Shown here in pieces: positions 1-64,000 of a DNA stretch of 64,000 nucleotides; positions within the stretch are counted from its first letter, which is position 1; each line of letters begins with the position of its first letter. The DNA lies in NCBI RefSeq assembly GCF_002222655.1, contig NZ_CP022423.1:2232001-2296000 (forward strand), given 5' to 3'. The notes under the pieces were generated by a model that ran no database searches, was not told the origin of the DNA, and saw only the letters and a list, made by a program, of their open reading frames with translations. A program made the translations under genes and the position numbers. The DNA comes from Vitreoscilla filiformis (lineage in GTDB: Bacteria; Pseudomonadota; Gammaproteobacteria; Burkholderiales; Burkholderiaceae_C).

Positions 1-1
1 T

Positions 2-907
2 GAAAAAAATCAGCAGAAGGCGTCCGTTTCATCGCTGGGGCTTGCGATGATGTACCGGATACCGGGGTTTTACTCCCTGGGTGAGTTGGCACTCAAGCAG
101 CAGCGTCGGGAAAGCAAGCTCGATTTTGTGGAGACGCTATTTGGCCTCATCAAGCAGAGTGATCATGAACAAAGTCGGCGTTCCCGCGTCAGCTTTGGCG
201 ACTTGCGCTTGACGGGAAGCAACACCAAACCATGGGAAGCCCCCAGCGCGTTCAGCCAGCCGACTGTGCTCAACGGTCCCAAGCCAAGCTTCTACCCCAA
301 CTACATCGTCCAAAAGGAGCGTGGTGGCAAGCTGTCCGGGCCAGCGACGACTCTGATGGATTCTTCGGCGAAGCTCCGTGGCTGGAAGCGTTACCCGGTG
401 CATGCACCGGCCAGTGTGAAGGGTGTTCCACCCCCACCAGAAAAAAGCCAAGCCAGTGTGCAAACACAACTTCAACCCCTGCGAGCGGGGCTTTCATTTG
501 CGGGCCGCGTGCGGCTGCACAACGTTACTCGCGAGGAGCTGGGGGCCGTGCTCTGGGCGTTGACGTGGGGAGGGAATTCCGAGCTGCGCCATAGTCTTGG
601 CATGGGAAAACCCTTTGGGCTCGGGCAAGTGAGCGTGAATATCACTCAGTTGAATGTGCGTTCTAACGATACGCCCCAGCTGGGAAATAATGAAATTCGA
701 TCCTACGTGCAAGCATTTGAACGCTGGATGGAAAAAAATGTGCCCGCATGGAAGAGTGTTTTGCATGAGTTGCTAGCCATGGCCAACCCAGCCGCGCCGG
801 GTGTTAGTCAGCTGCGCCCGCTAAAGCTGAATATGGCTGGGAAAAGTGAGTTCAGAGAAGCGAAGCAGAAAAAACTGGCCCTTCAACCGTACTCAGCAAT
901 CCGTTGA
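2..907 (+). CDS. CRISPR-associated RAMP protein, C-terminal part (TIGR03986-like), 5'-truncated by window edge
   Basis: The frame is open to the first base of the window, so this is the C-terminal ~300 residues of a longer protein; the first in-frame ATG, at 47, is internal. The segment GLAMMYRIP followed by FYSLGELALKQQ, and the late glycine-rich stretch LGMGKPFGLGQVSV after a WALTWGG segment, are typical of RAMP-fold Cas proteins, most like the TIGR03986 family of type III loci. Such proteins belong to the backbone of RNA-guided effector complexes. The next gene, a CARF nuclease, begins 28 bp downstream in the same direction, which supports a type III assignment. Cas10 and the other effector subunits would lie to the left, outside the window. 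Family placement is from motif memory. Confidence 0.75.
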   Translation, partial: EKNQQKASVSSLGLAMMYRIPGFYSLGELALKQQRRESKLDFVETLFGLIKQSDHEQSRRSRVSFGDLRLTGSNTKPWEAPSAFSQPTVLNGPKPSFYPNYIVQKERGGKLSGPATTLMDSSAKLRGWKRYPVHAPASVKGVPPPPEKSQASVQTQLQPLRAGLSFAGRVRLHNVTREELGAVLWALTWGGNSELRHSLGMGKPFGLGQVSVNITQLNVRSNDTPQLGNNEIRSYVQAFERWMEKNVPAWKSVLHELLAMANPAAPGVSQLRPLKLNMAGKSEFREAKQKKLALQPYSAIR

Positions 908-935
908 AATACTTTTTTCACTGAAAGGACGAAGC

Positions 936-2069
936 GTGCATAACACATCCAGCACCGTCGTACACGTCTGCATTGCCACCGGGCAAAATGCCGCCAACTT
1001 GATTCCCCTCAAGCAGTTGCAAGCGGCTGAGGTCTTAATTCTACAAACGCCGACCATGCGCGATGCCGCTTCTAATCTGGAAACAGCGCTGCGCCAAGAA
1101 GGCCGTCAGATTCGCCGCCAAGACTTTGACGATCGCAGTCCTTCCACCATTGAGGCCAGTGCGCACCAAGTCGCTGAACAATTGGATGGCCGGCAGGTGA
1201 TTTTGCATGCCACGGGTGGCACCAAATTGATGGTGCTGGCGCTGCGGGATGCTCTGCGTCTGCTGGAAACCGGCAGTGGCAAACTGGACATTGTTTATGC
1301 CGATACCCATCGGCAGCAGCTTGACTGGCTAGGCTCTGATCCTCGTACCGAAGCGATGGCCGATGTGCTCGATCTGCAAGACATGATTCTGGTGCAGGGC
1401 TATCGCATTGAGAGTGATACCCGTCCGGCAGCGGTACAAGCGCGGGCCAGTGCTCGTGCAGCATTAACCCGGGAAATGGGTGATAACGCTGCACGCTACG
1501 GCAAATTCTTCAGTGCATTGGCTGGAATGGCCTGTGCCTCTGTCGGGGGCAATCTGGAGCAGGCTTTTGAGTTTGCACCCGGTGGCATCAACGCCAAACT
1601 TTTGCACCAAGCAGCCAGTCATGGGCTGTTAAGCTGGGAAGGTGACGAGCGACTTACCTTCTCCGATCTGGACGCAGCAAAATACTTTGCGGGAGGGTGG
1701 CTGGAGGAGTTCGTTTTTCTCAAGCTCTCCGGCATGGCCAAACGTGGGCGTTATGGCTGCAATGTGATTGTCAATTCATCCAAAGGCCAAGGCGTCCGCA
1801 ACGAAATTGACGCCATGCTGCTGCACCGCAACCGCGCACTGTTGATCGAATGCAAAACCGGCCAACAAAACAAGGCGCAAGACGCGCTCTATAAACTCGC
1901 ACAGCTGCGCCAATCCTTGGGTGGGAGCGTGGCTGCGGCGCTGTACCTCAGTGCGCAAGCCGTGAGCGAGGATGTCCACAGGCGTGCCAAAGAGTCCAAC
2001 ATCACCATCTTGGCTACTGGTGACGTGAGCCGGCTTGTCCCGTTCCTGAAGGAGTGGCAGGCCAGCTGA
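936..2069 (+). CDS. Card1/Can2-like CARF-domain nuclease (DUF1887), CRISPR ancillary
   Basis: The predicted protein has 377 residues. I chose the GTG at 936 because an AAAGGAC ribosome-binding site lies just upstream; extending to the ATG at 846 would overlap the previous gene by 62 bp. The N-terminal half looks like a CARF sensor with the ligand-loop motif HATGGTKLM. The C-terminal third carries a PD-(D/E)XK nuclease core: NEID near residues 289-292 and ECKTG near 305-309. This matches DUF1887/Card1-type proteins, which are activated by cyclic oligoadenylate made by Cas10 and cut nucleic acids nonspecifically. The ligand (probably cA4) and substrate are inferred from the family. Its place directly after a RAMP gene fits an ancillary immunity role. 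Confidence 0.8.
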   Translation: MHNTSSTVVHVCIATGQNAANLIPLKQLQAAEVLILQTPTMRDAASNLETALRQEGRQIRRQDFDDRSPSTIEASAHQVAEQLDGRQVILHATGGTKLMVLALRDALRLLETGSGKLDIVYADTHRQQLDWLGSDPRTEAMADVLDLQDMILVQGYRIESDTRPAAVQARASARAALTREMGDNAARYGKFFSALAGMACASVGGNLEQAFEFAPGGINAKLLHQAASHGLLSWEGDERLTFSDLDAAKYFAGGWLEEFVFLKLSGMAKRGRYGCNVIVNSSKGQGVRNEIDAMLLHRNRALLIECKTGQQNKAQDALYKLAQLRQSLGGSVAAALYLSAQAVSEDVHRRAKESNITILATGDVSRLVPFLKEWQAS

Positions 2070-2222
2070 TCAAGCCCCATTGGTGCGGAAGCGTGGGTTT
2101 TCGAGTTCACGGGGGGAGAGCTGGCGCGTGAGGGCAAGTCCCTGACTAAACGCTGTGTCCCTAAAGCGGGTTGCCTCAGCCGGGTCATCCCGCCTATCCT
2201 GTCTGTTTCTCGGAGACTTCAT

Positions 2223-3983
2223 ATGCCCCTCATTCGCCAGCCCCTGGGCTGGGCCGCCCTGCTGGCTGTCAGCTTGTTCAGCCCTTGGGCCGCAGCCCAA
2301 GAACAGCCGACCACCCTCACCCTGATCCACATGGGGGACGTCCACGGCCACTTGGTGCCGCGCCCGCACCTGCGCTCAGACGGCAACGGTGCGCTGCAAG
2401 GCGGCTTGGCCCGCATGTACACCCGCATCGAGGCCATCCGCCAAGCCCGGCCTCACCATCTGCTGGTCAACACGGGCGACACGGTGCAAGGCTCCGCCGA
2501 GGCGCTCTACACCCGGGGCCAGGCGCTGGTGGATGTGCTCAACCACTTCAGGATCGACGCCTTTGCGCCGGGCAACTGGGAATTTGTCTACGGCAGCCAG
2601 CGTTTCATTGACCTGTTTGCCGGTCAGCGCCCCTTGGCCCCGTGGAACACCATCGCCGCCAACGTCTATTACGACAGCCCCGACGGCGGGCCGTATGCCG
2701 ACAAACAAGGCCAGCGCGTGCTGCCACCTTACTTGGTGCGGGAGGTCGGTGGCGTCAAGGTCGGCATCCTCGGGCTGACCACCGACCGGGGGCCGCAGGT
2801 GGTGGGGCGCTCCGTCACCAAGGGCTTGCGCTTTCTGAAGAACGGCACCGAAGTGGATGCCCAAGTGCGCACCCTGGTGGCCGAGCTGCGTCAACAGCAC
2901 AAGGTCGATTTGGTGGTGTTGGCGTCGGAAATGGGCATGGCCAACAACATCCGGCTGGCGGAAAGCATCCCGGGCATCGACGTGGTGTTGTCCTCGGACA
3001 TGCACGAGATTGCCACCCAGCCTTATGTGACGCCGACCGGCACGCTGGTCATCGAAGAGGGCCAAGACGGCACCGTGCTGGGCCAGATCGACCTGACGAT
3101 GCGGCACGGCAAGGTCACGGGCTGGAAGCACCAGTTGCATGTGATTGACGAGCGCACGCCCGAGCATCCGCAAATCGCCGCTGCGGTGCGGAAGGTGCGC
3201 AAGAGTTTTGTCAGCGGGCCGGGTTTCACGCAACACGTCAACCCGTTCAACGGCACTCGGTTGCCGCGCCCCATCGACACGGTGGTCGGCCACACCACGG
3301 TGGCGCTGCACCGCAGCAACTTCTCACACGAGGCGATGCCGGCGGTGATCGAGGGTTCGTCCCACGACTTTCTGACCGATGCCTTCCGTGCCCAAACCGG
3401 GGCGGATATTGGTGCGATTCGGGGTTTCCGTTATGGCACGCATGTGGCGCCTGGCCCGATCCGCATGGAGGATTTGTATCACTTCATCCCCATTGGCCCG
3501 CTGATTGCCAAGGGTGAGCTGCAAGGCAAGCAGCTCAAGGGCCAGATTGAGAACGCGGCAGATGGTTCGCTGAATCCCCAGGTGCAGGAGTGGACGGGCG
3601 GCTGGCTGTTCAATTTCTCGGGTGTGGAGATGGATCTGAACCCTTATGCGGCCAAGGGCCAGCGTGCCGCCAACATTCGGGTGTTGGATCGTGCCAGCCA
3701 GCAATGGCAACCTCTGGACCCCGAACGCACGTACAGCTACGCCTCATACCACTACGCGCATGACCCGGATCTGATCAACGTGGTGCCGGTGAAGAACGTG
3801 CAGATTCTCAAGGACGAGCAGGGCCAGCCGCTGGATGGGGTGGAAGTGGTGGTGCGCTACCTGCAATCTCTGCCGAACCAGACCGCCAGCCCGGTGCTGA
3901 ACCGCATCCGCCTGACGCAGCCTCTGCCCAAGCCGATTTCGGCGAGCCCCGAGGTGCAGCCCTGGCGTGGGGCGGGGCGCTGA
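2223..3983 (+). CDS. Secreted 5'-nucleotidase/SoxB-like metallophosphoesterase
   Basis: The protein has 586 residues. A GGAG ribosome-binding site precedes the ATG, and an N-terminal signal peptide ends near AAAQ at about residue 25, so the product should be periplasmic. The metallophosphoesterase motifs are in order: HMGDVHGH (about 36-43), NTGDTVQGSAEAL, GNWEFVYG, and a later SDMHE in place of the usual GHTH. The last third looks like the 5'-nucleotidase C-terminal domain. The GDT.QGSA and GNWEF.YG pattern is closer to SoxB, the thiosulfohydrolase, than to UshA, but no other sox gene is present, so the substrate is open. It lies between the CRISPR effector genes and the array and ends at a strong terminator. 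A link to CRISPR function is not supported. Confidence 0.75.
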   Translation: MPLIRQPLGWAALLAVSLFSPWAAAQEQPTTLTLIHMGDVHGHLVPRPHLRSDGNGALQGGLARMYTRIEAIRQARPHHLLVNTGDTVQGSAEALYTRGQALVDVLNHFRIDAFAPGNWEFVYGSQRFIDLFAGQRPLAPWNTIAANVYYDSPDGGPYADKQGQRVLPPYLVREVGGVKVGILGLTTDRGPQVVGRSVTKGLRFLKNGTEVDAQVRTLVAELRQQHKVDLVVLASEMGMANNIRLAESIPGIDVVLSSDMHEIATQPYVTPTGTLVIEEGQDGTVLGQIDLTMRHGKVTGWKHQLHVIDERTPEHPQIAAAVRKVRKSFVSGPGFTQHVNPFNGTRLPRPIDTVVGHTTVALHRSNFSHEAMPAVIEGSSHDFLTDAFRAQTGADIGAIRGFRYGTHVAPGPIRMEDLYHFIPIGPLIAKGELQGKQLKGQIENAADGSLNPQVQEWTGGWLFNFSGVEMDLNPYAAKGQRAANIRVLDRASQQWQPLDPERTYSYASYHYAHDPDLINVVPVKNVQILKDEQGQPLDGVEVVVRYLQSLPNQTASPVLNRIRLTQPLPKPISASPEVQPWRGAGR

Positions 3984-4032
3984 AGCTGATACCAAAAAGG
4001 CCACACCGACATGGCGGTGTTGGCCTTCGGTC

Positions 4033-4057
4033 AAGGGGGCGCTAGCCCCCTTTTTTT
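4033..4057 (+). terminator. Rho-independent terminator after the metallophosphoesterase gene
   Basis: A perfect stem AAGGGGGC / GCCCCC with loop GCTA runs straight into seven T residues. A second, longer hairpin (3997-4027, AAGGCCACACCG against CGGTGTTGGCCTT) lies just upstream. Together they should stop transcription from the left before it enters the CRISPR array from its trailer end. Confidence 0.85.
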
Positions 4058-4087
4058 CTGCCTGCTCGTCGAGTGGCTGCATAAAAA

Positions 4088-4105
4088 CAGGGAAGCCAGC
4101 TAGAC
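4088..4105 (-). repeat. Truncated, mutated trailer-end CRISPR repeat
   Basis: The 18 bases match the last 18 bases of the array repeat (top-strand orientation) with one change, GCTAGAC for GCCAGAC. The rest of the repeat is absent. It is followed by a normal-length 31-bp spacer (4106-4136) and then the first full repeat. A decayed repeat marks the old, leader-distal end of an array, so this supports a leader on the right. Confidence 0.8.
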
Positions 4106-4136
4106 CTGTTATCGCGGCGGTGCGAGACGTATGCGC

Positions 4137-6445
4137 GTCTTAATCCCTTCAAAGCCAGGGAAGCCAGCCAGACTTTCAATACGCACAGGTCGAAGAGACC
4201 TGGCAAGTCTTAATCCCTTCAAAGCCAGGGAAGCCAGCCAGACGGAAACACCTGTGATGGAGTCACATACATCCAGTCTTAATCCCTTCAAAGCCAGGGA
4301 AGCCAGCCAGACCTGTGTGGGATGAAACCGCTGACCGTTGGCTGTCTTAATCCCTTCAAAGCCAGGGAAGCCAGCCAGACCCTTGCAAGCGAGAAAATGC
4401 CCACGGCATAAGTCTTAATCCCTTCAAAGCCAGGGAAGCCAGCCAGACGAAGATGGATGCAACCATGCATCTGAGCAGCGTGTCTTAATCCCTTCAAAGC
4501 CAGGGAAGCCAGCCAGACAGTGATCAACGACCCGACGATGAATGACATTGGTCTTAATCCCTTCAAAGCCAGGGAAGCCAGCCAGACAGCGCGGCGAGTG
4601 ATCATCGACGCACCCAGTGTCTTAATCCCTTCAAAGCCAGGGAAGCCAGCCAGACGGATCACAGTGCCGCGCAGGCGGCCAGCGACTGTCTTAATCCCTT
4701 CAAAGCCAGGGAAGCCAGCCAGACGGATCACAGTGCCGCGCAGGCGGCCAGCGACTGTCTTAATCCCTTCAAAGCCAGGGAAGCCAGCCAGACGGATCAC
4801 AGTGCCGCGCAGGCGGCCAGCGACTGTCTTAATCCCTTCAAAGCCAGGGAAGCCAGCCAGACTGGCTGACCGGCCCCGGGCGATCGATCATCGAGTCTTA
4901 ATCCCTTCAAAGCCAGGGAAGCCAGCCAGACGAAAAACCGCGAAACAACCCACACCCAGAACCGTCTTAATCCCTTCAAAGCCAGGGAAGCCAGCCAGAC
5001 ATTACACGTTCACGCTGGGCATCAAGGGCTATGTCTTAATCCCTTCAAAGCCAGGGAAGCCAGCCAGACGGAAAACATCGATGCGTTCATGCGTCTGTTC
5101 CGTCTTAATCCCTTCAAAGCCAGGGAAGCCAGCCAGACAAAGACCACCGGCTCATGAACATTCCCGGCGTCTTAATCCCTTCAAAGCCAGGGAAGCCAGC
5201 CAGACCGCGAGTCGGAAGTGGTGGGGTACAACCTCATGTCTTAATCCCTTCAAAGCCAGGGAAGCCAGCCAGACCGCCTTGGAGGAGGCCATCGCGGAGG
5301 CTTTTAGTCTTAATCCCTTCAAAGCCAGGGAAGCCAGCCAGACTACGGTTGCCTATTCCAAAAACAATCGTTTATGTCTTAATCCCTTCAAAGCCAGGGA
5401 AGCCAGCCAGACCCAACTGGCGCGCATGCACGGCAAAGACGTGCTGTCTTAATCCCTTCAAAGCCAGGGAAGCCAGCCAGACGACAGCAAAATTTACGAA
5501 ACCAAGTTCGACTTGTCTTAATCCCTTCAAAGCCAGGGAAGCCAGCCAGACTGCTCCAAGTGCAGTGCAAAACACCACGGTAGCGTCTTAATCCCTTCAA
5601 AGCCAGGGAAGCCAGCCAGACCTCAACGGAGCCAATTATGTCGTCTTTGATAGTCTTAATCCCTTCAAAGCCAGGGAAGCCAGCCAGACGGAGCCCTAGG
5701 TTCAGGGTGTCGGCTTCGGGGTCTTAATCCCTTCAAAGCCAGGGAAGCCAGCCAGACTAAATCGATCGGAACAACGTGCCGTGTGATGAGTCTTAATCCC
5801 TTCAAAGCCAGGGAAGCCAGCCAGACGTGCCGGCGAAACCGGCTACATGGCCGCCCACGTCTTAATCCCTTCAAAGCCAGGGAAGCCAGCCAGACCCACA
5901 GCACCGCGATGGTCATGGGTGATCCGGTGTCTTAATCCCTTCAAAGCCAGGGAAGCCAGCCAGACGGGGAGGACATTCATCATATCCGCGCAGCATTGTC
6001 TTAATCCCTTCAAAGCCAGGGAAGCCAGCCAGACTACTACCGGTATGAGATGTGACCTCATAGCACGTCTTAATCCCTTCAAAGCCAGGGAAGCCAGCCA
6101 GACTGTCACGTGGCCGCACCAACCGAAGCCGAGACGTCTTAATCCCTTCAAAGCCAGGGAAGCCAGCCAGACAGCATTGAAATAGATGATGGCGACATCA
6201 TCAGGTCTTAATCCCTTCAAAGCCAGGGAAGCCAGCCAGACCCGACGCCGCGTGGGAGGCGGCCGGTGGGGCGTCTTAATCCCTTCAAAGCCAGGGAAGC
6301 CAGCCAGCCGCGCAGCATTCGCCAACCCCCATAAAGTGGCGTCTTAATCCCTTCAAAGCCAGGGAAGCCAGCCAGTTGTATCCGAGCAACTCGAAGAATA
6401 TGTCGGGCGTCTTAATCCCTTCAAAGCCAGGGAAGCCAGCCAGAC
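4137..6445 (-). CRISPR. CRISPR array, 34 complete 37-bp repeats, 33 internal spacers
   Basis: Repeats of 37 bp begin (top strand) with GTCTTAATCCC and end with AAGCCAGCCAGAC; spacers are 30-33 bp. I located starts at 4137, 4207, 4276, 4344 and so on every 67-70 bp to 6409. The sense strand is probably minus: cas2 and the leader are at the right, the decayed repeat is at the left, and in that direction the repeat ends ATTAAGAC, resembling the 8-nt 5' tag of type III crRNAs. A short internal palindrome TCCCT/AGGGA could form a small hairpin. All repeats are identical except those at 6273 and 6341, which differ in the last two top-strand bases. Three consecutive spacers are identical. The open frames across the array are by-products of the repeat length. 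Confidence 0.97.
4619..4825. repeat. Three identical repeat-spacer units in tandem within the array
   Basis: The 69-bp unit (37-bp repeat plus 32-bp spacer beginning GGATCACAGTGCCGCGCAGG) occurs three times in a row, with spacers at 4656-4687, 4725-4756 and 4794-4825. Identity of both repeat and spacer points to recombination or slippage within the array, not to three acquisitions. Confidence 0.95.
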
Positions 6446-6579
6446 TTCGTCCGAAAAAACCTTTGTGTGACAAGCACTTGCAAGGGGGCTTGACAAAAAA
6501 TTTTCCGAACGACGAGCTGACTGCGAAAGCACATTTCATGCCAATGGGGTCTGGCTGGCGAGGCGCAGTCTAGCACACC
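6446..6579 (-). promoter_or_regulatory. CRISPR leader between array and cas2
   Basis: These 134 bp between the newest repeat and the cas2 stop codon are locally AT-rich (for example GACAAAAAATTTTCC) and contain no convincing gene. Position beside the adaptation genes and opposite the decayed trailer identifies the leader. The top-strand word GTCTGGCTGGC at 6549-6559 is an 11-bp copy of the repeat terminus, inverted relative to the array repeats. I could not fix a clear -35/-10 pair. Confidence 0.75.
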
Positions 6580-6867
6580 TCAGCGACCTTCTGGCAACCA
6601 CATGCCCTCCGGCACCAACGACCGGCCCAGCCGCACCACCGCATCCGGCCCCGAACACCGGTACGCCCGCAAATCATCATCCTCCGCCGCCAACGCCGCC
6701 AATTCATCCATCAAAATTTTCATCCCCTGCGCACTCTTGCGCACCTCAAATAAACTATATTGCAATGGAATCCCCACCCCCTTTAACCGCTTCAAAATTT
6801 TCGCAGAGCGGCGCGGATCATGAATATCATAACAAACCCACCACACCGCCACATCATGATCCGCCAT
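6580..6867 (-). CDS. cas2: CRISPR-associated protein Cas2
   Basis: The product has 95 residues, the usual size for Cas2. It begins with the ferredoxin-fold strand WWVCYDIHDPRR, including the conserved aspartate after the first strand, followed by ILKRLKGVGIPLQYSLFEV, the typical second strand of Cas2. Cas2 dimers bridge two Cas1 dimers in the spacer integrase complex. A GAGGGGG ribosome-binding site lies upstream, and the gene starts 12 bp after cas1 ends, so the two should be cotranscribed on the minus strand and run directly into the leader. Confidence 0.93.
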   Translation of the reverse strand: MADHDVAVWWVCYDIHDPRRSAKILKRLKGVGIPLQYSLFEVRKSAQGMKILMDELAALAAEDDDLRAYRCSGPDAVVRLGRSLVPEGMWLPEGR

Positions 6868-6879
6868 TTTAAAACCCCC

Positions 6880-7872
6880 TCACCACGGCTCAACCTCATC
6901 CCCAAAACCATCATCAAAAAATAACTCCCCCTCATCCCGCAACTGGCGCGCCAAAATCATGCAGCGTAACCTCAACCACCGCTGCCAAACCGGCAACGCC
7001 TTGAACCACTCGTCATAAAAAATACGCCGCCCCGCCTTCCCCATCAAACACGCACCACCGCCCTCCGGCACCGTAAAGTGCGCCTCCCTCAATAACCGCT
7101 CCCTGAATAATCCAACCACCCAATCATCCACCAACGGCCTCAACGGTTCAATCAAATCACACGCCAAAGATTCACGCCCCACACTGGGCCGATGGTAAAA
7201 CCCCAGCAACGGATCCAACCCCGCCGCCTGCGCCAAACCCACCGCCTCCAAATGCAACATCGTATACCCCAGCGATAACCCGACATTCACCGGGTCACGC
7301 GGCGGGCGCCGATTTCTCCCCTCAAATCCCAACCCCGGCGCTACCACCACCGCCAACCCCGAAAAATAAACCCGCGCCGCTGCACCTTCCAAACCCCGCA
7401 AACTCGCCACATCCCCACCTTGCAGGGCCTGCCGGCGGATGGCCTCCACCCGCGCCACAGCATCCGATAACCGCCGCCGCGCCTCCGGTCGGCGGGATAA
7501 CCATCCCCGCAACACCCGCACCTGTCGCCCCAATTTGGCCACCACCACTTGGCGTGCCCAATCTGCACATGCTGGCCCATTCAACACCCGCTGACTTTGC
7601 GCCAACCGCAAACCCGCATCTCGATGCTGCGGCCCCAGCACCACCGCCACCCGCCGCCCCAAACGCGGACTGAACAGCACCGTGCCCACCCCAGCCTCTG
7701 CCAGCTTGAGCAACACCCCGCTGTCCAATTGCGTGTCCGCCCCCCGGATCACACACCGATTCAGCAACGCCAGCGGCACACTGCCCCGCCGTTCCTCACC
7801 CTCATACACCGCGATCGCTTCCGCATCACAGCGCAAACTCATCCCCGATCGATCCACCAGTAACGTGCTCAT
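6880..7872 (-). CDS. cas1: CRISPR-associated integrase Cas1
   Basis: The protein has 330 residues with the two-domain Cas1 layout: an N-terminal beta domain (about 1-80) and a helical catalytic domain. Metal-binding residues are visible: E162 in RGLEGAAARVYF, H227 in GFYHRPS, and D239 in the block GRESLACDLIEPLRP. This is a complete spacer-acquisition nuclease/integrase. It sits between two Cas2-family genes in one minus-strand operon. The full set of catalytic residues and the intact length suggest the array can still acquire spacers. Confidence 0.95.
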   Translation of the reverse strand: MSTLLVDRSGMSLRCDAEAIAVYEGEERRGSVPLALLNRCVIRGADTQLDSGVLLKLAEAGVGTVLFSPRLGRRVAVVLGPQHRDAGLRLAQSQRVLNGPACADWARQVVVAKLGRQVRVLRGWLSRRPEARRRLSDAVARVEAIRRQALQGGDVASLRGLEGAAARVYFSGLAVVVAPGLGFEGRNRRPPRDPVNVGLSLGYTMLHLEAVGLAQAAGLDPLLGFYHRPSVGRESLACDLIEPLRPLVDDWVVGLFRERLLREAHFTVPEGGGACLMGKAGRRIFYDEWFKALPVWQRWLRLRCMILARQLRDEGELFFDDGFGDEVEPW

Positions 7873-7890
7873 CTCAAACCTCCCGCGTTT

Positions 7891-8190
7891 TTAATCAAAT
7901 CGATACACCGACGGCACATCGTGGGCCGCACCCACCGCCCGGCCACGCAACAGTGGCGTGCTGTGCGCGTCCAGCCGCAGCAACAAAAACTGATCTTCGT
8001 CACCGTCCAGCAACTCAACCACCACCGCCAGCAGCGCCCGCCGCTCCGCTGGTGTCAGCCAGATCACATGGGCCGAGCGCTGACCCAACTCCGCCGCATA
8101 CGCCTGCACGCGCTGCCAAATGCGCTGGCGCCGAGAGGTGTCGCTCACGTCATAGGCCGCCAGATAACCGGTTCGTTTGACTTCGCCCAT
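7891..8190 (-). CDS. Second Cas2-family protein
   Basis: The product has 99 residues. I chose the ATG at 8190 because it follows an AAGGGGGG ribosome-binding site; an upstream extension would only add arginine-rich residues of no recognisable kind. The start GYLAAYDVSDTSRRQRIWQRV matches the first strand and helix of Cas2, with the acidic residue in YDVSD. The middle, AHVIWLTPAERRALL, diverges from the other Cas2. It is the first gene of the Cas2-like / cas1 / cas2 operon, 18 bp before cas1. Whether it forms a heterodimer with Cas2, replaces it or regulates it is unknown. The 140 bp upstream are a divergent promoter region shared with recC. Confidence 0.75.
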   Translation of the reverse strand: MGEVKRTGYLAAYDVSDTSRRQRIWQRVQAYAAELGQRSAHVIWLTPAERRALLAVVVELLDGDEDQFLLLRLDAHSTPLLRGRAVGAAHDVPSVYRFD

Positions 8191-8330
8191 GGCCCCCCTT
8201 TGGTGTGTTGCGCACAGCCTGCCACGCCTCCACCCAGTCAGTGACAGACTGCAAGCTTGCAAGAGGCCATATTCGCCCGGACTGTGACAAAGTGCGCCCC
8301 ATTGCCCAGCCGGTTCACCGACCCATCACC

Positions 8331-11300
8331 ATGACCTCTCCCCCTCCCGGCCTCCTCGTCCTCCACGGCAACCGCGCCGAACACCTCGCCCAAGTCCTCG
8401 TCGAGTGGCTGCACCGCCACCCGCTGGCGCCGCTGGAAGAAGACGTGGTGCTGGTGCAGAGCAACGGCATGGCCGAGTGGTTCAAGATGGCCTTCGCCCA
8501 GCAAGCCGGTGTGTGCGCCGCCACGCGGGTCGAGCTGCCGGGGCGCTTCCAGTGGCGGCTGTATCGCCAGACGCTGGGCCGGCGCCAAGTGCCCACCCAT
8601 TCACCGTTCGACAAAACGCCCCTGACCTGGCGCTTGATGCAGCGCCTGCCCGGCTTGCTGCACGAACCGGCCTTCGCCCCCGTGGCCGGTTTTCTGCAAG
8701 AAGGTGAGGAGCCCGAGCGCCCGCTGCAACTGGCCCGCCGCCTGGCCGATTTGTTCGACCAATATCAGATTTACCGCGCCGATTGGCTGCAAGCCTGGGC
8801 CGAAGGCCGCGATGTGCTGCCCCGTGCCGACGGCACCGCCCCCGACGTGCCCGACGATCAGCGCTGGCAACCCGCCCTGTGGCGCGAGCTGCTCAACGGC
8901 GATCACGGCTTGAGCGAACGCGAACGCGCCGCCCTGCGCCCCGAACTGCACGCCCGCGTGGTGGCCACGCTGCGCAGCGAGAGCGAGACCGCCGCCCCGC
9001 TGCCCCGGCGCGTGGTGCTGTTTGGCATGACCCACTTACCGCTGGCCTTGCTGGAGCTGCTCGCCGCCCTGGCCACACGTTCCCAAGTGCTGCTGGCCTT
9101 GCCCAACCCCTGCCGCTTCCATTGGGCGGACATCATCGATGGCCGCGAACTGCTGCGCCAGCAACGCCGTCGCCAGCCTTTGCGGGCGGGGCGCGATCTG
9201 GCCGCCGTCTCGCTGGAAGAAATGCACGCCCACGCGCACCCGCTGCTGGCGTCCTGGGGCCGACAGAGCCGCGATTTCATCCGCCAACTGGACGCCTTCG
9301 ACGACACCGAGCGCCTGCACAGCCAGCACGGTTTGGGCCGCGAGCTGGCGCGTGTGGATCTGTTCGACGACGAGCAGGATCAACCCAGCGCCCACTTGCT
9401 GGCCCAGGTGCAAGCGCGCATCCGCGACTTGGTACCGCTGCCCGAGCACGCCCAAGCGGCCCGCGAAGCGGGGCAGGGCGGTGACAGCGGCCAGGCGCTG
9501 CGCGATGACGACCGCTCGGTGGTGTTCCACCAAGCCCACAGCGCCATGCGCGAGCTGGAAGTGCTGCACGACCAACTGTTGCGCCTGCTCGCCGACCCGC
9601 CCGCCGACGCCAGCGGCCAGCACCCGCCGCTGGCCCCGCGTGACATCGTGGTGATGGTGCCAGACATCGCCGCGTTTGAGCCTGCCATCCGCGCCGTGTT
9701 CGGCCAATACCCGAAGCACGATCCGCGCCACATTCCGTTCGACATCGCCGACTTGAGCGCCCGCGACACCAGCCCGCTCATGGCCGCGCTGGAGTGGCTG
9801 CTGCGCTTGCCGCAACAGCGCTGCACCTTCAGCGAGCTGTGTGACTTGCTGGACGTGCCCGCGCTGGCGCGGCGCTTTGGCCTGAAGCCTGAAGCCCTGC
9901 CGCAGCTCACGCACTGGATGGCCGGCGCGGGGCTGCGCTGGGGGGTGGACGTGCAACAGCGCGGCCTGCTCAAGCTGGACGCTTGCGGCGACGCCAACAG
10001 CGCCCTCTGGGCGCTGCGTCGTATGTTGCTGGGTTACGCCAGCGGTGCTGGGCCGGCGTTTGCCGAGATCGAACCGCACGCCGAAGTCGGTGGGCTGGAG
10101 GCCGAGCTGGCGGGCTCGCTCGCGCTGCTGCTGGAGCGCCTGGCGCACTGGTGGGCGCTGCTGCGCGAACCGGCCACGCCCAGCGCCTGGGCCGAACGCG
10201 CCCGCGCCCTGCTGCTGGACTTCTTCACCGCCACCGACGACAGCGACCGCGCCACCCTGGCCGCGTTGGACGAAGCCCTGTCGGCTTGGCTGAACGCTTG
10301 CGAACAAGCCGGCTTCGAGAGCACCGTGCCGCTGGCTGTGGCGCGTGAGGCGTGGCTCGAATCGCTGAACGAACCGACGCTGAATCGGCGTTTCCGTGCC
10401 GGTGGCGTCACCTTCTGCACGCTGATGCCGATGCGTGCCATTCCGTTCGACGTGGTGTGCCTGCTGGGCATGAACGAGGGCGATTACCCGCGCCGCGCCC
10501 CGCGCATCGATTTTGACCTGATGGGCCTGCCCGGCCACGCCCGCCCCGGCGACCGCTCCCGCCGCGACGATGACCGCCAGTTGATGCTGGAAGCGCTGCT
10601 CTCCGCCCGGCGCGTGCTGTATGTGAGCTGGGCCGCCCGCAACCCGCGAGACAACAGCGAGCAGCCGCCCTCGGTGTTGGTGTCGCAGTTGCGGGATTAC
10701 TTGTGCGCCGGTTGGGGCGATGCCGCCGTGAAAGACCGCACCACCGAGCACCCGTTGCAACCGTTCAGCCGGCGTTATTTCGAGGCGGGGCAGACGCTGT
10801 TTACCTATGCGAGTGAGTGGCGGTTGGCGCATCAAGCGGGAGCCCCCTCTCCCCAGCCCTCTCCCACGAGGGGAGAGGGAGACATGCCAGCAAAGCCCCT
10901 CCCCCCTGGCGGGGGAGGGGTTGGGGAGAGGGGGCTTCCCCCCTTCACCCCCGACCCAGCAGCGCCGTTGTCGCTGCGTCGGTTGGCCGCGTTTGTGCGC
11001 CAGCCCGTGCGCGCTTTTTTCCGCGAGCGCCTCAGCGTCTGGTTTGACAGCACCGACAGCGAAGTTCAAGACGAGGAAGCCTTCAGCCTCGCCGGTTTGG
11101 AAGCCCACAGCTTGATGCAAGAGCTGCTGGACGAAGCGCAATCTCAACTGCAAACCAGCCCCCTCAAAGCCGTACCCGACGCCCTGCCGCGTGTGGTGGA
11201 CGCGCTGCTGACCCGCACCCGCCGCGCCGGGCGCCTGCCCCTGGGTGGATTGGGCGAGCTGGCGCGTCAAGAGTTGGCGGAAACGCTGTCCACGGTGCTC

Positions 11301-12041
11301 GACGTGTGGCTGGGCGTTCAAGCGGCGCACGCCGAAGCGCTGCCGCACCGCCCGCTGGCTTTCGAATCCGGCGATGTGCGCTTGCAAGATTGGCTCACCG
11401 GCCTGCACCGATCGGCTGACCACTCCGTGCCCGTGGTGATGCTGTTGAGCGCCAGCCGGCTGTGCGGCAAGTCCAACCGAAACGGCCTGGTGCCGCGCAA
11501 AGACGCGCTGTTGGAGGCGTGGTTGCTGGCACTGGTGGCGGCAGCCTGCGGCCAACCGCTGCAACTGATCTTGGTGGGGCGCGATGCCACGCTCACCGCC
11601 ACTTCACCTCCGCCAGACGAGGCCGCCGCCACCCTGAAACGCCTGCTGACGGCCTGGCGCTGCGGCCAACAAGCCCCGCTGCCCGTGGCGCGGCGCACGG
11701 CGTTGGCGTGGTTGGAGCGAGCGGCGACGCTGTCCGCCCAACTGGAGGGCGACGTGCTGCCGCACGAGCTGGAACCGGCGTTCATGGACGCTCGCAGCGC
11801 CTACGAAGGCGGTTTTGCCCAGGCCGGCGAGGTGCAGCAGGATGCGTGCTTGGCCCGCCTGTTCCCCGATTTCGAACACCTGCTGAACGCCTCTGCCGAC
11901 GATGAACACGGCCACCCTCTGCGCTTCGCCGATTGGGCCACCTGGCTTTACGAACCCCTGCGCCAGTGGGTTGAAGAGGGGGTGAGCGCCGAAGCCCACC
12001 CCAGCCCCGCTGCCGACCTCACCTCCGGAACCGACGCATGA
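8331..12041 (+). CDS. recC: Exodeoxyribonuclease V gamma subunit RecC
   Basis: The product has 1236 residues. The ATG at 8331 places the conserved N-terminus GLLVLHGNRAEHLAQVL at the start. RecC scaffolds RecB and RecD and recognises Chi during double-strand-break resection. Recognisable blocks include VVLVQSNGMAEWFKM near residue 45 and the inactive-helicase segments FCTLMPMRAIPFDVVCLLG and MNEGDYPRRAPR near 690-720. The protein is longer than the E. coli homologue, partly through a proline/glycine-rich insertion at about 838-869 encoded by a palindromic repeat. It overlaps recB by ATGA, so recC-recB-recD are translationally coupled. Confidence 0.95.
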   Translation: MTSPPPGLLVLHGNRAEHLAQVLVEWLHRHPLAPLEEDVVLVQSNGMAEWFKMAFAQQAGVCAATRVELPGRFQWRLYRQTLGRRQVPTHSPFDKTPLTWRLMQRLPGLLHEPAFAPVAGFLQEGEEPERPLQLARRLADLFDQYQIYRADWLQAWAEGRDVLPRADGTAPDVPDDQRWQPALWRELLNGDHGLSERERAALRPELHARVVATLRSESETAAPLPRRVVLFGMTHLPLALLELLAALATRSQVLLALPNPCRFHWADIIDGRELLRQQRRRQPLRAGRDLAAVSLEEMHAHAHPLLASWGRQSRDFIRQLDAFDDTERLHSQHGLGRELARVDLFDDEQDQPSAHLLAQVQARIRDLVPLPEHAQAAREAGQGGDSGQALRDDDRSVVFHQAHSAMRELEVLHDQLLRLLADPPADASGQHPPLAPRDIVVMVPDIAAFEPAIRAVFGQYPKHDPRHIPFDIADLSARDTSPLMAALEWLLRLPQQRCTFSELCDLLDVPALARRFGLKPEALPQLTHWMAGAGLRWGVDVQQRGLLKLDACGDANSALWALRRMLLGYASGAGPAFAEIEPHAEVGGLEAELAGSLALLLERLAHWWALLREPATPSAWAERARALLLDFFTATDDSDRATLAALDEALSAWLNACEQAGFESTVPLAVAREAWLESLNEPTLNRRFRAGGVTFCTLMPMRAIPFDVVCLLGMNEGDYPRRAPRIDFDLMGLPGHARPGDRSRRDDDRQLMLEALLSARRVLYVSWAARNPRDNSEQPPSVLVSQLRDYLCAGWGDAAVKDRTTEHPLQPFSRRYFEAGQTLFTYASEWRLAHQAGAPSPQPSPTRGEGDMPAKPLPPGGGGVGERGLPPFTPDPAAPLSLRRLAAFVRQPVRAFFRERLSVWFDSTDSEVQDEEAFSLAGLEAHSLMQELLDEAQSQLQTSPLKAVPDALPRVVDALLTRTRRAGRLPLGGLGELARQELAETLSTVLDVWLGVQAAHAEALPHRPLAFESGDVRLQDWLTGLHRSADHSVPVVMLLSASRLCGKSNRNGLVPRKDALLEAWLLALVAAACGQPLQLILVGRDATLTATSPPPDEAAATLKRLLTAWRCGQQAPLPVARRTALAWLERAATLSAQLEGDVLPHELEPAFMDARSAYEGGFAQAGEVQQDACLARLFPDFEHLLNASADDEHGHPLRFADWATWLYEPLRQWVEEGVSAEAHPSPAADLTSGTDA
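10841..10937. repeat. Palindromic GC-rich element inside recC
   Basis: About 97 bp form a cruciform-like structure. Outer arms AGCCCCCTCTCCCCAGCCC and GGGTTGGGGAGAGGGGGCTT pair, and two inner hairpins (CCCTCTCCC/GGGAGAGGG and CCCCTCCCCCC/GGGGGAGGGG) flank the linker GACATGCCAGCAAAG. It is read in frame as SPQPSPTRGEGDMPAKPLPP and onward. A sibling with the same architecture and near-identical linker lies in mutL. Confidence 0.85.
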
Positions 12042-15000
12042 ACGCCCCCGACTTGATTCCGCTGCGCCCGCTGAGTTTTCCGCTGCACGGGGCGCGTTTG
12101 ATCGAAGCCAGCGCCGGCACCGGCAAAACGTGGACGATTGCCGCGCTTTACCTGCGCTTGGTGCTGGGCCACGGCCCGGACGGCGTCGCGTTCCCCGGTG
12201 GCCCGCTGCGCCCCGATCAGATTTTGGTGATGACTTTCACCCGCGCCGCCACGCGGGAGCTGTCTGACCGCATCCGCGACCGTTTGTTGAAAGCGGCGCA
12301 GGCCTTTCGCGCCGACGATGCGCCGTCGCCGAAAGAAGACCTTGTGCTGGCCGAGCTGTTCGCCGCGTATCCACCCGGATCGGCACGCAGCCAAGCGGCG
12401 CACCGCCTCGCCCTGGCCGCTGAAGGCATGGACGACGCAGCGATCCACACCATCGACGCCTGGTGCCAACGCATGCTGCGCGAACACGCCTTCGACAGTG
12501 GGAACCTGTTCGACGAAGAACTGTTGCCCGATGAGCAGCACCTCCTCACCCAAGCCGTGCAGGATTACTGGCGCCAACAGTGCTACCCGCTGACCGCCGC
12601 CCAGCTCGGGCCGGTGCTGGGTGTGTGGGCCAACGTCGAGGCGTTGTTGTCGGATATACGCAATATTTTAGGATTGCTCGATCCCCACCAAACTGAAAAA
12701 AGAAACATCATCCCGGTTTCCCTGGGGGCCTGTTTGGGTGAGTGCCAAACGCAACGCCAACAGCGTCTGACCGAGTTGAAAGCCGGTTGGGCCGAGCGGG
12801 CCGAAGGCCTGCGCGATTGGGTGGTGTTTCAAACCGAACCCAAGGTGTGCCCATGGGATCGGCGCAAGCTGTCGGCAGCCAACGTGCGCAAGTGGATGCA
12901 AACCGTCATCGACTGGGCGCAAGATCCCGACGCCGAGACCCTCGCGCTCTCCGATGCGGCCTGGCACCGCATCCGCCCCGAAGGCATCGCCGAAGCGTGG
13001 AAAGGCAAGGGCGTCCAGCCGGCTTTGCCCGAAGCCTGCGCCGCGTTCGTCACCCTGGCGGCGGATTTGGCGAGTTTGCCGTCGCTGGCCCCGGCGCTGC
13101 GCCTGCATGCGGCGCAACACATCGCCCAACGCTTGGAGGAACTCAAGCGCCAGAGCGGCCACTTCGGTTTTGCCGATCTGCTGGTGCGCCTAGATACCGC
13201 CCTGCAAAGCGAGAGCGGCGAGCGTCTGCGCCAACGCATCCTCACCCAAACCCCGGTGGCGCTGATCGACGAGTTTCAGGACACATCGGCGCTGCAATAC
13301 CGCATTTTCGACCGCTTGTACCGCGTCGCCGAGCTGGACGGGCAGGGCGCCACGCCCACCGCGCTGCTGCTCATCGGCGACCCGAAGCAATCCATCTACC
13401 GCTTCCGGGGCGCGGACATCGCCAGCTATTTGGCGGCGCGCCGTGCCACTGCGGGGCGCCATTACGTTCTGGACACCAATTACCGCTCGACGCAAGCCGT
13501 GGTGCAGGCCATCAACCACTGCTTTGCCCAGGCCGAGCAGCGCCCCGGTGCCGGCGCATTTGGTTATCGCGCTGTGGATGACGATGGCGTGATCGACAAC
13601 CCGCTGCCCTTTGTGACAGTGGCAACCCAGGGCCGCGCCGAGCAGTTTTTGCACGCCGGGGCGGAGCAACCGGCGTTGACGCTGGTGCATGCCCTCCAGC
13701 TCGCCCCCGCCGAAACCCATCTGCGCCATTTGGCCGAACTGTGCGCGGCGCAAATCGTCACCTGGCTGAACGAAGCGCGCACCGGGTTTGCTGTGCCCGG
13801 TGATCCCAGCACCTGGTGCCGTTTACGCCCGGCCGACATTGCCGTGTTGGTGCGCACGGGCCGCGAGGCTCGGGCCATCAAAAAGGCGTTAGAACGGCGG
13901 CGTGTGGCGTCGGTGTACCTGTCGGATCGGGAATCGGTGTTCAACAGCGATGAAGCGGGCGATCTGCTGCACCTGTTGCGGGCCGTCGCCCAGCCGTTGG
14001 ACAGCCGTTTGGTGCGCGCTGCCCTGGCCACGCGCACGCTGGGGCTGAATTTGGCGCAGTTGGCTCAACTCGCCGCCGACGATGAGGCTTTCGACAAAGA
14101 GGCCGAAAAACTGCGCGAGCTGCACGGCGTCTGGCAACGCCAAGGCGTGCTGACGCTGCTGCGTCAGGTGCTACACCGCTACGATTTGCCGGCGCGTTGG
14201 CTCGATCCGCAAGCCGATCCGGGCGGCGAGCGGCGCCTCACCAATTTCTTGCATTTGGCCGAGCTGTTGCAAAGCGCCAGCCGCGAGTTGGACGGCGAAC
14301 AAGCGTTGATCCGCTGGTTAACCGAGCAATGTGAAGCCGCCGCCGCCGGCCAAGTCAGCGGTGACGAGCAGGTGGTGCGCCTGGAAAGTGATGCCGACTT
14401 GGTCAAGGTCGTCACCATTCACAAAAGTAAGGGCTTGGAATATCCGGTGGTGTGCTTGCCGTTTGCGGTGAGCTTTCGCCCGGAGGCCAAGGGCCACACC
14501 ACGGCGTTTGCTTGGCTGGACGAACACGGCCAACGTCAATTGCGCTTGGACATCGACGATGAACTCATCGCCCGCGCCGATGCCGAACGCTTGCGCGAAG
14601 ACGTGCGCCTGTTGTACGTCGCCCTGACCCGTGCCCGCCATGCCCTGTGGTTGGGCTTCGCGGCCCTGACCGTGGGCAACAGCAAAGAGTGCCAAACCCA
14701 CCGCAGCGCCGCCGGCCACCTGCTGACCCACCCCGACGCCACCGACGCCGACACCCTCGCCCAGATGCTGGCCCGATTGGCCCAAGGTTGCCCCGACATC
14801 GCCCTGCAACCCGCCCCCGAAGAGCGCCCCCCGCTGGTGCCTCTGACCCGCCGCGAACAAGCTGCCAACCTCACCACCGCGCAGACGTACAACGGCCAAT
14901 TCGACCGCACCTGGGGCATCGCCAGCTTTTCCTCCCTGGTGCGTGCCATGACCTCGACGCACACCGTCATCCACGCCCCCCGTCCCGCCGACGACGAACC

Positions 15001-15778
15001 CCCGGCTGCCGAGTTCCCCTCTCCTTCAGGAGAGGGGCCAGGGGTGAGGTGGCACCGCTTCGAGCGCGGCCCCCTCGCCGGTAATTTCCTGCATGAGCAA
15101 CTCGAATGGCTGGCCCACGAAGCCTTCGCTTTGGCCGACGATTCCAGCTTGGCCGAGCGCCTGCGCCGTCGCTGCGAACGCGCCGGGCGAGGCGCCCAAG
15201 CCGATGATGTCATCGCCTGGCTGAGTGCCTGGATGCACCAACCCCTGACCGGGCCGGGCGTGCCCCTGCCGCACTTGCACCGCCTTCTGCCCGAAATGGA
15301 GTTCTGGCTGCCAGCGGCGCAACTGCCTGCCGCGACGGTCGATGCCCTGTGCCGGCGCCACCTGCTGCGCGATCTCGCCCCGGAGGCGCCCCGTCCCACC
15401 CTGGTGGCGCGTGAGCTGCACGGCCTGGTGATGGGTTTCGCCGATTTGGTGTTTGAACACGATGGCCGTTATTGGGTACTGGACTACAAGAGCAACCAAC
15501 TCGGCCCCGAGGGTTCGTCCTACACCGCCGCCGCCCTGACCGAAGCCATGGCCCTGCACCGTTACGACGTGCAAGCCGCCCTCTACCTGCTGGCATTGCA
15601 CCGCCTGCTGCGCCAGCGCCTGGGCGATGTCTACGACCCCGCCAGCCAACTCGGCGGGGCGATTTACCTGTTCTTGCGCGGCTTGGACGGCCCAGTGCAA
15701 GGGCAGCATCTCGTTCCTCCCGATCTGGCCTTGCTGGAAGCGCTGGACGCCTTGTTGACCCAGGAGGCCACTGCATGA
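12038..15778 (+). CDS. recB: Exodeoxyribonuclease V beta subunit RecB
   Basis: The product has 1246 residues, close to the usual RecB length. An N-terminal SF1A helicase domain begins with Walker A ASAGTGKTWT (about 24-33), followed by VMTFTRAATRELSDR, the DEFQDTS Walker B block, GDPKQSIYRFRGADI, and VVTIHKSKGLEYPVVCLP. The C-terminal RecB nuclease domain has GFADLVF and the VLDYKSN catalytic core near residue 1149. Both the 3'-5' helicase and the nuclease therefore look intact. A small palindrome adds PSPSGEGPGVR near residues 993-1003. The start overlaps the recC stop and the stop overlaps the recD start, both by ATGA. Confidence 0.96.
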   Translation: MNAPDLIPLRPLSFPLHGARLIEASAGTGKTWTIAALYLRLVLGHGPDGVAFPGGPLRPDQILVMTFTRAATRELSDRIRDRLLKAAQAFRADDAPSPKEDLVLAELFAAYPPGSARSQAAHRLALAAEGMDDAAIHTIDAWCQRMLREHAFDSGNLFDEELLPDEQHLLTQAVQDYWRQQCYPLTAAQLGPVLGVWANVEALLSDIRNILGLLDPHQTEKRNIIPVSLGACLGECQTQRQQRLTELKAGWAERAEGLRDWVVFQTEPKVCPWDRRKLSAANVRKWMQTVIDWAQDPDAETLALSDAAWHRIRPEGIAEAWKGKGVQPALPEACAAFVTLAADLASLPSLAPALRLHAAQHIAQRLEELKRQSGHFGFADLLVRLDTALQSESGERLRQRILTQTPVALIDEFQDTSALQYRIFDRLYRVAELDGQGATPTALLLIGDPKQSIYRFRGADIASYLAARRATAGRHYVLDTNYRSTQAVVQAINHCFAQAEQRPGAGAFGYRAVDDDGVIDNPLPFVTVATQGRAEQFLHAGAEQPALTLVHALQLAPAETHLRHLAELCAAQIVTWLNEARTGFAVPGDPSTWCRLRPADIAVLVRTGREARAIKKALERRRVASVYLSDRESVFNSDEAGDLLHLLRAVAQPLDSRLVRAALATRTLGLNLAQLAQLAADDEAFDKEAEKLRELHGVWQRQGVLTLLRQVLHRYDLPARWLDPQADPGGERRLTNFLHLAELLQSASRELDGEQALIRWLTEQCEAAAAGQVSGDEQVVRLESDADLVKVVTIHKSKGLEYPVVCLPFAVSFRPEAKGHTTAFAWLDEHGQRQLRLDIDDELIARADAERLREDVRLLYVALTRARHALWLGFAALTVGNSKECQTHRSAAGHLLTHPDATDADTLAQMLARLAQGCPDIALQPAPEERPPLVPLTRREQAANLTTAQTYNGQFDRTWGIASFSSLVRAMTSTHTVIHAPRPADDEPPAAEFPSPSGEGPGVRWHRFERGPLAGNFLHEQLEWLAHEAFALADDSSLAERLRRRCERAGRGAQADDVIAWLSAWMHQPLTGPGVPLPHLHRLLPEMEFWLPAAQLPAATVDALCRRHLLRDLAPEAPRPTLVARELHGLVMGFADLVFEHDGRYWVLDYKSNQLGPEGSSYTAAALTEAMALHRYDVQAALYLLALHRLLRQRLGDVYDPASQLGGAIYLFLRGLDGPVQGQHLVPPDLALLEALDALLTQEATA
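15016..15049. repeat. Short palindromic element inside recB
   Basis: A perfect hairpin CCCCTCTCC-TTCA-GGAGAGGGG is followed by CCAGGGGTGAGG. It resembles a minimal, one-hairpin relative of the larger elements in recC and mutL, and is read in frame as SPSGEGPGVR. Confidence 0.65.
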
Positions 15779-17814
15779 GCCCCGCCGTTTCTGTCCCGAT
15801 GACTGCTGCCGAATGGCTGGCGCGCTTGCGCCTGTGGGCCGAAGCCGGTTGGCTGCGGCGCTTGGATGCGGCGCTGGCCGGTTTCCTGGCCGAGTTAGAC
15901 CCGGAGGCTTCGCCGGTGCTGTGGGTGTCGGCGGCGTTGCTGTCGCGCATGGAGGGGCACGGGCACACCTGCTTGCCGCTGTCGCCCCTGCCCACCGTGC
16001 CCAACGAGGTGCTGAACGGCCCCACCGCCGCTGCCGAAGCGCTCGCCGAAGTGTGGCCGCAACTGCCCGCCACCCTGCCGGCGTGGTGTGAGGCGCTGCG
16101 CCGCAGCCCCTGTGTGCGCCACGGACTCCAGCCCGACACCGGCCAGCCGTTGGTGTTGGTGGAGGAGGGCGCATCGGCTTGGCTGTACTTGCGCCGTTAT
16201 TGGCTGCACGAGCAGTCGGTGGCGCGGGCGGTGAGCCAACGCTGCGCAGCGATCACCGAACCCGACCGCGCCGGGGTGCGCCATTGGCTCGACCGCTTGT
16301 TCCCCGACGCCCTGCCGGGGCCGGATTGGCAAAAACTCGCCTGCGCGGTGGCGCTGCGCGGGCGGTTGTCGGTCATCACGGGGGGGCCGGGCACGGGTAA
16401 AACCTACACCGCTGCCCGCTTGCTGGCTTTGCTGCTGGCCACCACGCCGGAAGCGGCGCGGGCCGGGTTGCGCGTCGCGCTGGCTGCGCCCACCGGCAAG
16501 GCCGCCGCCCGGCTCAAACAGTCCATCGACACCGCGTTGCAAGCGCTGCAAAACCAGCTCGGGGACACGCTGGCCCTGGCGCCTTTGATTCAACGCATCG
16601 GCGCGGCGCGCACCCTGCACGCGCTGCTGGGCGCCCGCCCGGACACGCGCCGCTTCACCCACAACGCCCGCCAGCCGCTGGAGCTGGATGTGTTGATCGT
16701 CGATGAAGCGTCGATGATTCACTTGGAGATGATGTCGGCGCTGCTGGAGGCGCTGCCGCCCACGGCGCGGCTGGTGTTGCTGGGCGACAAGGATCAACTG
16801 GCTTCGGTGGAAGCGGGCGCCGTGCTGGGCGATCTGTGCCGCGATGCCGATGCCGGTCGTTACAGCACCGACACCGCCCGCTATGCCGAGGACGCTGCCG
16901 GCCTCCGCCTGCCCGACGACATGCTGGCCCCCGGTGACTTGGCGCCCGCCTTGGCACAGCAGACGGTGATGTTGCGCACCAGCCGCCGTTTCAGCGGCCC
17001 GATTGGGCAACTGGCGCAGGCCGTCAACGTGGGTGATGCGGATCGCGCCCGCCAGGTGCTCCGAGCGCGTGAAGATCAGGTGTTGACCGCGTGGGAAGGC
17101 GTGCCCGCTGCGCGGGTGTGCGATCTGGCGGTACACGGTCGGCCAGGCGCTCCGGGGGGATATCGCCCTTACCTGGACGCGTTGGCTGACTTCCAGCCGT
17201 TGCCGTCCAGCGCCAGCGAAGCCGAGCGCCAAGCTCACCATGCTGTGTGGGTCAAACGGGTGTTGGGGGCGTTTGAGGGCTTCCGCCTGCTGTGCGCCGT
17301 GCGCGAAGGGGAATGGGGCGTGGGCGGATTGAACCGGGCGGTGGCGCAGGCGCTGGAGCGCACCGGGGCGCTGTCGCCGCGTGGCGAGTGGTACGCCGGC
17401 CGGCCCGTGATGGTGACGCGTAACGACCCGGCCTTGGGCGTCAGCAATGGGGACATTGGCATCGCCCTGCCAGCCTGCGTGCCTGCGGGCGAAACCTCGG
17501 CCTTGCGCGTGTGGTTCTTGGAAGGCGAGCATCTGCGCTCGGTGGGGGTGAGCCGGTTGGCACATGTTGAAACCGCGTTTGCCATGACGGTTCACAAAAG
17601 CCAGGGCTCCGAGTTTGAGCACACCGTGCTGGTGTTGCCCGAGCAGGGTGGGGCGGTGCTGGGGCGTGAGCTGGTTTACACCGGCATCACGCGGGCCAAG
17701 CGCTTCTTCACCTTGGTGAGTGCCCGCGCCGGCACGCTGGAACAGGCGATGGAGCGGCCCACCCGCCGTGCCAGCGGCCTGCGGCGCAGCTTGGCGGGAC
17801 AATCTGGCGCATGA
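15775..17814 (+). CDS. recD: Exodeoxyribonuclease V alpha subunit RecD
   Basis: The product has 679 residues. I chose the ATG at 15775, which overlaps the recB stop, over earlier in-frame starts. RecD is the 5'-3' SF1B helicase motor of RecBCD. Visible motifs are Walker A GGPGTGKTYTAARLL (about residue 202), APTGKAAARLKQ, the Walker B VLIVDEASMI, VLLGDKDQLASVEAGAVLGD, and the C-terminal MTVHKSQGSEFEHTVLVLP and YTGITRAKR. This completes a full recCBD operon. Its last codons overlap the start of the esterase gene. Confidence 0.96.
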   Translation: MSPAVSVPMTAAEWLARLRLWAEAGWLRRLDAALAGFLAELDPEASPVLWVSAALLSRMEGHGHTCLPLSPLPTVPNEVLNGPTAAAEALAEVWPQLPATLPAWCEALRRSPCVRHGLQPDTGQPLVLVEEGASAWLYLRRYWLHEQSVARAVSQRCAAITEPDRAGVRHWLDRLFPDALPGPDWQKLACAVALRGRLSVITGGPGTGKTYTAARLLALLLATTPEAARAGLRVALAAPTGKAAARLKQSIDTALQALQNQLGDTLALAPLIQRIGAARTLHALLGARPDTRRFTHNARQPLELDVLIVDEASMIHLEMMSALLEALPPTARLVLLGDKDQLASVEAGAVLGDLCRDADAGRYSTDTARYAEDAAGLRLPDDMLAPGDLAPALAQQTVMLRTSRRFSGPIGQLAQAVNVGDADRARQVLRAREDQVLTAWEGVPAARVCDLAVHGRPGAPGGYRPYLDALADFQPLPSSASEAERQAHHAVWVKRVLGAFEGFRLLCAVREGEWGVGGLNRAVAQALERTGALSPRGEWYAGRPVMVTRNDPALGVSNGDIGIALPACVPAGETSALRVWFLEGEHLRSVGVSRLAHVETAFAMTVHKSQGSEFEHTVLVLPEQGGAVLGRELVYTGITRAKRFFTLVSARAGTLEQAMERPTRRASGLRRSLAGQSGA

Positions 17815-18539
17815 ACACCTCCTCCCTTGACGCTTCTCCCCACGTCCTGCAATGGTTGCCCGCCCAGGGCGCGCCAGCCCAACTGTTCGTGCTGCTGCAC
17901 GGCGTGGGCAGCAGCGCGGCCAATATGGCGCCGTTGGCGCAGTGGCTGCAAGCACAATTCCCGCAAGCGGCCATCCTCGCGCCCGATGGTTTTGATGCCT
18001 TTGACTACGACCCTTCCGGCCAAGCCCGCCAATGGTTTTCGCTGAAAGAGGTGACCGAGGACAACCGCCCGGCCCGCGTTGCGGCTGTGCTGCCGCGCCT
18101 GCTGGCGTGGCTCACCGAAGCGCAACAGCATTTCGGCATCGATCCGCAAGCCACCGCGCTGGTGGGCTTTTCGCAAGGCGCCATCCTCAGCATGGCGCTG
18201 GTGCATGAACATGACGGCGCGGCAGGGCGCGTGCTGGCTTTCGCGGGGCGCTACGCCAAGCTGCCCGACACGGCTCCGCAGCTCACCACCTTCCACCTGT
18301 TCCACGGCAGCGCGGACGCCACCATCCCGGTGCAGCATGCCCGTGCGGCCATTGAACGCCTGGCCGCATTGGGCGGCGATGCCACCATCGACATCGTTCA
18401 AGATGCTGGCCACGAAATCAACGGCGCATTGCTCAACAGCGCGTTGTTCCGGTTGCGCAGCCACATCCCACAGCGGACGTGGCGCGCTGCCTTGGGCGCC
18501 GCGCAAGCCCAAAACGCCACCGATCCCGATTTGCACTGA
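17811..18539 (+). CDS. Alpha/beta-hydrolase, carboxylesterase/phospholipase family (YpfH-like)
   Basis: The product has 242 residues of the esterase/lysophospholipase-like serine hydrolase family. The nucleophile elbow GFSQGA, the acid in HGSADATIP and the histidine in AGHEI form a complete catalytic triad, and FVLLHGVGSS supplies the oxyanion-hole HG. There is no signal peptide, so it should be cytoplasmic. Natural substrate is unknown; E. coli YpfH cleaves short acyl esters. The ATG overlaps the recD stop, so it belongs to the recCBD transcript, probably by position alone. Confidence 0.85.
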   Translation: MNTSSLDASPHVLQWLPAQGAPAQLFVLLHGVGSSAANMAPLAQWLQAQFPQAAILAPDGFDAFDYDPSGQARQWFSLKEVTEDNRPARVAAVLPRLLAWLTEAQQHFGIDPQATALVGFSQGAILSMALVHEHDGAAGRVLAFAGRYAKLPDTAPQLTTFHLFHGSADATIPVQHARAAIERLAALGGDATIDIVQDAGHEINGALLNSALFRLRSHIPQRTWRAALGAAQAQNATDPDLH

Positions 18540-18556
18540 ACCGCCTCGGTTTTACC

Positions 18557-19336
18557 ATGCTTTGTCTGCTCTCTCCTGCCAAGTCTCTGGACTACGAAAG
18601 CGCCATCGCGCCCGAAGTGCTGGCGTTGGCCACCTTGCCATCGTTCGTGCCGCAGTCGGCGGCGCTGGTGGAGGTGTTGCGTGGCCACACCCCGGCGCAG
18701 TTGGCGGCGCTGATGTCGCTTTCCGACCCGCTGGCCCAGCTCAACGTGGCGCGCTATCAACTGTGGCGCCCCGAATTCACCGATGACAACAGCCGCCCGG
18801 CGGTTTTCGCCTTCAATGGCGATGTGTATGAAGGGCTGGAGGCGGCCAGCCTGTCGGTTGAGCAACTGACGTGGGCGCAGCAGCATGTGCTGATCCTGTC
18901 CGGGCTGTATGGCGTGTTGCGTCCGTTGGATCGCCTGCAACCCTATCGGCTGGAGATGGGCACGCGCTTGGCCACGCCGCAGGCCAAAGATCTGTATGGC
19001 TACTGGGGCGAGCGGCCAGCGCAGTTCATCAACGACCAGCAAGCGGGCGATGCGGCGCCTGTGGTGGTGAACTTGGCGTCACAGGAGTATTTCAAGGCCG
19101 TCAAACGCAAGGTGTTGCGTGCGCGGGTGGTGGAGTGTGTGTTTGAGGATTGGAAGTCCGGCCAGTGGAAGGTGATCAGCTTTCACGCCAAGCGTGCCCG
19201 AGGCTTGATGGCCCGCCACCTCATCACCCACCGCATCGACCATCCCGACGGGCTGGACAGCTTCGACGCCGAAGGCTGGGCCTTCGCGCCCGCTGCCTCC
19301 GAAGCTGACCGGCGCGTGTTCCGTCGCCGCTTGTAA
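18557..19336 (+). CDS. yaaA: Peroxide stress protein YaaA (DUF328/UPF0246)
   Basis: The product has 259 residues. The start at 18557 gives the family's invariant beginning MLCLLSPAKSLDYES. Other hallmarks are PAVFAFNGDVYEGLEA, ILSGLYGVLRPLDRLQPYRLEM, NLASQEYFKAV and FHAKRARGLMARH. In E. coli the protein limits DNA and protein damage under peroxide stress by reducing intracellular unincorporated iron. It follows the esterase gene by 17 bp, likely in the same transcription unit. Lengths and motifs are those of an intact protein. Confidence 0.93.
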   Translation: MLCLLSPAKSLDYESAIAPEVLALATLPSFVPQSAALVEVLRGHTPAQLAALMSLSDPLAQLNVARYQLWRPEFTDDNSRPAVFAFNGDVYEGLEAASLSVEQLTWAQQHVLILSGLYGVLRPLDRLQPYRLEMGTRLATPQAKDLYGYWGERPAQFINDQQAGDAAPVVVNLASQEYFKAVKRKVLRARVVECVFEDWKSGQWKVISFHAKRARGLMARHLITHRIDHPDGLDSFDAEGWAFAPAASEADRRVFRRRL

Positions 19337-19364
19337 TTGTTGACTAAAAAATTCAACAAACAAC

Positions 19365-19393
19365 TTGCGCTGAGCTTTGTACCTCGCCATAAT
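19365..19393 (+). promoter_or_regulatory. Sigma-70-type promoter of tRNA-Val
   Basis: A -35-like TTGCGC (19365-19370) and a -10-like CATAAT (19388-19393) are separated by 17 bp and lie 19 bp before the mature 5' end of the tRNA. Confidence 0.6.
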
Positions 19394-19412
19394 AAGAGCT
19401 TCAGCAAACGAC

Positions 19413-19489
19413 AGGCGCGTAGCTCAGTTGGTTAGAGCACCACCTTGACATGGTGGGGGTCGTTGGTTCGAATCCAATCGCGCCTACCA
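19413..19489 (+). tRNA. tRNA-Val (anticodon GAC)
   Basis: The 77-nt cloverleaf closes fully. The acceptor stem AGGCGCG pairs with CGCGCCT, followed by A and an encoded CCA. The D arm is GCTC-AGTTGGTTA-GAGC. The anticodon stem CCACC/GGTGG holds the loop TTGACAT, giving anticodon GAC. The T arm GTTGG-TTCGAAT-CCAAT is standard. It marks the edge between the rec block and an accessory region. Confidence 0.97.
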
Positions 19490-19495
19490 AATTCC

Positions 19496-19529
19496 AAACC
19501 CCTTGCAGGTGATCTTGCAAGGGGTTTTT
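19496..19529 (+). terminator. Terminator after tRNA-Val
   Basis: A 12-bp stem, AAACCCCTTGCA against TGCAAGGGGTTT, encloses an 8-base loop and ends in a T run, seven bases after the tRNA CCA end. Confidence 0.85.
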
Positions 19530-19583
19530 GCTTTCCGGGATCGCCCTAGGAAACGCTGAGCATGCAGCATGAGAACCGCGATT

Positions 19584-20849
19584 TCATCCTGCGATGACAC
19601 GTTGCATCATGCTGATTTCTATGCCACCAAGGCCCGATCGTGCCGCTTCCTGGCGCCACTCCTTCACCGAAGAATCCACTTCCGCCAGAATTGCTTTGGC
19701 CTGATTGGTGCTCAACTGGTACAAATCCGCCTGAGCCAAGGCCATCGCGGCGTCGGGTTCTTGACTGACGCCATCCAACGTGAGTGCGTGGGCGTCCTTG
19801 TAAGGATTAGGGTTGACGTCGTAGGCTGGAGCCAATCGCCATCCTGTGGCCGTACGGATGAACCCATGGTTGCGCAAGTGATCGTCTCGATTGCCGATGC
19901 GGATGTTGAATAACACCCGGCGAAACAGTTGTTCCAGATCCGTTTTGATGTGCCCTTGAGCTCCGTGGTCGCAGAGGAACTCTGCGAGATCGAGGTAGCT
20001 GGCACCGGCTTGGCCGTCGGTGAACTCCAGTTGTGTCATGGCAGAAGCGAACATGCGCCTGTTGAAGCCGCTTCGATCAAAACGTGCTGCGCAGTAAGTA
20101 AGGTACCGGTCTGTCAGTTGAAGGCACTGGGCTTGGGGGACCCAAATCCCTGCGCGCTGTGCCAAGTTTCGGGTCACCCATTCCCAAGCGCCAACGTCGT
20201 AACGGTCTTCTTTTGCAGGAAATTTGGCGATCCACAAGCTGCCATCCATGGCGATGAAGTTCGCTTTGGGGCGAGCTCCCCCGAGTGAGGTTCCCGGCGC
20301 GATGAGCATCGCCAGCCAGCGCTCGTACTCCGGCAGGTTTTCGGCGCCCGCATCTTCGATGCGGCGACTGGCATGAGCCAATTGCCCCAGATCGGTGACA
20401 GGCGGGACGCCAAGGGTGCTGTTGTCTAAGAACGGGGTGTCATCTGCCAGACGCAAACGCAGCGCCCCCATGCGGGTTTGGTCGTGTACACCCAGCAGAA
20501 AATCGATGTCTTGCAGACGCCGAGGTTGGCGATTTTCTCGTCGGGCGGTCGCCACCTCGCGCCGTTCCATCAGCACACGCCCCCAGCGGTCGGGAGCTGA
20601 ATCCATGAAGACCCCGAAAGCCGAATTCGGGGCGGCTGGGTGCTGGGCTCCCGTGTACAAATCCAAGCGTGGATCCAGCATGAACGCGTGGGGGCTTTTC
20701 AGCCACGCACGGGTGTATTCGAAAGCGGCAGGCACATCAGTGCGGGTGCCATGTCGCCACAAGGTTCCGACTTGCGCTTGAACGCTCAATTCAGCCGCGT
20801 CCAAATGCACTTGGAACGACTCGCGAGCAGAAACTTTACGCGTCGCCAT
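19584..20849 (-). CDS. hipA: HipA-family serine/threonine kinase toxin
   Basis: The product has 421 residues from the ATG at 20849, which follows hipB with a 14-bp overlap. It has the HipA N-terminal domain (FGVFMDSAPDRWGRVLM), the glycine-rich loop TSLGGARPKANF, the catalytic loop GNRDDHLRNHGF and the metal-binding LAPAYDV motif. All residues expected for kinase activity are present. HipA kinases of this fold inactivate aminoacyl-tRNA synthetases and slow growth; the target here is unknown. Toxin and antitoxin appear cotranscribed with the antitoxin first, as in classical hipBA. The module lies between tRNA-Val and the disrupted membrane-protein gene. Confidence 0.88.
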   Translation of the reverse strand: MATRKVSARESFQVHLDAAELSVQAQVGTLWRHGTRTDVPAAFEYTRAWLKSPHAFMLDPRLDLYTGAQHPAAPNSAFGVFMDSAPDRWGRVLMERREVATARRENRQPRRLQDIDFLLGVHDQTRMGALRLRLADDTPFLDNSTLGVPPVTDLGQLAHASRRIEDAGAENLPEYERWLAMLIAPGTSLGGARPKANFIAMDGSLWIAKFPAKEDRYDVGAWEWVTRNLAQRAGIWVPQAQCLQLTDRYLTYCAARFDRSGFNRRMFASAMTQLEFTDGQAGASYLDLAEFLCDHGAQGHIKTDLEQLFRRVLFNIRIGNRDDHLRNHGFIRTATGWRLAPAYDVNPNPYKDAHALTLDGVSQEPDAAMALAQADLYQLSTNQAKAILAEVDSSVKEWRQEAARSGLGGIEISMMQRVIAG

Positions 20850-21165
20850 GCTGGCTCCCGGTTGGGTGACGCAGCGAGGGCTCCAGCTCAAGGTCTTGCA
20901 GCTTGCGGCCAAGCACATCGTCCTGAGCGAGCAAATCCAGATCACGGTCGAGGCCCAGCACGCGCAGTGCTCGCAGGTACGTGCCCAAAGCGATGGTGGG
21001 TTCTCCTTTTTCTAGGCGGTGCAGCGTGTCCCGAGAAATGGCCATGCGTTCAGCCATTTGCATCGCAGAAATTTTTCGCCGAAGCCGGGCCAAGCGCAGC
21101 CGGTGGCCAAGCGCAGCCATTTGTCGTTCAGCCGCAGGGAAGGGACGTTGAAATGATCGGCCCAT
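20836..21165 (-). CDS. hipB: HipB-like XRE-family antitoxin/repressor
   Basis: The product has 109 residues. The ATG at 21165 (MGRSFQRPF) is preferred to one at 21195 because the inverted-repeat operator lies immediately upstream of it. An XRE helix-turn-helix spans roughly residues 20-75: LGHRLRLARLRRKISAMQMAERMAISRDTLHRLEKGEP contains the typical A-x-x-x-x-S-R-x-T-L-x-R-x-E-x-G core. It should bind HipA and repress its own operon through the operator at 21169-21215. The 3' end overlaps the hipA start. Confidence 0.85.
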   Translation of the reverse strand: MGRSFQRPFPAAERQMAALGHRLRLARLRRKISAMQMAERMAISRDTLHRLEKGEPTIALGTYLRALRVLGLDRDLDLLAQDDVLGRKLQDLELEPSLRHPTGSQHGDA

Positions 21166-21168
21166 GAT

Positions 21169-21215
21169 GTCTGATATTCCATGCAAAAAAGGCACAGATG
21201 TCCAGAATATCAGAC
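21169..21215. promoter_or_regulatory. Candidate hipBA operator (perfect 11-bp inverted repeat)
   Basis: GTCTGATATTC at 21169-21179 and GAATATCAGAC at 21205-21215 are exact inverse copies, 25 bp apart, directly upstream of hipB. The centre-to-centre distance of 36 bp would suit two repressor dimers or a looped complex. Autoregulation is inferred from the hipBA paradigm. Confidence 0.7.
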
Positions 21216-21252
21216 GTTCAAACTGAAAAAACAGCAGCGGTGCAAAGGGCGT

Positions 21253-21783
21253 TTACTTCTGCCAACTCACCGGCAAACCCTGGCGCCGAGCGGCGTAGTT
21301 GTTGCCGAGTTCGGTCAAGTTGGCGCCAAAGTCACTCAGGGCGCGTTGCTGCGGGTCGGGGCGCAGGGCGAACCAGTTGTCACGCAGGAAGTTGTGCAGC
21401 GGCCGGGTTTCCTCAAAAAAGTCGCTGGGGAATGTGATGAGCTGGAAGGCCGTTTCGAAGTCGATGGCCCCGAAGCGAATCAGCGTGCCCAATTCTTCGT
21501 AAAACTGGTGGATGGCACGAAAGTCCTTCAGCTCGGGGGCGGTGTACATCGCCGAACCGGTTTTGTAGCGGGTCAGCATCTCAGCGGGGTCAAACTTCTT
21601 GGTACGGTAGTCGGCCAGAAAGCGCTCCGTGACTTCCTCAATCTCGTGGTAACGCTTGAGAAACTCCCCGAAGGACGCATAGGACGTGACCTGCTTGACC
21701 CGTGCCGCCCGCGTCTCCGTCCGGGTGGCATGGGCAAATTCCAGCAGGCTCCACGCCGCGCCGCCCACGGTGGAAAGACCTGA
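21253..21783 (-). pseudogene. 3' part of a membrane-anchored protein gene split by the transposon
   Basis: This is the C-terminal ~175 codons of a gene whose 5' end lies at 32314-32402, beyond the transposon. The frame now runs on into transposon sequence to 21897, giving a hybrid open frame. The residual protein is mostly helical with acidic and aromatic residues (FLKRYHEIEEVTERFLADYR, then FEEL-like stretches); I do not recognise the family with confidence, and a DUF4760-like identity is only a guess. Removing the transposon and one copy of CCTGA restores exactly 205 codons. Position 21253 lies 38 bp from the hipBA operator, so the intact gene preceded hipBA on the same strand. Confidence 0.8.
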
Positions 21784-21811
21784 TGTCATTTTCAGAAGAC
21801 GACCGCACCAA
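21784..21811 (+). repeat. Left terminal inverted repeat of the tni transposon
   Basis: The 28 bases starting TGTCATTTTCAGAAGACGAC match the inverse complement of the right end except for one base at position 21 (C here, T at the right end). Target-site copy CCTGA adjoins it on the outside. Confidence 0.95.
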
Positions 21812-21995
21812 ACATCAGAAGCCGATTGCACTATGCCGGTGAAAGAAAAAAACTGGCCAAATTCAGTACGAGCTAAGCCTGCCTGTAGGGTCTCCACCGG
21901 CCAAGCCGAGTACCTCGGCCAGGATCGAGCTTGGCGTTGATTTCATTGGGTGCTGTCAGATAGGGCCTTGCTCTCATCGCACAACCTGATAAGAT

Positions 21996-22009
21996 AGTAA
22001 TAAATTACT
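21996..22009. promoter_or_regulatory. Candidate TetR operator upstream of the efflux cassette
   Basis: AGTAAT-AA-ATTACT is a perfect palindrome 10 bp before the regulator's first possible start. TetR-family repressors commonly bind such sites over their own promoter. The assignment is inference. Confidence 0.5.
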
Positions 22010-22019
22010 TTCTTTTGGA

Positions 22020-22634
22020 TTGGCGATGAGCGAACACCCTAAGCACCTTCCGGCTGATGAACGGCGAGCGGCCACCGTAGAGGCGGTGATCAACCTGGCG
22101 GCTGAGCAGAATCCCAGCGACATCACCACCACGGCGATCGCGCAGCGCATGGGCCTGACCCAAGGCGCGCTGTTCCGGCATTTCCCCACCAAGGATGCCA
22201 TTCTCGAAGCAGTGATGACGTGGGTAGCTGAGCGTCTTCTTTCCCGAGTAGACAAGGCGGCCCAGAACATCACTTCTCCTCTTGCCGCGCTGGAAGCGGT
22301 CTTCATGGCTCATATCGACTTCGTTTCCGAGCATCCAGGCGTGCCACGGATGCTCTTCGGAGAGTTGCAGCGGCCCGGAGAAACACTCCCTAAAAGGATG
22401 GTTCAGACCTTGATTCAGCGGTACGGAGAACGCTTGCGCCATCTGCTGGAGAGGGGCAAGGCGATAGGCGAGCTTAATGCCAGCCTCGATATCGAGGCTG
22501 CCTCGGTATCGTTCATCGGCTCCATCCAGGGCTTGGTGATGCAGTCGCTCATCGCGGGTGACGCCGCTCGCATCCGTCGCGATGCCTCTGGTGTTTTTGC
22601 AATCTATCGTCGTGGCATTGGGAGTGCGTCATGA
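22020..22634 (+). CDS. TetR/AcrR-family transcriptional regulator
   Basis: The product has 204 residues, or 202 if the second ATG at 22026 is used; neither has a strong ribosome-binding site. The N-terminal TetR helix-turn-helix is clear: ITTTAIAQRMGLTQGALFRHFPTKDAI at about 36-62. The C-terminal ligand domain is generic for the AcrR group. It is the first gene of the transposon's cargo, overlaps the next gene by ATGA, and probably represses the whole efflux cassette until a substrate binds. The inducer is unknown. Confidence 0.9.
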   Translation: MAMSEHPKHLPADERRAATVEAVINLAAEQNPSDITTTAIAQRMGLTQGALFRHFPTKDAILEAVMTWVAERLLSRVDKAAQNITSPLAALEAVFMAHIDFVSEHPGVPRMLFGELQRPGETLPKRMVQTLIQRYGERLRHLLERGKAIGELNASLDIEAASVSFIGSIQGLVMQSLIAGDAARIRRDASGVFAIYRRGIGSAS

Positions 22635-23783
22635 AATTTCCACGTCTACAACGCCGCACATTGGCCCTGGTCGCCGTCATCATTCCACTTCTACTGCTTT
22701 TCATCTATGTTGCTTTGCGTTCAGGGCCGTTGGCTCCTGTTGCAGCTACTGTCAGCACGGTAGAGTCCCGCTCCGTTGCCCCAGCATTAGCTGGTATAGG
22801 GACAGTGCAAGCGCGCTTTACTTACAAAATCGGCCCCACCGTTGCCGGGCGCGTCAAACGCTTGGATGTGCATGTCGGCGATACCGTTAAAGCAGGGCAA
22901 GTGCTCGGTGAAATGGATGCGGTGGACCTGGACGATCGCATCAGCGCTCAGCAGGCTGCAATCAAGAGTTCCGAAGCTGCACTTCGACAGGCTGCTGCCA
23001 AAGAAACTTTCGCGCAGACACAGGCCACACGCTATGAGCAGCTTTTATCGGTGCGTGGCACCAGCGAAGAAACGGTAGTCACCAAACGGCAAGAACTGGC
23101 TGTGGCGAGCGCGGCATTGGTCGCCTCGCGAGAAGATATCGCGCGTCTGCGCGCAGAGTTGGAAGCGCTCCGCGCTCAACGCGGAAACTTGAGGTTAGTG
23201 GCACCGGTTGCCGGACTGGTCGCAGCACGCGATGCAGACCCTGGCACCACGGTGGTGGCGGGGCAAGCGGTAATCGAAGTAATTGACACCGCAAGCCTGT
23301 GGGTTGATACACGCTTTGATCAAATCAGTGCCGAGGGACTGGCTACAGGGCTTCCAGCCAAGATTGTTCTGAGATCACGGCGATCTCAGGCTGTGGCGGG
23401 ACACGTATTGCGCATCGAGCCTCCGCGCCGATGCAGTGACTGAGGAAACCCTGGCAAAAATCGTTTTCAACGCGCCTCCAGTACCACTTCCACCATTGGG
23501 TGAGTTGGCGGAGGTGACTGTGCAACTGGGCGAATTGCCTGCCGCGCCGACCATCTCCAATGCCGCAATTCGGACAGTCGATGGAAAACGCGGTGTATGG
23601 AAGCTGGTTGAAGGAGGTTTGACTTTCACTCCGGTCGTGCTGGGCCGCTCCAGTCTTGATGGCCTGGTTCAGGTAGTTGAGGGCTTGAGCGTTGGCGATC
23701 AGGTCGTGCTCTACAGCGAAAAGACACTCAGCGCCAAGAGTCGGATTAACATCGTCGATCGTCTGCCAGGAGTCTCACCGTGA
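22631..23783 (+). pseudogene. HlyD/DevB-like membrane fusion protein, frameshifted
   Basis: The first 270 codons encode an N-terminal membrane anchor (ALVAVIIPLLLLFIYVAL), a lipoyl-like half motif (GPTVAGRVKRLDVHVGDTV), a coiled-coil hairpin and a second lipoyl half (RLVAPVAGLVAARDADPG). The frame then stops at 23443. The remainder (ADAVTEETLAKIVF onward to INIVDRLPG) continues in another frame to 23783. Deleting one C near 23420 would join the halves into a protein of about 383 residues. MFPs link an inner-membrane ABC pump to a TolC-type channel. Either the gene is broken or the read has an inserted base. Confidence 0.8.
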
Positions 23784-24984
23784 TCAGCCTGGCCGGACGC
23801 GACATCCTTCATGCCTGGGGTAAATTCATCTTTACGGGCATTGGCTTGGGCCTGTTGATTGGCGTCACGCTGACCATGGCGGGTGTGTATCGCGGCATGG
23901 TCCGATGACGGTAAGGTGTTTGCTGGACAACAGTGGTGCCAACTTGTGGGTGGTACAGAAAGACACCCTGGGCCCTTATGCCGAGTCTTCCAGCATCCCT
24001 GATGACCTGTGGCGCAGCATCCGCACTCTGCCGGGCGTGGCAGAGGCCGCCAATGTGACCTACCTGACCATGCAGGTCGGAAGAGGTGAAAAAGATGTTC
24101 GTGCCATGGTCGTGGGCATCGCGGCAGGCGAACCGGGAACATCAGGCTGGCCACCTCAATTGGTCGCGGGACGCCAGATTACGCGTGGCCACTATGAGGC
24201 GGTAGCGGACATCGCCACAGGGTTTCGGCTGGGCGATGAGGTGAAGATTCGCCGCAACCATTACACAGTCGTTGGCCTGACCCGCCGCATGGTTTCCTCC
24301 AGTGGCGATCCGATGGTGTTTATCCCACTCAAGGATGCGCAAGAAGCGCAATTCCTCAAAGACAACGATGCCATCCTGATGCAGCGTCGCCGCACCGAAG
24401 CCAATCCGGTTTTCAACCGCCCCGGCGTGCCCGGTCTGCTCGATGCTGTGATTGCCTCACAAACCAGCAACAACTCGGTGAATGCCGTGCTGGTTCGTAT
24501 CCAACCCGAATACTCTCCACAGGAGGTGGCCGAACCGATACGACGCTGGAAGCGGCTCACGGTTTATGACCGCGCACAGATGGAAGAGATTTTGGTAGGC
24601 AAACTCATTGCCACATCCGCCAAGCAAATCGCCATGTTTCTGGTGATTCTGGCTGTGGTCAGCGCCGCCATCGTGGCATTCATCATCTACACCCTGACCA
24701 TGGACAAAATTCGCGAAATCGCGGTGCTCAAGCTCATCGGCACACGCAACCGCACCATTGCGGGAATGATCTTGCAGCAGGCGTTGGTACTTGGGGTCAT
24801 CGGTTTTGTCGTTGGCAAGATCACGGCTACCTTCGCTGCACCCTTGTTTCCCAAATACGTATTGCTGATGCCCATCGATTCAATCTTGGGTTTCTTCGCG
24901 GTGATGGTTATTTGTGTGCTGGCCAGCGTTGTCGCCATCCGTATGGCACTGAAGGTCGATCCGGCCGAAGCGATTGGAGGCTGA
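23780..24984 (+). pseudogene. ABC transporter permease (DevC/MacB-like), frameshifted near the N-terminus
   Basis: A GTG at 23780, overlapping the MFP stop, begins ISLAGRDILHAWGKFIFTG, a typical FtsX-like permease start with its first membrane segment. That frame ends at 23908. The rest is intact from about 23905 to 24984, with a periplasmic domain, three C-terminal membrane segments (near IAMFLVILAVVSAAIVAFII and beyond) and FtsX-family motifs. Removing one C near 23902 and one T near 23917 would give the continuous reading MVDDGKVLLDNSGANLWVVQ, which looks like the natural family sequence. Hence two +1 changes within about 20 bp. Confidence 0.8.
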
Positions 24985-24986
24985 AC

Positions 24987-25697
24987 ATGACGGCAAAAGG
25001 CATTCACATCGAAGGCTTGAGCAAGCGTTACGGAGAGAGAGACACTGCGGTTCTCGCCTTGAAGAACGTGAACATGCAGGTTGCGCCGGGCGAGGTGGTT
25101 GGCCTGATCGGCCCTTCCGGTTCCGGCAAGAGCACGTTGCTCAAGTGCCTGGGAGCCGTGATTGACCCCACCGCCGGTCGCATGGTGCTGGGAAACGAGG
25201 TGATTTTCGACGATGAATGGAAAGTGCGCGACCTGCGGGCTTTGCGCCGCGACAAGATCGGTTTCGTGTTTCAAGCGCCGTACCTGATCCCGTTTCTCGA
25301 TGTCACCGATAACGTGGCGCTCTTGCCGATGCTCGCGGGTGCCGGCAATGACGATGCGCGAAAACGCGCGCTCGAACTGCTCACCGCTCTGGATGTGCAG
25401 CACCGCGCCAAGGCCATGCCGTCACAACTCTCAGGCGGAGAACAGCAACGCGTGGCTATTGCTCGCGGCTTGGTCAATCGACCACCAGTGATCCTGGCTG
25501 ATGAACCAACGGCACCGCTGGATTCGGTGCGTGCGATGTCTGTCATCCGCATCCTCAACGACATGGCTCGGCGTTTTGAAACCGCCGTCATCGTCGTCAC
25601 GCACGACGAAAAAATCATCCCGACGTTCAAGCGCATTTACCATATCCGCGATGGCGTCACTCACGAGGAAGCGGGTGAAGGGCGCAGTTTTGAATGA
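24987..25697 (+). CDS. ABC transporter ATP-binding protein (DevA/LolD-like)
   Basis: The product has 236 residues with a GGAGG ribosome-binding site before the ATG. All ABC ATPase motifs are intact: Walker A GPSGSGKST, Q-loop VFQAPYLIPF, signature LSGGEQQRVAIARGL, Walker B VILADEPTAPLDS and switch histidine VVTHD. The family is the MacB/LolD/DevA group that pairs with FtsX-like permeases, as found here upstream. It would power export with the MFP and the outer-membrane factor. Unlike its two upstream partners it has no frameshift. Confidence 0.92.
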   Translation: MTAKGIHIEGLSKRYGERDTAVLALKNVNMQVAPGEVVGLIGPSGSGKSTLLKCLGAVIDPTAGRMVLGNEVIFDDEWKVRDLRALRRDKIGFVFQAPYLIPFLDVTDNVALLPMLAGAGNDDARKRALELLTALDVQHRAKAMPSQLSGGEQQRVAIARGLVNRPPVILADEPTAPLDSVRAMSVIRILNDMARRFETAVIVVTHDEKIIPTFKRIYHIRDGVTHEEAGEGRSFE

Positions 25698-25742
25698 CTG
25701 CGCCACTCGTTATCGATGTCGCTGAAAAAAGAAGGGGGTCTC

Positions 25743-26204
25743 ATGAACAGCACTAAAAAACCGTTCCTGGTCATTTCCGCCGTGCTTTTCACGGTGATGA
25801 CCATATCAGCCACCCCTGTCGGCGCGCAGACGGAAAAACCCGCAAAGCCGATGGCACTACGCGGTGTGATGGACAAATTAGGCCGCGACATGCAGGCCAT
25901 TACAGGCGCAATTTCCAAGGAAGAGTGGGCGGTGGTTGTCGAGTTGGCTCCGAAGATTGCCAACCACGCAGAGCCTCCCGTCGCGGAAAAAATGCGCATT
26001 CTTGCTTGGCTCGGAACCGATGCTGGGAAGTTTCGCAGCCACGATGGGCAGACGCACGAATCTGCTACTGCTATGGGCGACGCAGCCAAGCGTGGTGATG
26101 GTCTAGCCGTTATCTCTGCTTTTTCGAAGGTACAACAAAGCTGCCTCGGTTGTCATCAGAGCTTCCGTAAGCCGTTCATGGAGCATTTTTATGAAAACCG
26201 ATGA
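25743..26204 (+). CDS. Periplasmic c-type cytochrome, cytochrome c'-like
   Basis: The product has 153 residues; an AAGGGGG ribosome-binding site precedes the ATG at 25743. A signal peptide (residues 1 to about 28, ending near VGAQ) directs export. The body is helical, and a single CLGCH haem-attachment motif lies near the C-terminus followed by QSFRKPF. A C-terminal CxxCH with a following FR is the cytochrome c' arrangement, which uses a four-helix bundle to bind NO or carry electrons. A cytochrome between the ATPase and outer-membrane factor genes of an efflux cassette is unusual. Function in this operon is unknown. Confidence 0.8.
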   Translation: MNSTKKPFLVISAVLFTVMTISATPVGAQTEKPAKPMALRGVMDKLGRDMQAITGAISKEEWAVVVELAPKIANHAEPPVAEKMRILAWLGTDAGKFRSHDGQTHESATAMGDAAKRGDGLAVISAFSKVQQSCLGCHQSFRKPFMEHFYENR

Positions 26205-27702
26205 CCTGACTTGCACAGGCCAATGCACGAAACCCAGTCAATGGCCGGCCAGAGCCCTGACATCTCTCGCACTTGTTGGTTTGTTGGCTGGTTGTGCGGT
26301 CGGGCCTGACTTCAAACGCCCCGAAGCGCCGACTACATCTAATTACACCGTTGCCACCATGCCAGCGCAAACCGCCTCGGCCGCAATCCTTTTGGGGGAG
26401 GTGCAAACCCTCCGGGTCGGTCGGGAGGTCAGTTTGGAATGGTGGCACAGCCTGGGGTCATCCAGACTCGATGCACTGATTGCACTGGCTTTACAAAACA
26501 GTCCAACGTTAGCCTCTGCAAAATCGACGCTGCTGCAGGCGCAGGAGCTTCATGCTGCGCAAGCGGGATCAACGCGCTACCCCCAAGTCGATGCGAATAT
26601 CGGTGCGCAACGCCAACGGATGAGCCCCAGCGGTCTCGGACTGGCCGGCGATGCACGTGAGTTCAGTCTTTACAACGCCAGCGTTGGCGTGCATTACCGC
26701 CTCGACTTGGCTGGAGGGAATCGTCGTGCGTTGGAAGCGCTGGCCGCTCGTGTGGACTACCGGAGCCATGAACTGGCGGGCGCGCAACTGACCCTTGCGG
26801 CAAATATCACCACCACCGCCATTGTCCGAGCAAAACTCGCGGGTCAGCTTGCGGCCACCAAAGCGATGGTCGAAGCACAGGACGAGCAGATCAATGTCAC
26901 CCGCAAGCGGGTGCGTCTTGGTCAAGCAGCACCGGACGAGCTGCTTGCACAGCAAACGCAGACCGAACAAACTCGTTCTGGACTACCCCTTTTGCTCAAG
27001 CAACTGCAACAAAGTGAGCATCTTCTGGCCACGCTTTCCGGCCAGGCCCCTGGTGACGCGAAGGTGCCCGATTTCACTTTGGCCGAGTTCAAACTGCCCA
27101 CCGAATTGCCTCTTGTGATGCCTTCTGATCTGGTGCGCAGACGGCCTGATATTCAGGCGGCAGAAGCATTGCTCCACGCGGCGAATGCCGAATATGGGGT
27201 GGCGATCGCCAAGCTGTATCCTCAAATCAACCTCAGTGCAAACCTTGGCTCGCAAGCACTCACAACCGGGGCTCTTTTTGGCAGCAACTCTGCTGTTTGG
27301 AGTGTGCTGGGGCAGTTGACCCAGCCACTATTCAATCCGGGACTACCCGCAGAAAAACGGGCATCGCTGGCAGCATTGGATGCCGCAGCGGCAAATTATC
27401 AGGGCGTTGTGCTCGACGCTCTGCGCAACGTGGCGGACACATTGAGCGCACTGGAGCACGATGCACAGGCATTGAGTTCACTCGCGCTTGCAGACTCAAC
27501 TGCACAGTCTTCCCTTGAATCCACTGGGCGTCAGTATGCGCTTGGCGCAGCCAGCTACACGCAATTGCTGATTGCAAGGCAGCAGGCTCAACAAAGTAGC
27601 ATTGCCTTGGTCGCAGCGCAGGCGCAACGGCTTGCTGATAGTGCCGCACTATTTCAGGCGATGGGTGGAGGTTATGATGGATTGAAGGTCAAGCCTTACT
27701 GA
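26191..27702 (+). CDS. Outer-membrane efflux lipoprotein (NodT/TolC family)
   Basis: The product has 503 residues. The lipobox LLAGCAVGPDFKRP near residue 35 and the GPDFKRP sequence after it are diagnostic of the NodT/OprM group. Two repeats of the outer-membrane efflux domain follow, with the family motif LVRRRPDIQAAEALLHAANAEYG cut here as VRRRPDIQAAE. It would form the outer-membrane channel for the MFP/ABC pump. It overlaps the cytochrome gene by 14 bp. Its stop region overlaps the tail of tniR on the opposite strand by 14 bp, so cargo and tni module are packed end to end. Confidence 0.92.
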   Translation: MKTDDLTCTGQCTKPSQWPARALTSLALVGLLAGCAVGPDFKRPEAPTTSNYTVATMPAQTASAAILLGEVQTLRVGREVSLEWWHSLGSSRLDALIALALQNSPTLASAKSTLLQAQELHAAQAGSTRYPQVDANIGAQRQRMSPSGLGLAGDAREFSLYNASVGVHYRLDLAGGNRRALEALAARVDYRSHELAGAQLTLAANITTTAIVRAKLAGQLAATKAMVEAQDEQINVTRKRVRLGQAAPDELLAQQTQTEQTRSGLPLLLKQLQQSEHLLATLSGQAPGDAKVPDFTLAEFKLPTELPLVMPSDLVRRRPDIQAAEALLHAANAEYGVAIAKLYPQINLSANLGSQALTTGALFGSNSAVWSVLGQLTQPLFNPGLPAEKRASLAALDAAAANYQGVVLDALRNVADTLSALEHDAQALSSLALADSTAQSSLESTGRQYALGAASYTQLLIARQQAQQSSIALVAAQAQRLADSAALFQAMGGGYDGLKVKPY

Positions 27703-28303
27703 GCAACTTCGTTCCGTCAGAACGCAACTGACCGGTGGGTGAAATATGCCGGTACAGGGTCTGCCGAGTAATTCCGAGTTCTTGGCACAAATCGCCAACC
27801 TTGGTTTCCGGCTGACCCATCGCCGCCATTGCCAGGCGCAACTTGGCCGCCGTCATCTTGAAAGGCCGACCGCCTTTGCGGCCGCGTGCCCGTGCCGACG
27901 CCAAACCCGCCACGGTGCGCTCGGCAATCAGCTCGCGCTCGAACTCGGCCAATGCCGCGAAGATGCCAAAGACCAGCTTGCCGGCGGCGGTCGTGGTGTC
28001 GATGGCCGCGCCATGCCCGGTCAGCACCTTGAGGCCGATGCCGCGTCCGGTCAGGTCGTGCACGGTGTTGATGAGGTGCCGCAGGTCGCGCCCGAGGCGA
28101 TCCAGTTTCCACACGGCCAGCGTGTCGCCTGGCCGTAGCGCCTTGAGGCAGCTTACCAGACCGGGGCGATCCTCGCGTTTGCCGGATGCTTGATCCTCGT
28201 AGAGATGGTCCGGATCAACGCCGGCAGCAATCAGCGCGTCGCGCTGCAAGTCGGTCGCTTGAGAGCCGTCCGCTTTCGATACCCGCATATAGCCGATCAA
28301 CAT
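27689..28303 (-). CDS. tniR: Serine resolvase TniR
   Basis: The product has 204 residues with the resolvase/invertase catalytic domain. MLIGYMRVSKADGSQ carries the nucleophile serine at position 9, followed by the LDRLGRD and EFERELIAERT blocks. A C-terminal helix-turn-helix contains LCQELGITRQTLYRH. In tni transposons TniR resolves the cointegrate formed by replicative transposition at the adjacent res site. The gene looks complete. The res region lies between its start and tniQ. Confidence 0.95.
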   Translation of the reverse strand: MLIGYMRVSKADGSQATDLQRDALIAAGVDPDHLYEDQASGKREDRPGLVSCLKALRPGDTLAVWKLDRLGRDLRHLINTVHDLTGRGIGLKVLTGHGAAIDTTTAAGKLVFGIFAALAEFERELIAERTVAGLASARARGRKGGRPFKMTAAKLRLAMAAMGQPETKVGDLCQELGITRQTLYRHISPTGQLRSDGTKLLSKA

Positions 28304-28311
28304 TTTGCACC

Positions 28312-28363
28312 TGTCACATATACGTTCGATTATGTGACAGTGTGAGCCAGAAAGCTCTGGCCG
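28312..28363. promoter_or_regulatory. Probable res site of the tni transposon
   Basis: The 60-bp gap between tniR and tniQ contains TGTCACATA (28312-28320) and its inverse TATGTGACA (28331-28339), with a further TGTCAC-type half site extending into the end of tniQ. Such paired sites are where the resolvase binds and crosses over. The position matches known Tn5053-type elements. Confidence 0.7.
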
Positions 28364-29581
28364 TCAAAATTTGTCACTTAACCCGTAATTTTGTCTAAGA
28401 CATGCAAAGGGTTCATCAGGCTCATAATGTGACAGAAATTCCGGAGGGATGCCTTCCTCCGCGAAGGTGGCGCGCAACTGTTCCAAGGAAGCCGGGTCGC
28501 GCCGACCATAGGAAGCCAACGCGAACAGCGAGCGTGCCGTCTCGGGGTTGTGCCGCGCTTCAATGATGGCCTCGTCGATGGCCTGGACTGCACGCTGCCA
28601 GTGATTGATGGGTTCTGGCTTCGGCGCTTTCGTCGGTAGGCCGCTGGTGAACCCGGTTTGGGGCTCGGACCAGAATAGCTTTGCCTGCTCGCCTGGCGGG
28701 CTTATGTCCCTCACCTCAATCAAGTTGATTGCCGTTGCCGCCGCCTCCAGCATCTGCAATCGTACTGCCGGGTTCAGGGTTTCATACGGTCGCCACAGAC
28801 TTTGCCCAGCACGCAGCGGATGCCCGCAGCTTTCCCAGACTTGGCGGAGATACCCCGCGCAGGTTCCACACGCGGAAAGTGGGGTGTTCAGCTCATCGAG
28901 CAGCGTGCGTAGCAGCCGAAACCACAATCCGGCGTGGATGCGCCGGCGCGGCAGCTCCACATACCCCATGGTCAGCGCCTGCCAGGTGCGCCGGTCCATC
29001 GCCGCAATCGGGTCGCTGGCGGTGCGTGGGGCGGCATCGGCATTCTCCCAGCCGAGAAAACGCCCTGGCACGCCCCAATAGGATTCCAGCCAGCAGCCAT
29101 GCAGCGGGCAGCTCAGCATCAGGGGCAGCTTCCACACGAGCAGTACGGCTTGGTTCTCCGGATCGTTCAGGCAGAGCGGACAGGCGCGGTGTATCGGCTG
29201 GCTGGGGAGCCAGGCACGCCAGCTCGTGATGGATCGCGTCTTACGGCGGAGTCTTGGCAGCAGCACCGAGAGCTGAAACGCATAGGTTTCCAATGCGTCT
29301 GGAATCTGATCATCAAGGCTGTCCAGTAGCCAAGGCACCCAGCCGGCGAAGCTCATACTGCGCAGCCGGTCCAGCTCGATGCCGCTCCGTTGGGAAAGCA
29401 TCGCCAGCAGCGAGAGTGGTGGCACGGTGTCTAGGTCATCGACGTGGCCGTGACCAAGATCGTGCTCCAGTAGGTCGGGCACCTCCATGTGATAGCAAAG
29501 GGCCACGCGGTTGAGCCATGAGGACAGCGCCTCGCCTTCTTTCGGGGCGGGATGCAGCGGCCAGCGTGGTGCCGGCTTCAC
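28364..29581 (-). CDS. tniQ: Transposition protein TniQ
   Basis: The product has 405 residues from the GTG at 29581, whose bases overlap the tniB stop (ATGTGA). Earlier in-frame starts would run into tniB. The N-terminal TniQ domain has WPLHPAPKEGEALSSWLNRVA near the start, and a zinc-finger-like set CPLCLND...CPLHGC follows. TniQ-family proteins help target-site selection; relatives are used in CRISPR-associated transposons. The gene looks intact. Confidence 0.93.
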   Translation of the reverse strand: MKPAPRWPLHPAPKEGEALSSWLNRVALCYHMEVPDLLEHDLGHGHVDDLDTVPPLSLLAMLSQRSGIELDRLRSMSFAGWVPWLLDSLDDQIPDALETYAFQLSVLLPRLRRKTRSITSWRAWLPSQPIHRACPLCLNDPENQAVLLVWKLPLMLSCPLHGCWLESYWGVPGRFLGWENADAAPRTASDPIAAMDRRTWQALTMGYVELPRRRIHAGLWFRLLRTLLDELNTPLSACGTCAGYLRQVWESCGHPLRAGQSLWRPYETLNPAVRLQMLEAAATAINLIEVRDISPPGEQAKLFWSEPQTGFTSGLPTKAPKPEPINHWQRAVQAIDEAIIEARHNPETARSLFALASYGRRDPASLEQLRATFAEEGIPPEFLSHYEPDEPFACLRQNYGLSDKF

Positions 29582-30486
29582 ATCAATTCCCGCTCGAACT
29601 GGCGTCGCCGCTCGCTGGGGCCGGTGTAATCGGCCATGCTGAGCGTGCGGTGGTTGATCGCTTCCTCGCCGCTCTCCACGGCGGCAATGGCCGCCGCCAT
29701 CAGCAGGTGCGCCAGCTCGCCGATGGTGCCCTCGCTGCGCGCGAGCAGGTAACGGGCCATGTCCGCCGTGGCAATCGGCGAGGATCGCCGCAGCGGGAGC
29801 GAGGCGGCGAAGCTGGCCAGCAGCGAACAGCAATCGTCGTTGTCCTCCCACACCGGCAGCATCATCGGCTCGAAGCGGTTTTCCAACTGGTCATCCGAAC
29901 GGATCGCCAGGTAGGCGTCGCGCGTGCCGACCCCGACCAGCGGGATGCGCAACTCGTTGCCGAGGAAACGCAGCAGGTTGAGAAATTCCCGACGGTTGAC
30001 GCTGTTGCCGGCCAGGACGTTGTGCAGCTCGTCGATGACCAGCATGCGCACCCCGACCTTGCGAAGCAGTGCCAGCGCCAGTTGCTCCATTTCCGGCAAC
30101 CGTGGGCGCGGACGCAGTGGCGCACCCATCGCGGCGAGCAGCGCGACATAGAAGCGCATCACCGACGGTTCGGACGGCATCTGCACGACCAGCACCGGGA
30201 TGTGTTCCTGGTCGGCGTCAGAACTGGCCGGATGCGTGCGCCGGAACTTTTCGATGATCATCGACTTGCCGTTGTTGGTCGGGCCAACCAGCAGCAAGTT
30301 GGGCATGCGTTGTTTGTTCGGCCACGCATACAGCGTTTCCAGCCTGTTCAACGCTTCGACCGCGCGGGGGTAGCCAATCCAGCGGTCGGCGCGGATACGC
30401 TGCACGCGCTCGTCCGCTGGCAGACGGGCCAGACCCTGCGCCGCCGGCAGCAGGTGAGACAGGTCGATAATGGGATATTCGTCCAC
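29578..30486 (-). CDS. tniB: Transposition ATPase TniB
   Basis: I place the start at the GTG at 30486 (reading VDEYPIIDLSHLL), giving 302 residues, the usual TniB length. It is an AAA+ ATPase related to TnsC and IstB: Walker A VGPTNNGKSMIIEKF, Walker B MLVIDELHNVL and the sensor segment LVGVGTRDAY. It would load on DNA and activate TniA. In this sequence the frame is artificially continuous with that of tniA because of an extra base at the end of tniA, so the two appear fused; I regard them as separate genes. Confidence 0.9.
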   Translation of the reverse strand: MDEYPIIDLSHLLPAAQGLARLPADERVQRIRADRWIGYPRAVEALNRLETLYAWPNKQRMPNLLLVGPTNNGKSMIIEKFRRTHPASSDADQEHIPVLVVQMPSEPSVMRFYVALLAAMGAPLRPRPRLPEMEQLALALLRKVGVRMLVIDELHNVLAGNSVNRREFLNLLRFLGNELRIPLVGVGTRDAYLAIRSDDQLENRFEPMMLPVWEDNDDCCSLLASFAASLPLRRSSPIATADMARYLLARSEGTIGELAHLLMAAAIAAVESGEEAINHRTLSMADYTGPSERRRQFERELM

Positions 30487-30488
30487 GG

Positions 30489-32172
30489 CTACCACTCCTC
30501 GATCTGGGTCGAACGGTTTGGCCGGCGGCAGGTTGTCGGCCTGCGGGTCGGTAATGTCCGTTCCCGGCGGAACGGGCTTGTCCGGCCGAGCGGATGCTTT
30601 GAGGTGTTGCCGACGATCCGCGTCACGCCGAGCCTTGCGTGTGGCCTTCTGCGCGGTGGTCACGATCTCGCGCATCTGGCCGATCATGCGGAACAGCACC
30701 GACTCATCCACCTGTTCGCGCCCTTGCTGCCGCAATTTCGCCAATGCTTGGCGTTGCTCCCAGAGGGTGACAGCCGGGTGCGACAAGGTACGGTAGGGGA
30801 TTTCCAAGGTTAGTGCTGACCCTCCGGTTCCAGCACCCAGATACGGCTGATGTCGCGCGGGTCGCGCCGGATCAGGAAAGAGGGCTGGCGGTCGCGCCGT
30901 GCGATCCAAGGTTTGAGCGCGTCGGCGTAGTAGTGGATGTGGTCGATGACGAAAGCCGGTGCGGGTCAGCGTGCGGCGGAGGATGGGCAGAAAATCGACC
31001 AGGAAAGCCGTGGCGCGGGTAACGACTGCTGGCACACCGATGCGCGCCACAGCCTCGGCCCAGCGCGCGGCCGGCGGCTGAAGCAGGCCGTTGTGCACGG
31101 AGCCGTGATAGGTGCCGACTGCCAGTGCGAGCCAGCGCTCCAGCTCGCGCAGTGTCAGGGCGGCCATCTTCTCGGAGTCGTACTCCCCGCGTTGGTCGGG
31201 ATTGGAGAAGGTCGTTCCAGGCAGTTCGTCGTGGATCATCTGCATCGCCGTGCCGATGATCCGCTCCACGATGCCACCGTAGTGCGGCTGCCCGAGCGGA
31301 CGATAGTCCAGCCGGATGCCATGCTGCTCGCAGCCCCGGCGCAGGGCCTCGCTCTTGAATTCGGCCGCGTTGTCCAGGTAGAGCAACATGGGCTTGCCGC
31401 TCATCGGCCAGTCCATTTCCACGTCCAACCCTTCCAGCCAAGGGCGCTTGTCGCAGGCGACATGCGCGAGGCAAAGGCCGACCGAGACGGCGGACGGCGC
31501 TTCCAACGTGACCACCATGCCGAGCACACAGCGGGTGAACACGTCGATGGCGATGGTGAGGTACGGACGGCCGATCGGTTGCCGGTCGCGCTCGTCCACC
31601 ACGATCAGGTCGATGACCGTGTGGTCGATCTGCACCTGCTCAAGCGGCGCAGTCACGGCGGGAGGCACGCCGCCGGCACCTTGGAGGTCTCGGGACGCAT
31701 CCTGGCCTTCCCGGCGGCGAGTGACTTTGCGCGGATCGAGGCCGGCGATCCGCAACGCCACAGTGTTGCGCGCCGGCACCCGCAGCTTCTGCGCTTTGCA
31801 AGCCTGCGCGACCTCGCGGTGGAACGCCGCCAGGCTGCGCTTCTGTTTGGTCAGAAACCGCTTTTGCAGCAGGTCGCGGATGATGCGTTCGATCGGCTCC
31901 GGCAAGCGGCCCTTACCTTTGCCGCCGCTCGACTGCCCAAGAACCAGGTCAGTGACCAGCCCCGAGCCTTGCCGGGCACGGCGGATCAGGATGTAGACCT
32001 GCCGCCGGGACAGACCCAGTACCTGGGCTGCCGCGTCGGCCGCTTCATGCCCTACCGTCTCCGACTGTGCCAGCGGCCCGATGATCTCCGCGCGACGGCG
32101 CGCACGCTCCCATGCCTGATCTGGCAGGGTGGCAACGCCGTGCTCGGTAATCGGTGTGGTATCGGTCGCCAT
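30489..32172 (-). pseudogene. tniA: Transposase TniA, with compensating frameshifts and a lost stop codon
   Basis: The ATG at 32172 follows a GAGGTGAGC ribosome-binding site and gives the family start MATDTTPITEHGVATLP. The DDE integrase core is readable: VQIDHTVIDLIVV, LYLDNAAEFKS and the final glutamate in GGIVERIIG. From about 30953 to 30812 the frame encodes unnatural RRRAQTLDRTARPP-type sequence, while the neighbouring frame gives a sensible continuation (VIDHIHYYADALKPWIARRD). This indicates one extra base near 30953 and one missing near 30812. A further extra base near 30506 removes the stop (the other frame would end QIEEW and TAG at 30489). About 50 residues are scrambled, so activity is unlikely unless these are read errors. 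Confidence 0.85.
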
Positions 32173-32285
32173 GCTCACCTCGCTTTGGTGCACACGAGTA
32201 TTGAGCATAGTCGAGATCGGTGCGGATGACTTCTGATATTACGCCGTCAGGAGTGGCCTGCACACTTGGCGTCACGCCCCGTCAG

Positions 32286-32313
32286 TTGGTGCAGTCGTCT
32301 TCTGAAAATGACA
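32286..32313 (-). repeat. Right terminal inverted repeat of the tni transposon
   Basis: Read on the minus strand, this begins TGTCATTTTCAGAAGACGAC and continues TGCACCAA, matching the left end at 27 of 28 positions. The outside neighbour is the second CCTGA copy. Confidence 0.95.
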
Positions 32314-32402
32314 CCTGAGATGACCCCCACCACAATGGCCAAGCGTGAGCCCAGCCGTTGCAGGTTGTTCATCAGGGGAGAGGATTCTTCGGTGTTGTTC
32401 AT
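32314..32402 (-). pseudogene. 5' part of the split membrane-anchored protein gene
   Basis: An ATG at 32402 opens MNNTEESSPLMNNLQRLGSR, then a hydrophobic helix LAIVVGVISG, where the transposon interrupts. The frame continues in the fragment ending at 21253 as LSTVGGAAWSLLEFA. Combined length without the transposon and one target copy is 615 nt, exactly 205 codons. The intact protein would be a 204-residue single-pass inner-membrane protein with a cytoplasmic or periplasmic helical domain. It lies 104 bp downstream of pabBC on the same strand; that 104-bp gap shows nothing else. Confidence 0.85.
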
Positions 32403-32506
32403 CTTGCGACTTGGGTGTCAAGGGTGGGTGAAAAGCGCCCATTGTGGGCGCCAGCTCCCTCTGCGCACGTCCTGGGAAATGCGCGCTTGACAGTCTTCGC
32501 CGTCGC

Positions 32507-34396
32507 TTAACCGATCACATCCGGGCACCAGCGCGCAGGCAGGGCGCCGCGCAAAGCATTGCTGACACGCAGGTCTTGCGCTTGGGCCAAATCCGCTCGG
32601 GTCAGGCGGCGTTCTTCAGCGGGGGGATGGGCCAGCAGTTCGGCACGCATCACCCCTGGCAGGGCGCCACGGCTCACCGGTGGGGTGTACCAACGGCCCG
32701 CCAGTTGCACCCACACCGTGCTGCGGCCTCCTTCGATCAGTTCATCGGCTTCATCGAAAAACAGCAGGTCGAACACGCCCAGGTGCTCGGCTTCGTGTAC
32801 CGCTGCGTCATAGTGCGCCCGCAAGGTGGTTTTGTGGGCCGACAGCGCATGCGCCCCCGGTAAGCGCAGGCGGGCCTGGCCCAGCCGCACCCGGCCATCG
32901 GGTGTCGGTGGAAGCGGTGGCAGCGGTGTGCAGGTGAGAGCGATCCGACCATCAAAAGCCAGCGTCAACCGCACGCGGCCCGTTTGGCCCACTGCTCGGC
33001 AAGCTGCGGCAGCGGTTTGGACACGCTGCCACAACCCAGTGGCATCCTCCGCCTCTCCCAAAGGCCAGCCCAGCACGTTGGCACTGTGTCGCAACCGTTC
33101 CAAGTGCCTGGCCCAGAGCACCACCTGGCCATCGGGCTCCACACGCAAGGTTTCAATCAGCATGAAACCCGGATCGCAAGCCCGCACGAAGCGCGTTTTC
33201 CAATGGGTTTCCTCCCATTCGGTGGCGCTCACGCTGTCCAGCACGATACCACCGCCCACACCCCAGCGCACCGGGCTGGGCGCGTGCGTCCAACCGGGGG
33301 CCGGTTCGGTGAGTGTCAGTGTGCGAATCGCCACGGACAGGCACAGGTCGGGCAGCCGCCCCGTAGCCGGTGCCTCGCCGGGGGCGTCCACCCAACCGAT
33401 GGCGCCGCAGTACAGGCCACGTGGTTCGGTTTCAAGCTGCTGGATCAAGCGCATGGTTTCGCGCTTGGGCGCCCCGGTGATCGAACCGCATGGGAACGTG
33501 GCCCGCAGCAAGGCCGGGACATCGACCGTCGGCAAAGGCCGGGCGGTGATGGTGGAAGTCATCTGAAACACCGTCGGCAGGGTCTGCACTTCGAACAATG
33601 CCGGTACCCGCACCGAGCCGGTTTCTGCGATGCGCCCCAGATCGTTGCGCAGCAAGTCCACGATCATGAGGTTTTCGGCGCGGTTTTTGGGGTCACGCGC
33701 CAGGGTTTGGGCTTGGGTGGCGTCCTGCTGCGGATCCGGCAGGCGTGGCGCTGTGCCCTTCATCGGCTGGGCTTCAATGTGACCCGCTTGCACCCGCACG
33801 AACAACTCAGGGGAGCAAGACAGCACCCAGCGCCGGTTCCCTGTTGCGTCGCGGTCGGGCAGGGCCACCAAGGCGCCAAACGCCACCGGCTGGGTGGCGC
33901 GCAAGCGGCGGTACAGCGCCACCGGCGGGCCCACCAACGTGCCGTTCCAGGGATAGGTGAAGTTCACCTGGTAGGTGCGCCCTTGGCGAATGGCTTCTTG
34001 AATCGCTTCGATCGCGTGGGCGTGCTGGTGGGGCGTCAGCGCCGGATGGGCGCCAACCACACCCGCTGGCGCAGGCTCGGGCCGACCCTCGCGCTCGGCC
34101 AGCCATTGCGCGACGCCGTCGGCATTCAATCGCACGCAGTGGCGAAACAGCAGCACCCGCAGCGCCGCTGGCGGGGCGGCGGCGGGCTCGTTGTTCAGCG
34201 GCAAGCCCCATTCGTAGTCGATCAACAGCAGGGCGTGCAGCCCGGCGCGCTGGTCGACTTCGACAGCACGCCAGACTTCACCCAACGTCGCCGGATCGGT
34301 ACAGCGATGTTCTCGCACCCAGCCGGTGTACAGGCGGCTGCGGGGTTTGGTGGCGGGGGCGAGGGCGTCGTCCAGCAGAGCGAAAACGTCGCTCAT
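32507..34396 (-). CDS. pabBC: Fused aminodeoxychorismate synthase component I / aminodeoxychorismate lyase
   Basis: The product has 629 residues from the ATG at 34396, which overlaps the dedA stop by ATGA. The N-terminal ~390 residues are the chorismate-binding PabB domain: CSPELFVRV, AQPMKGTAPR, NLMIVDLLRNDLGRIAETG and PCGSITGAPKRETMRLI. After MLIETLRVEPDG near residue 410 comes a PabC-type class IV PLP lyase with its lysine in the HKTTLRAHYD region. The fused enzyme would convert chorismate plus ammonia to p-aminobenzoate for folate. A PabA glutaminase must lie elsewhere. Confidence 0.92.
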   Translation of the reverse strand: MSDVFALLDDALAPATKPRSRLYTGWVREHRCTDPATLGEVWRAVEVDQRAGLHALLLIDYEWGLPLNNEPAAAPPAALRVLLFRHCVRLNADGVAQWLAEREGRPEPAPAGVVGAHPALTPHQHAHAIEAIQEAIRQGRTYQVNFTYPWNGTLVGPPVALYRRLRATQPVAFGALVALPDRDATGNRRWVLSCSPELFVRVQAGHIEAQPMKGTAPRLPDPQQDATQAQTLARDPKNRAENLMIVDLLRNDLGRIAETGSVRVPALFEVQTLPTVFQMTSTITARPLPTVDVPALLRATFPCGSITGAPKRETMRLIQQLETEPRGLYCGAIGWVDAPGEAPATGRLPDLCLSVAIRTLTLTEPAPGWTHAPSPVRWGVGGGIVLDSVSATEWEETHWKTRFVRACDPGFMLIETLRVEPDGQVVLWARHLERLRHSANVLGWPLGEAEDATGLWQRVQTAAAACRAVGQTGRVRLTLAFDGRIALTCTPLPPLPPTPDGRVRLGQARLRLPGAHALSAHKTTLRAHYDAAVHEAEHLGVFDLLFFDEADELIEGGRSTVWVQLAGRWYTPPVSRGALPGVMRAELLAHPPAEERRLTRADLAQAQDLRVSNALRGALPARWCPDVIG

Positions 34397-35058
34397 GGGG
34401 TTGGCGGCGGCGGGGTGGCTTCGGTGCGTCGGCCACCGCGCCAGGCCCCGTACAGCGCCAACAAGCCCGGCACCAGAATCAGCGCCCAGATGATTTTTTC
34501 CAAGTTTTGCTTCACCCACGGCACATTGCCGAACAGGTAGCCGGCGGTGGTCAAGCTGCACACCCACAGCAGGCCACCCGTCACGTCATAGAACGTGAAC
34601 TTGCGGCGCGTCATGTGCGCCACACCAGCGACGAAGGGCGCAAATGTCCGCACAAACGGCATGAAACGCGCCATCACCAACGTGATGCCGCCGTAGCGTT
34701 CGTAAAACGCATGGGCTTGCAAAAACGCCTGGCGGTTGAAGAAGCGCGATTGCTCCCACTGAAACACCCGAGGCCCAAAGTAACGTCCCAGGGCATAGTT
34801 GGTTTGATTCCCCGCAATGGCCGCCGTGACCAGCAGGCCCATGGTCAGCCCGAGATCCATCTGTCCGGCCCCGCACATGGCGCCGACGATGAACAGCAGC
34901 GAGTCCCCCGGCAAAAAGGGCATGACCACCAACCCGGTTTCGACAAAGATGATGAGAAACAGCAACCCGTACACCCAGGGGCCGTAGGCGGCAACAAACT
35001 GGGCCAGGTACTGATCGACGTGGAGCACGAAGTCCACCAGCAAGGAGAGGATGTCCAT
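34393..35058 (-). CDS. DedA-family inner-membrane protein
   Basis: The product has 221 residues with about five hydrophobic segments. Family hallmarks are FVETGLVVMPFLPGDSLLF (membrane-embedded motif with the E and D) and the re-entrant MARFMPFVRTFAPFVAG block with conserved arginines. DedA/YqjA-type proteins act as undecaprenyl-phosphate or phospholipid transporters and depend on proton motive force. The gene heads the dedA-pabBC operon and is divergent from mutL across a 52-bp gap that must hold both promoters. Confidence 0.92.
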   Translation of the reverse strand: MDILSLLVDFVLHVDQYLAQFVAAYGPWVYGLLFLIIFVETGLVVMPFLPGDSLLFIVGAMCGAGQMDLGLTMGLLVTAAIAGNQTNYALGRYFGPRVFQWEQSRFFNRQAFLQAHAFYERYGGITLVMARFMPFVRTFAPFVAGVAHMTRRKFTFYDVTGGLLWVCSLTTAGYLFGNVPWVKQNLEKIIWALILVPGLLALYGAWRGGRRTEATPPPPTP

Positions 35059-35110
35059 GGGCTGCGATTATCGAGGGGCGCGAGTCTGGCCCCTTTCTTA
35101 CAATCCGGCG

Positions 35111-37051
35111 ATGAGTCCCTCTGAAGAAGGCGCCGTGCCGCGCCGTGCGATCCGTGAATTGCCCGACGAGCTGATCAGCCAGATTGCCGCCGGTGAGGTG
35201 GTGGAGCGTCCGGCCTCCGTGGTACGCGAGCTGGTGGACAACGCCCTGGACGCCGGCGCCACCCAGGTGACGGTGCGCTTGATGGCCGGGGGCATTCGTT
35301 CCATTGTGGTGGAGGATGACGGAAGCGGCATCCCAGTGGATGAGCTGCCTTTGGCGTTGCGTCGCCACGCCACCAGCAAAATTCGCTCGTTGGCCGAGCT
35401 GGAGCAAGTTGGCACGATGGGGTTTCGGGGCGAGGCGTTGGCGGCGGTGGCGTCGGTGTCCGAGCTGCAATTGGTGAGCCGCACCGCTGAGGTGGCGCAC
35501 GCGCACCGGCTCGACGCCCGCTCCGGCGAGTTGGTGCCCGCCAGCCGAGGTGTGGGCACGAGCGTGGAGGTGCGCGAGCTGTTTTTCAGCACGCCGGCGC
35601 GGCGCAAGTTTCTTAAAACCCAGGCGACTGAGTTTGCCCACTGTGTCGAAGCGGTGCGCCGCCATGCGTTGGTGCGGCCCGATGTCGGCTTCGCGGTGTG
35701 GCACGACGGCAAGTTGACCGAGCAATGGCGCCCCGCCGAACACGCCCAGCGCATGGCGGATTTGCTCGGCGAAGAATTTCTGGCTCAGAGTCGGGCCGTG
35801 GACATGCAGGCGGGGCCGTTGCGGGTGCTGGGGCGCGCTGGGCTGCCTGAAGCGTCGCGCAGCAAAGCCGATCACCAATATGCCTACGTGAATGGCCGTT
35901 TTGTGCGGGACAAACTCATCAGCCACGCCCTGCGCAGCGCTTACGAGGACGTGCTGCACGGCCAGCGCCAGCCCGCGTATGTGCTGTTTTTGCAAATCGA
36001 CCCGGCGCGGGTGGATGTGAACGTGCATCCCGCCAAAGTCGAAGTGCGGTTTCGGGATGCGGGCGAGGTGTACCAAGTGGTGCGCCGGGCGGTGGTGCAG
36101 GCGCTGGCCGCGCCTGCGGCACCTGGGGTCGTGGATGTGGCCGAATCACCAGCGCCTTCGGTCTCGGAGCCTCGACCACCCCAAGCGTTCATGGCCGGGC
36201 CGGTGGCACCTCGCCCCGAGGTGCATCAGCAGCGCTTGAGTTTGCAAGAGCTGTCCCAGTTGTACGCGCCTGAGCCGTCATCCGTGCCGACCCAGACAAA
36301 TGTCGGTGTGTTTGGCGACGCATTCCCCTCACCCCAGCCCTCTCCCCCAAGGGGAGAGGGAGAAATGCCTTCAAAGCCCCTCTCCCTTTGGGGGAGAGGG
36401 GTTGGGGTGAGGGGACACGCCAGCGATGACATGACGATGGTGTCGGAGGACGAATGGCCGCTGGGGCGGGCCTTGGGCCAGCTCGCGGGGGTCTACATCT
36501 TGGCGGAAAATGCCCAGGGCTTGGTGGTGGTGGACATGCACGCCGCCCATGAGCGCATCGTGTACGAGCGCCTCAAGGCGTCGGCGCACGGGCGCGAACT
36601 GCCGGCGCAGCCCTTGCTGTTGCCCGTGAGCTTGGCCGCCACCCCAACCGAACACGCTTTGGCCGAAGCCCATCACGCCGAATTGTTGGCCTTTGGGTTG
36701 GACGTGGCGCCGCTGGGGCCGGGGCGGTTGGCGGTGCGGTCGTTGCCAGCGGCCCTGCCTCACGCCGATCCGGTGGCGCTGACCCGGGCGGTGCTGCGTG
36801 AGTTGGGCGAGCTGGAGTTGGGCGGCACCCAAGCCGGCCAGCTCATCGAACGGGCGCGTGATGAAGTGTTGGCCACGCTGGCTTGCCATGGTGCGGTGCG
36901 TGCCAATCGACGCCTGACCCTGGAAGAAATGAACGCCCTGCTGCGCCAGATGGAAGCCACCGAGCGCGCCGGCCAGTGCAACCACGGTCGTCCAACGTGG
37001 CGCCAAATGACCTTAAAAGACTTGGACTCCCTGTTTCTGCGCGGGCGTTGA
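35111..37051 (+). CDS. mutL: DNA mismatch repair protein MutL
   Basis: The product has 646 residues from the ATG at 35111. The GHKL ATPase N-terminus is complete: ISQIAAGEVVERPASVVREL, VDNALDAGA, EDDGSGIP and TMGFRGEALAAVASV. The C-terminal domain carries VVDMHAAHERIVYE, which fits the DxHA(x)2E(x)4E endonuclease motif, so this MutL is probably a nicking type, unlike the E. coli enzyme. Between the domains, near residues 406-435, a palindromic repeat encodes SPQPSPPRGEGEMPSKP and onward. That region is the flexible linker, where insertions are tolerated. Confidence 0.95.
   Translation: MSPSEEGAVPRRAIRELPDELISQIAAGEVVERPASVVRELVDNALDAGATQVTVRLMAGGIRSIVVEDDGSGIPVDELPLALRRHATSKIRSLAELEQVGTMGFRGEALAAVASVSELQLVSRTAEVAHAHRLDARSGELVPASRGVGTSVEVRELFFSTPARRKFLKTQATEFAHCVEAVRRHALVRPDVGFAVWHDGKLTEQWRPAEHAQRMADLLGEEFLAQSRAVDMQAGPLRVLGRAGLPEASRSKADHQYAYVNGRFVRDKLISHALRSAYEDVLHGQRQPAYVLFLQIDPARVDVNVHPAKVEVRFRDAGEVYQVVRRAVVQALAAPAAPGVVDVAESPAPSVSEPRPPQAFMAGPVAPRPEVHQQRLSLQELSQLYAPEPSSVPTQTNVGVFGDAFPSPQPSPPRGEGEMPSKPLSLWGRGVGVRGHASDDMTMVSEDEWPLGRALGQLAGVYILAENAQGLVVVDMHAAHERIVYERLKASAHGRELPAQPLLLPVSLAATPTEHALAEAHHAELLAFGLDVAPLGPGRLAVRSLPAALPHADPVALTRAVLRELGELELGGTQAGQLIERARDEVLATLACHGAVRANRRLTLEEMNALLRQMEATERAGQCNHGRPTWRQMTLKDLDSLFLRGR
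36325..36414. repeat. Palindromic GC-rich element inside mutL
   Basis: The 90 bp (30 codons) have outer arms CCCCTCACCCCAGCCC and GGGTTGGGGTGAGGGG and two inner hairpins (CCCTCTCCC/GGGAGAGGG and CCCCTCTCCC/GGGGGAGAGGGG) around the linker GAAATGCCTTCAAAG. Architecture and linker match the element in recC (10841-10937). Confidence 0.88.
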
Positions 37052-37088
37052 CCGTTGCAGCCCTTCCTCTTGTTTTGATTTAGCTGCC

Positions 37089-38306
37089 ATGCGATCTGAC
37101 CGCGATATCCGGCGTGTTCCGCGCCGCCCTGTGCAACGCACCGACGAATCCACCCCCTCGCCGGCCCAACCGGCCACCGTCATCAACCCCAAAGTGGTGG
37201 TGACGCGCCGTGAGCCTTCCTACGAACCTCGCGAACCTCGCCCAGATCGGTTTGACGATCGGAACCGCGACCGTCCCCGCGATCAGGATCGCGAACGCCC
37301 TCGCAGCCCTGAGCGGGAACGGGATCGGGATCGCCCGGCGTTCGGTGAGCGGCATTCGCTGCGCCAAGATCCGCGTGATCGTTACGCCATGGATCGGCGC
37401 GATCCACGCCAAGACGGTCGTTCTGCGGGTTCGGTGAGCCATCCGGAGCGGTTGGAGCGCCCTGCGCGGGACGGGTATCGGGCAGATCCTCGGCCCATGG
37501 ATCGCCCCGTGCGCCCCCAGCCGTCCGCGCCATCGCGCCAAAGCCCTGTGGCCAGTGCGGTGCCGCCGGAGGGCGTGCGGCTGTCCAAAGTGATGACCGA
37601 ACGCGGCCTGGCCTCCCGCCGAGAAGCGGATGAATGGATCGATGCCGGCTGGGTGCGTGTCAATGGCGAAATGGCGGTGCTGGGCCAGCGTGTCACGCCC
37701 GACGTTCGCATTGAGATCGACCCTGCCGCTCGCCAACAGCAAGCGCAGCGCGTCACCGTGCTGTTGAACAAGCCGATTGGCTACGTCAGCGGCCAAGCGG
37801 AAGACGGATACGAGCCGGCCAGTGTGTTGGTGACACCGGCCAATCGCTGGGCGGACGATCCTGCGCGCAAAACCTTTCACCTTGGCCACGCCCGCCACTT
37901 GGCGCCCGCCGGGCGGTTGGACATCGATTCCACCGGCCTGTTGGTGCTCACCCAAGATGGCCGCATCGCCAAGCACCTGATCGGGGATGATTCGGACGTT
38001 GAAAAAGAGTACTTGGTGCGGGTGCAATACCTGCGCGACGGTGATTTCCCGCCCGAAAGCCTGCGCCTGTTGAACCACGGCCTGGAACTGGATGGCCATC
38101 GCCTGCGCCCCGCCAAAGTGAGCTGGGCCAACGAGGATCAACTGCGCTTTGTGCTGCGCGAAGGGCGCAAACGCCAAATCCGGCGCATGTGCGAGATGGT
38201 CGGCCTCAAGGTGCTGGCGCTCAAGCGTGTGCGCATCGGCAGTGTGGTGCTCGGCAAGTTGCCGCCGGGGCAATGGCGGTATTTGCGGGAGGATGAGCGG
38301 TTTTGA
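37089..38306 (+). CDS. 23S rRNA pseudouridine synthase (RluF/RluB-like) with basic disordered N-terminus
   Basis: The product has 405 residues. From about residue 160 it is a standard RsuA/RluB/RluF enzyme: an S4 RNA-binding domain (VRLSKVMTERGLASRREADEWIDAG) and a catalytic domain with GRLDIDSTGLLVLTQDG, whose second aspartate is the expected nucleophile, plus REGRKRQIRRMCEMVG. The last motif is closest to RluF, which modifies U2604 of 23S rRNA in E. coli. The first ~155 residues are Arg/Asp/Pro-rich low complexity (for example RDRPRDQDRERPRSPERER) and probably disordered RNA-binding tail. It follows mutL by 37 bp. Confidence 0.88.
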   Translation: MRSDRDIRRVPRRPVQRTDESTPSPAQPATVINPKVVVTRREPSYEPREPRPDRFDDRNRDRPRDQDRERPRSPERERDRDRPAFGERHSLRQDPRDRYAMDRRDPRQDGRSAGSVSHPERLERPARDGYRADPRPMDRPVRPQPSAPSRQSPVASAVPPEGVRLSKVMTERGLASRREADEWIDAGWVRVNGEMAVLGQRVTPDVRIEIDPAARQQQAQRVTVLLNKPIGYVSGQAEDGYEPASVLVTPANRWADDPARKTFHLGHARHLAPAGRLDIDSTGLLVLTQDGRIAKHLIGDDSDVEKEYLVRVQYLRDGDFPPESLRLLNHGLELDGHRLRPAKVSWANEDQLRFVLREGRKRQIRRMCEMVGLKVLALKRVRIGSVVLGKLPPGQWRYLREDERF

Positions 38307-38372
38307 GGCATCGCCCCTAAACTGTCACCACACTGACAGCCCACGCCGGGTTTGTCCCGCACGCTTGGGCTC

Positions 38373-39614
38373 ATGAACGCACCTTCTTCCTTGTCGCCCC
38401 TGAAGGCGGCGCTGGCTCTGGCTTTGCTGCTGGGCCTGCAACCGGTCACCACCGATTTGTATCTGCCAGCGCTGCCGCGCCTGGCCATCGATTTGCACGC
38501 GCCGATGGCAGCGGTGCAGCTCACCATGTCGGCGTTGCTGCTGAGTTTTGGCCTGGCGCAGTTGCTGATGGGCCCGTTGGCGGATCGTTTCGGGCGTCGT
38601 CCGGTGCTGTTGGGCGGTTTGGGGCTGTATGCCTTGGCCAGCGTCCTGGCCGCTGTGGCTCCGGTGATCGAGGCCCTCATCGCAGCGCGGGCACTGCAAG
38701 GCGTGGGCATGGCGGCGTCGGTGGTGTGTGCCCGGGCCATGGTGCGTGACCTGTACGAACCCCACGAGGGCGCGCAGGTGATGTCCAAAGCGATGTCCGG
38801 CCTGGGCCTGCTGGCGATTGCCAGCCCCACCCTGGGCGGTTTGCTCACCCAACTCGGGGGCTGGCGCTTGGCCATGGTGGCGGTGGCGCTGGCTGGTGTC
38901 GTTGTGTGGGGCTTCGTCGCTTGGCAGGTGCCGGAAACGCGCCGGGCGCCAGCCGCCTCCGCGCCGCCAGCGCTGTCGGTGTGGCGCAGTGCGGCGCAGG
39001 TGATCGCCCACCCGACGTTTCGGGCTTGGACGGCGCTCATCAGCGCCACGTATGGCGGGTTGTTCGTCATGCTCGCCGGGTCATCGTTTGTGTACATCGG
39101 GCCGATGGGGCTGTCGCCCTGGGGTTACGGGTTGGCCATGGCATCGGCCTCGATGGCGTATTTGCTGGGCACGTTCTGGTGCCGGCGCCTCCTGCCGCGC
39201 CACGGCTTGACCGGCTCGGTACAGCGCGGGGCGGTGTTCACCCTGGCAGGCGGTTTGGGCATGTTGGCCTTGGGCTGGCTCACGCCCGGGCAGGCGGATG
39301 TGCTGCCGTGGGTGTTGGTGAGTCAATGGCTGTACAGCTTCGGCCACGGCTTGCACCAACCGTGCGGGCAGGCGGGGGCGGTGGGGCCGTTTCCGCATCG
39401 GGCGGGGGTGGCGTCGGCGCTGTCGGGCTTCACATTGGCGCTGACGGCGTTTCTTGTCGGGGTGTGGCTGGGGCAGGCGATGGATGGCAGTTTGAAAATG
39501 CTGTCCTGCGGCCTGGGCTTTTGGGCAGTGGTGACGTCCACCCTGGCCTGGACGATGGTGCAGCGCCACGGCAACCCGCTCCCTGCGGCATCATCTGCGC
39601 CTTCTACCTCCTAA
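38373..39614 (+). CDS. MFS transporter, Bcr/CflA drug-resistance family
   Basis: The product has 413 residues; I chose the ATG at 38373 ([13 protein letters not shown]). Twelve hydrophobic segments are apparent. The first loop has [16 protein letters not shown], the Bcr/CflA signature, and motif A reads [16 protein letters not shown]. It should be a proton-driven exporter of small drugs or metabolites. No cognate regulator adjoins it. The coding strand is shared with rluF-like and miaA, but the 66-bp and 19-bp gaps leave operon membership open. Confidence 0.9.
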
Positions 39615-39633
39615 AAACCTCAAAAACTGCCGC

Positions 39634-40605
39634 ATGAATTTGGACGTTTCTGCCCTTTTGGCGCGTTGGCGGTGGGTCGGCTTGGCGGGGCCAACCGCTT
39701 CGGGCAAGACCGGCCTGGCGCTGGCATTGGCACGCGAACTGCCGTTGGAAATCATCAGCGTTGATTCGGCCCTGATCTACCGGGGCATGGACATCGGCAC
39801 CGCCAAACCCACCCCAGCGGAGTTGGCCAGCGTGCCGCATCACTTGATTGATGTGCTCGATCCGCACGAAACCTACTCGGCGGCCCAGTTCGTGCAGGAC
39901 GCAAATGCGCACATCGACGCCATTCGCGCCCGAGGTCGGCTGCCCTTGCTGGTCGGCGGCACGATGCTGTATTTCAAAGCGCTGATCGAGGGCTTGGACA
40001 CGCTGCCCGCTGCCGATCCCCGCGTGCGCGCCCTGCTGGACGCACAAGCCGCTGATATCGGCTGGCCGGCGATGCATGCCCGCTTGGCCGAAGTCGATCC
40101 GGTGACGGCGCAGCGCCTGGCGCCGGGGGACACGCAACGCATCCAGCGTGCTTTGGAAGTGTGGCACCTGAGCGGCCAGCCGATGTCGGCCTTGCACACA
40201 CGTGCTGCTGCCCAACGCGAGCAGGCGCCCGACCACTGTTTGTTGGCGCTGGAGCCACAGAATCGAGCCTGGTTGCACCAGCGCATCGCACAGCGTTTCG
40301 AACAAATGTGGGCGGCGGGTTTTCTGGACGAGGTGTGCCGCTTGCGCACTTCACCCCACTTGCATGGGGGATTACCGTCCATCCGCTGTGTGGGTTACCG
40401 CCAAGCGTGGGAGGCATTGGATGCCGGACTGCAAGGCGAGGCCCTGCGCCAACAGGTGCTGGAGCGGGGCATCGCTGCGACTCGCCAGCTCGCCAAGCGC
40501 CAATTGACGTGGCTGCGCAGTATGCCGCGTCATGTCCTGGAAGCGCAGGCGCTGGCAGAACAACCCGTGCCCCCGGGGTTATTTGCGATGCTGACACCAA
40601 ACTGA
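39634..40605 (+). CDS. miaA: tRNA dimethylallyltransferase MiaA
   Basis: The product has 323 residues. MiaA transfers dimethylallyl to A37 of tRNAs reading UNN codons. P-loop [56 protein letters not shown] and [12 protein letters not shown] are all present, as is the C-terminal [11 protein letters not shown] and KRQLTWLR. No insertion or truncation is seen. In this order it follows mutL, rluF-like and the exporter; mutL-miaA proximity is common in proteobacteria. Confidence 0.96.
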
Positions 40606-40620
40606 AACCTAGAATGGGCC

Positions 40621-41394
40621 ATGCCAGTCACCCTGTACAACCGCGATGGTCACGAATGCCTGATGTTCACGGACTTGTCCGATGATCATTTCGGCGAAGC
40701 TGTGCAATCCAACCAATTTCTGATCACAGATGACAACACCGGGGCCATCATCGACCCCGGCGGCAACTTGGCCTACAGCGAGCTGTTCTTGGAAATGAGC
40801 AAGCACTTTCCGCCGCAGCGCCTGTCGGCCATCCTGGCTTCGCATGCCGATCCGGACATCATTGCGTCGCTCGATCGCTGGATGACTTCCACCACCCACA
40901 CCAAGCTTTACGTCTCCAAGCTGTGGGAGCGGTTCGTGCCGCATTTTTGCAAGCCCGGCAAAACCATCGGGCGGGTGATTGGCATTCCAGACGCCGGGAT
41001 GCGCATCCGCATTGGGCGCAGTGACGTGATCGCCCTGCCGGCGCATTTCATGCACGCCGAAGGCAATTTTCAGTTCTACGACCCGGTGAGCCGCATTCTG
41101 TTTTCAGGCGATTTGGGCGTTTCGATGCTCAACGGAGAGGCCAGCAAAACCCCCGCGACCTCCATCGCGCCGTTGCTGCCGACGATGGAGGTGTTCCATC
41201 GGCGCTACATGGTGTCCAACAAAATTCTGCGGTTTTGGGCGGACATGGTCAGCACCTTGCCGATCGACATGATCGTGCCGCAGCACGGCGCACCGATGAC
41301 CGGTGGTGCCGTGAAAGAGTTCATTCAGTGGGTTCGCCAGTTGCAGTGCGGCGTCGATTTGATGGAGGGCAGCAACTACCGGGTGCCCTCCTGA
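40621..41394 (+). CDS. Oxygen-binding di-iron protein (ODP)-type metallo-beta-lactamase-fold protein
   Basis: The product has 257 residues. The fold resembles the N-terminal domain of flavodiiron proteins, but the flavodoxin domain is absent. Metal ligands can be proposed in SHADPDIIASLDRW (H, D), HFMHAEGNFQFYDP, FSGDLGVS and VPQHGAPM. The first cluster is HADPD instead of HxHxDH, which is the ODP pattern; such proteins bind oxygen or act as sensors. There is no signal peptide. The gene converges with a GGDEF gene only 7 bp away. Function is inferred from fold. Confidence 0.75.
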   Translation: MPVTLYNRDGHECLMFTDLSDDHFGEAVQSNQFLITDDNTGAIIDPGGNLAYSELFLEMSKHFPPQRLSAILASHADPDIIASLDRWMTSTTHTKLYVSKLWERFVPHFCKPGKTIGRVIGIPDAGMRIRIGRSDVIALPAHFMHAEGNFQFYDPVSRILFSGDLGVSMLNGEASKTPATSIAPLLPTMEVFHRRYMVSNKILRFWADMVSTLPIDMIVPQHGAPMTGGAVKEFIQWVRQLQCGVDLMEGSNYRVPS

Positions 41395-41401
41395 AGCGTG
41401 C

Positions 41402-42229
41402 TCAGTGGGGGATGGGGCTGGGAGCCGCATCGTCGTGGCGAGGCTGGAGTGGTGCAGCGCGCACACAGTTGCGACCAGCTTCCTGTGCCAGTTGCAGTGC
41501 GGTTTCTGCCTCGGTCAACAAGGCGTCTGCGGTGCCTTGGGCCAAATGAACGTGGCTGACACCCAGGCTGATGGTGATGAACGCCTCCGCGTCCTGGCAT
41601 GAAAAAGGGGTGCTGGCGATTTTGTGGCGGATGCGTTCGGCGGCATCCAAAGCGCCCAGCGGGTCGGTGTGTGGCAAGAACACCGCCAATTCGGCGCCGT
41701 TGAAACGCCCCAGGATGTCGGACTGCCGCAACGTGGCTTGTACGCTGTGCGCCATCGCCCGCAACAGCACTTCGCAGTGGCGATGGCCGAGGGTGGTGCG
41801 CATTTGATCCAGGTGATCCACATCGATGAGCAGCAGCGCACCCTGATCACCATAGCGCCGGCAGCGTGACCATTCACGCTCGACTTGGCGTGCAAAAGAA
41901 CGCTGCGGCCAGATGCCTTCGATTTCTTCGTCGTCTTCGCCCAACGGATCATCCAAGCGCGTGGTGCGCGCCAGCGCGTGGGACAACTTGAGCGCCACGC
42001 CCCCTGCGACGGCTGCTGGCACCATGGCCAACACCCCCCCCGCGATGGCAGTGCCCCAACTGACTTGATCGACGCCGAGCAGCACCACCATGACACCCAG
42101 CCCGACCAAGGCGGCAGCACCCGCGTGGAAAAGCCAAGCCGATCGCCAGCCAAAGCGCGCCACCTGACGCGAAAACCCATAGACCCAATTCGACACGGAC
42201 AGGCTCCAGAACTCGCTGCGTTCCATCAT
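41402..42229 (-). CDS. Membrane GGDEF-domain protein with degenerate signature
   Basis: The product has 275 residues. Two hydrophobic helices lie at about residues 31-52 and 58-80, followed by a short acidic linker and a GGDEF-fold domain ([30 protein letters not shown]). The active-site motif reads RFNGAEL where an active diguanylate cyclase has RFGGDEF, so both a glycine and the catalytic acidic residue are replaced. The protein is probably a non-catalytic c-di-GMP or partner-binding module. It is divergent from thyA. Start could be either of two adjacent ATGs. Confidence 0.82.
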
Positions 42230-42319
42230 TGGAGCACAGGCCGTGTGGCGTCAAGCCTTGCAAACTGTGAGCGTTATGCGGTGCTTGATAATCCGCCACT
42301 TTTTGCTCCCTTCGCCGCC

Positions 42320-43129
42320 GTGACTCGCCCGATCCGCACCCCCTACGAAGACTTCATGTGCCATGTGTACGAACACGGCGTCGCCAAGAGTGACCGCACC
42401 GGCGTGGGCACGCGCAGCGTGTTCGGCCACCAGATGCGCTTCGATTTACGCGAGGGTTTCCCGCTCATCACCACCAAAAAGGTGTTTTTCAAAGCCGTGG
42501 TGCTGGAATTGCTGTGGTTTTTGCGCGGCGACTCGAACGTGCGCTGGCTGCAAGAGCGCGGCTGCACCATCTGGGACGAATGGGCGCGGGACGATGGCGA
42601 ACTCGGCCCCGTCTACGGCGTGCAATGGCGCGCCTGGCCGACGCCGGACGGCGGCCACATCGATCAAATCAGCCAAGTCATCACGCAACTCAAAACCAAC
42701 CCGGATTCACGCCGCATCGTCGTCAGCGCCTGGAACGTGGCCGAGTTGGACAACATGGCGCTGATGCCGTGCCACGCGCTGTTTCAGTTTTACGTCGCCG
42801 AGGGGCGCCTGAGCTGCCAGCTCTACCAGCGCAGCGCCGACATCTTTTTGGGCGTGCCTTTCAACATCGCCAGCTACGCGCTGTTGACCCACATGCTGGC
42901 CCAACAGTGTGATTTGGAAGTGGGTGATTTCATTTGGACTGGCGGCGATTGCCACCTGTACAACAACCATTTCGAGCAAGTCGAAACCCAGTTGGCGCGT
43001 GACGCCTTCCCGTTCCCGCAACTGCGCCTCAAACGCCGTCCGGACAGCCTGTTCGACTACACCTTGGATGACATTGAGGTGCTGGACTACCAGTGCCACC
43101 CCGGCATCAAAGCACCGGTGGCGGTATGA
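42320..43129 (+). CDS. thyA: Thymidylate synthase ThyA
   Basis: The product has 269 residues from the GTG at 42320 ([19 protein letters not shown]), the start that matches family length; the alternative ATG at 42356 would remove conserved N-terminal residues. Motifs include [28 protein letters not shown], the catalytic cysteine in [12 protein letters not shown], and [20 protein letters not shown]. It converts dUMP to dTMP using methylenetetrahydrofolate. The stop overlaps the folA start by ATGA, coupling it to the enzyme that recycles its dihydrofolate product. Confidence 0.95.
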
Positions 43130-43626
43130 CCGAGTTGGTGCTCATCGCCGCCGTGGCGCAAAACGGTTGCATCGGCGTGAACAACGCCTTGCCGTGGCAC
43201 CTGCCCGAAGACTTGGCGCACTTTCGCGACACCACACGCGGCCACGCCGTCATCATGGGGCGCAAGACGTGGGAGTCGCTGCCGCCGCGTTTTCGCCCCT
43301 TGCCCGGGCGGCGCAACGTGGTGCTGACACGCCAACCCAATTGGCGCGCCGAGGGCGCCGAAGTCGCTGCCACGCTGGCGCAGGCGCTGGAACAGTTGGC
43401 GGGCACGCCGCGTGCATTCGTCATTGGCGGCGCGGAGGTGTATGCACAGGCCCTGCCTCGTGCCGATGCCATGATCCTCACCGAGATTCACCAAGATGTC
43501 AGCGGTGATGCGTACTTTCCCGCCTGGGATCGCACGGTTTTTGCAGAAGTCGCCCGCCAGCGGCACACGGCTGCCGCGCCGAATGCGTTCGAGTTTTCGT
43601 TTGTGACTTATCACCGTCTCACCTGA
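43126..43626 (+). CDS. folA: Dihydrofolate reductase FolA
   Basis: The product has 166 residues from the ATG at 43126. Key features are [24 protein letters not shown] with the catalytic acidic residue in place (LPEDL), [18 protein letters not shown], and [17 protein letters not shown]. It reduces dihydrofolate to tetrahydrofolate with NADPH. It is translationally coupled to thyA. No substitutions were evident in the active-site motifs that would suggest a resistance variant. Confidence 0.95.
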
Positions 43627-43640
43627 AGGAGTTCTCCCCT

Positions 43641-44228
43641 ATGTCTGGACACGGTTTCCACGTTCACGGCCCGCACGATCACGCCATGGAACACGTTGCG
43701 CATGGCGGCGGTCATCACGATGACGAAGGCATGGCCAGCCAATTGGCCGTGATCACGGCGGTATTGGCCACGGTGGGCGCCATTTTTTCGTACATGGGCG
43801 GGGCCACGCAGGCCAACGCCGGGCTGTACAAAAACAATGCGGCCATCAAAAAGACCGAAGCCTCTAACCAGTGGAATTACTACCAAGCCAAGAGCAGCAA
43901 ACAAAACCTGGCCGAACTGGCCTTGACCTTGGTGCCCGCTGCTGAAAAAGACGAGTACCAAAAGGAAATCACCCGCTACAAACAAGAAAAAACAGAGATC
44001 AAAGCGGCGGCTGAGAAACTGGAGCAAGAGTCCAAGGATTGGGACAAACAGTCCGACGAACAAATGCACCAGCACCACCGTTGGGCCCAAGCCACCACGG
44101 CGCTGCAAGTCGCCATTGCGGTGGCGGCCATTGCTTTGCTGACCAAACGCCGCTGGATGGAGTGGGTGACGATCGGCACCGGGGTGCTGGGCGTGATCAT
44201 TGGCGTGCTGGCTTGGTTGCACATCTGA
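43641..44228 (+). CDS. DUF4337-family membrane protein
   Basis: The product has 195 residues with a clear AAGGAG ribosome-binding site. The layout is a histidine-rich N-terminus (HGFHVHGPHDHAMEHVAHGG), one membrane helix (ITAVLATVGAIFSYMGG), a long charged coiled coil (about residues 85-145), and two C-terminal helices (LQVAIAVAAIALL and WVTIGTGVLGVIIGVLAWL). This is the DUF4337 arrangement; no function is known. The His-rich tail could bind metal. It follows folA by 14 bp. Confidence 0.82.
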   Translation: MSGHGFHVHGPHDHAMEHVAHGGGHHDDEGMASQLAVITAVLATVGAIFSYMGGATQANAGLYKNNAAIKKTEASNQWNYYQAKSSKQNLAELALTLVPAAEKDEYQKEITRYKQEKTEIKAAAEKLEQESKDWDKQSDEQMHQHHRWAQATTALQVAIAVAAIALLTKRRWMEWVTIGTGVLGVIIGVLAWLHI

Positions 44229-44290
44229 GCCCAGGCGGGCCGGGCGGGCTCCTTAGAATGCCCTTTTGATCTGATACGGAGTACGCCCTC

Positions 44291-44587
44291 ATGCTTGCCT
44301 GGCTGGTTCGGGCCATCCTTTTTGGTGGCTTGCTTGCGTTCTCGCTCAACAACCAGCACACGTCTGTCGTGCATGGTTTTTTCGGCTACGACTGGTCGGC
44401 GCCCATGGCCATCGTGCTGTTGGTGGCTTTTGCGGGTGGCATGCTCGCCGGCGTGTTGGCGCTGACGCCCGCTTGGTGGCAGTTGTGGCGCCGGGCACGC
44501 AAGGCCACCGCAGCGCCAGCCCCGGTGCCTGCGCCGGCGGCTCCCGTTCAACCCACGGCTCCGGTGACGCCCATCGATGGAATTTGA
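44291..44587 (+). CDS. lapA: LapA-like inner-membrane protein (DUF1049/YciS)
   Basis: The product has 98 residues: two membrane helices (LAWLVRAILFGGLLAFSL, which precedes NNQ, and IVLLVAFAGGMLAGVLAL) and a Pro/Ala-rich tail (APAPVPAPAAPVQP). The SLNNQ sequence after helix one is typical of LapA. It overlaps lapB by 11 bp. In enterobacteria LapA and LapB regulate LPS synthesis by controlling LpxC turnover through FtsH. The short size and partner gene make the call secure. Confidence 0.85.
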   Translation: MLAWLVRAILFGGLLAFSLNNQHTSVVHGFFGYDWSAPMAIVLLVAFAGGMLAGVLALTPAWWQLWRRARKATAAPAPVPAPAAPVQPTAPVTPIDGI

Positions 44588-45731
44588 CGTTCAATGGCTG
44601 CTCACCGGCGTGCCGGTGGCGTTTGGTTTGGGCTGGCTGGCTTCGCGGCTTGATCTGCGGCAGGTCAAGCACGAGCAGCAAAACTCCCCGAAAGCGTATT
44701 ACAAAGGGCTGAATCTGCTGCTCAACGAGCAGCAGGACAAGGCCATCGATGCGTTCATCGAAGCCGTTCAGCACGATCCGGACACCACGGATTTGCACTT
44801 TGCCCTGGGCAATCTGTTCCGTCGGCGCGGGGAGTTTGAGCGGGCGGTGCGGGTGCATCAGCATCTGCTTGACCGAGCCGATCTCAGCAGCACCGACCAC
44901 GACCGCGCTCAGTACGCCCTGGCGCAAGACTTCCTCAAAGCCGGTTTGTTCGACCGGGCGGAACAAGCCTATCGGGCGTTGGAAGGCACGCCGTTCGAGG
45001 TCGAAGCGCGCTTGGCGCTGCTGGGCCTGTATGAGCGCTCACGCGATTGGCTGGCGGCGCAAGAAACGGCTGTGGCGTTGGAGCGCATGGGCACGGGATC
45101 GTTTGCGACGCGGATTTCCCATTATTGGTGCGAACTGGCCGCCGAGGCCGACGCCAAAGGCCACACCGCTGAAGCCGAAGCGGCGTTGCAGCGTGCGTGC
45201 GCAGCGGCGCCTCACTTGGCTCGGCCCTGGTTGGTGATGGGCCAGCGGTGGGTGGCCCGCCAACAGCCCGAAGCGGCGCTGGCGGCTTGGCAGGAGTTGC
45301 GCACACGGGCTTCGACCCACTTCCCGCTGATCGCCCTGGATTACGCCGAGCAAGCCGTGCGCTTGGGCCAGGCGCAGGCGGCGCTGGAGGTGATCCGCAG
45401 TGCGTATGACGCGGCCCCGGCGTTGGATTTGCTGCGCGCCCAAGCACGTTTGACCGGCCAACCGTTCGCAGAGTTGCCCGAGCTGATGCAGCACTTGCAG
45501 CGTTACCCGACGTTGAGTGCAGCGCAAGCGGTGCTGTCCGGCCTGTTGGCCCATCCCCCGGTGCCGGCCGATGTGGGTGCGGGCGTGGCGCGGGCGTTGG
45601 AAGTCGCGGCCCGACCGGTGCAGCGCTATCGCTGCGCGTGCTGTGGGTTCGAGGCGCAGCGGTATTTCTGGCAATGCCCCGGCTGCTTGAGCTGGGACAG
45701 CTTCCCGCCCACGCGCCTGGACGAGCAGTGA
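44577..45731 (+). CDS. lapB: LPS assembly regulator LapB (YciM), TPR protein
   Basis: The product has 384 residues. An N-terminal helix (WLLTGVPVAFGLGWLASRLD) anchors it in the inner membrane. It is followed by several TPR repeats starting at YYKGLNLLLNEQQDKAIDAF and ends in a rubredoxin-type metal site with two Cys pairs (CACCGFEAQRYFWQCPGC). LapB is an adaptor that delivers LpxC to FtsH and so limits lipid A synthesis. It is coupled to lapA. The lpxH gene of the same pathway lies 0.8 kb away on the other strand. Confidence 0.93.
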   Translation: MEFDVQWLLTGVPVAFGLGWLASRLDLRQVKHEQQNSPKAYYKGLNLLLNEQQDKAIDAFIEAVQHDPDTTDLHFALGNLFRRRGEFERAVRVHQHLLDRADLSSTDHDRAQYALAQDFLKAGLFDRAEQAYRALEGTPFEVEARLALLGLYERSRDWLAAQETAVALERMGTGSFATRISHYWCELAAEADAKGHTAEAEAALQRACAAAPHLARPWLVMGQRWVARQQPEAALAAWQELRTRASTHFPLIALDYAEQAVRLGQAQAALEVIRSAYDAAPALDLLRAQARLTGQPFAELPELMQHLQRYPTLSAAQAVLSGLLAHPPVPADVGAGVARALEVAARPVQRYRCACCGFEAQRYFWQCPGCLSWDSFPPTRLDEQ

Positions 45732-45750
45732 GCGTCGCCACCCAGCCCGC

Positions 45751-46533
45751 TCACAGCGGATAACGCGCTGGGTCTTGCCGAAAAAACTGCACCAGCAGTG
45801 CGTGCAGTTCGGGGTAAGCCTCGGCAAAACCTCGCCCATTGACGAAAAACGCTTCGACAGCCACCGCGAAGAATTCTTCCGGCGCTTCCGCCGCGTAAGG
45901 GTCGAGCCACGGGCGCCAGCCTTCGCGGAGGTCGTGGTGCAGGGCATCCCAGGCGCGAGAGGCGGCGTCGTGCCACGCTTGTTGCAAGGCAGAGGTGGGC
46001 CAAGGTGGAGAGCCGTTGGCGAGGCCGTCTTGCATGTCCAGCACATGGGCGCATTCGTGGATGACGACGTTGTAACCCTCGTGGCCCAACGCGCCCGCAT
46101 CGCGCACATCGGGCCAGCTCAACATGAGGGGGCCGTTTTGCATGGCTTCGCCGGCCAGCCATTCATCGTATTCATGCACCACCCCGGTGGCGTCCAGGTG
46201 CTGGCGCCGCACCTTGGCCGGCGCCGGGTGCAGCACGATGCCGACAAAGCCGTCATACCCCCCCAACCCCAGCGCCAGCATGGGCAAACAGGCTTGAGCC
46301 GCCACGGCCACGGCCATTTCATCCGTCACCACCAGCCCATGGGCGCCCGCAAATTGTTTGCGCAGCAGAAAAATGCGCGCCAACTCACGCAAACGCGCCC
46401 GCTCCTCGGCAGGGCGTTGGGCGATGAAGGGATACCGCGCCACCGTGGCCACCCACAAATCAGCCGGAATGGGCTGGGCCTGGGCGGTTTGCGTTTCGCG
46501 GCGTACCCGCCAGCGGTGCCACCAGTCGAACAT
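45751..46533 (-). CDS. mtfA: Zinc metallopeptidase MtfA (M90 family)
   Basis: The product has 260 residues. The zinc motif is VIHECAHVLDMQDG (HExxH as HECAH), with a downstream glutamate in PEEFFAVAVEAFFVNG acting as third ligand. The N-terminal RYPFIAQRPAEERARLREL segment is standard for the family. In E. coli MtfA binds the glucose repressor Mlc and has aminopeptidase activity; the role in betaproteobacteria is unproven. It starts 3 bp after lpxH ends, so the two are likely cotranscribed. Confidence 0.9.
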   Translation of the reverse strand: MFDWWHRWRVRRETQTAQAQPIPADLWVATVARYPFIAQRPAEERARLRELARIFLLRKQFAGAHGLVVTDEMAVAVAAQACLPMLALGLGGYDGFVGIVLHPAPAKVRRQHLDATGVVHEYDEWLAGEAMQNGPLMLSWPDVRDAGALGHEGYNVVIHECAHVLDMQDGLANGSPPWPTSALQQAWHDAASRAWDALHHDLREGWRPWLDPYAAEAPEEFFAVAVEAFFVNGRGFAEAYPELHALLVQFFRQDPARYPL

Positions 46534-46536
46534 CGG

Positions 46537-47331
46537 TCAAACGGGGGAAAACTCGTCCAACGTGTGGCGGCTGAAACCTTGTGCTGTCCAGCGCAGCACA
46601 CTGGCCCGAGCGGGGCCAGGCGGCTCCAGATCCCAATCACTCAGCACCTCGCGCCAATCGGATGAGGCCGGGCGGTGGGTGTGGCCGTGGATCAAGCGCA
46701 CGCAGCCCGCTTGGCGCAGCCAGACAGCAGCTTCGGTGGGATCGACATCGGCATAGTCCTGCGGCGTCAGCTTGGCCTGTTCGGCTTGGCTTTGTGCGCG
46801 CAATTGCTGGGCCAGCGCCAAGCGTTCAGGCAGGGGGCGGGCCAGAAAAGCCGCTTGCCAAGCCGGGCTGCGCACGACTTTGCGCACCTGTTGGTAAGCA
46901 TGATCGGCCAGGCACAGCGCATCGCCATGCGTGGCGAGGACCCGGTCGCCGAACGCCTCAATGCAGCACGGATCGGCCAAGCCCACCGCGCCGCAGGCGG
47001 TTAAAAAACCGTCGCCGAGCAAAAAATCTCGGTTGCCACACATCACCCCGAGCTGGGCGCGCTGGGCCAGACGGGCCAGCGCGTGGACGATGTCGCGTTC
47101 GAAAGGCCGTTGTTCCAGCGCATCGTCGCCAACCCACGCTTCGAACAAATCGCCCAACAGGCACACCACATCGGCGCGGGTGTGGGCCAGGTAGCGGGTG
47201 AACGCGGCGGCGGTGTGCGGCATGTCGGCGCACAAATGCACGTCCGACACCCATTCCACCCGCTGCACCGAGGCCGGCAGGCGCCATTGCGTACGCCATT
47301 GGCGCTGGGTTTGAGCGGGCAGTTCGGTCAT
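46537..47331 (-). CDS. lpxH: UDP-2,3-diacylglucosamine diphosphatase LpxH
   Basis: The product has 264 residues from the ATG at 47331. It is a cytoplasmic metallophosphoesterase with the full ligand set: VSDVHL, LGDLFEAWVGDD, CGNRDFLLG, LATHGDALC and IHGHTHRP. It hydrolyses UDP-2,3-diacylglucosamine to lipid X in lipid A synthesis. Position downstream of ppiB with only 3 bp between stop and start suggests one ppiB-lpxH-mtfA operon. The arrangement ppiB-lpxH is common in beta- and gammaproteobacteria. Confidence 0.95.
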   Translation of the reverse strand: MTELPAQTQRQWRTQWRLPASVQRVEWVSDVHLCADMPHTAAAFTRYLAHTRADVVCLLGDLFEAWVGDDALEQRPFERDIVHALARLAQRAQLGVMCGNRDFLLGDGFLTACGAVGLADPCCIEAFGDRVLATHGDALCLADHAYQQVRKVVRSPAWQAAFLARPLPERLALAQQLRAQSQAEQAKLTPQDYADVDPTEAAVWLRQAGCVRLIHGHTHRPASSDWREVLSDWDLEPPGPARASVLRWTAQGFSRHTLDEFSPV

Positions 47332-47334
47332 CAA

Positions 47335-47841
47335 TCAGGCCGTGATTTCAACCGCTTTGGTGATGGTGATCGCTTCCAGCGGCACGTCGTCGTGGTAGCC
47401 CTTGCGACCGGTACGCACCTTTTCGATGGCATCCACCACCTCGCTGCCCGCCACCACTTTGCCGAACACGGCGTAGCCCCAGCCGCTGGGGGTTTCGCTC
47501 TTGAAGTTCAGGAAGTCGTTGTCGGCGGCGTTGATGAAGAACTGGGCCGATGCCGAGTGCGGCGCGCTGGTGCGTGCCATGGCGATGGTGTATTTGTCGT
47601 TCTTGAGGCCGTTGTTGGCTTCGTTGGGGATGGTGTCGCGGGTGGACTTTTGTTGCATGTCGGCGGTCATGCCGCCGCCTTGGATCATGAAACGCTTGAT
47701 GACGCGGTGGAACACCGTGCCCTCGTAGTGGCCGCTGTGGACGTAGGCCAGGAAGTTGGCCACGGTCTTGGGCGCTTTGGCGTCGTCCAGTTCAAGGCGG
47801 ATGGTGCCGGCGCTGGTGATGAGTTCAACGGTTTTGGTCAT
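47335..47841 (-). CDS. ppiB: Cytoplasmic peptidyl-prolyl cis-trans isomerase B (cyclophilin)
   Basis: The product has 168 residues from the ATG at 47841, without a signal peptide. Cyclophilin landmarks are [19 protein letters not shown] (catalytic Arg in FHRV), [18 protein letters not shown] and [16 protein letters not shown]. It catalyses proline isomerisation during folding. It follows its paralogue ppiA by 47 bp, and the two share about 60% of positions in the aligned core by eye, pointing to a local tandem duplication with one copy exported. Confidence 0.94.
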
Positions 47842-47888
47842 GTTGCGAAGTCTCTTCGGAGGGAGGGAAAGGAGAGGGGGGCAAGGGC

Positions 47889-48482
47889 TCAGTTTTCGAT
47901 CTGAACCTTGCGGATGATGATCGGCTCGATCGGCACGTTTTGGTGCATGCCCCGGGAGCCGGTGGACACCGCCCGAATGGCGTCCACCACTTCCATGCCG
48001 GACACCACGCGGCCAAACACGGCATACCCTTCGCCGTCGCGGGCGTTGGGCTGGTCGAGGAAGGGGTTGTCTTTGGTGTTGATGAAGAACTGGGCGGTAG
48101 CCGAGTCCGGCACCATGGTGCGGGCCATGGCGACGGTGCCGCGCTGGTTGGACAAGCCGTTGCGGCTTTCCAATGCGATGGGCGCCCGGGTGGGTTTTTG
48201 CTGCATGTCCGGCGTCATGCCGCCGCCTTGGATCATGAAGTCGGGGATGACGCGGTGAAAAATCGTGCCCTCGTAATGGCCCGCTTTGACGTACTGGAGA
48301 AAGTTGTCCACCGACTTCGGGGCTTTTTCGGCGTTGAGTTCGATGAGGATGTCCCCGCGTGTGGTGCTCAAGCGCACTTTTTGCGCCCAAGCCGCCGGGC
48401 TCAGGGCCGACAGTGAAGCAGCAGCAAGCAGCGCCAGCACGGCGCGGGCACTGTGGAAACGGAGGCGAGCGGCAACGGTCAC
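47889..48482 (-). CDS. ppiA: Periplasmic peptidyl-prolyl cis-trans isomerase A (cyclophilin)
   Basis: The product has 197 residues from a GTG at 48482; no ATG lies upstream in frame. A signal peptide ([20 protein letters not shown], about residues 14-33) sends it to the periplasm. Core motifs [33 protein letters not shown] and [16 protein letters not shown] are complete. It lies divergent from cysS across about 130 bp. It should assist folding of exported proteins. Confidence 0.93.
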
Positions 48483-48611
48483 GATGATGAAGCTCCTTGG
48501 CTATACTCGATCGATTTTACCGACCGCTTTTTACACCTCGTCCGACCGGGTTGTCCGCTGCGCCGCTGGCGTGCTGCGTCGCCCGGTCGGTCTGTTTTGC
48601 CCGCCACGCCG

Positions 48612-50042
48612 ATGACCCTGCGCATCTTCAACAGCCTGACCCGCCAGGTCGAACCCTTCACCCCCATCGAGCCCGGCCATGTGCGCATGTACGTGTGCGG
48701 CATGACGGTGTATGACCTGTGCCACGTCGGCCACGCGCGTTCGATGGTGGCCTTCGATGTGGTGCAGCGCTGGCTCAAAGCCAGCGGCTACCGCGTCACT
48801 TACGTGCGCAACATCACCGATATTGACGACAAAATCATCAAACGTGCGGTAGAAAACGGCGAAACCATCGGCGAGCTGACCCGCCGCATGATCGCCGAGA
48901 TGTACCGCGACGCCGACGCTTTGGGGATCGAACGCCCCACGCACGACCCGCGTGCCACCGATTACGTGCCGCAGATGCTGGACATCGTGCGCCGCTTGGA
49001 AGAAAAGGGCCTGGCCTACCGCGCCGGCAATGGCGACGTGAATTACGCCGTGCGCAAGTTCGAGGGTTACGGCAAGTTGAGCGGCAAATCGCTGGATGAC
49101 CTGAACGCCGGCGAGCGCGTGGCCGTGGCCGATGGCAAACACGATCCGCTGGACTTTGTGCTCTGGAAAGCGGCCAAAGAGAACGAGCCCACCGAAGCCA
49201 AGTGGGCGAGCGATTTCGGCACGGGCCGCCCCGGCTGGCACATCGAGTGCTCGGCCATGTGCGGCGCGTTGCTGGGCGAAACTTTCGACATCCACGGTGG
49301 GGGCGGTGATTTGCAGTTCCCGCACCACGAAAACGAGATCGCCCAAAGCGAAGGTGCCAACGGAGCGCCGCTGGCGCGGGTGTGGATGCACAACGGGTTC
49401 ATCAACATCGACAACGAGAAGATGTCCAAATCGCTGGGCAATTTCTTCACCATCCGCGAGGTGCTTGACAAGTTCGATGCCGAAACCGTGCGGTTCTTCG
49501 TGCTGCGCGCCCACTATCGCAGCCCGTTGAACTACAGCGATGTGCATCTGAACGACGCACGCGGCGCCCTGAAGCGCCTTTACACCGCATTGCAAGAGGC
49601 CGATGCGGTGTTGGCGCGTCATGGCCGAAGCGCCGTGGCCGTGCCATTCGGTGCGTTGGACGCTGGCGACGAACACGTGCGGCTCTTCACCGAGGAAATG
49701 AACAACGACTTCGCCACGTCGGCGGCGAGTGCGGTGCTGTTCACCTTGGCCAGCGAGATTTTCACCGCCGCCAAGGCCGAAGCGCTGGAAACGCTGGCGT
49801 TGCGTGCCACGCAATTGCGCGCCCTGGGCGCCGTGCTCGGCCTGTTGCAGCAAGACCCGGCGCAGTACCTGCAAGCGGGCACGGGGTTGGACGAAGCCAG
49901 CATCTTGGCCCGCATCGAAGCCCGCGCCGCTGCCAAAAAAGCGAAAAATTTTGCCGAGGCCGACCGCATTCGCGCCGAATTGCTGGCCGCTGGCGTGGCC
50001 ATCAAAGACACCCCGCAAGGCACCACCTGGGCAAAGGCTTGA
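48612..50042 (+). CDS. cysS: Cysteinyl-tRNA synthetase CysS
   Basis: The product has 476 residues from the ATG at 48612. Class I signatures are [12 protein letters not shown] (HIGH variant) and [11 protein letters not shown] (KMSKS). Zinc ligands include the cysteine in YVCGMTVYD, the cysteine in HIECSAMCG and the histidine-glutamate of [12 protein letters not shown]. The C-terminal helical domain continues to AKAE-type sequence and ends [10 protein letters not shown]. The enzyme charges tRNA-Cys. Its stop is followed after one base by the glycosylase start. Confidence 0.96.
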
Positions 50043-50043
50043 T

Positions 50044-50703
50044 GTGACCCCGCTTCCCACCGACGCCGGCGCCACACCGGCTTACTGGGATGCGGCTTGT
50101 CACTACCTCACCCAGCGCGATCGGGTGATGGCCAAGCTCATCCCACAATTCGGACAGGCCCGCCTGCAAACCCGAGGTGATGCGTTCAGCACCTTGGCGC
50201 GCTCCATCGTCGGCCAGCAGATTTCGGTGAAGGCCGCCCAGGCGGTGTGGGATCGGTTCGTGCGTCACCTGGGGGGCTGCGCACAAGACCTCTTGAAGCC
50301 GGACACTGTTTTGGCTCAAGATGTGCCCATGCTGCGGGCCTGTGGCCTGTCGGTACGCAAGGCAGAATACCTGCTCGATTTGGCACGCCACTTCCAAGAC
50401 CGGCGAGTTCACTTGGATCAGTGGCAGGCGATGGACGATGAGTCCATCATTGACGAACTCGTGGCCATCCGAGGCATCGGACGCTGGACGGCCGAAATGT
50501 TCTTGATTTTTCACCTGATGCGTCCGAACGTGTTACCGCTGGATGATGTGGGCTTGCTCAAGGGCATCAGCCTCTGTTATTTCAGCGGTGAGCCGGTGTC
50601 GCGTGCGGAAGCGCGTGAGCTGGGCGAGTGCTGGGCCCCTTACCGGTCGGTGGCGACTTGGTATCTGTGGCGCTGCCTCGACCCGCTGCCGGTCGAGTAT
50701 TGA
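50044..50703 (+). CDS. DNA-3-methyladenine glycosylase II (AlkA-like)
   Basis: The product has 219 residues from the GTG at 50044, preceded by AAAGG. It has the helix-hairpin-helix GPD fold: FSTLARSIVGQQISVKAAQAVW, then the hairpin LVAIRGIGRWTAEMFLIF, and the catalytic aspartate in VLPLDDVGLLKG. It lacks the N-terminal domain of E. coli AlkA, as is usual for the shorter proteobacterial type. It removes alkylated bases to start base excision repair. The cysS-alkA-accA order is typical of Burkholderiales. Confidence 0.9.
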   Translation: MTPLPTDAGATPAYWDAACHYLTQRDRVMAKLIPQFGQARLQTRGDAFSTLARSIVGQQISVKAAQAVWDRFVRHLGGCAQDLLKPDTVLAQDVPMLRACGLSVRKAEYLLDLARHFQDRRVHLDQWQAMDDESIIDELVAIRGIGRWTAEMFLIFHLMRPNVLPLDDVGLLKGISLCYFSGEPVSRAEARELGECWAPYRSVATWYLWRCLDPLPVEY

Positions 50704-50730
50704 TCTCATGGCTTCGAAGGACTTCCTCCT

Positions 50731-51702
50731 ATGAGCAAACGTTATTTCCTGGACTTTGAATCCCCGATCGCCGAACTGGAAACCAAGATCGAGGAGCTGC
50801 GCTACGTCCAGAACGAGTCAGCCGTGGACATCTCGGAGGAAATTGACCGGCTGGACAAGAAAAGCCTGCAACTGGCCAAGGACATCTACTCGCAGCTCTC
50901 GCCCTGGCAGGTGACGCAGATTGCGCGCCATCCGCAACGCCCGTACACGCTGGATTACGTGAACGAGCTGTTCACCGATTTCCAAGAGCTGCACGGCGAC
51001 CGGGCGTTTGCCGATGACCTGTCCATCGTCGGCGGTCTGGCGCGTTTCAACGGCCAAGCTTGCATGGTGCTCGGCCAACAAAAGGGCCGAGACACCAAAG
51101 AACGCGCCGCCCGCAACTTTGGCATGCCACGCCCCGAGGGCTATCGCAAGGCGCTGCGCCTGATGAAGCTGGCGGAAAAATTCGGCCTGCCGGTGTTCAC
51201 GTTTGTGGACACCCCGGGCGCTTACCCCGGCATCGGCGCCGAGGAGCGTGGCCAGTCCGAAGCCATTGGCCGCAACATTTACGAGATGGCCCAGCTCGAA
51301 GTGCCCATCATCACCACCATCATCGGTGAAGGTGGTTCGGGCGGTGCGCTGGCGATCAGCGTGGCCGACCAGGTGCTGATGCTGCAATTCTCGGTGTACT
51401 CGGTGATTTCGCCGGAGGGCTGCGCGTCCATCCTGTGGAAGACCGCCGAGCGTGCGTCGGATGCCGCCGAGGCCCTGGGCATCACCGCCCACCGCCTGAA
51501 GGCTTTGGGCTTGGTGGACAAAATCATCAACGAACCCGTGGGCGGCGCGCACCGCGATACCAAACAGATGGCCGCCCAGCTCAAGCGCGGGCTGGTGGAC
51601 GCGCTGCGCCAAGTGGCCGATCTTTCAACCGATGATCTGCTCAACCGCCGTTACGAACGCCTCAAATCCTACGGGCGTTTCACCGACACCACCAAGCGCT
51701 GA
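50731..51702 (+). CDS. accA: Acetyl-CoA carboxylase carboxyltransferase subunit alpha
   Basis: The product has 323 residues. It starts [20 protein letters not shown] with a CTCCT-like upstream context and carries the crotonase-type core: IGRPQR-like [43 protein letters not shown] and [14 protein letters not shown]. With AccD it transfers carboxyl from biotin to acetyl-CoA, the first step of fatty acid synthesis. Length and motifs are standard. Its 3' end may overlap the start of tilS. Confidence 0.97.
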
Positions 51703-53032
51703 GACCGCTGCCGCGCCTGTGCTTGCCGTCGCGGTAAGTGGCGGGCTGGATTCGACCGCGCTGCTGCACGCCCTGTCCCGGCAAGCGCGTGACCTGGGCG
51801 CCTCAGTGGTGGCGCTGCATGTGGATCACGGCTTGCAGGCGGTGTCCGCCGAATGGGGGCGCCGGATTCGGCGCCAGTGCCAGCGCTGGGGCGCGGCGGG
51901 TTTGCCGGTGTCCGCCCGCGTGCATCGAGTGACGCAGGTTCCGCCCACTGGCGCCAGCATCGAAGCTTGGGCGCGCAAAGTGCGCTACGCCGCACTGGCG
52001 CAGATGGCGCGTGACGTGGGCGCCACCCACGTCTGGCTGGCTCATCACCGCCGCGATCAAGCCGAAACGTTTTTATTGCAGGCCCTGCGCGGCGCTGGCT
52101 CGGCGGGTTTGGCAGCCATGCCCACCGCGCTGTGGCGGGATGGGTTGTGCTGGCTGCGCCCCTGGTTGCACCAACCCCGCGAAGCCATCGCTGCTTACGC
52201 GGCCCGCTGGCGCCTGAGCTGGGTCGAAGACGCCACCAACACCGACACCCGTTTTGACCGCAACCGCCTGCGCTGCGATCTCTGGCCCACGTTGTTGGCC
52301 GGCTTTCCACACGCTGAAACGGCGCTGGGGCAATCGGCTCGCCAGTCGGCGCGAGCGGCGGCGTTGATGCAGGAAGTCGGCGCCCAAGACTTGGCCCGTT
52401 TGCACATGCCCGACGGCGGTTTGGACGTCGCGGGCTGGCAAACCTTGTCCGCTGCTCGGCGCTACGCGGTGTTGCGGGCGTGGTGCCAGACTCTGGGCCA
52501 TCCCGTTCCCGACAGTTTGTTGGAACGGCTGCTGCTCGAATTGCCGACGGCGCGCTCGGGCCATCGCTGGCCGGATGGGGCAGGGGGGGCGTCGTTGCGC
52601 CTGTACCGGGGCACGCTGCGCCGTTGGGAGGATGTTCCCCCCGCCGATCTGCCATCGGGTGAGGTCGGGTTGAGGTTGCCGTATCCGGGGCCGGGGCGTC
52701 ACGCGCTGCCGGCGTGGGGTGGGGTGCTGACGGTGCGAGCGGTCTCGCAAGGCGGCATTGCGGCGCACTGGTTGACGCATGCGGTGTTGATCACTCGCCA
52801 AGGTGGCGAGTCCTTTCAGTTTGAACCGCATTCGACGGCGCGTTCTTTGAAAAAACAGTACCAAGCTCGGGCCATCCCCGCATGGCAACGGCACGGCCCG
52901 CTGCTGTGCGCTGGCCCCGCCCAAGGCGGGGGGGTGTTGTTCGCGCCGGGTTTGGGTGTGGATGCCCGTGTGCGTGCGGCCAACGGCGAACCGCAGTGGC
53001 TGCCCGAGTGGCTGCCTGATGCCACGCGCTAG
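51632..53032 (+). CDS. tilS: tRNA(Ile)-lysidine synthetase TilS
   Basis: The frame is open from the ATG at 51632, giving 466 residues and a 71-bp overlap with accA. A GTG at 51719 would avoid the overlap but start right at the first strand of the P-loop. The PP-loop ATPase motif [40 protein letters not shown] and [21 protein letters not shown] are diagnostic. TilS modifies C34 of tRNA-Ile(CAU) so that it reads AUA. A C-terminal substrate domain with GESFQF, and [18 protein letters not shown], is present. The true start is the only doubt. Confidence 0.93.
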
Positions 53033-53107
53033 AATCCTCAGCTTTTGCGCGATGAGGCCGAGTGGCGGCCCCATCGTGGTTCTTTGCAGCAGGACTGACC
53101 AATCGTC

Positions 53108-54370
53108 ATGGCACTGATCGTTCACAAATACGGCGGCACCTCGATGGGCTCCACCGAGCGCATCCGCAATGTCGCCAAGCGCGTGGCCAAGTGGGCGCGC
53201 GCTGGGCACCAGATGGTCGTCGTTCCGTCGGCCATGAGCGGCGAAACCAACCGCTTGCTGGGCCTGGCCAAAGATGTTTCTCCCGCCGTGCAGACCGCTT
53301 CGGTGCTGCGCGAGCTGGACATGATCGCCTGCACAGGCGAACAAGTGTCGGTGGGCCTGCTGTCGCTGGCCCTGCAAGCCGAGGGCATGGAAGCCGTCAG
53401 CTACAGCGGCTGGCAAGTGCCCATCAAGACGGATTCGTCGTACACCAAGGCCCGCATCCAAAGCATCGACGATGTGCGCGTGCGTGCCGATCTGGCCGCC
53501 GGCAAGGTGGTGATCATCACCGGCTTCCAAGGTGTCGATGAAGATCTGAACATCACCACGCTGGGCCGTGGCGGTTCGGACACCTCCGCCGTGGCCGTCG
53601 CCGCCGCGATGAAGGCCGACGAGTGCCTGATCTACACCGACGTGGATGGCGTGTACACCACCGACCCGCGTGTGGTGCCCGAAGCGCGTCGCCTGCACAC
53701 CGTGAGCTTTGAAGAAATGCTGGAAATGGCCAGCTTGGGCTCCAAGGTGCTGCAAATCCGCTCGGTGGAGTTTGCCGGCAAGTACCGCGTGCCGCTGCGC
53801 GTGCTCTCCAGCTTCACGCCCTGGGACATCAACATCGAGGAAGAAGCCAAGTCTGGCACCCTGATCACTTTCGAGGAAGACGAAAAAATGGAAGCAGCCG
53901 TTGTCTCGGGCATCGCCTTCAACCGTGACGAAGCCAAGGTGACCGTGGTCGGCGTGCCCGACAAGCCCGGCATCGCCTACGCCATCCTGGGCAAAGTGGC
54001 CGAGGCCAACATTGATGTGGACGTGATCATTCAGAACGTCTCGCGTGACGGTAAGACGGACTTCTCCTTCACCGTTCACCGCAACGATTACCAGCGCACC
54101 GTCGATCTGCTCAAGACGCAAGTGCTGCCCGAGCTGGGCGCCGCCGACGTGCTGGGTGACACCAAGATCTGCAAGGTGTCGATCGTTGGGATCGGCATGC
54201 GTTCGCACGCGGGCGTGGCCAGCACGATGTTCAGCGCCCTGGCTGCTGAAGGCATCAACATTCAGATGATCACCACCAGCGAAATCAAGACTTCCGTTGT
54301 GATCGACGAGAAATACATGGAGCTGGCCGTGCGCGCCCTGCACCGCGCATTCGGCCTGGACGCCGAGTGA
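53108..54370 (+). CDS. lysC: Aspartokinase LysC
   Basis: The product has 420 residues. The kinase domain opens VHKYGGTSMGSTERIRNVA and contains FQGVDEDLNITTLGRGGSD and YTDVDGVYTTDPRVV. Two C-terminal ACT domains (from about 265, VTVVGVPDKPG, and 345, VSIVGIGMRSHAG) bind lysine and threonine for feedback inhibition. It phosphorylates aspartate at the head of the lysine/threonine/methionine pathway. It stands alone after tilS and before tRNA-Ser, as in many Burkholderiales. Confidence 0.96.
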   Translation: MALIVHKYGGTSMGSTERIRNVAKRVAKWARAGHQMVVVPSAMSGETNRLLGLAKDVSPAVQTASVLRELDMIACTGEQVSVGLLSLALQAEGMEAVSYSGWQVPIKTDSSYTKARIQSIDDVRVRADLAAGKVVIITGFQGVDEDLNITTLGRGGSDTSAVAVAAAMKADECLIYTDVDGVYTTDPRVVPEARRLHTVSFEEMLEMASLGSKVLQIRSVEFAGKYRVPLRVLSSFTPWDINIEEEAKSGTLITFEEDEKMEAAVVSGIAFNRDEAKVTVVGVPDKPGIAYAILGKVAEANIDVDVIIQNVSRDGKTDFSFTVHRNDYQRTVDLLKTQVLPELGAADVLGDTKICKVSIVGIGMRSHAGVASTMFSALAAEGINIQMITTSEIKTSVVIDEKYMELAVRALHRAFGLDAE

Positions 54371-54392
54371 TCAAAAAGATCGCGGACGGGGC

Positions 54393-54422
54393 TTGCGGTG
54401 AGTTTGAAAAATAAGCTATACT
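54393..54422 (+). promoter_or_regulatory. Promoter of tRNA-Ser
   Basis: TTGCGG (54393-54398) and TATACT (54417-54422) are spaced by 18 bp and lie 16 bp before the tRNA. Confidence 0.6.
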
Positions 54423-54438
54423 GCGAGCTTCAGCGGTT

Positions 54439-54531
54439 GGAGACGTGACCGAGAGGCCGAAGGTGCTCCCCTGCTAAGGGAGTATGGGGTCAAAAGCTCC
54501 ATCGAGGGTTCGAATCCCTCCGTCTCCGCCA
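54439..54531 (+). tRNA. tRNA-Ser (anticodon GCT)
   Basis: The 93-nt gene has acceptor stem GGAGACG pairing with CGTCTCC, then G and encoded CCA. The anticodon stem CTCCC/GGGAG holds CTGCTAA, giving anticodon GCT. A long variable arm (TATGGGGTCAAAAGCTCCAT) identifies a class II tRNA. The T arm GAGGG-TTCGAAT-CCCTC is standard. Confidence 0.97.
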
Positions 54532-54547
54532 CCTGCTGATCTGCATC

Positions 54548-54572
54548 AAGCCCCGTACATCGGGGCTTTTTT
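54548..54572 (+). terminator. Terminator after tRNA-Ser
   Basis: Stem AAGCCCCG/CGGGGCTT with a 5-base loop is followed by a T run, 16 bp after the tRNA end. Confidence 0.85.
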
Positions 54573-54614
54573 GCGTCTGTACGAATCAACAGACTTTTCG
54601 GGCGGATCGCGCAC

Positions 54615-54698
54615 ATGCCTCAAGACTCAAACGTGACCACCTCATCCCACCCATGGCGCCTCAGCGTTGCGCCCATGTTGGACTGGACGGCGTTTTGA
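54615..54698 (+). pseudogene. Stranded original 5' end of dusA
   Basis: An ATG at 54615 opens a 27-codon frame, MPQDSNVTTSSHPWRLSVAP then MLDWT, that stops at 54696-54698. From the tryptophan codon on it is base-identical over 35 bp to the present dusA coding sequence 5.4 kb to the right, then diverges. It is what is left of the chromosomal dusA start after insertion of the island at this point. Confidence 0.88.
54654..54688 (+). repeat. Left attachment-site copy of the dusA island
   Basis: These 35 bases are identical to 60076-60110. They are followed by GGCGTTTTGA, where the right copy continues CGATCGCCAC, the genuine dusA sequence. Confidence 0.9.
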
Positions 54699-54756
54699 AA
54701 AACCGAGATAAATCAACGTATTGCAGCGATTTTTTCGTGGCGTTGCATTGTTTTGG

Positions 54757-57700
54757 TTAGATCGATAGCAATTCCCGGACGTGTGCATCCAACTGCGCAA
54801 GGTCTATTGGCTGTACATTGCCTGCCCTCTTTGTGATATCCCGTGCGATGCTGCCAATGGCAGCCATCCGCCCGTTGATCTCGTCGAACTTTGGGATGTT
54901 GAGGTACTCCGCAACGCTAGCACCTAAGCTGAGCTGGGCCGCATATGCAGACACTGCCTTGGAAATTGTTGGAGCGTTAAGGAAGCCTGTCAGGTAAGCA
55001 GCTTCGGATTCCGATTCGACCGGAATGAAGTAAAGCTTGTGATCAGGTACTACGATCTTCTCACTTGCGTATTCGGTCAGTGTGCTGCCGATGTACGCTG
55101 CGGCAAAGGTGTTGCCCATCTCCCGCCAAAGCACCTTAAATGGCGCGAACGTGTAGGGGCCGGTGCTCCAGAGTGAATAGAACTCCTGTCCTTTCTGAAA
55201 TCTTTTCAAGCTGGACCGCTGTTCGAGGTGGCTCTTGAAGCGGTTCAGAAACTTGAATGTATGCGGGCTTGCTGCTGGCAGATCAGGGTCGCCGTGCATA
55301 CCTCGCTGCGGAACGAGAATGTGGAGATCTGTCTCGACCATGGCATTAAACGGTGCAACACCGCGCCCACGCAAGAGAGGGAAAAGGTGTTCCGACTCAA
55401 CCGTTGCCGTGATCTGGGGAATTCCTTTCGTCTTGCCGATGTCTGCGGCATTCCGTATCGCCACCAGGTTGGTTCCAACTAAGCCAGTGGTATAGACCCA
55501 GAAGATGCCGTTGCGGTCGGTTGTGATGCCTTTGCGTGCCTTGTACTCAGGCTTTGCGCTTGCCGCAAAAACCTTTGAGAACACAGCTTGGTCTTGTGCA
55601 GAACCGACCAGCCAGGGACGCGTTCCATCGCCGCCTGGTACTGGTACTGCGGTTCCGTCAATACGCCTAGCAGTACAGCGGAACTGCTCAGCCGAAAGGT
55701 AGTCAGTGCCGCCACCCGAGTTTGCGATCCAAGAGTGGTAGGGAACAGGAAATACGGTTGTTGCATCTCGCTGTAGCATCAGGAACGTCGGGTGGTTGCT
55801 GACACCGTCGAACGGCTTGATGTCCTGGTAGTCCTCAACTAGCAGGACGCGACATTGCAAGCTGCCGTTGTCGACCGAGAAGCGCCTGAAGCCAGCACTA
55901 GACTCGGTTGTAAACACGGATCCGGGCAGGAAGAAGCCCAAGCGTCCATCCCGCCCGAGGTAATGCTTCACGGCTTGGTAGGTGATCACAGTCGAGATGT
56001 CAGACTCGATGCCACCTACCCATTTGTCGGCACTGAATACACCGAGCCCCCGGCAATGCATTTGGATTGACTGGGCATAGCCCTTCGGAAGATTGCTCCA
56101 TTTGATCCATGGTGGGTTGCCGCAGATGTGGGAGGAAGGTGGAATCGCGCCAGCCGCAAAACGATCCGCCAGGATTGAACACCAGATGCCATTCCATCCT
56201 CGGGCATGGAGCTCGACCAAGTTGCTGACAGTCGTGCTGACGGTGGAGACATCGGATGGATCAAGTCCTATGCCTTTCAAATCGGCAAGGATCGCGCCGC
56301 AGATCTTCACCGCAGGATAGTCCGCGTCGATCAGCATCCGTACTTTCGCAAAGATGCGGAAGAAGTCCGGGTGCCCAATCATCCGCTCAGGGACGGAAAA
56401 CTCTCTGGGGCCGACTTCCGTGTGCAAGACGTGGCTGTAGTTGGAGAAGCTGTCGACAGCTGCTGGGTGTACCGCATCCGCCAAATACACCGGCAGCCGA
56501 ATAGGGCGTGCTGGATCCAGATGCGGCGATAGGAAAACGGCAAGAGACCCTTTCGCTGCAAGCACGGCGAGCGGGTTGAGGTCGATGCCGTGGATACCAG
56601 CTAGCAGCGCTTGAGCTGTGGCGCCGCTGTCGGTCTTGCGCCGACGACGGATCGCCTCCAGCAAGAAAGTCCCCGACCCACACGTGGGATCGGTCAGCGA
56701 GTCAGATGGCTGCCATTCGAGCAGGTCCATACCATGTTCAGCCAGCCAGTCCGGCGTGTAGAACTCGCCAAGCGCATGCCTAACTTCTCGAGGAATGAAC
56801 CGCTCATAGATGCCTTTGAATAGATCCCGCGTCGTGTCGGCGTGCTTCTTGGATACGGCGAAGTCGATACCGCTCAGCCTACCAAGCATGGCGCCAAGAG
56901 CGGCTTGGTAGCGGGGCCAATCGCTGTCATCAAGGTACCAAGAGAAAAAATCACCACTCAGCATGTTCAGGATGCCGGCGTGCTCGAACAGTTCTCCTGT
57001 CTCCACTGCACGTAGTCGCTCTGCCACCGGCACGCCCGGTTGCAGCACGTCCTGGCTGGCTCTGGGAAGCGCGCAGGCAGCGACTATCTTCGCGATGATG
57101 GCAATGTATGTATTGAGCGCGAATAGGTAAGCAGCAGGGTTTTCCTGGTACGGCTGGTCATGGGATATTTCCTGCCGAGCGAGCAGCTTTTTCATGTGCA
57201 CAGGTTGAAACCCCACGACTTGACTGAAAAGCCTGCGCCACTCCGTAAACAGCATCTTGGTTTTCGTTGTGGCTGCCGACGATTCCGCTTTGCAGATGCT
57301 GGCGTAAAGCTCGGGGATTAGTACTGTGCCGTACTCAGAGTCCGGTCCGACCAATGCTTGTAGGAGCTGAGGATGAACTAGCGGGCGGCCATCGCTTTTT
57401 AGTGCTGAGAGTAGGCGGTCAGCCGAAATCCTGTCGAACGGAACGACATCTTCCCAATTAGCTGAAGTGTCATTGAAATGCCCAAAAGTGATGTGCGAAC
57501 CATCCCATGCGATCAGAACGTATTCTTGTAATGCACGTCCTTCTTCTGCTGAAATCAGTTCTGCGTATTCTTTAGCTTGCTGGCGTGCGTGTACGGCTTT
57601 TGCACCAGCACGTCCGCTAAACGACTTTGGAGGTTCATATTCGATGACAACGGCGCCGTGCGCCACGTCGGCAAATTTCGTGGACTTACCCTTGACTTTG

Positions 57701-57861
57701 AGGGCTCGTTCAAGCTGGAATGGCGTCCAAGGAATGGACAACTTTGCGCAAGCTTGTTCAAGCGCATTTTCCAACTCGTGTCGTAGCTGCGCTTCGTTCT
57801 TGGAAATTTCCGCCGCAGATAAGACAGCGCTAACGAGTGATGTCGTAGTCGTGCTGGTCAC
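54757..57861 (-). CDS. Adenine-specific DNA methyltransferase, probable Type IIG / Eco57I-like R-M enzyme
   Basis: The product has 1034 residues from a GTG at 57861 with an AAGGAA ribosome-binding site. The methyltransferase core has GEFYTPDWLAEHGMDLL, motif I DPTCGSGTFLLEA (about residue 390), GIHGIDLNPLAVLAAKG, and the adenine catalytic motif ICGNPPWIKW (about 582). The N-terminal ~250 residues contain FADVAHGAVVIEYEPP with acidic residues that could belong to a PD-(D/E)XK nuclease, which with the size suggests a single-chain restriction-modification protein. The C-terminal part probably recognises DNA. A BREX PglX-type role is a less likely alternative because no brx genes are near. It follows dcm by 41 bp. 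Confidence 0.8.
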   Translation of the reverse strand: MTSTTTTSLVSAVLSAAEISKNEAQLRHELENALEQACAKLSIPWTPFQLERALKVKGKSTKFADVAHGAVVIEYEPPKSFSGRAGAKAVHARQQAKEYAELISAEEGRALQEYVLIAWDGSHITFGHFNDTSANWEDVVPFDRISADRLLSALKSDGRPLVHPQLLQALVGPDSEYGTVLIPELYASICKAESSAATTKTKMLFTEWRRLFSQVVGFQPVHMKKLLARQEISHDQPYQENPAAYLFALNTYIAIIAKIVAACALPRASQDVLQPGVPVAERLRAVETGELFEHAGILNMLSGDFFSWYLDDSDWPRYQAALGAMLGRLSGIDFAVSKKHADTTRDLFKGIYERFIPREVRHALGEFYTPDWLAEHGMDLLEWQPSDSLTDPTCGSGTFLLEAIRRRRKTDSGATAQALLAGIHGIDLNPLAVLAAKGSLAVFLSPHLDPARPIRLPVYLADAVHPAAVDSFSNYSHVLHTEVGPREFSVPERMIGHPDFFRIFAKVRMLIDADYPAVKICGAILADLKGIGLDPSDVSTVSTTVSNLVELHARGWNGIWCSILADRFAAGAIPPSSHICGNPPWIKWSNLPKGYAQSIQMHCRGLGVFSADKWVGGIESDISTVITYQAVKHYLGRDGRLGFFLPGSVFTTESSAGFRRFSVDNGSLQCRVLLVEDYQDIKPFDGVSNHPTFLMLQRDATTVFPVPYHSWIANSGGGTDYLSAEQFRCTARRIDGTAVPVPGGDGTRPWLVGSAQDQAVFSKVFAASAKPEYKARKGITTDRNGIFWVYTTGLVGTNLVAIRNAADIGKTKGIPQITATVESEHLFPLLRGRGVAPFNAMVETDLHILVPQRGMHGDPDLPAASPHTFKFLNRFKSHLEQRSSLKRFQKGQEFYSLWSTGPYTFAPFKVLWREMGNTFAAAYIGSTLTEYASEKIVVPDHKLYFIPVESESEAAYLTGFLNAPTISKAVSAYAAQLSLGASVAEYLNIPKFDEINGRMAAIGSIARDITKRAGNVQPIDLAQLDAHVRELLSI

Positions 57862-57902
57862 AGCATTCCTTGTGCAAACTCACCGGACAGGTGCATTTCG
57901 GT

Positions 57903-59000
57903 CTATACCACCTTGCGGGTGGCTTGAAATTCAGGGGATACCAGACCCGCGCCAGAGAACAGGTGAGTGAATATAGCCTGTGCAAGCTTAGGCGGAACGG
58001 CATTCCCGATCTGGGTGAACTTCGAGTCTGTCTCGCCAACTGGCGTGAAGTTAGCGTCGAAGGTTTGGATGCGCGCGCATTCGCGCCAGGAAAGTCGGCG
58101 TGGAGTTTCAAGCCTATTACGCTTCGGGTCGGCTTCCAGGTGCTCATACTGGTCTGAAAAATCCCAGCGTTGCTTCCACCCATCGGCGAGGTTCGACCAA
58201 GTTAGGGTCATCACCGGACTGGCGGGATGCAGTGTGATGTGTCTCCAGTTAGCCACGACAGTGAAAGCTGGGTCAGCCCATTTGGCCTTGCGGTTCCTCG
58301 ACATGTAGTACCAAGAGAAGTGACCATTGGGATCATGCGGGCGCTCGTAAAACTCACCTTCTGGCCATAGTGGAAGATCCTTGATGGCATCGCCATGCGA
58401 AGCGTACGGCAGGAGGGGCCCCGACGCTTTGAGCGTTTTGCCATGGGTTTCCTTCGGGAATTCGAAAGCTTGGTTCAGATCCTTGCGTACGCCGACGATG
58501 AATAGCCGTTTGCGCGACTGCGGCACGCCGTAGTCCTTAGCGTTCAGCAACTTATATGTGACGTTGTAGCCCGCCTTGCCGTAAGCGTCGAGCTGCTCCT
58601 TCAAGAAAGTCCCGCTGCTCAAAGCTTTGAGGCCGGATACATTCTCCGCAACGAAATATTTGGGCCGGACGATGTTGACCACGCGAAGAAACTGTTTGTA
58701 CAGGTTAGTCCTTGCATCTTTTTCCGGATCCCGGTTGCCAGCCATGGAAAAGGATTGACATGGATAGCCCCCGACGACGACATCAGCGTCTGGGAACGCC
58801 TGAATTACTGAGATGTCCGCATTGCAGATGTCAGCACCAGGGAAATACTTCTCTAGCGTCTTGCAGGCGTCTGCTAGGATGTCGTTCGAAAAGACGATGT
58901 GGCCGCCAGCTGCTTCCACGCCAAAGTCCATGCCGCCGCAACCCGAGAACAGCGAAAGCACTCTGATCTCTGTACCAGTTCGTTCAAATGTTTTTTTCAC
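57903..59000 (-). CDS. DNA cytosine-5 methyltransferase (Dcm family)
   Basis: The product has 365 residues with all m5C motifs: I VLSLFSGCGGMDFGVEAAG, IV GGYPCQSFSMAGNRD with the catalytic cysteine near residue 80, VI FVAENVSGL, VIII DYGVPQSRKRLFIVG, and X FTQIGNAVPP. The target-recognition segment lies between VIII and IX. Sequence specificity cannot be read. It overlaps the RHH gene start region by 4 bp (ATGA) and precedes the adenine methyltransferase, so the three form one operon in the dusA island. Confidence 0.94.
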   Translation of the reverse strand: MKKTFERTGTEIRVLSLFSGCGGMDFGVEAAGGHIVFSNDILADACKTLEKYFPGADICNADISVIQAFPDADVVVGGYPCQSFSMAGNRDPEKDARTNLYKQFLRVVNIVRPKYFVAENVSGLKALSSGTFLKEQLDAYGKAGYNVTYKLLNAKDYGVPQSRKRLFIVGVRKDLNQAFEFPKETHGKTLKASGPLLPYASHGDAIKDLPLWPEGEFYERPHDPNGHFSWYYMSRNRKAKWADPAFTVVANWRHITLHPASPVMTLTWSNLADGWKQRWDFSDQYEHLEADPKRNRLETPRRLSWRECARIQTFDANFTPVGETDSKFTQIGNAVPPKLAQAIFTHLFSGAGLVSPEFQATRKVV

Positions 59001-59230
59001 GTTTTCTCACTTCTCTGCTGCGCATCTTCGGCGTCGGCGCCTTGCGGGAGAAGGGGCCACTTGGCCTTCAAGTAGCCGTCGATTGCGTCGCGCACGACCC
59101 AGGCAAGAGAGACTTTGTTCTCTGCCGCGATCTTTTCCAGTACCTGGTACTGCTTCTCCGGGAAGCTGATGGAGGCGCGAACCGTGTGTTCATGCGCGCC
59201 GCTGTCGTGGCGTTTTGATTGAGTCCGCAT
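58997..59230 (-). CDS. Small ribbon-helix-helix protein, likely R-M operon regulator
   Basis: The product has 77 residues from the ATG at 59230, which has a GGGGAAAG ribosome-binding site; an ATG at 59263 would overlap the approach to the operator. The core VRASISFPEKQYQVLEKIAAENK followed by VSLAWVVRDAIDGYLK (split here) is a CopG/Arc-type ribbon-helix-helix. It is translationally coupled to the methyltransferase gene. With a palindrome upstream it may act as a controller of the R-M operon, analogous to C proteins though of another fold. That role is inferred. Confidence 0.75.
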   Translation of the reverse strand: MRTQSKRHDSGAHEHTVRASISFPEKQYQVLEKIAAENKVSLAWVVRDAIDGYLKAKWPLLPQGADAEDAQQRSEKT

Positions 59231-59267
59231 GGCTTTCCCCGAACTGAAGAGCTGATTCACCATTTTA

Positions 59268-59280
59268 CACCACAGTGGTG
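59268..59280. promoter_or_regulatory. Candidate operator of the R-M operon
   Basis: CACCAC-A-GTGGTG is a perfect palindrome 38 bp upstream of the RHH gene start. RHH repressors typically bind such short inverted repeats. Confidence 0.45.
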
Positions 59281-60030
59281 AGCGTCAGTGGTTCCCTTCT
59301 GTAGGGCTTGGCGTACAGGGCTGGAAATGCCGCTGCTTTTGTTTTGCGCGTTGTTAGCATCAGCACTGCATGTGACGGACATATGCTCATGTAGCCGGCT
59401 TCAGCAGCTCGAATCGGCGGTGTAAATCTTCTGATCTGATGCGCGTATGCCTGCGCAGCGTATTCCAGCTCTTGTGTCCAGCACTGGGGTGGTATTTTTC
59501 AAACTGATTCCGCCTAGCAAGCCTTCAAAAATTAAGCATAAGTTATTGACTTTGAAGTGGTTTTCGATGAAAACTTGCCGTCATTTCATGAGATGCCTCT
59601 ACCTATGCATACTAGTCTCCGACAGACTTCTTGCTGAAGGCATGCTTGACCAGCCCCTCAATCTTCCCTTGACCTCCAGACGATTGATCAATGCACGGCT
59701 TGAGGTTGGGTGTCGCAGATCATCGACTCTGCAAAAATCAGGACGCTACCCTGCTCACGGATAGTGGGACTCCCTGAACTGATAACGAATTCATCTCGTA
59801 CAGAAAGTCTTTTAAAATCAATGGCTTACATTGATTTTTAGATGTCTTGCTTAGGCGAAATCAGTTCAGGGAGACCCACTACCTGCTCACGCGAGAAATT
59901 TGTCGCTGCACGGTTTGACTGACGCCATGGCGTGATCTCTAGTGCGTGAGTTGCTCCGAGTCGTTGCACTTGGTGCGTCTTTATCTTGTTACACGCCTTG
60001 AAAGCGCAGACGTCTGGCGAAGGTGAAAAA
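59281..60030. other. Non-coding 0.75-kb segment of the dusA island
   Basis: No convincing gene is visible. A 105-codon open frame at 59447-59764 has no family resemblance and an unnatural composition. The segment has lower GC than the core genome. It contains a 120-bp inverted-repeat element at 59762-59881 (listed separately) and, at its right end, the new dusA ribosome-binding site GAAGGTGA. Part of it may be decayed island sequence, for example where an integrase gene once was, but I see no recognisable remnant. Confidence 0.6.
59762..59881. repeat. MITE-like inverted-repeat element
   Basis: TAGTGGGACTCCCTGAACTGAT at its left end (59762-59783) and the inverse at 59860-59881 match over 22 bp with a single mismatch (A/T at position 8). 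The copies of CCTGCTCACG at 59750-59759 and 59882-59891 flank it as a direct repeat, offset by two bases at the left. The interior (about 76 bp) is AT-rich and has no gene. The pattern suggests a small non-autonomous transposable element with a 9-10 bp target duplication. Confidence 0.65.
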
Positions 60031-61080
60031 ATGAAATCAGAACAGGATCAACATCTTAAAGATAAATTGTCTCCTTGGCGCCTCAGCGTTGCGCCCATGT
60101 TGGACTGGACCGATCGCCACTGCCGTTACTTTCACCGCCTGATCACGCGCCACACGCGGCTCTATACCGAAATGGTGACCACGGGCGCCATCCGTCACGG
60201 TGATCAAGCTCGGCACCTGGATTTCAACCGAGAAGAACATCCCATCGCGCTACAACTGGGCGGAAGCGAGCCCTCCGAACTGGCCTATGCCACCGAGCAA
60301 GCGCGCCGCTGGGGTTATGACGAAGTCAATTTGAATTGCGGCTGCCCCAGCGAGCGCGTGCAGCGCGGCGCCTTTGGGGCTTGTTTGATGCGTGAGGCTT
60401 CTTTGGTGGCCGATGGCGTGCGGGCCATGGTCGATGCGGCACAACCTCGCCAGGCTGGCCAAGCGGCCCTGCCCATCACGGTCAAGCACCGCATTGGCAT
60501 CGATCGTGAAGAAAGCTACGGGTTTGTGCGGGATTTCGTGGGAACGGTCGCAGAGGCGGGCTGCGAGGTGTTCATTGTTCATGCGCGCAACGCCTGGTTG
60601 AAAGGGTTGAGCCCGAAAGAAAACCGCGAGATTCCCCCGCTGCGCTACGACGTGGTTTACCAGTTGAAACGGGAGTTTCCCCATCTGACCATGGTGCTCA
60701 ATGGGGGCGTTGCCACCGCCGAGGCCATCGAAGCTCACTTGGCCCATGTGGATGGCGTGATGGTGGGGCGTGAGGCTTACCACAACCCCTGGTTCATGGC
60801 CGACTGGGATCGACGCTTCTGGGGAGATGCCGAAGCCCCACTGCATGAACGCGCCGACATTGAGCGCCAACTCGTTGCTTACATGGCCCAGCAGGCACAG
60901 CAACACGGCACGCCCTGGGCCCACGTGGCCCGTCACATGCTGGGCTTGCACAACGGTTTGGCTGGCGCACGACGCTGGCGGCAGACGTGGTCCGACCATC
61001 ACCGCAAGTCAGAATCGCCCGAAAGCGTGTGGCGAGCTGCACAAAAGCCTGCGGGCTCGCCACAATCGACCCCATTCTGA
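60031..61080 (+). CDS. dusA: tRNA-dihydrouridine synthase A, with island-supplied N-terminus
   Basis: The product has 349 residues from the ATG at 60031 (MKSEQDQHLKDKLS, then PWRLSVAPMLDWTDRHCRYF). The first 15 codons lie in the integrated island; the original ones remain at 54615. FMN-barrel motifs APMLDWTDRHC, LNCGCPSERVQRGAFGACLM (catalytic cysteine in the GCPS region), VKHRIGID, VHARNAWLKG and VLNGGV are intact. DusA reduces U20 and U20a in the tRNA D-loop. Reading frame and function are thus preserved despite the insertion. Expression now depends on a promoter within the island. Confidence 0.93.
   Translation: MKSEQDQHLKDKLSPWRLSVAPMLDWTDRHCRYFHRLITRHTRLYTEMVTTGAIRHGDQARHLDFNREEHPIALQLGGSEPSELAYATEQARRWGYDEVNLNCGCPSERVQRGAFGACLMREASLVADGVRAMVDAAQPRQAGQAALPITVKHRIGIDREESYGFVRDFVGTVAEAGCEVFIVHARNAWLKGLSPKENREIPPLRYDVVYQLKREFPHLTMVLNGGVATAEAIEAHLAHVDGVMVGREAYHNPWFMADWDRRFWGDAEAPLHERADIERQLVAYMAQQAQQHGTPWAHVARHMLGLHNGLAGARRWRQTWSDHHRKSESPESVWRAAQKPAGSPQSTPF
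60076..60110 (+). repeat. Right attachment-site copy of the dusA island
   Basis: These 35 bases are identical to 54654-54688 and lie inside the functional dusA, coding for WRLSVAPMLDW. Confidence 0.9.
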
Positions 61081-61111
61081 TGCCCCCTCGCCCGTGTGGA
61101 AGGAGAGTTCC

Positions 61112-62875
61112 GTGAACCGATGGCTTTTTGTGCGCACCCTCCCTTGGGCGCTGGCGTTGTCCGTCGCGGGCTGTGGCGGTGGTGAAGAGGCTGGCACCGA
61201 TGGCCGCACGGCAGACAGCCTCAGCCGAACGTCTGCTGATGTCGCCGAAGCGGCCAGCCCAGTGTCGCAGTTGGACGCGGTTCGGCTGGCGCACCAAGCC
61301 AGTTTTGGCCCGAATGAAGCGCTGGTTCGGGCCATTCGCCAGCAGGGCATTCCCGAGTGGATTCAGGCCCAGATGACGGCCACCGGCTCCGCCTATACCA
61401 GTGGCGGATCGGGCAATGTGCATCAAAATGTCGGGAATTTGGGGTTCTGTGGCACAGGGGCGCAAGCCAACAACCCCTATTGCTGGCGGGATCACTTCTC
61501 AACCGAACCGCTGACGTGGGATTTTTACCGCAATGCGGTCAGCCAGCCGGATCAACTGCGCCAGCGCGTGGCCCTGGCATTGCACCAACTGTTGGTGGTC
61601 AGTGGCGTTGAAATTGGTGGCACCTACGGTTTAAGAAAATACCAGTCTATTTTCTTGAATCAGGCTTTTGGCAACTACCGTGAGGTGCTGAAGCAGGTGA
61701 CGCTGTCCCCCGTGATGGGGGATTATCTGAACCATGTCAACAACGATAAAAAATCCCCCAATGAAAACTATGCACGAGAACTGTTGCAGTTGTTTTCTCT
61801 GGGAACCTGTCGGCTGACGCCCAACGGGCAGTTGATGGGCAACCGATGCGTGCCCACCTACGACAACGCCGTGGTGCGCAACTACGCTTATGCCCTCACC
61901 GGTTGGACGTATCCTCCCGGCGGGAGCACAGTATGGGGATGCTGGCCCGAAAAAACAAATTGCCAATACTATGGCGGCAACATGGTGCCACTGGTATCGT
62001 TCCATGACAAACAACAACGCACGCTGTTGTCCGGTGTGACCGTCCCCGCCAATGCCACCCCAGAACAAGCGCTGGCCAAAGTGCTGGACAGTTTGATGAT
62101 TCACGGCAACATGCCGCCGTTCATCGCCCGGCATTTGATTCAGAATTTGGTGAGAAGTAACCCCAGCAGTGATTATGTCGAGCGTGTGGTCACGGCCTTC
62201 CGCACTGGGCATTATGTGCATGCAGTGGGAGGGAAAACCTTCCGTTTCGGGAAAGGCGTGCGCGGTGATTTGGCTGCCAGCGTAGCTGCCGTGCTGCTGG
62301 ATACCGAAGCCAGAACCGTCAATTCTACCGACACAACCGCAGGTAAACTGCGCTCCCCCGTGCTCCAAATCACCGGCGCATTGCGTGCATTGAACGGCTA
62401 CACCGACGGAGCCCCCTTCACTTGGTGGTGGGGTGAAACCATGATGATGCACGTGCATCGTGCCCCCTCGGTGTTCAGTTACTACCCGCCTAATTTTCCA
62501 GTGCCGGGCAAAAATGCGTTGGTGGGGCCTGAGTTTGGCATCCACAACGTGAGCACAACGATGACACGGCTGAACCTCTACACCTATTTGCTGGATTGGG
62601 GAGGCTCCAAACCGGACAGCTCGATTCCCAACGCCACCGGAACGCAGGTGAACACCCTGGCCTTCCAGTCGGATGCGGATCAACCGGGGGTGTTGGTCGA
62701 TCGCCTGTCCAAACTGTTGCTGGGCAAAACACTGAACGCCAGTTTGCGCCAAAAAGTCATTTATTCTGTGAGTTACTGGACCTCCCGGAATTCTCCCAGC
62801 GATTGGCGTGACAAACGGGTGCGCGCTGCTGCTTGGTTGATTTTGTCGTCCCCCGAATATTTGGTGCAGTCGTGA
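61112..62875 (+). CDS. DUF1800-family lipoprotein
   Basis: The product has 587 residues from the GTG at 61112, which follows AAGGAGAG. The N-terminus is a lipoprotein signal (WALALSVAGCGGG, lipidated Cys near residue 19), so it is anchored in a membrane facing the periplasm or exterior. Family features are LAHQASFGPNEALVRAI, NYARELLQLFSLGTCRL and YAYALTGWTYPPGG. DUF1800 proteins occur almost always next to a DUF1501 gene, as here, and their function is unknown; roles in surface or polymer metabolism have been suggested. It follows dusA by 31 bp. Confidence 0.85.
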   Translation: MNRWLFVRTLPWALALSVAGCGGGEEAGTDGRTADSLSRTSADVAEAASPVSQLDAVRLAHQASFGPNEALVRAIRQQGIPEWIQAQMTATGSAYTSGGSGNVHQNVGNLGFCGTGAQANNPYCWRDHFSTEPLTWDFYRNAVSQPDQLRQRVALALHQLLVVSGVEIGGTYGLRKYQSIFLNQAFGNYREVLKQVTLSPVMGDYLNHVNNDKKSPNENYARELLQLFSLGTCRLTPNGQLMGNRCVPTYDNAVVRNYAYALTGWTYPPGGSTVWGCWPEKTNCQYYGGNMVPLVSFHDKQQRTLLSGVTVPANATPEQALAKVLDSLMIHGNMPPFIARHLIQNLVRSNPSSDYVERVVTAFRTGHYVHAVGGKTFRFGKGVRGDLAASVAAVLLDTEARTVNSTDTTAGKLRSPVLQITGALRALNGYTDGAPFTWWWGETMMMHVHRAPSVFSYYPPNFPVPGKNALVGPEFGIHNVSTTMTRLNLYTYLLDWGGSKPDSSIPNATGTQVNTLAFQSDADQPGVLVDRLSKLLLGKTLNASLRQKVIYSVSYWTSRNSPSDWRDKRVRAAAWLILSSPEYLVQS

Positions 62876-62885
62876 GGAGCCCCGC

Positions 62886-64000
62886 ATGAATCCGAATTTT
62901 CCTGATTCTCCAGCGCGCCGGCTGTGGTTGCGGCGCACGGGTGGTTTGCTGGCGGCCAGCCTGGGTGTGGGCACGCTGGGCAGTTTGGTGCTGGGCACTC
63001 GGCCCGCCTATGCGGCTGACTATAAAGCCTTGGTTTGCATCTACTTGTATGGCGGCAACGATGGGCTGAACAGCATCATTCCAACCGATACTTCTCGGTA
63101 TGCCCAATATGCGGCGGTGCGCGGTCGTTACCTGTCCATTCCTCAAGATCGGCTGGTGGGGTTGGCGGGTGTGGATTATGGTTTGCATCCCGCGTTGGCC
63201 CCTCTGGCGCCGGTTTGGGAGGCTGGCCAGTTGGCAACGGTTTTCAATGTCGGCCCACTGTATGCCCCTCTGACGAAAAAACAATACCTCGCAGCGGCTG
63301 CTGATTCGCCGCTGATTCCTGAAAGCTTGTTTTCTCACTCAGATCAGCAGGCATTGTGGGAGAACGGCACATCCACCACCACCGAAACCAAATCAGGTTG
63401 GGGTGGGCGAGCCTCTCAAACGCTGGGAACCGTCAACCCTGTGATTTCCATCGCGGGCAACTGTTTGTTTGGGGTTGAAGACTTGCGCATCCCGTTGGTG
63501 CTGCCGGGGCCTGGATCGTCTTTTGCGGCGGCGGGTCTGGAAGGGGATGACTTGGAATGGGACGCCATGCGCCGCCGTCGCACAGCTTTGGATGCGATGT
63601 ATGCGCAAAGTTATGCCCAACAAATGCGCAACTTTTACACCCAGCAGCATGAAAATGCGTTTGATATTTCAGCCCGGCTGTCTGAAATTTTGGCGGCAGA
63701 GCCAGGAGACCCCAAAGCCAATGCCATCATCGACGCTGCATTTGCCGGTGTGACGAACAACGGCCAAATCGATGATGCCTTGGCCGGTCAGTTGTATCAA
63801 GTGGCCAAACTGGTGGTGAACAGTGCAGCGGTGCGCGGCAATCGGCAAATTTTCTTTGTCGGTTTGGGGAGTTTTGACACGCATGGCAACCAAGTGACTT
63901 CGTCCAGCCCGTTGGCCGGTATCCATGCAGATTTACTTACCTCGCTGGGCCAATCCATGGCGGCTTTTCAGACGGCCATGAACAACGTGGGTTTGGCTGA
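62886..64000 (+). CDS. DUF1501-family exported protein, 3'-truncated by window edge
   Basis: The frame opens at the ATG at 62886, 10 bp after the DUF1800 stop, and is still open at base 64000 after about 371 codons. The N-terminus has a twin-arginine-like signal (RRLWLRRTGGLLAASLGV and a hydrophobic stretch, cleaved near AYA), suggesting Tat export. Family features are LVCIYLYGGNDGLNSIIP, LHPALAPLAPVWEAGQLATV and FFVGLGSFDTHGNQ. DUF1501 is related to the sulfatase/alkaline phosphatase fold, but activity is unproven. With DUF1800 it forms a conserved pair. Confidence 0.85.
   Translation, partial: MNPNFPDSPARRLWLRRTGGLLAASLGVGTLGSLVLGTRPAYAADYKALVCIYLYGGNDGLNSIIPTDTSRYAQYAAVRGRYLSIPQDRLVGLAGVDYGLHPALAPLAPVWEAGQLATVFNVGPLYAPLTKKQYLAAAADSPLIPESLFSHSDQQALWENGTSTTTETKSGWGGRASQTLGTVNPVISIAGNCLFGVEDLRIPLVLPGPGSSFAAAGLEGDDLEWDAMRRRRTALDAMYAQSYAQQMRNFYTQQHENAFDISARLSEILAAEPGDPKANAIIDAAFAGVTNNGQIDDALAGQLYQVAKLVVNSAAVRGNRQIFFVGLGSFDTHGNQVTSSSPLAGIHADLLTSLGQSMAAFQTAMNNVGLA

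Follow-up and report, generated by a model that had tools for sequence, protein, structure and literature searches.

The window that we analysed, a 64,000-nt stretch of the Vitreoscilla filiformis chromosome, very probably holds a transposon of the tni superfamily that is most likely self-mobile and whose passenger is a predicted TetR-controlled, MacAB-like exporter. Transposons of the Tn402/Tn5053 (tni) type, known as "res-site hunters", usually spread mercury resistance or integrons, and this group gave rise to class 1 integrons. The efflux passenger appears to be a new cargo class within this known transposon superfamily.

The element spanned positions 21784..32313 (10,530 bp), with base-exact boundaries read from its ends and target duplication. 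The left, cargo-side terminal inverted repeat (21784..21811, + strand) and the right, tniA-side repeat (32286..32313, − strand) were flanked by a perfect duplication of CCTGA (21779..21783 and 32314..32318). The initial annotation had reported both 28-bp ends, this duplication and this length, all of which were borne out, though the two ends match at 27 of 28 bases, the first 20 perfectly. A 20-bp end probe with up to three mismatches allowed found just two sites in the window, at 21784 (+) and 32313 (−); the number expected from 100 shuffles was zero, which rules out ends arising by chance. The V. filiformis genome carries three copies of the element, two chromosomal (including that in the window) and one on a plasmid. 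Perfect 5-bp duplications flanked the window copy and the second chromosomal copy (GCTCT); the plasmid copy had none, with 4 bp (TTTA) instead. Together with a Vogesella copy (GGACT), three of the five copies with both ends had a 5-bp target duplication.

The right part of the element contained the gene order tniA-tniB-tniQ-tniR on the − strand, open in the plasmid copy and interrupted at tniA/tniB in the window copy. The transposase gene tniA (30489..32172; intact in the plasmid copy, 559 aa) was identified by comparison with known elements, its product being 90–93% identical at the amino acid level to those of Tn402 and mer elements. The other products were assigned as the ATPase TniB (29578..30486; PF05621, 96% amino acid identity to TniB of known elements), TniQ (28364..29581; PF06527, 92–94% to TniQ of known elements) and the serine resolvase TniR (27689..28303; PF00239, 87–95% to TniR of Tn402 and mer elements). 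At the DNA level, the tni module was 88.4% identical to that of Tn402 (R751) and 89.2% and 89.1% identical to those of the mer elements of pSB102 and pMCBF6, respectively. Compared over 25 bp with the tniA-side end of Tn402, the right end matched at 25 positions and the left end at 24; the right 25-bp end was also identical to that of two mer transposons. Ends, gene content and module identity support membership of the Tn402/Tn5053 superfamily with an ABC efflux passenger predicted in place of mer or an integron. This is the reading, including a "standard" tni module, that the initial annotation had given.

Tn402 of R751 shares the tni gene order and the tniA-side end with the present element but carries intI1 and gene cassettes, whereas the present element carries a six-gene ABC exporter. 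The Tn5053-type mer transposons of pSB102 and pMCBF6 likewise combine the tni module with a passenger located between tniR and the opposite end. They differ in that the passenger consists of mer genes and in having tniM beside tniR; no tniM was noticed during general annotation of the present element. Among the ten proteins of the element, Pfam and NCBIfam models detected neither the mer genes of the Tn5053 family nor an integrase such as the IntI1 of the Tn402 family. The plasmid copy and its fetched flanks contained no match to tnpA of Tn3/Tn21 transposons (E 1e-10) and no Tn21-type end (two mismatches of 17 allowed). A precedent for cargo that is neither mer nor an integron is Tn6048, a tni transposon of multi-metal response termed a third family (PMC7765201), for which PMC4914505 lists mmf membrane and two-component genes; on that gene list alone, it is set apart from the TetR-MFP-FtsX-ATPase-cytochrome-NodT passenger described here. 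The open-access literature yielded no named tni transposon with this passenger (transposon registries lay outside the search), in agreement with the earlier remark that the cargo was unfamiliar.

The six cargo genes are co-directional (+ strand) and overlapping. They encode a TetR/AcrR-family regulator (tetR, 22026..22634; PF00440 above gathering score), a membrane-fusion (periplasmic adaptor, MFP) protein (22631..23783), an FtsX/MacB-type ABC permease (23780..24984), an ABC ATPase with a LolD/MacB-like nucleotide-binding domain as a separate protein (24987..25697; PF00005), a cytochrome c'-like protein with a CxxCH motif (25743..26204; PF01322 above gathering score) and a NodT-type outer-membrane efflux channel (26191..27702; TIGR01845, 344 bits against a cut-off of 210). 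The 3' ends of the NodT gene and tniR overlap. The adaptor and permease frames were interrupted in the window copy and intact in the plasmid copy (383 and 400 aa). The first piece of the window adaptor gene scored above the cut-offs of HlyD_D23 and RND_mfp (Pfam/NCBIfam), and a profile search matched the adaptor to RND and MacA adaptor structures. The main permease piece exceeded the gathering scores of PF02687 and PF12704, and the permease matched MacB with an E value of 6e-4. The cytochrome c'-like protein weakly matched solved cytochromes c' and had an N-terminus that looked, by eye, like a signal peptide. The dN/dS of the cargo, plasmid copy versus Vogesella copy, was 0.02–0.34; TniQ was left out of this comparison on account of its early frame break in the Vogesella copy. 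The gene content initially annotated thus held, but in the window the adaptor, the permease and the tniA/tniB region are not single frames.

Adaptor, FtsX-type permease, ABC ATPase and outer-membrane channel in one gene row make this a tripartite ABC exporter in the broad sense, and the domain content supports a putative TetR-controlled, MacAB-like system with a cytochrome c'. The likeness to MacAB-TolC lies in these four components; the differences are the separate ATPase, where a MacAB-type exporter has a MacA adaptor and a fused MacB ATPase-permease, the exporter's own NodT channel and the cytochrome. The MacA equivalog model gave 73.8 bits against a cut-off of 342 (for the first piece of the interrupted window adaptor gene) and the MacB model 175 against 966 for the ATPase; with scores so far under the cut-offs, no substrate class was assigned. 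Directly upstream of tetR lies a conserved, near-palindromic 24-bp site, AAGATAGTAATnnATTACTnnCTT (21991..22014), presumably the TetR operator. Of 84 related loci, 79 had this site, whether the context was tni, Tn21-type or another. The cargo is probably transcribed as a single unit; no sigma-70 promoter passed a simple scan.

A resistance or tolerance role, as the initial annotation suggested, is possible. The main alternative is that the pump serves a housekeeping-type function, exporting a cell product such as a lipid, siderophore or peptide, and spreads by hitchhiking or through some metabolic advantage. The best models for the ATPase (LolD, DevA and related) and for the permease (DevC), all below cut-off in NCBIfam, point in that direction, as do the 53 of 80 kept loci lacking either transposon end near tetR, a few of which adjoin PepSY/TonB-receptor-like genes recognised by eye only. 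We consider this alternative possible and give it the smaller share of our confidence, since TetR and the conserved operator-like site suggest inducible control, and the occurrence in two transposon types and in 45 plasmid records holding at least 80% of the block fits selection for tolerance better. Neighbouring genes gave little hint of a substrate: the commonest non-cargo ORF family occurred in seven of 48 loci without a recognised transposon, and the frequent neighbour families near such loci looked, by eye, like antisense frames. An anti-phage role was also considered and rejected; PADLOC, run on four of the six cargo proteins, matched the ATPase only, a match taken as generic.

Full-length relatives of the element (10,521 bp, 93% identity) were found in Chitinilyticum piscinae, where the NodT frame stops early and target duplication is absent, and in Vogesella aquatica, where the element is flanked by its GGACT duplication and the tniQ frame is disrupted some 21 codons after its start. 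Between tniR and tniQ lies a 28-bp palindrome (28312..28339), the presumed res crossover subsite. In two comparisons, a near-identical block of left end, cargo and tniR was joined to a diverged tniQ, with the switch 3 bp past this palindrome: the first pair had four differences up to position 6550 and 265 after it, and the second had five before the boundary and 32 (of 192 bp) after it. A module switch adjoining the presumed res palindrome suggests that TniR may exchange cargo at res. A boundary near res could also come from ordinary homologous recombination within conserved sequence, and boundaries inside tniR in two further relatives, which a resolvase would not make, speak for it. Against this stands the finding that, in comparisons of the Chitinilyticum element with two different partners, the switch falls on one and the same base, and we regard homologous recombination as a doubtful explanation of the res-adjoining boundary.

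Frames of the window copy were interrupted in three regions (adaptor, permease and tniA/tniB, the last with a chance 876-codon tniA-tniB fusion frame); all were open in the plasmid copy. Read as true mutations, the interruptions would mark a decaying transposon with a broken pump. The additional insertions of the second chromosomal copy, as well as the single broken frame in each of the Chitinilyticum and Vogesella relatives, could be taken that way. The three 10.5-kb copies in the genome, however, differ by single-base insertions only: relative to the plasmid copy there were 12, seven in the window copy and five in the other chromosomal one. Every inserted base is the same as one next to it, and the plasmid copy has no insertion of its own. 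This pattern fits uncorrected long-read errors in repeats; assembly error is the likely cause of the interruptions, and we judge genuine decay unlikely, somewhat more so than the alternatives above.

The cargo block is not private to tni transposons. Of 399 sampled genomes of the order, 19 matched at least in part, and the whole left end with the start of tetR was present in the V. filiformis genome only. The initial annotation had taken the block in the same order at non-tni loci of close relatives as grounds for refutation. Such a case was found in Ideonella benzenivorans, a member of the same genus, where the pump genes keep their order but tni ends are lacking (5.7-kb fragment, 99.8% identical). 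Since tni versions with both ends occur in three genera, including that of V. filiformis, non-tni occurrences leave the transposon finding standing. The block was also present in Tn21-type transposons and in other loci without either end type. The Tn21-type version (Pelobacter propionicus pPRO2 and enterobacterial plasmids) has the same six genes, order and operator-like site but differs in having tnpA/tnpR and Tn21-type ends, with pump proteins 64–89% identical to the present ones. These occurrences suggest that the block may be a mobile unit of its own. A tree of the pump proteins, built by a quick method with midpoint rooting and SH-aLRT support only from the 83 of 84 rows that passed a coverage filter, separated the tni proteins from the Tn21-type ones by a branch with an SH-aLRT value of 100 and points to probable separate captures by the two transposon types. 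Direct acquisition from a Tn21-type efflux transposon by adjacent tni insertion could draw support from two Tn21-type copies, in which a tni end follows the NodT gene at a distance of 18 bp (L080) and 41 bp (L099), respectively. It is very improbable, however, being disfavoured by the tree and by a DNA difference of about 29% between the two cargos.

Transposons of the tni type prefer res sites, with one end nearest the resolvase gene, taken in this analysis to be the cargo side. On the plasmid, the element is upstream of a resolvase gene, with 68 bp between the gene and the cargo-side end, and the same locus held class 1 integron/tni elements in three of four related plasmids examined and was uninterrupted in the fourth. 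Three of nine placements had a resolvase gene no more than 70 bp away with the cargo side nearest (the V. filiformis plasmid, the Comamonas C11 plasmid and Chitinilyticum); the resolvase search covered flanks other than those of the two chromosomal copies. The window copy sits inside another chromosomal ORF, and joining its flanks gave a 209-codon frame. The left flank had no match in 15 other genomes of the genus and the right flank weak partial matches only, in three of the 15; the empty site therefore rests on the joined flanks.

Under the preferred reading, TniA, TniB and TniQ would carry out replicative transposition with a preference for res sites, and TniR would resolve the cointegrate. 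The repressor would sit on the palindromic operator until a toxicant bound it; its release would allow all six cargo genes, from the repressor to the outer-membrane channel, to be read as a single transcript. By analogy with MacAB-TolC, ATP hydrolysis might then drive the substrate from the periplasm or inner membrane out through adaptor and channel, and the cytochrome, at a guess, could be a dispensable redox or haem partner. The block of left end, cargo and tniR would act as a portable module, and recombination at res could attach it to a different tniQBA module. Counting against this reading, the window copy with its three interrupted regions may be dead. More broadly, we lean slightly towards an open-ended cargo slot in tni transposons, in which left end, cargo and tniR would move together, clipped at res by their own resolvase, and in which the exporter would be a stand-alone cassette that tni and Tn21-type transposons picked up independently. 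It would add a fourth class of cargo to mer, integrons and Tn6048.

The element widens the cargo range of the transposon group ancestral to class 1 integrons to a complete efflux operon, and puts this operon in a plasmid location that such integrons occupy in related plasmids. Exchange at res would be a concrete route by which tni transposons may swap passengers. A Tn21-type version of the pump is already on Enterobacterales plasmids, which makes its substrate worth knowing.

The 20-bp end of the transposon matched the window at two positions, 21784 (+ strand) and 32313 (- strand), with no match expected by chance. The two ends agreed at 27 of 28 bases, perfectly over the first 20 bp, and were flanked on both sides by the exact target duplication CCTGA. 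The end search and alignment thus bore out the initial annotation, which had defined the element to the base by its ends, a perfect CCTGA and a length of 10,530 bp. The gene content it had proposed, a TetR-to-NodT passenger plus a tni module, was likewise recovered by ORF and domain searches: from left to right, TetR, MFP (the adaptor), FtsX/MacB-type permease, ABC ATPase, cytochrome c' and NodT-type outer-membrane protein on the + strand, and tniR, tniQ, tniB and tniA (identified also by comparison with known elements) on the - strand. Domain searches found neither a mer nor an integrase gene among the ten proteins. Some 0.6 kb to the left of the element (19584-21195, - strand), a HipA-like kinase gene overlaps an HTH gene, forming a HipBA-like pair.

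Tni transposons are described as having a tniABQ-res-tniR plan with 25-bp ends and 5-bp repeats, the named families being Tn5053 (mer), Tn402 (integron) and Tn6048 (PMC7765201). The tni module was 88.4% identical to that of Tn402 of R751, 89.2% to that of the pSB102 mer element, 89.1% to that of the pMCBF6 mer element, and 92.9% to that of a Chromobacterium violaceum plasmid element; each of these four has one end identical to the right 25-bp end. No paper on a tni transposon with this cargo was among the open-access literature matches listed. A C. violaceum plasmid (NZ_CP069443.1) carries another tni element of ~6.9 kb, at 5796-12656 of locus L010. The only cargo recognised in it is a gene for 646 aa, which matched the restriction-endonuclease domain Mrr_cat at borderline level and nothing in PADLOC.

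The organism's own genome (3.79 Mb, three contigs) contained two further copies: an inverted chromosomal one (C1:1819843-1830370; 10,528 bp) with a perfect duplication GCTCT, and one on the 40,016-bp plasmid contig C3 (22549-33071; 10,523 bp), where the flanks have only TTTA in common. Seven single-base insertions distinguish the window copy from the plasmid copy and five distinguish the second chromosomal copy from it, each repeating a neighbouring base (one aligner-drawn mismatch plus 2-base gap being read as two insertions); the alignment revealed no other substitution. In the window copy, the insertions break MFP, the permease and the tniA/tniB region. All ten genes are open in the plasmid copy: TetR (204 aa from TTG, 202 from ATG), MFP (383 aa), permease (400 aa), ATPase (236 aa), cytochrome (153 aa), NodT (503 aa), TniR (204 aa), TniQ (405 aa), TniB (about 302 aa) and TniA (559 aa). 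We read the three near-identical copies as the probable outcome of recent spread, with some assembly errors left in the repeats. Both chromosomal insertions lie inside ORFs; joining the flanks gave stop-to-stop frames of 209 and 446 codons. In the plasmid copy, a 540-codon frame runs antisense to tniA (17366-18988, +, in the fetched locus L012). For Tn5053, an antirestriction gene, ardD, is reported to lie antisense within tniA (PMC3533173).

Tni transposons are described as inserting at res with one end, IRo, closest to the resolvase gene (PMC7765201); we read IRo as the cargo-side end. On C3, a resolvase gene (PF00239) starts 68 bp from the cargo-side end. Matches spanning at least 80% of the 850-bp left flank came from 20 plasmid records. 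Among four matching plasmids examined, the locus was uninterrupted in pAER-1351; in pEkFL23_IncU, a tni-type end began at the same base, and in pRSB105 (Tn402-type tniA, sul1) and pGES5 (a class 1 integron carrying blaGES-5) it began 2 bp further on. Together with the Comamonas sp. C11 plasmid copy (recombinase gene at 69 bp) and the Chitinilyticum copy (tnpR match at about 26 bp), three of nine placements were close to a resolvase gene. No adjacent resolvase gene was seen at the other six, the search for one being confined to placements other than the two chromosomal copies.

Domain content and gene overlaps fit a predicted tripartite ABC exporter. The adaptor profile best matched an RND adaptor (6vej, E 1.4e-25), followed by MacA (E 5.8e-21), and the permease weakly matched MacB (E 6e-4). 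An adaptor-profile scan of GTDB species genomes confirmed 256 loci, of which the best 80 were kept; 35 of these 80 had the full six-gene set and 45 had the cytochrome at ≥45% identity. In a betaproteobacterial MAG (L047), the cytochrome slot (13061-13582) is filled by another small protein, of 173 aa, that matched nothing in Pfam. On both counts, the cytochrome looks accessory. The L047 cargo is ~90% identical, with similarity extending into the tniR 3' end; a tni end was looked for there and not found. In two related genomes (L035, L036), relatives of tetR (~73%) and the cytochrome (67-69%) border a different exporter cluster, which is YbhFSR-like and includes a NodT-type channel of its own, and L037 has tetR, NodT-like and cytochrome relatives alone (gene names at these three loci are partly by eye).

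Of the 84 loci that encode a TetR homologue (88 loci searched, 61 distinct upstream sequences), 79 had a candidate operator, AAGATAGTAATnnATTACTnnCTT (≤3 mismatches), located 5-12 bp upstream of tetR. By the same rule, L040, L065, L068, L117 and L119 had no such site. Across all loci, 162 strand-counts were obtained in 3.02 million strand-bases, 158 of which would be explained by the 79 near-palindromic sites.

The Comamonas C11 plasmid was the only cargo-covering record among the 40 megablast matches listed, with 64% of the element at 95.3% identity; the remaining tni is absent and an IS3-family gene comes next. A more sensitive search gave 232 records, 45 with ≥80% of the block; best-place identity was 95-99% in one, 90-95% in two, 80-90% in seven and 60-80% in 222. 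Three of these records (C11, Citrobacter CFNIH3 and Pelobacter) were examined. Tni versions of 10,521 bp with both ends were found in Chitinilyticum piscinae (93.3% to the plasmid copy; premature stop in the NodT frame) and Vogesella aquatica (93.2%; tniQ frame broken near its start), and partial elements including the left end in Giesbergeria anulus, Paenacidovorax caeni and a Comamonadaceae MAG. Ideonella benzenivorans B7, of the same genus as the window's genome, had 5.7 kb of cargo at 99.8% identity adjoining IS-like sequence (recognised by eye), with neither ends nor tni within the 20 kb fetched around it.

Shuffling of transposon modules by resolvases is an older idea. Between the Chitinilyticum and Vogesella elements, we counted four differences in positions 1-6550 and 265 beyond; between the Chitinilyticum and Comamonas C11 elements, five up to 6550 and 32 in the remaining 192 bp. 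In each pair, the switch comes at position 6551, 3 bp past the palindrome TGTCACATATACGTTCGATTATGTGACA (6521-6548), which lies between tniR and tniQ. For two further relatives, the divergence point fell within tniR, not beyond the palindrome. Between the plasmid copy and Vogesella (nine of ten genes), dS was 0.03-0.19 for cargo and 0.41-0.45 for tni, which makes the cargo younger than the divergence of the tni backbones; cargo dN/dS of 0.02-0.34 indicates purifying selection on it.

A related pump block occurs on Tn21-type transposons. In Pelobacter pPRO2, the six pump genes, tnpR and tnpA are enclosed by Tn21-type ends 9,485 bp apart, and five loci (L070, L086, L088, L092, L095) had the same spacing. 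Among the best 80 of 256 loci, five carry a tni end (≤2 mismatches) in the 300 bp upstream of tetR, 22 a Tn21-type end (≤2 mismatches in 17) and 53 neither, the last including Tn21-type copies with an unseen left end. Two Tn21-type copies (L080, L099) had tni ends directly downstream of the pump block. In L099 (Vogesella urethralis, 6623-12685), the tni end within the Tn21-type efflux transposon precedes genes for LysR, a trypsin/PDZ protease, an M48 peptidase and PsiE. In an adaptor plus permease tree (83 rows), tni and Tn21-type copies each sat among copies without such ends, and a branch with SH-aLRT 100 divided the two. From this placement, we infer that tni and Tn21-type transposons would have taken up the pump block by separate captures.
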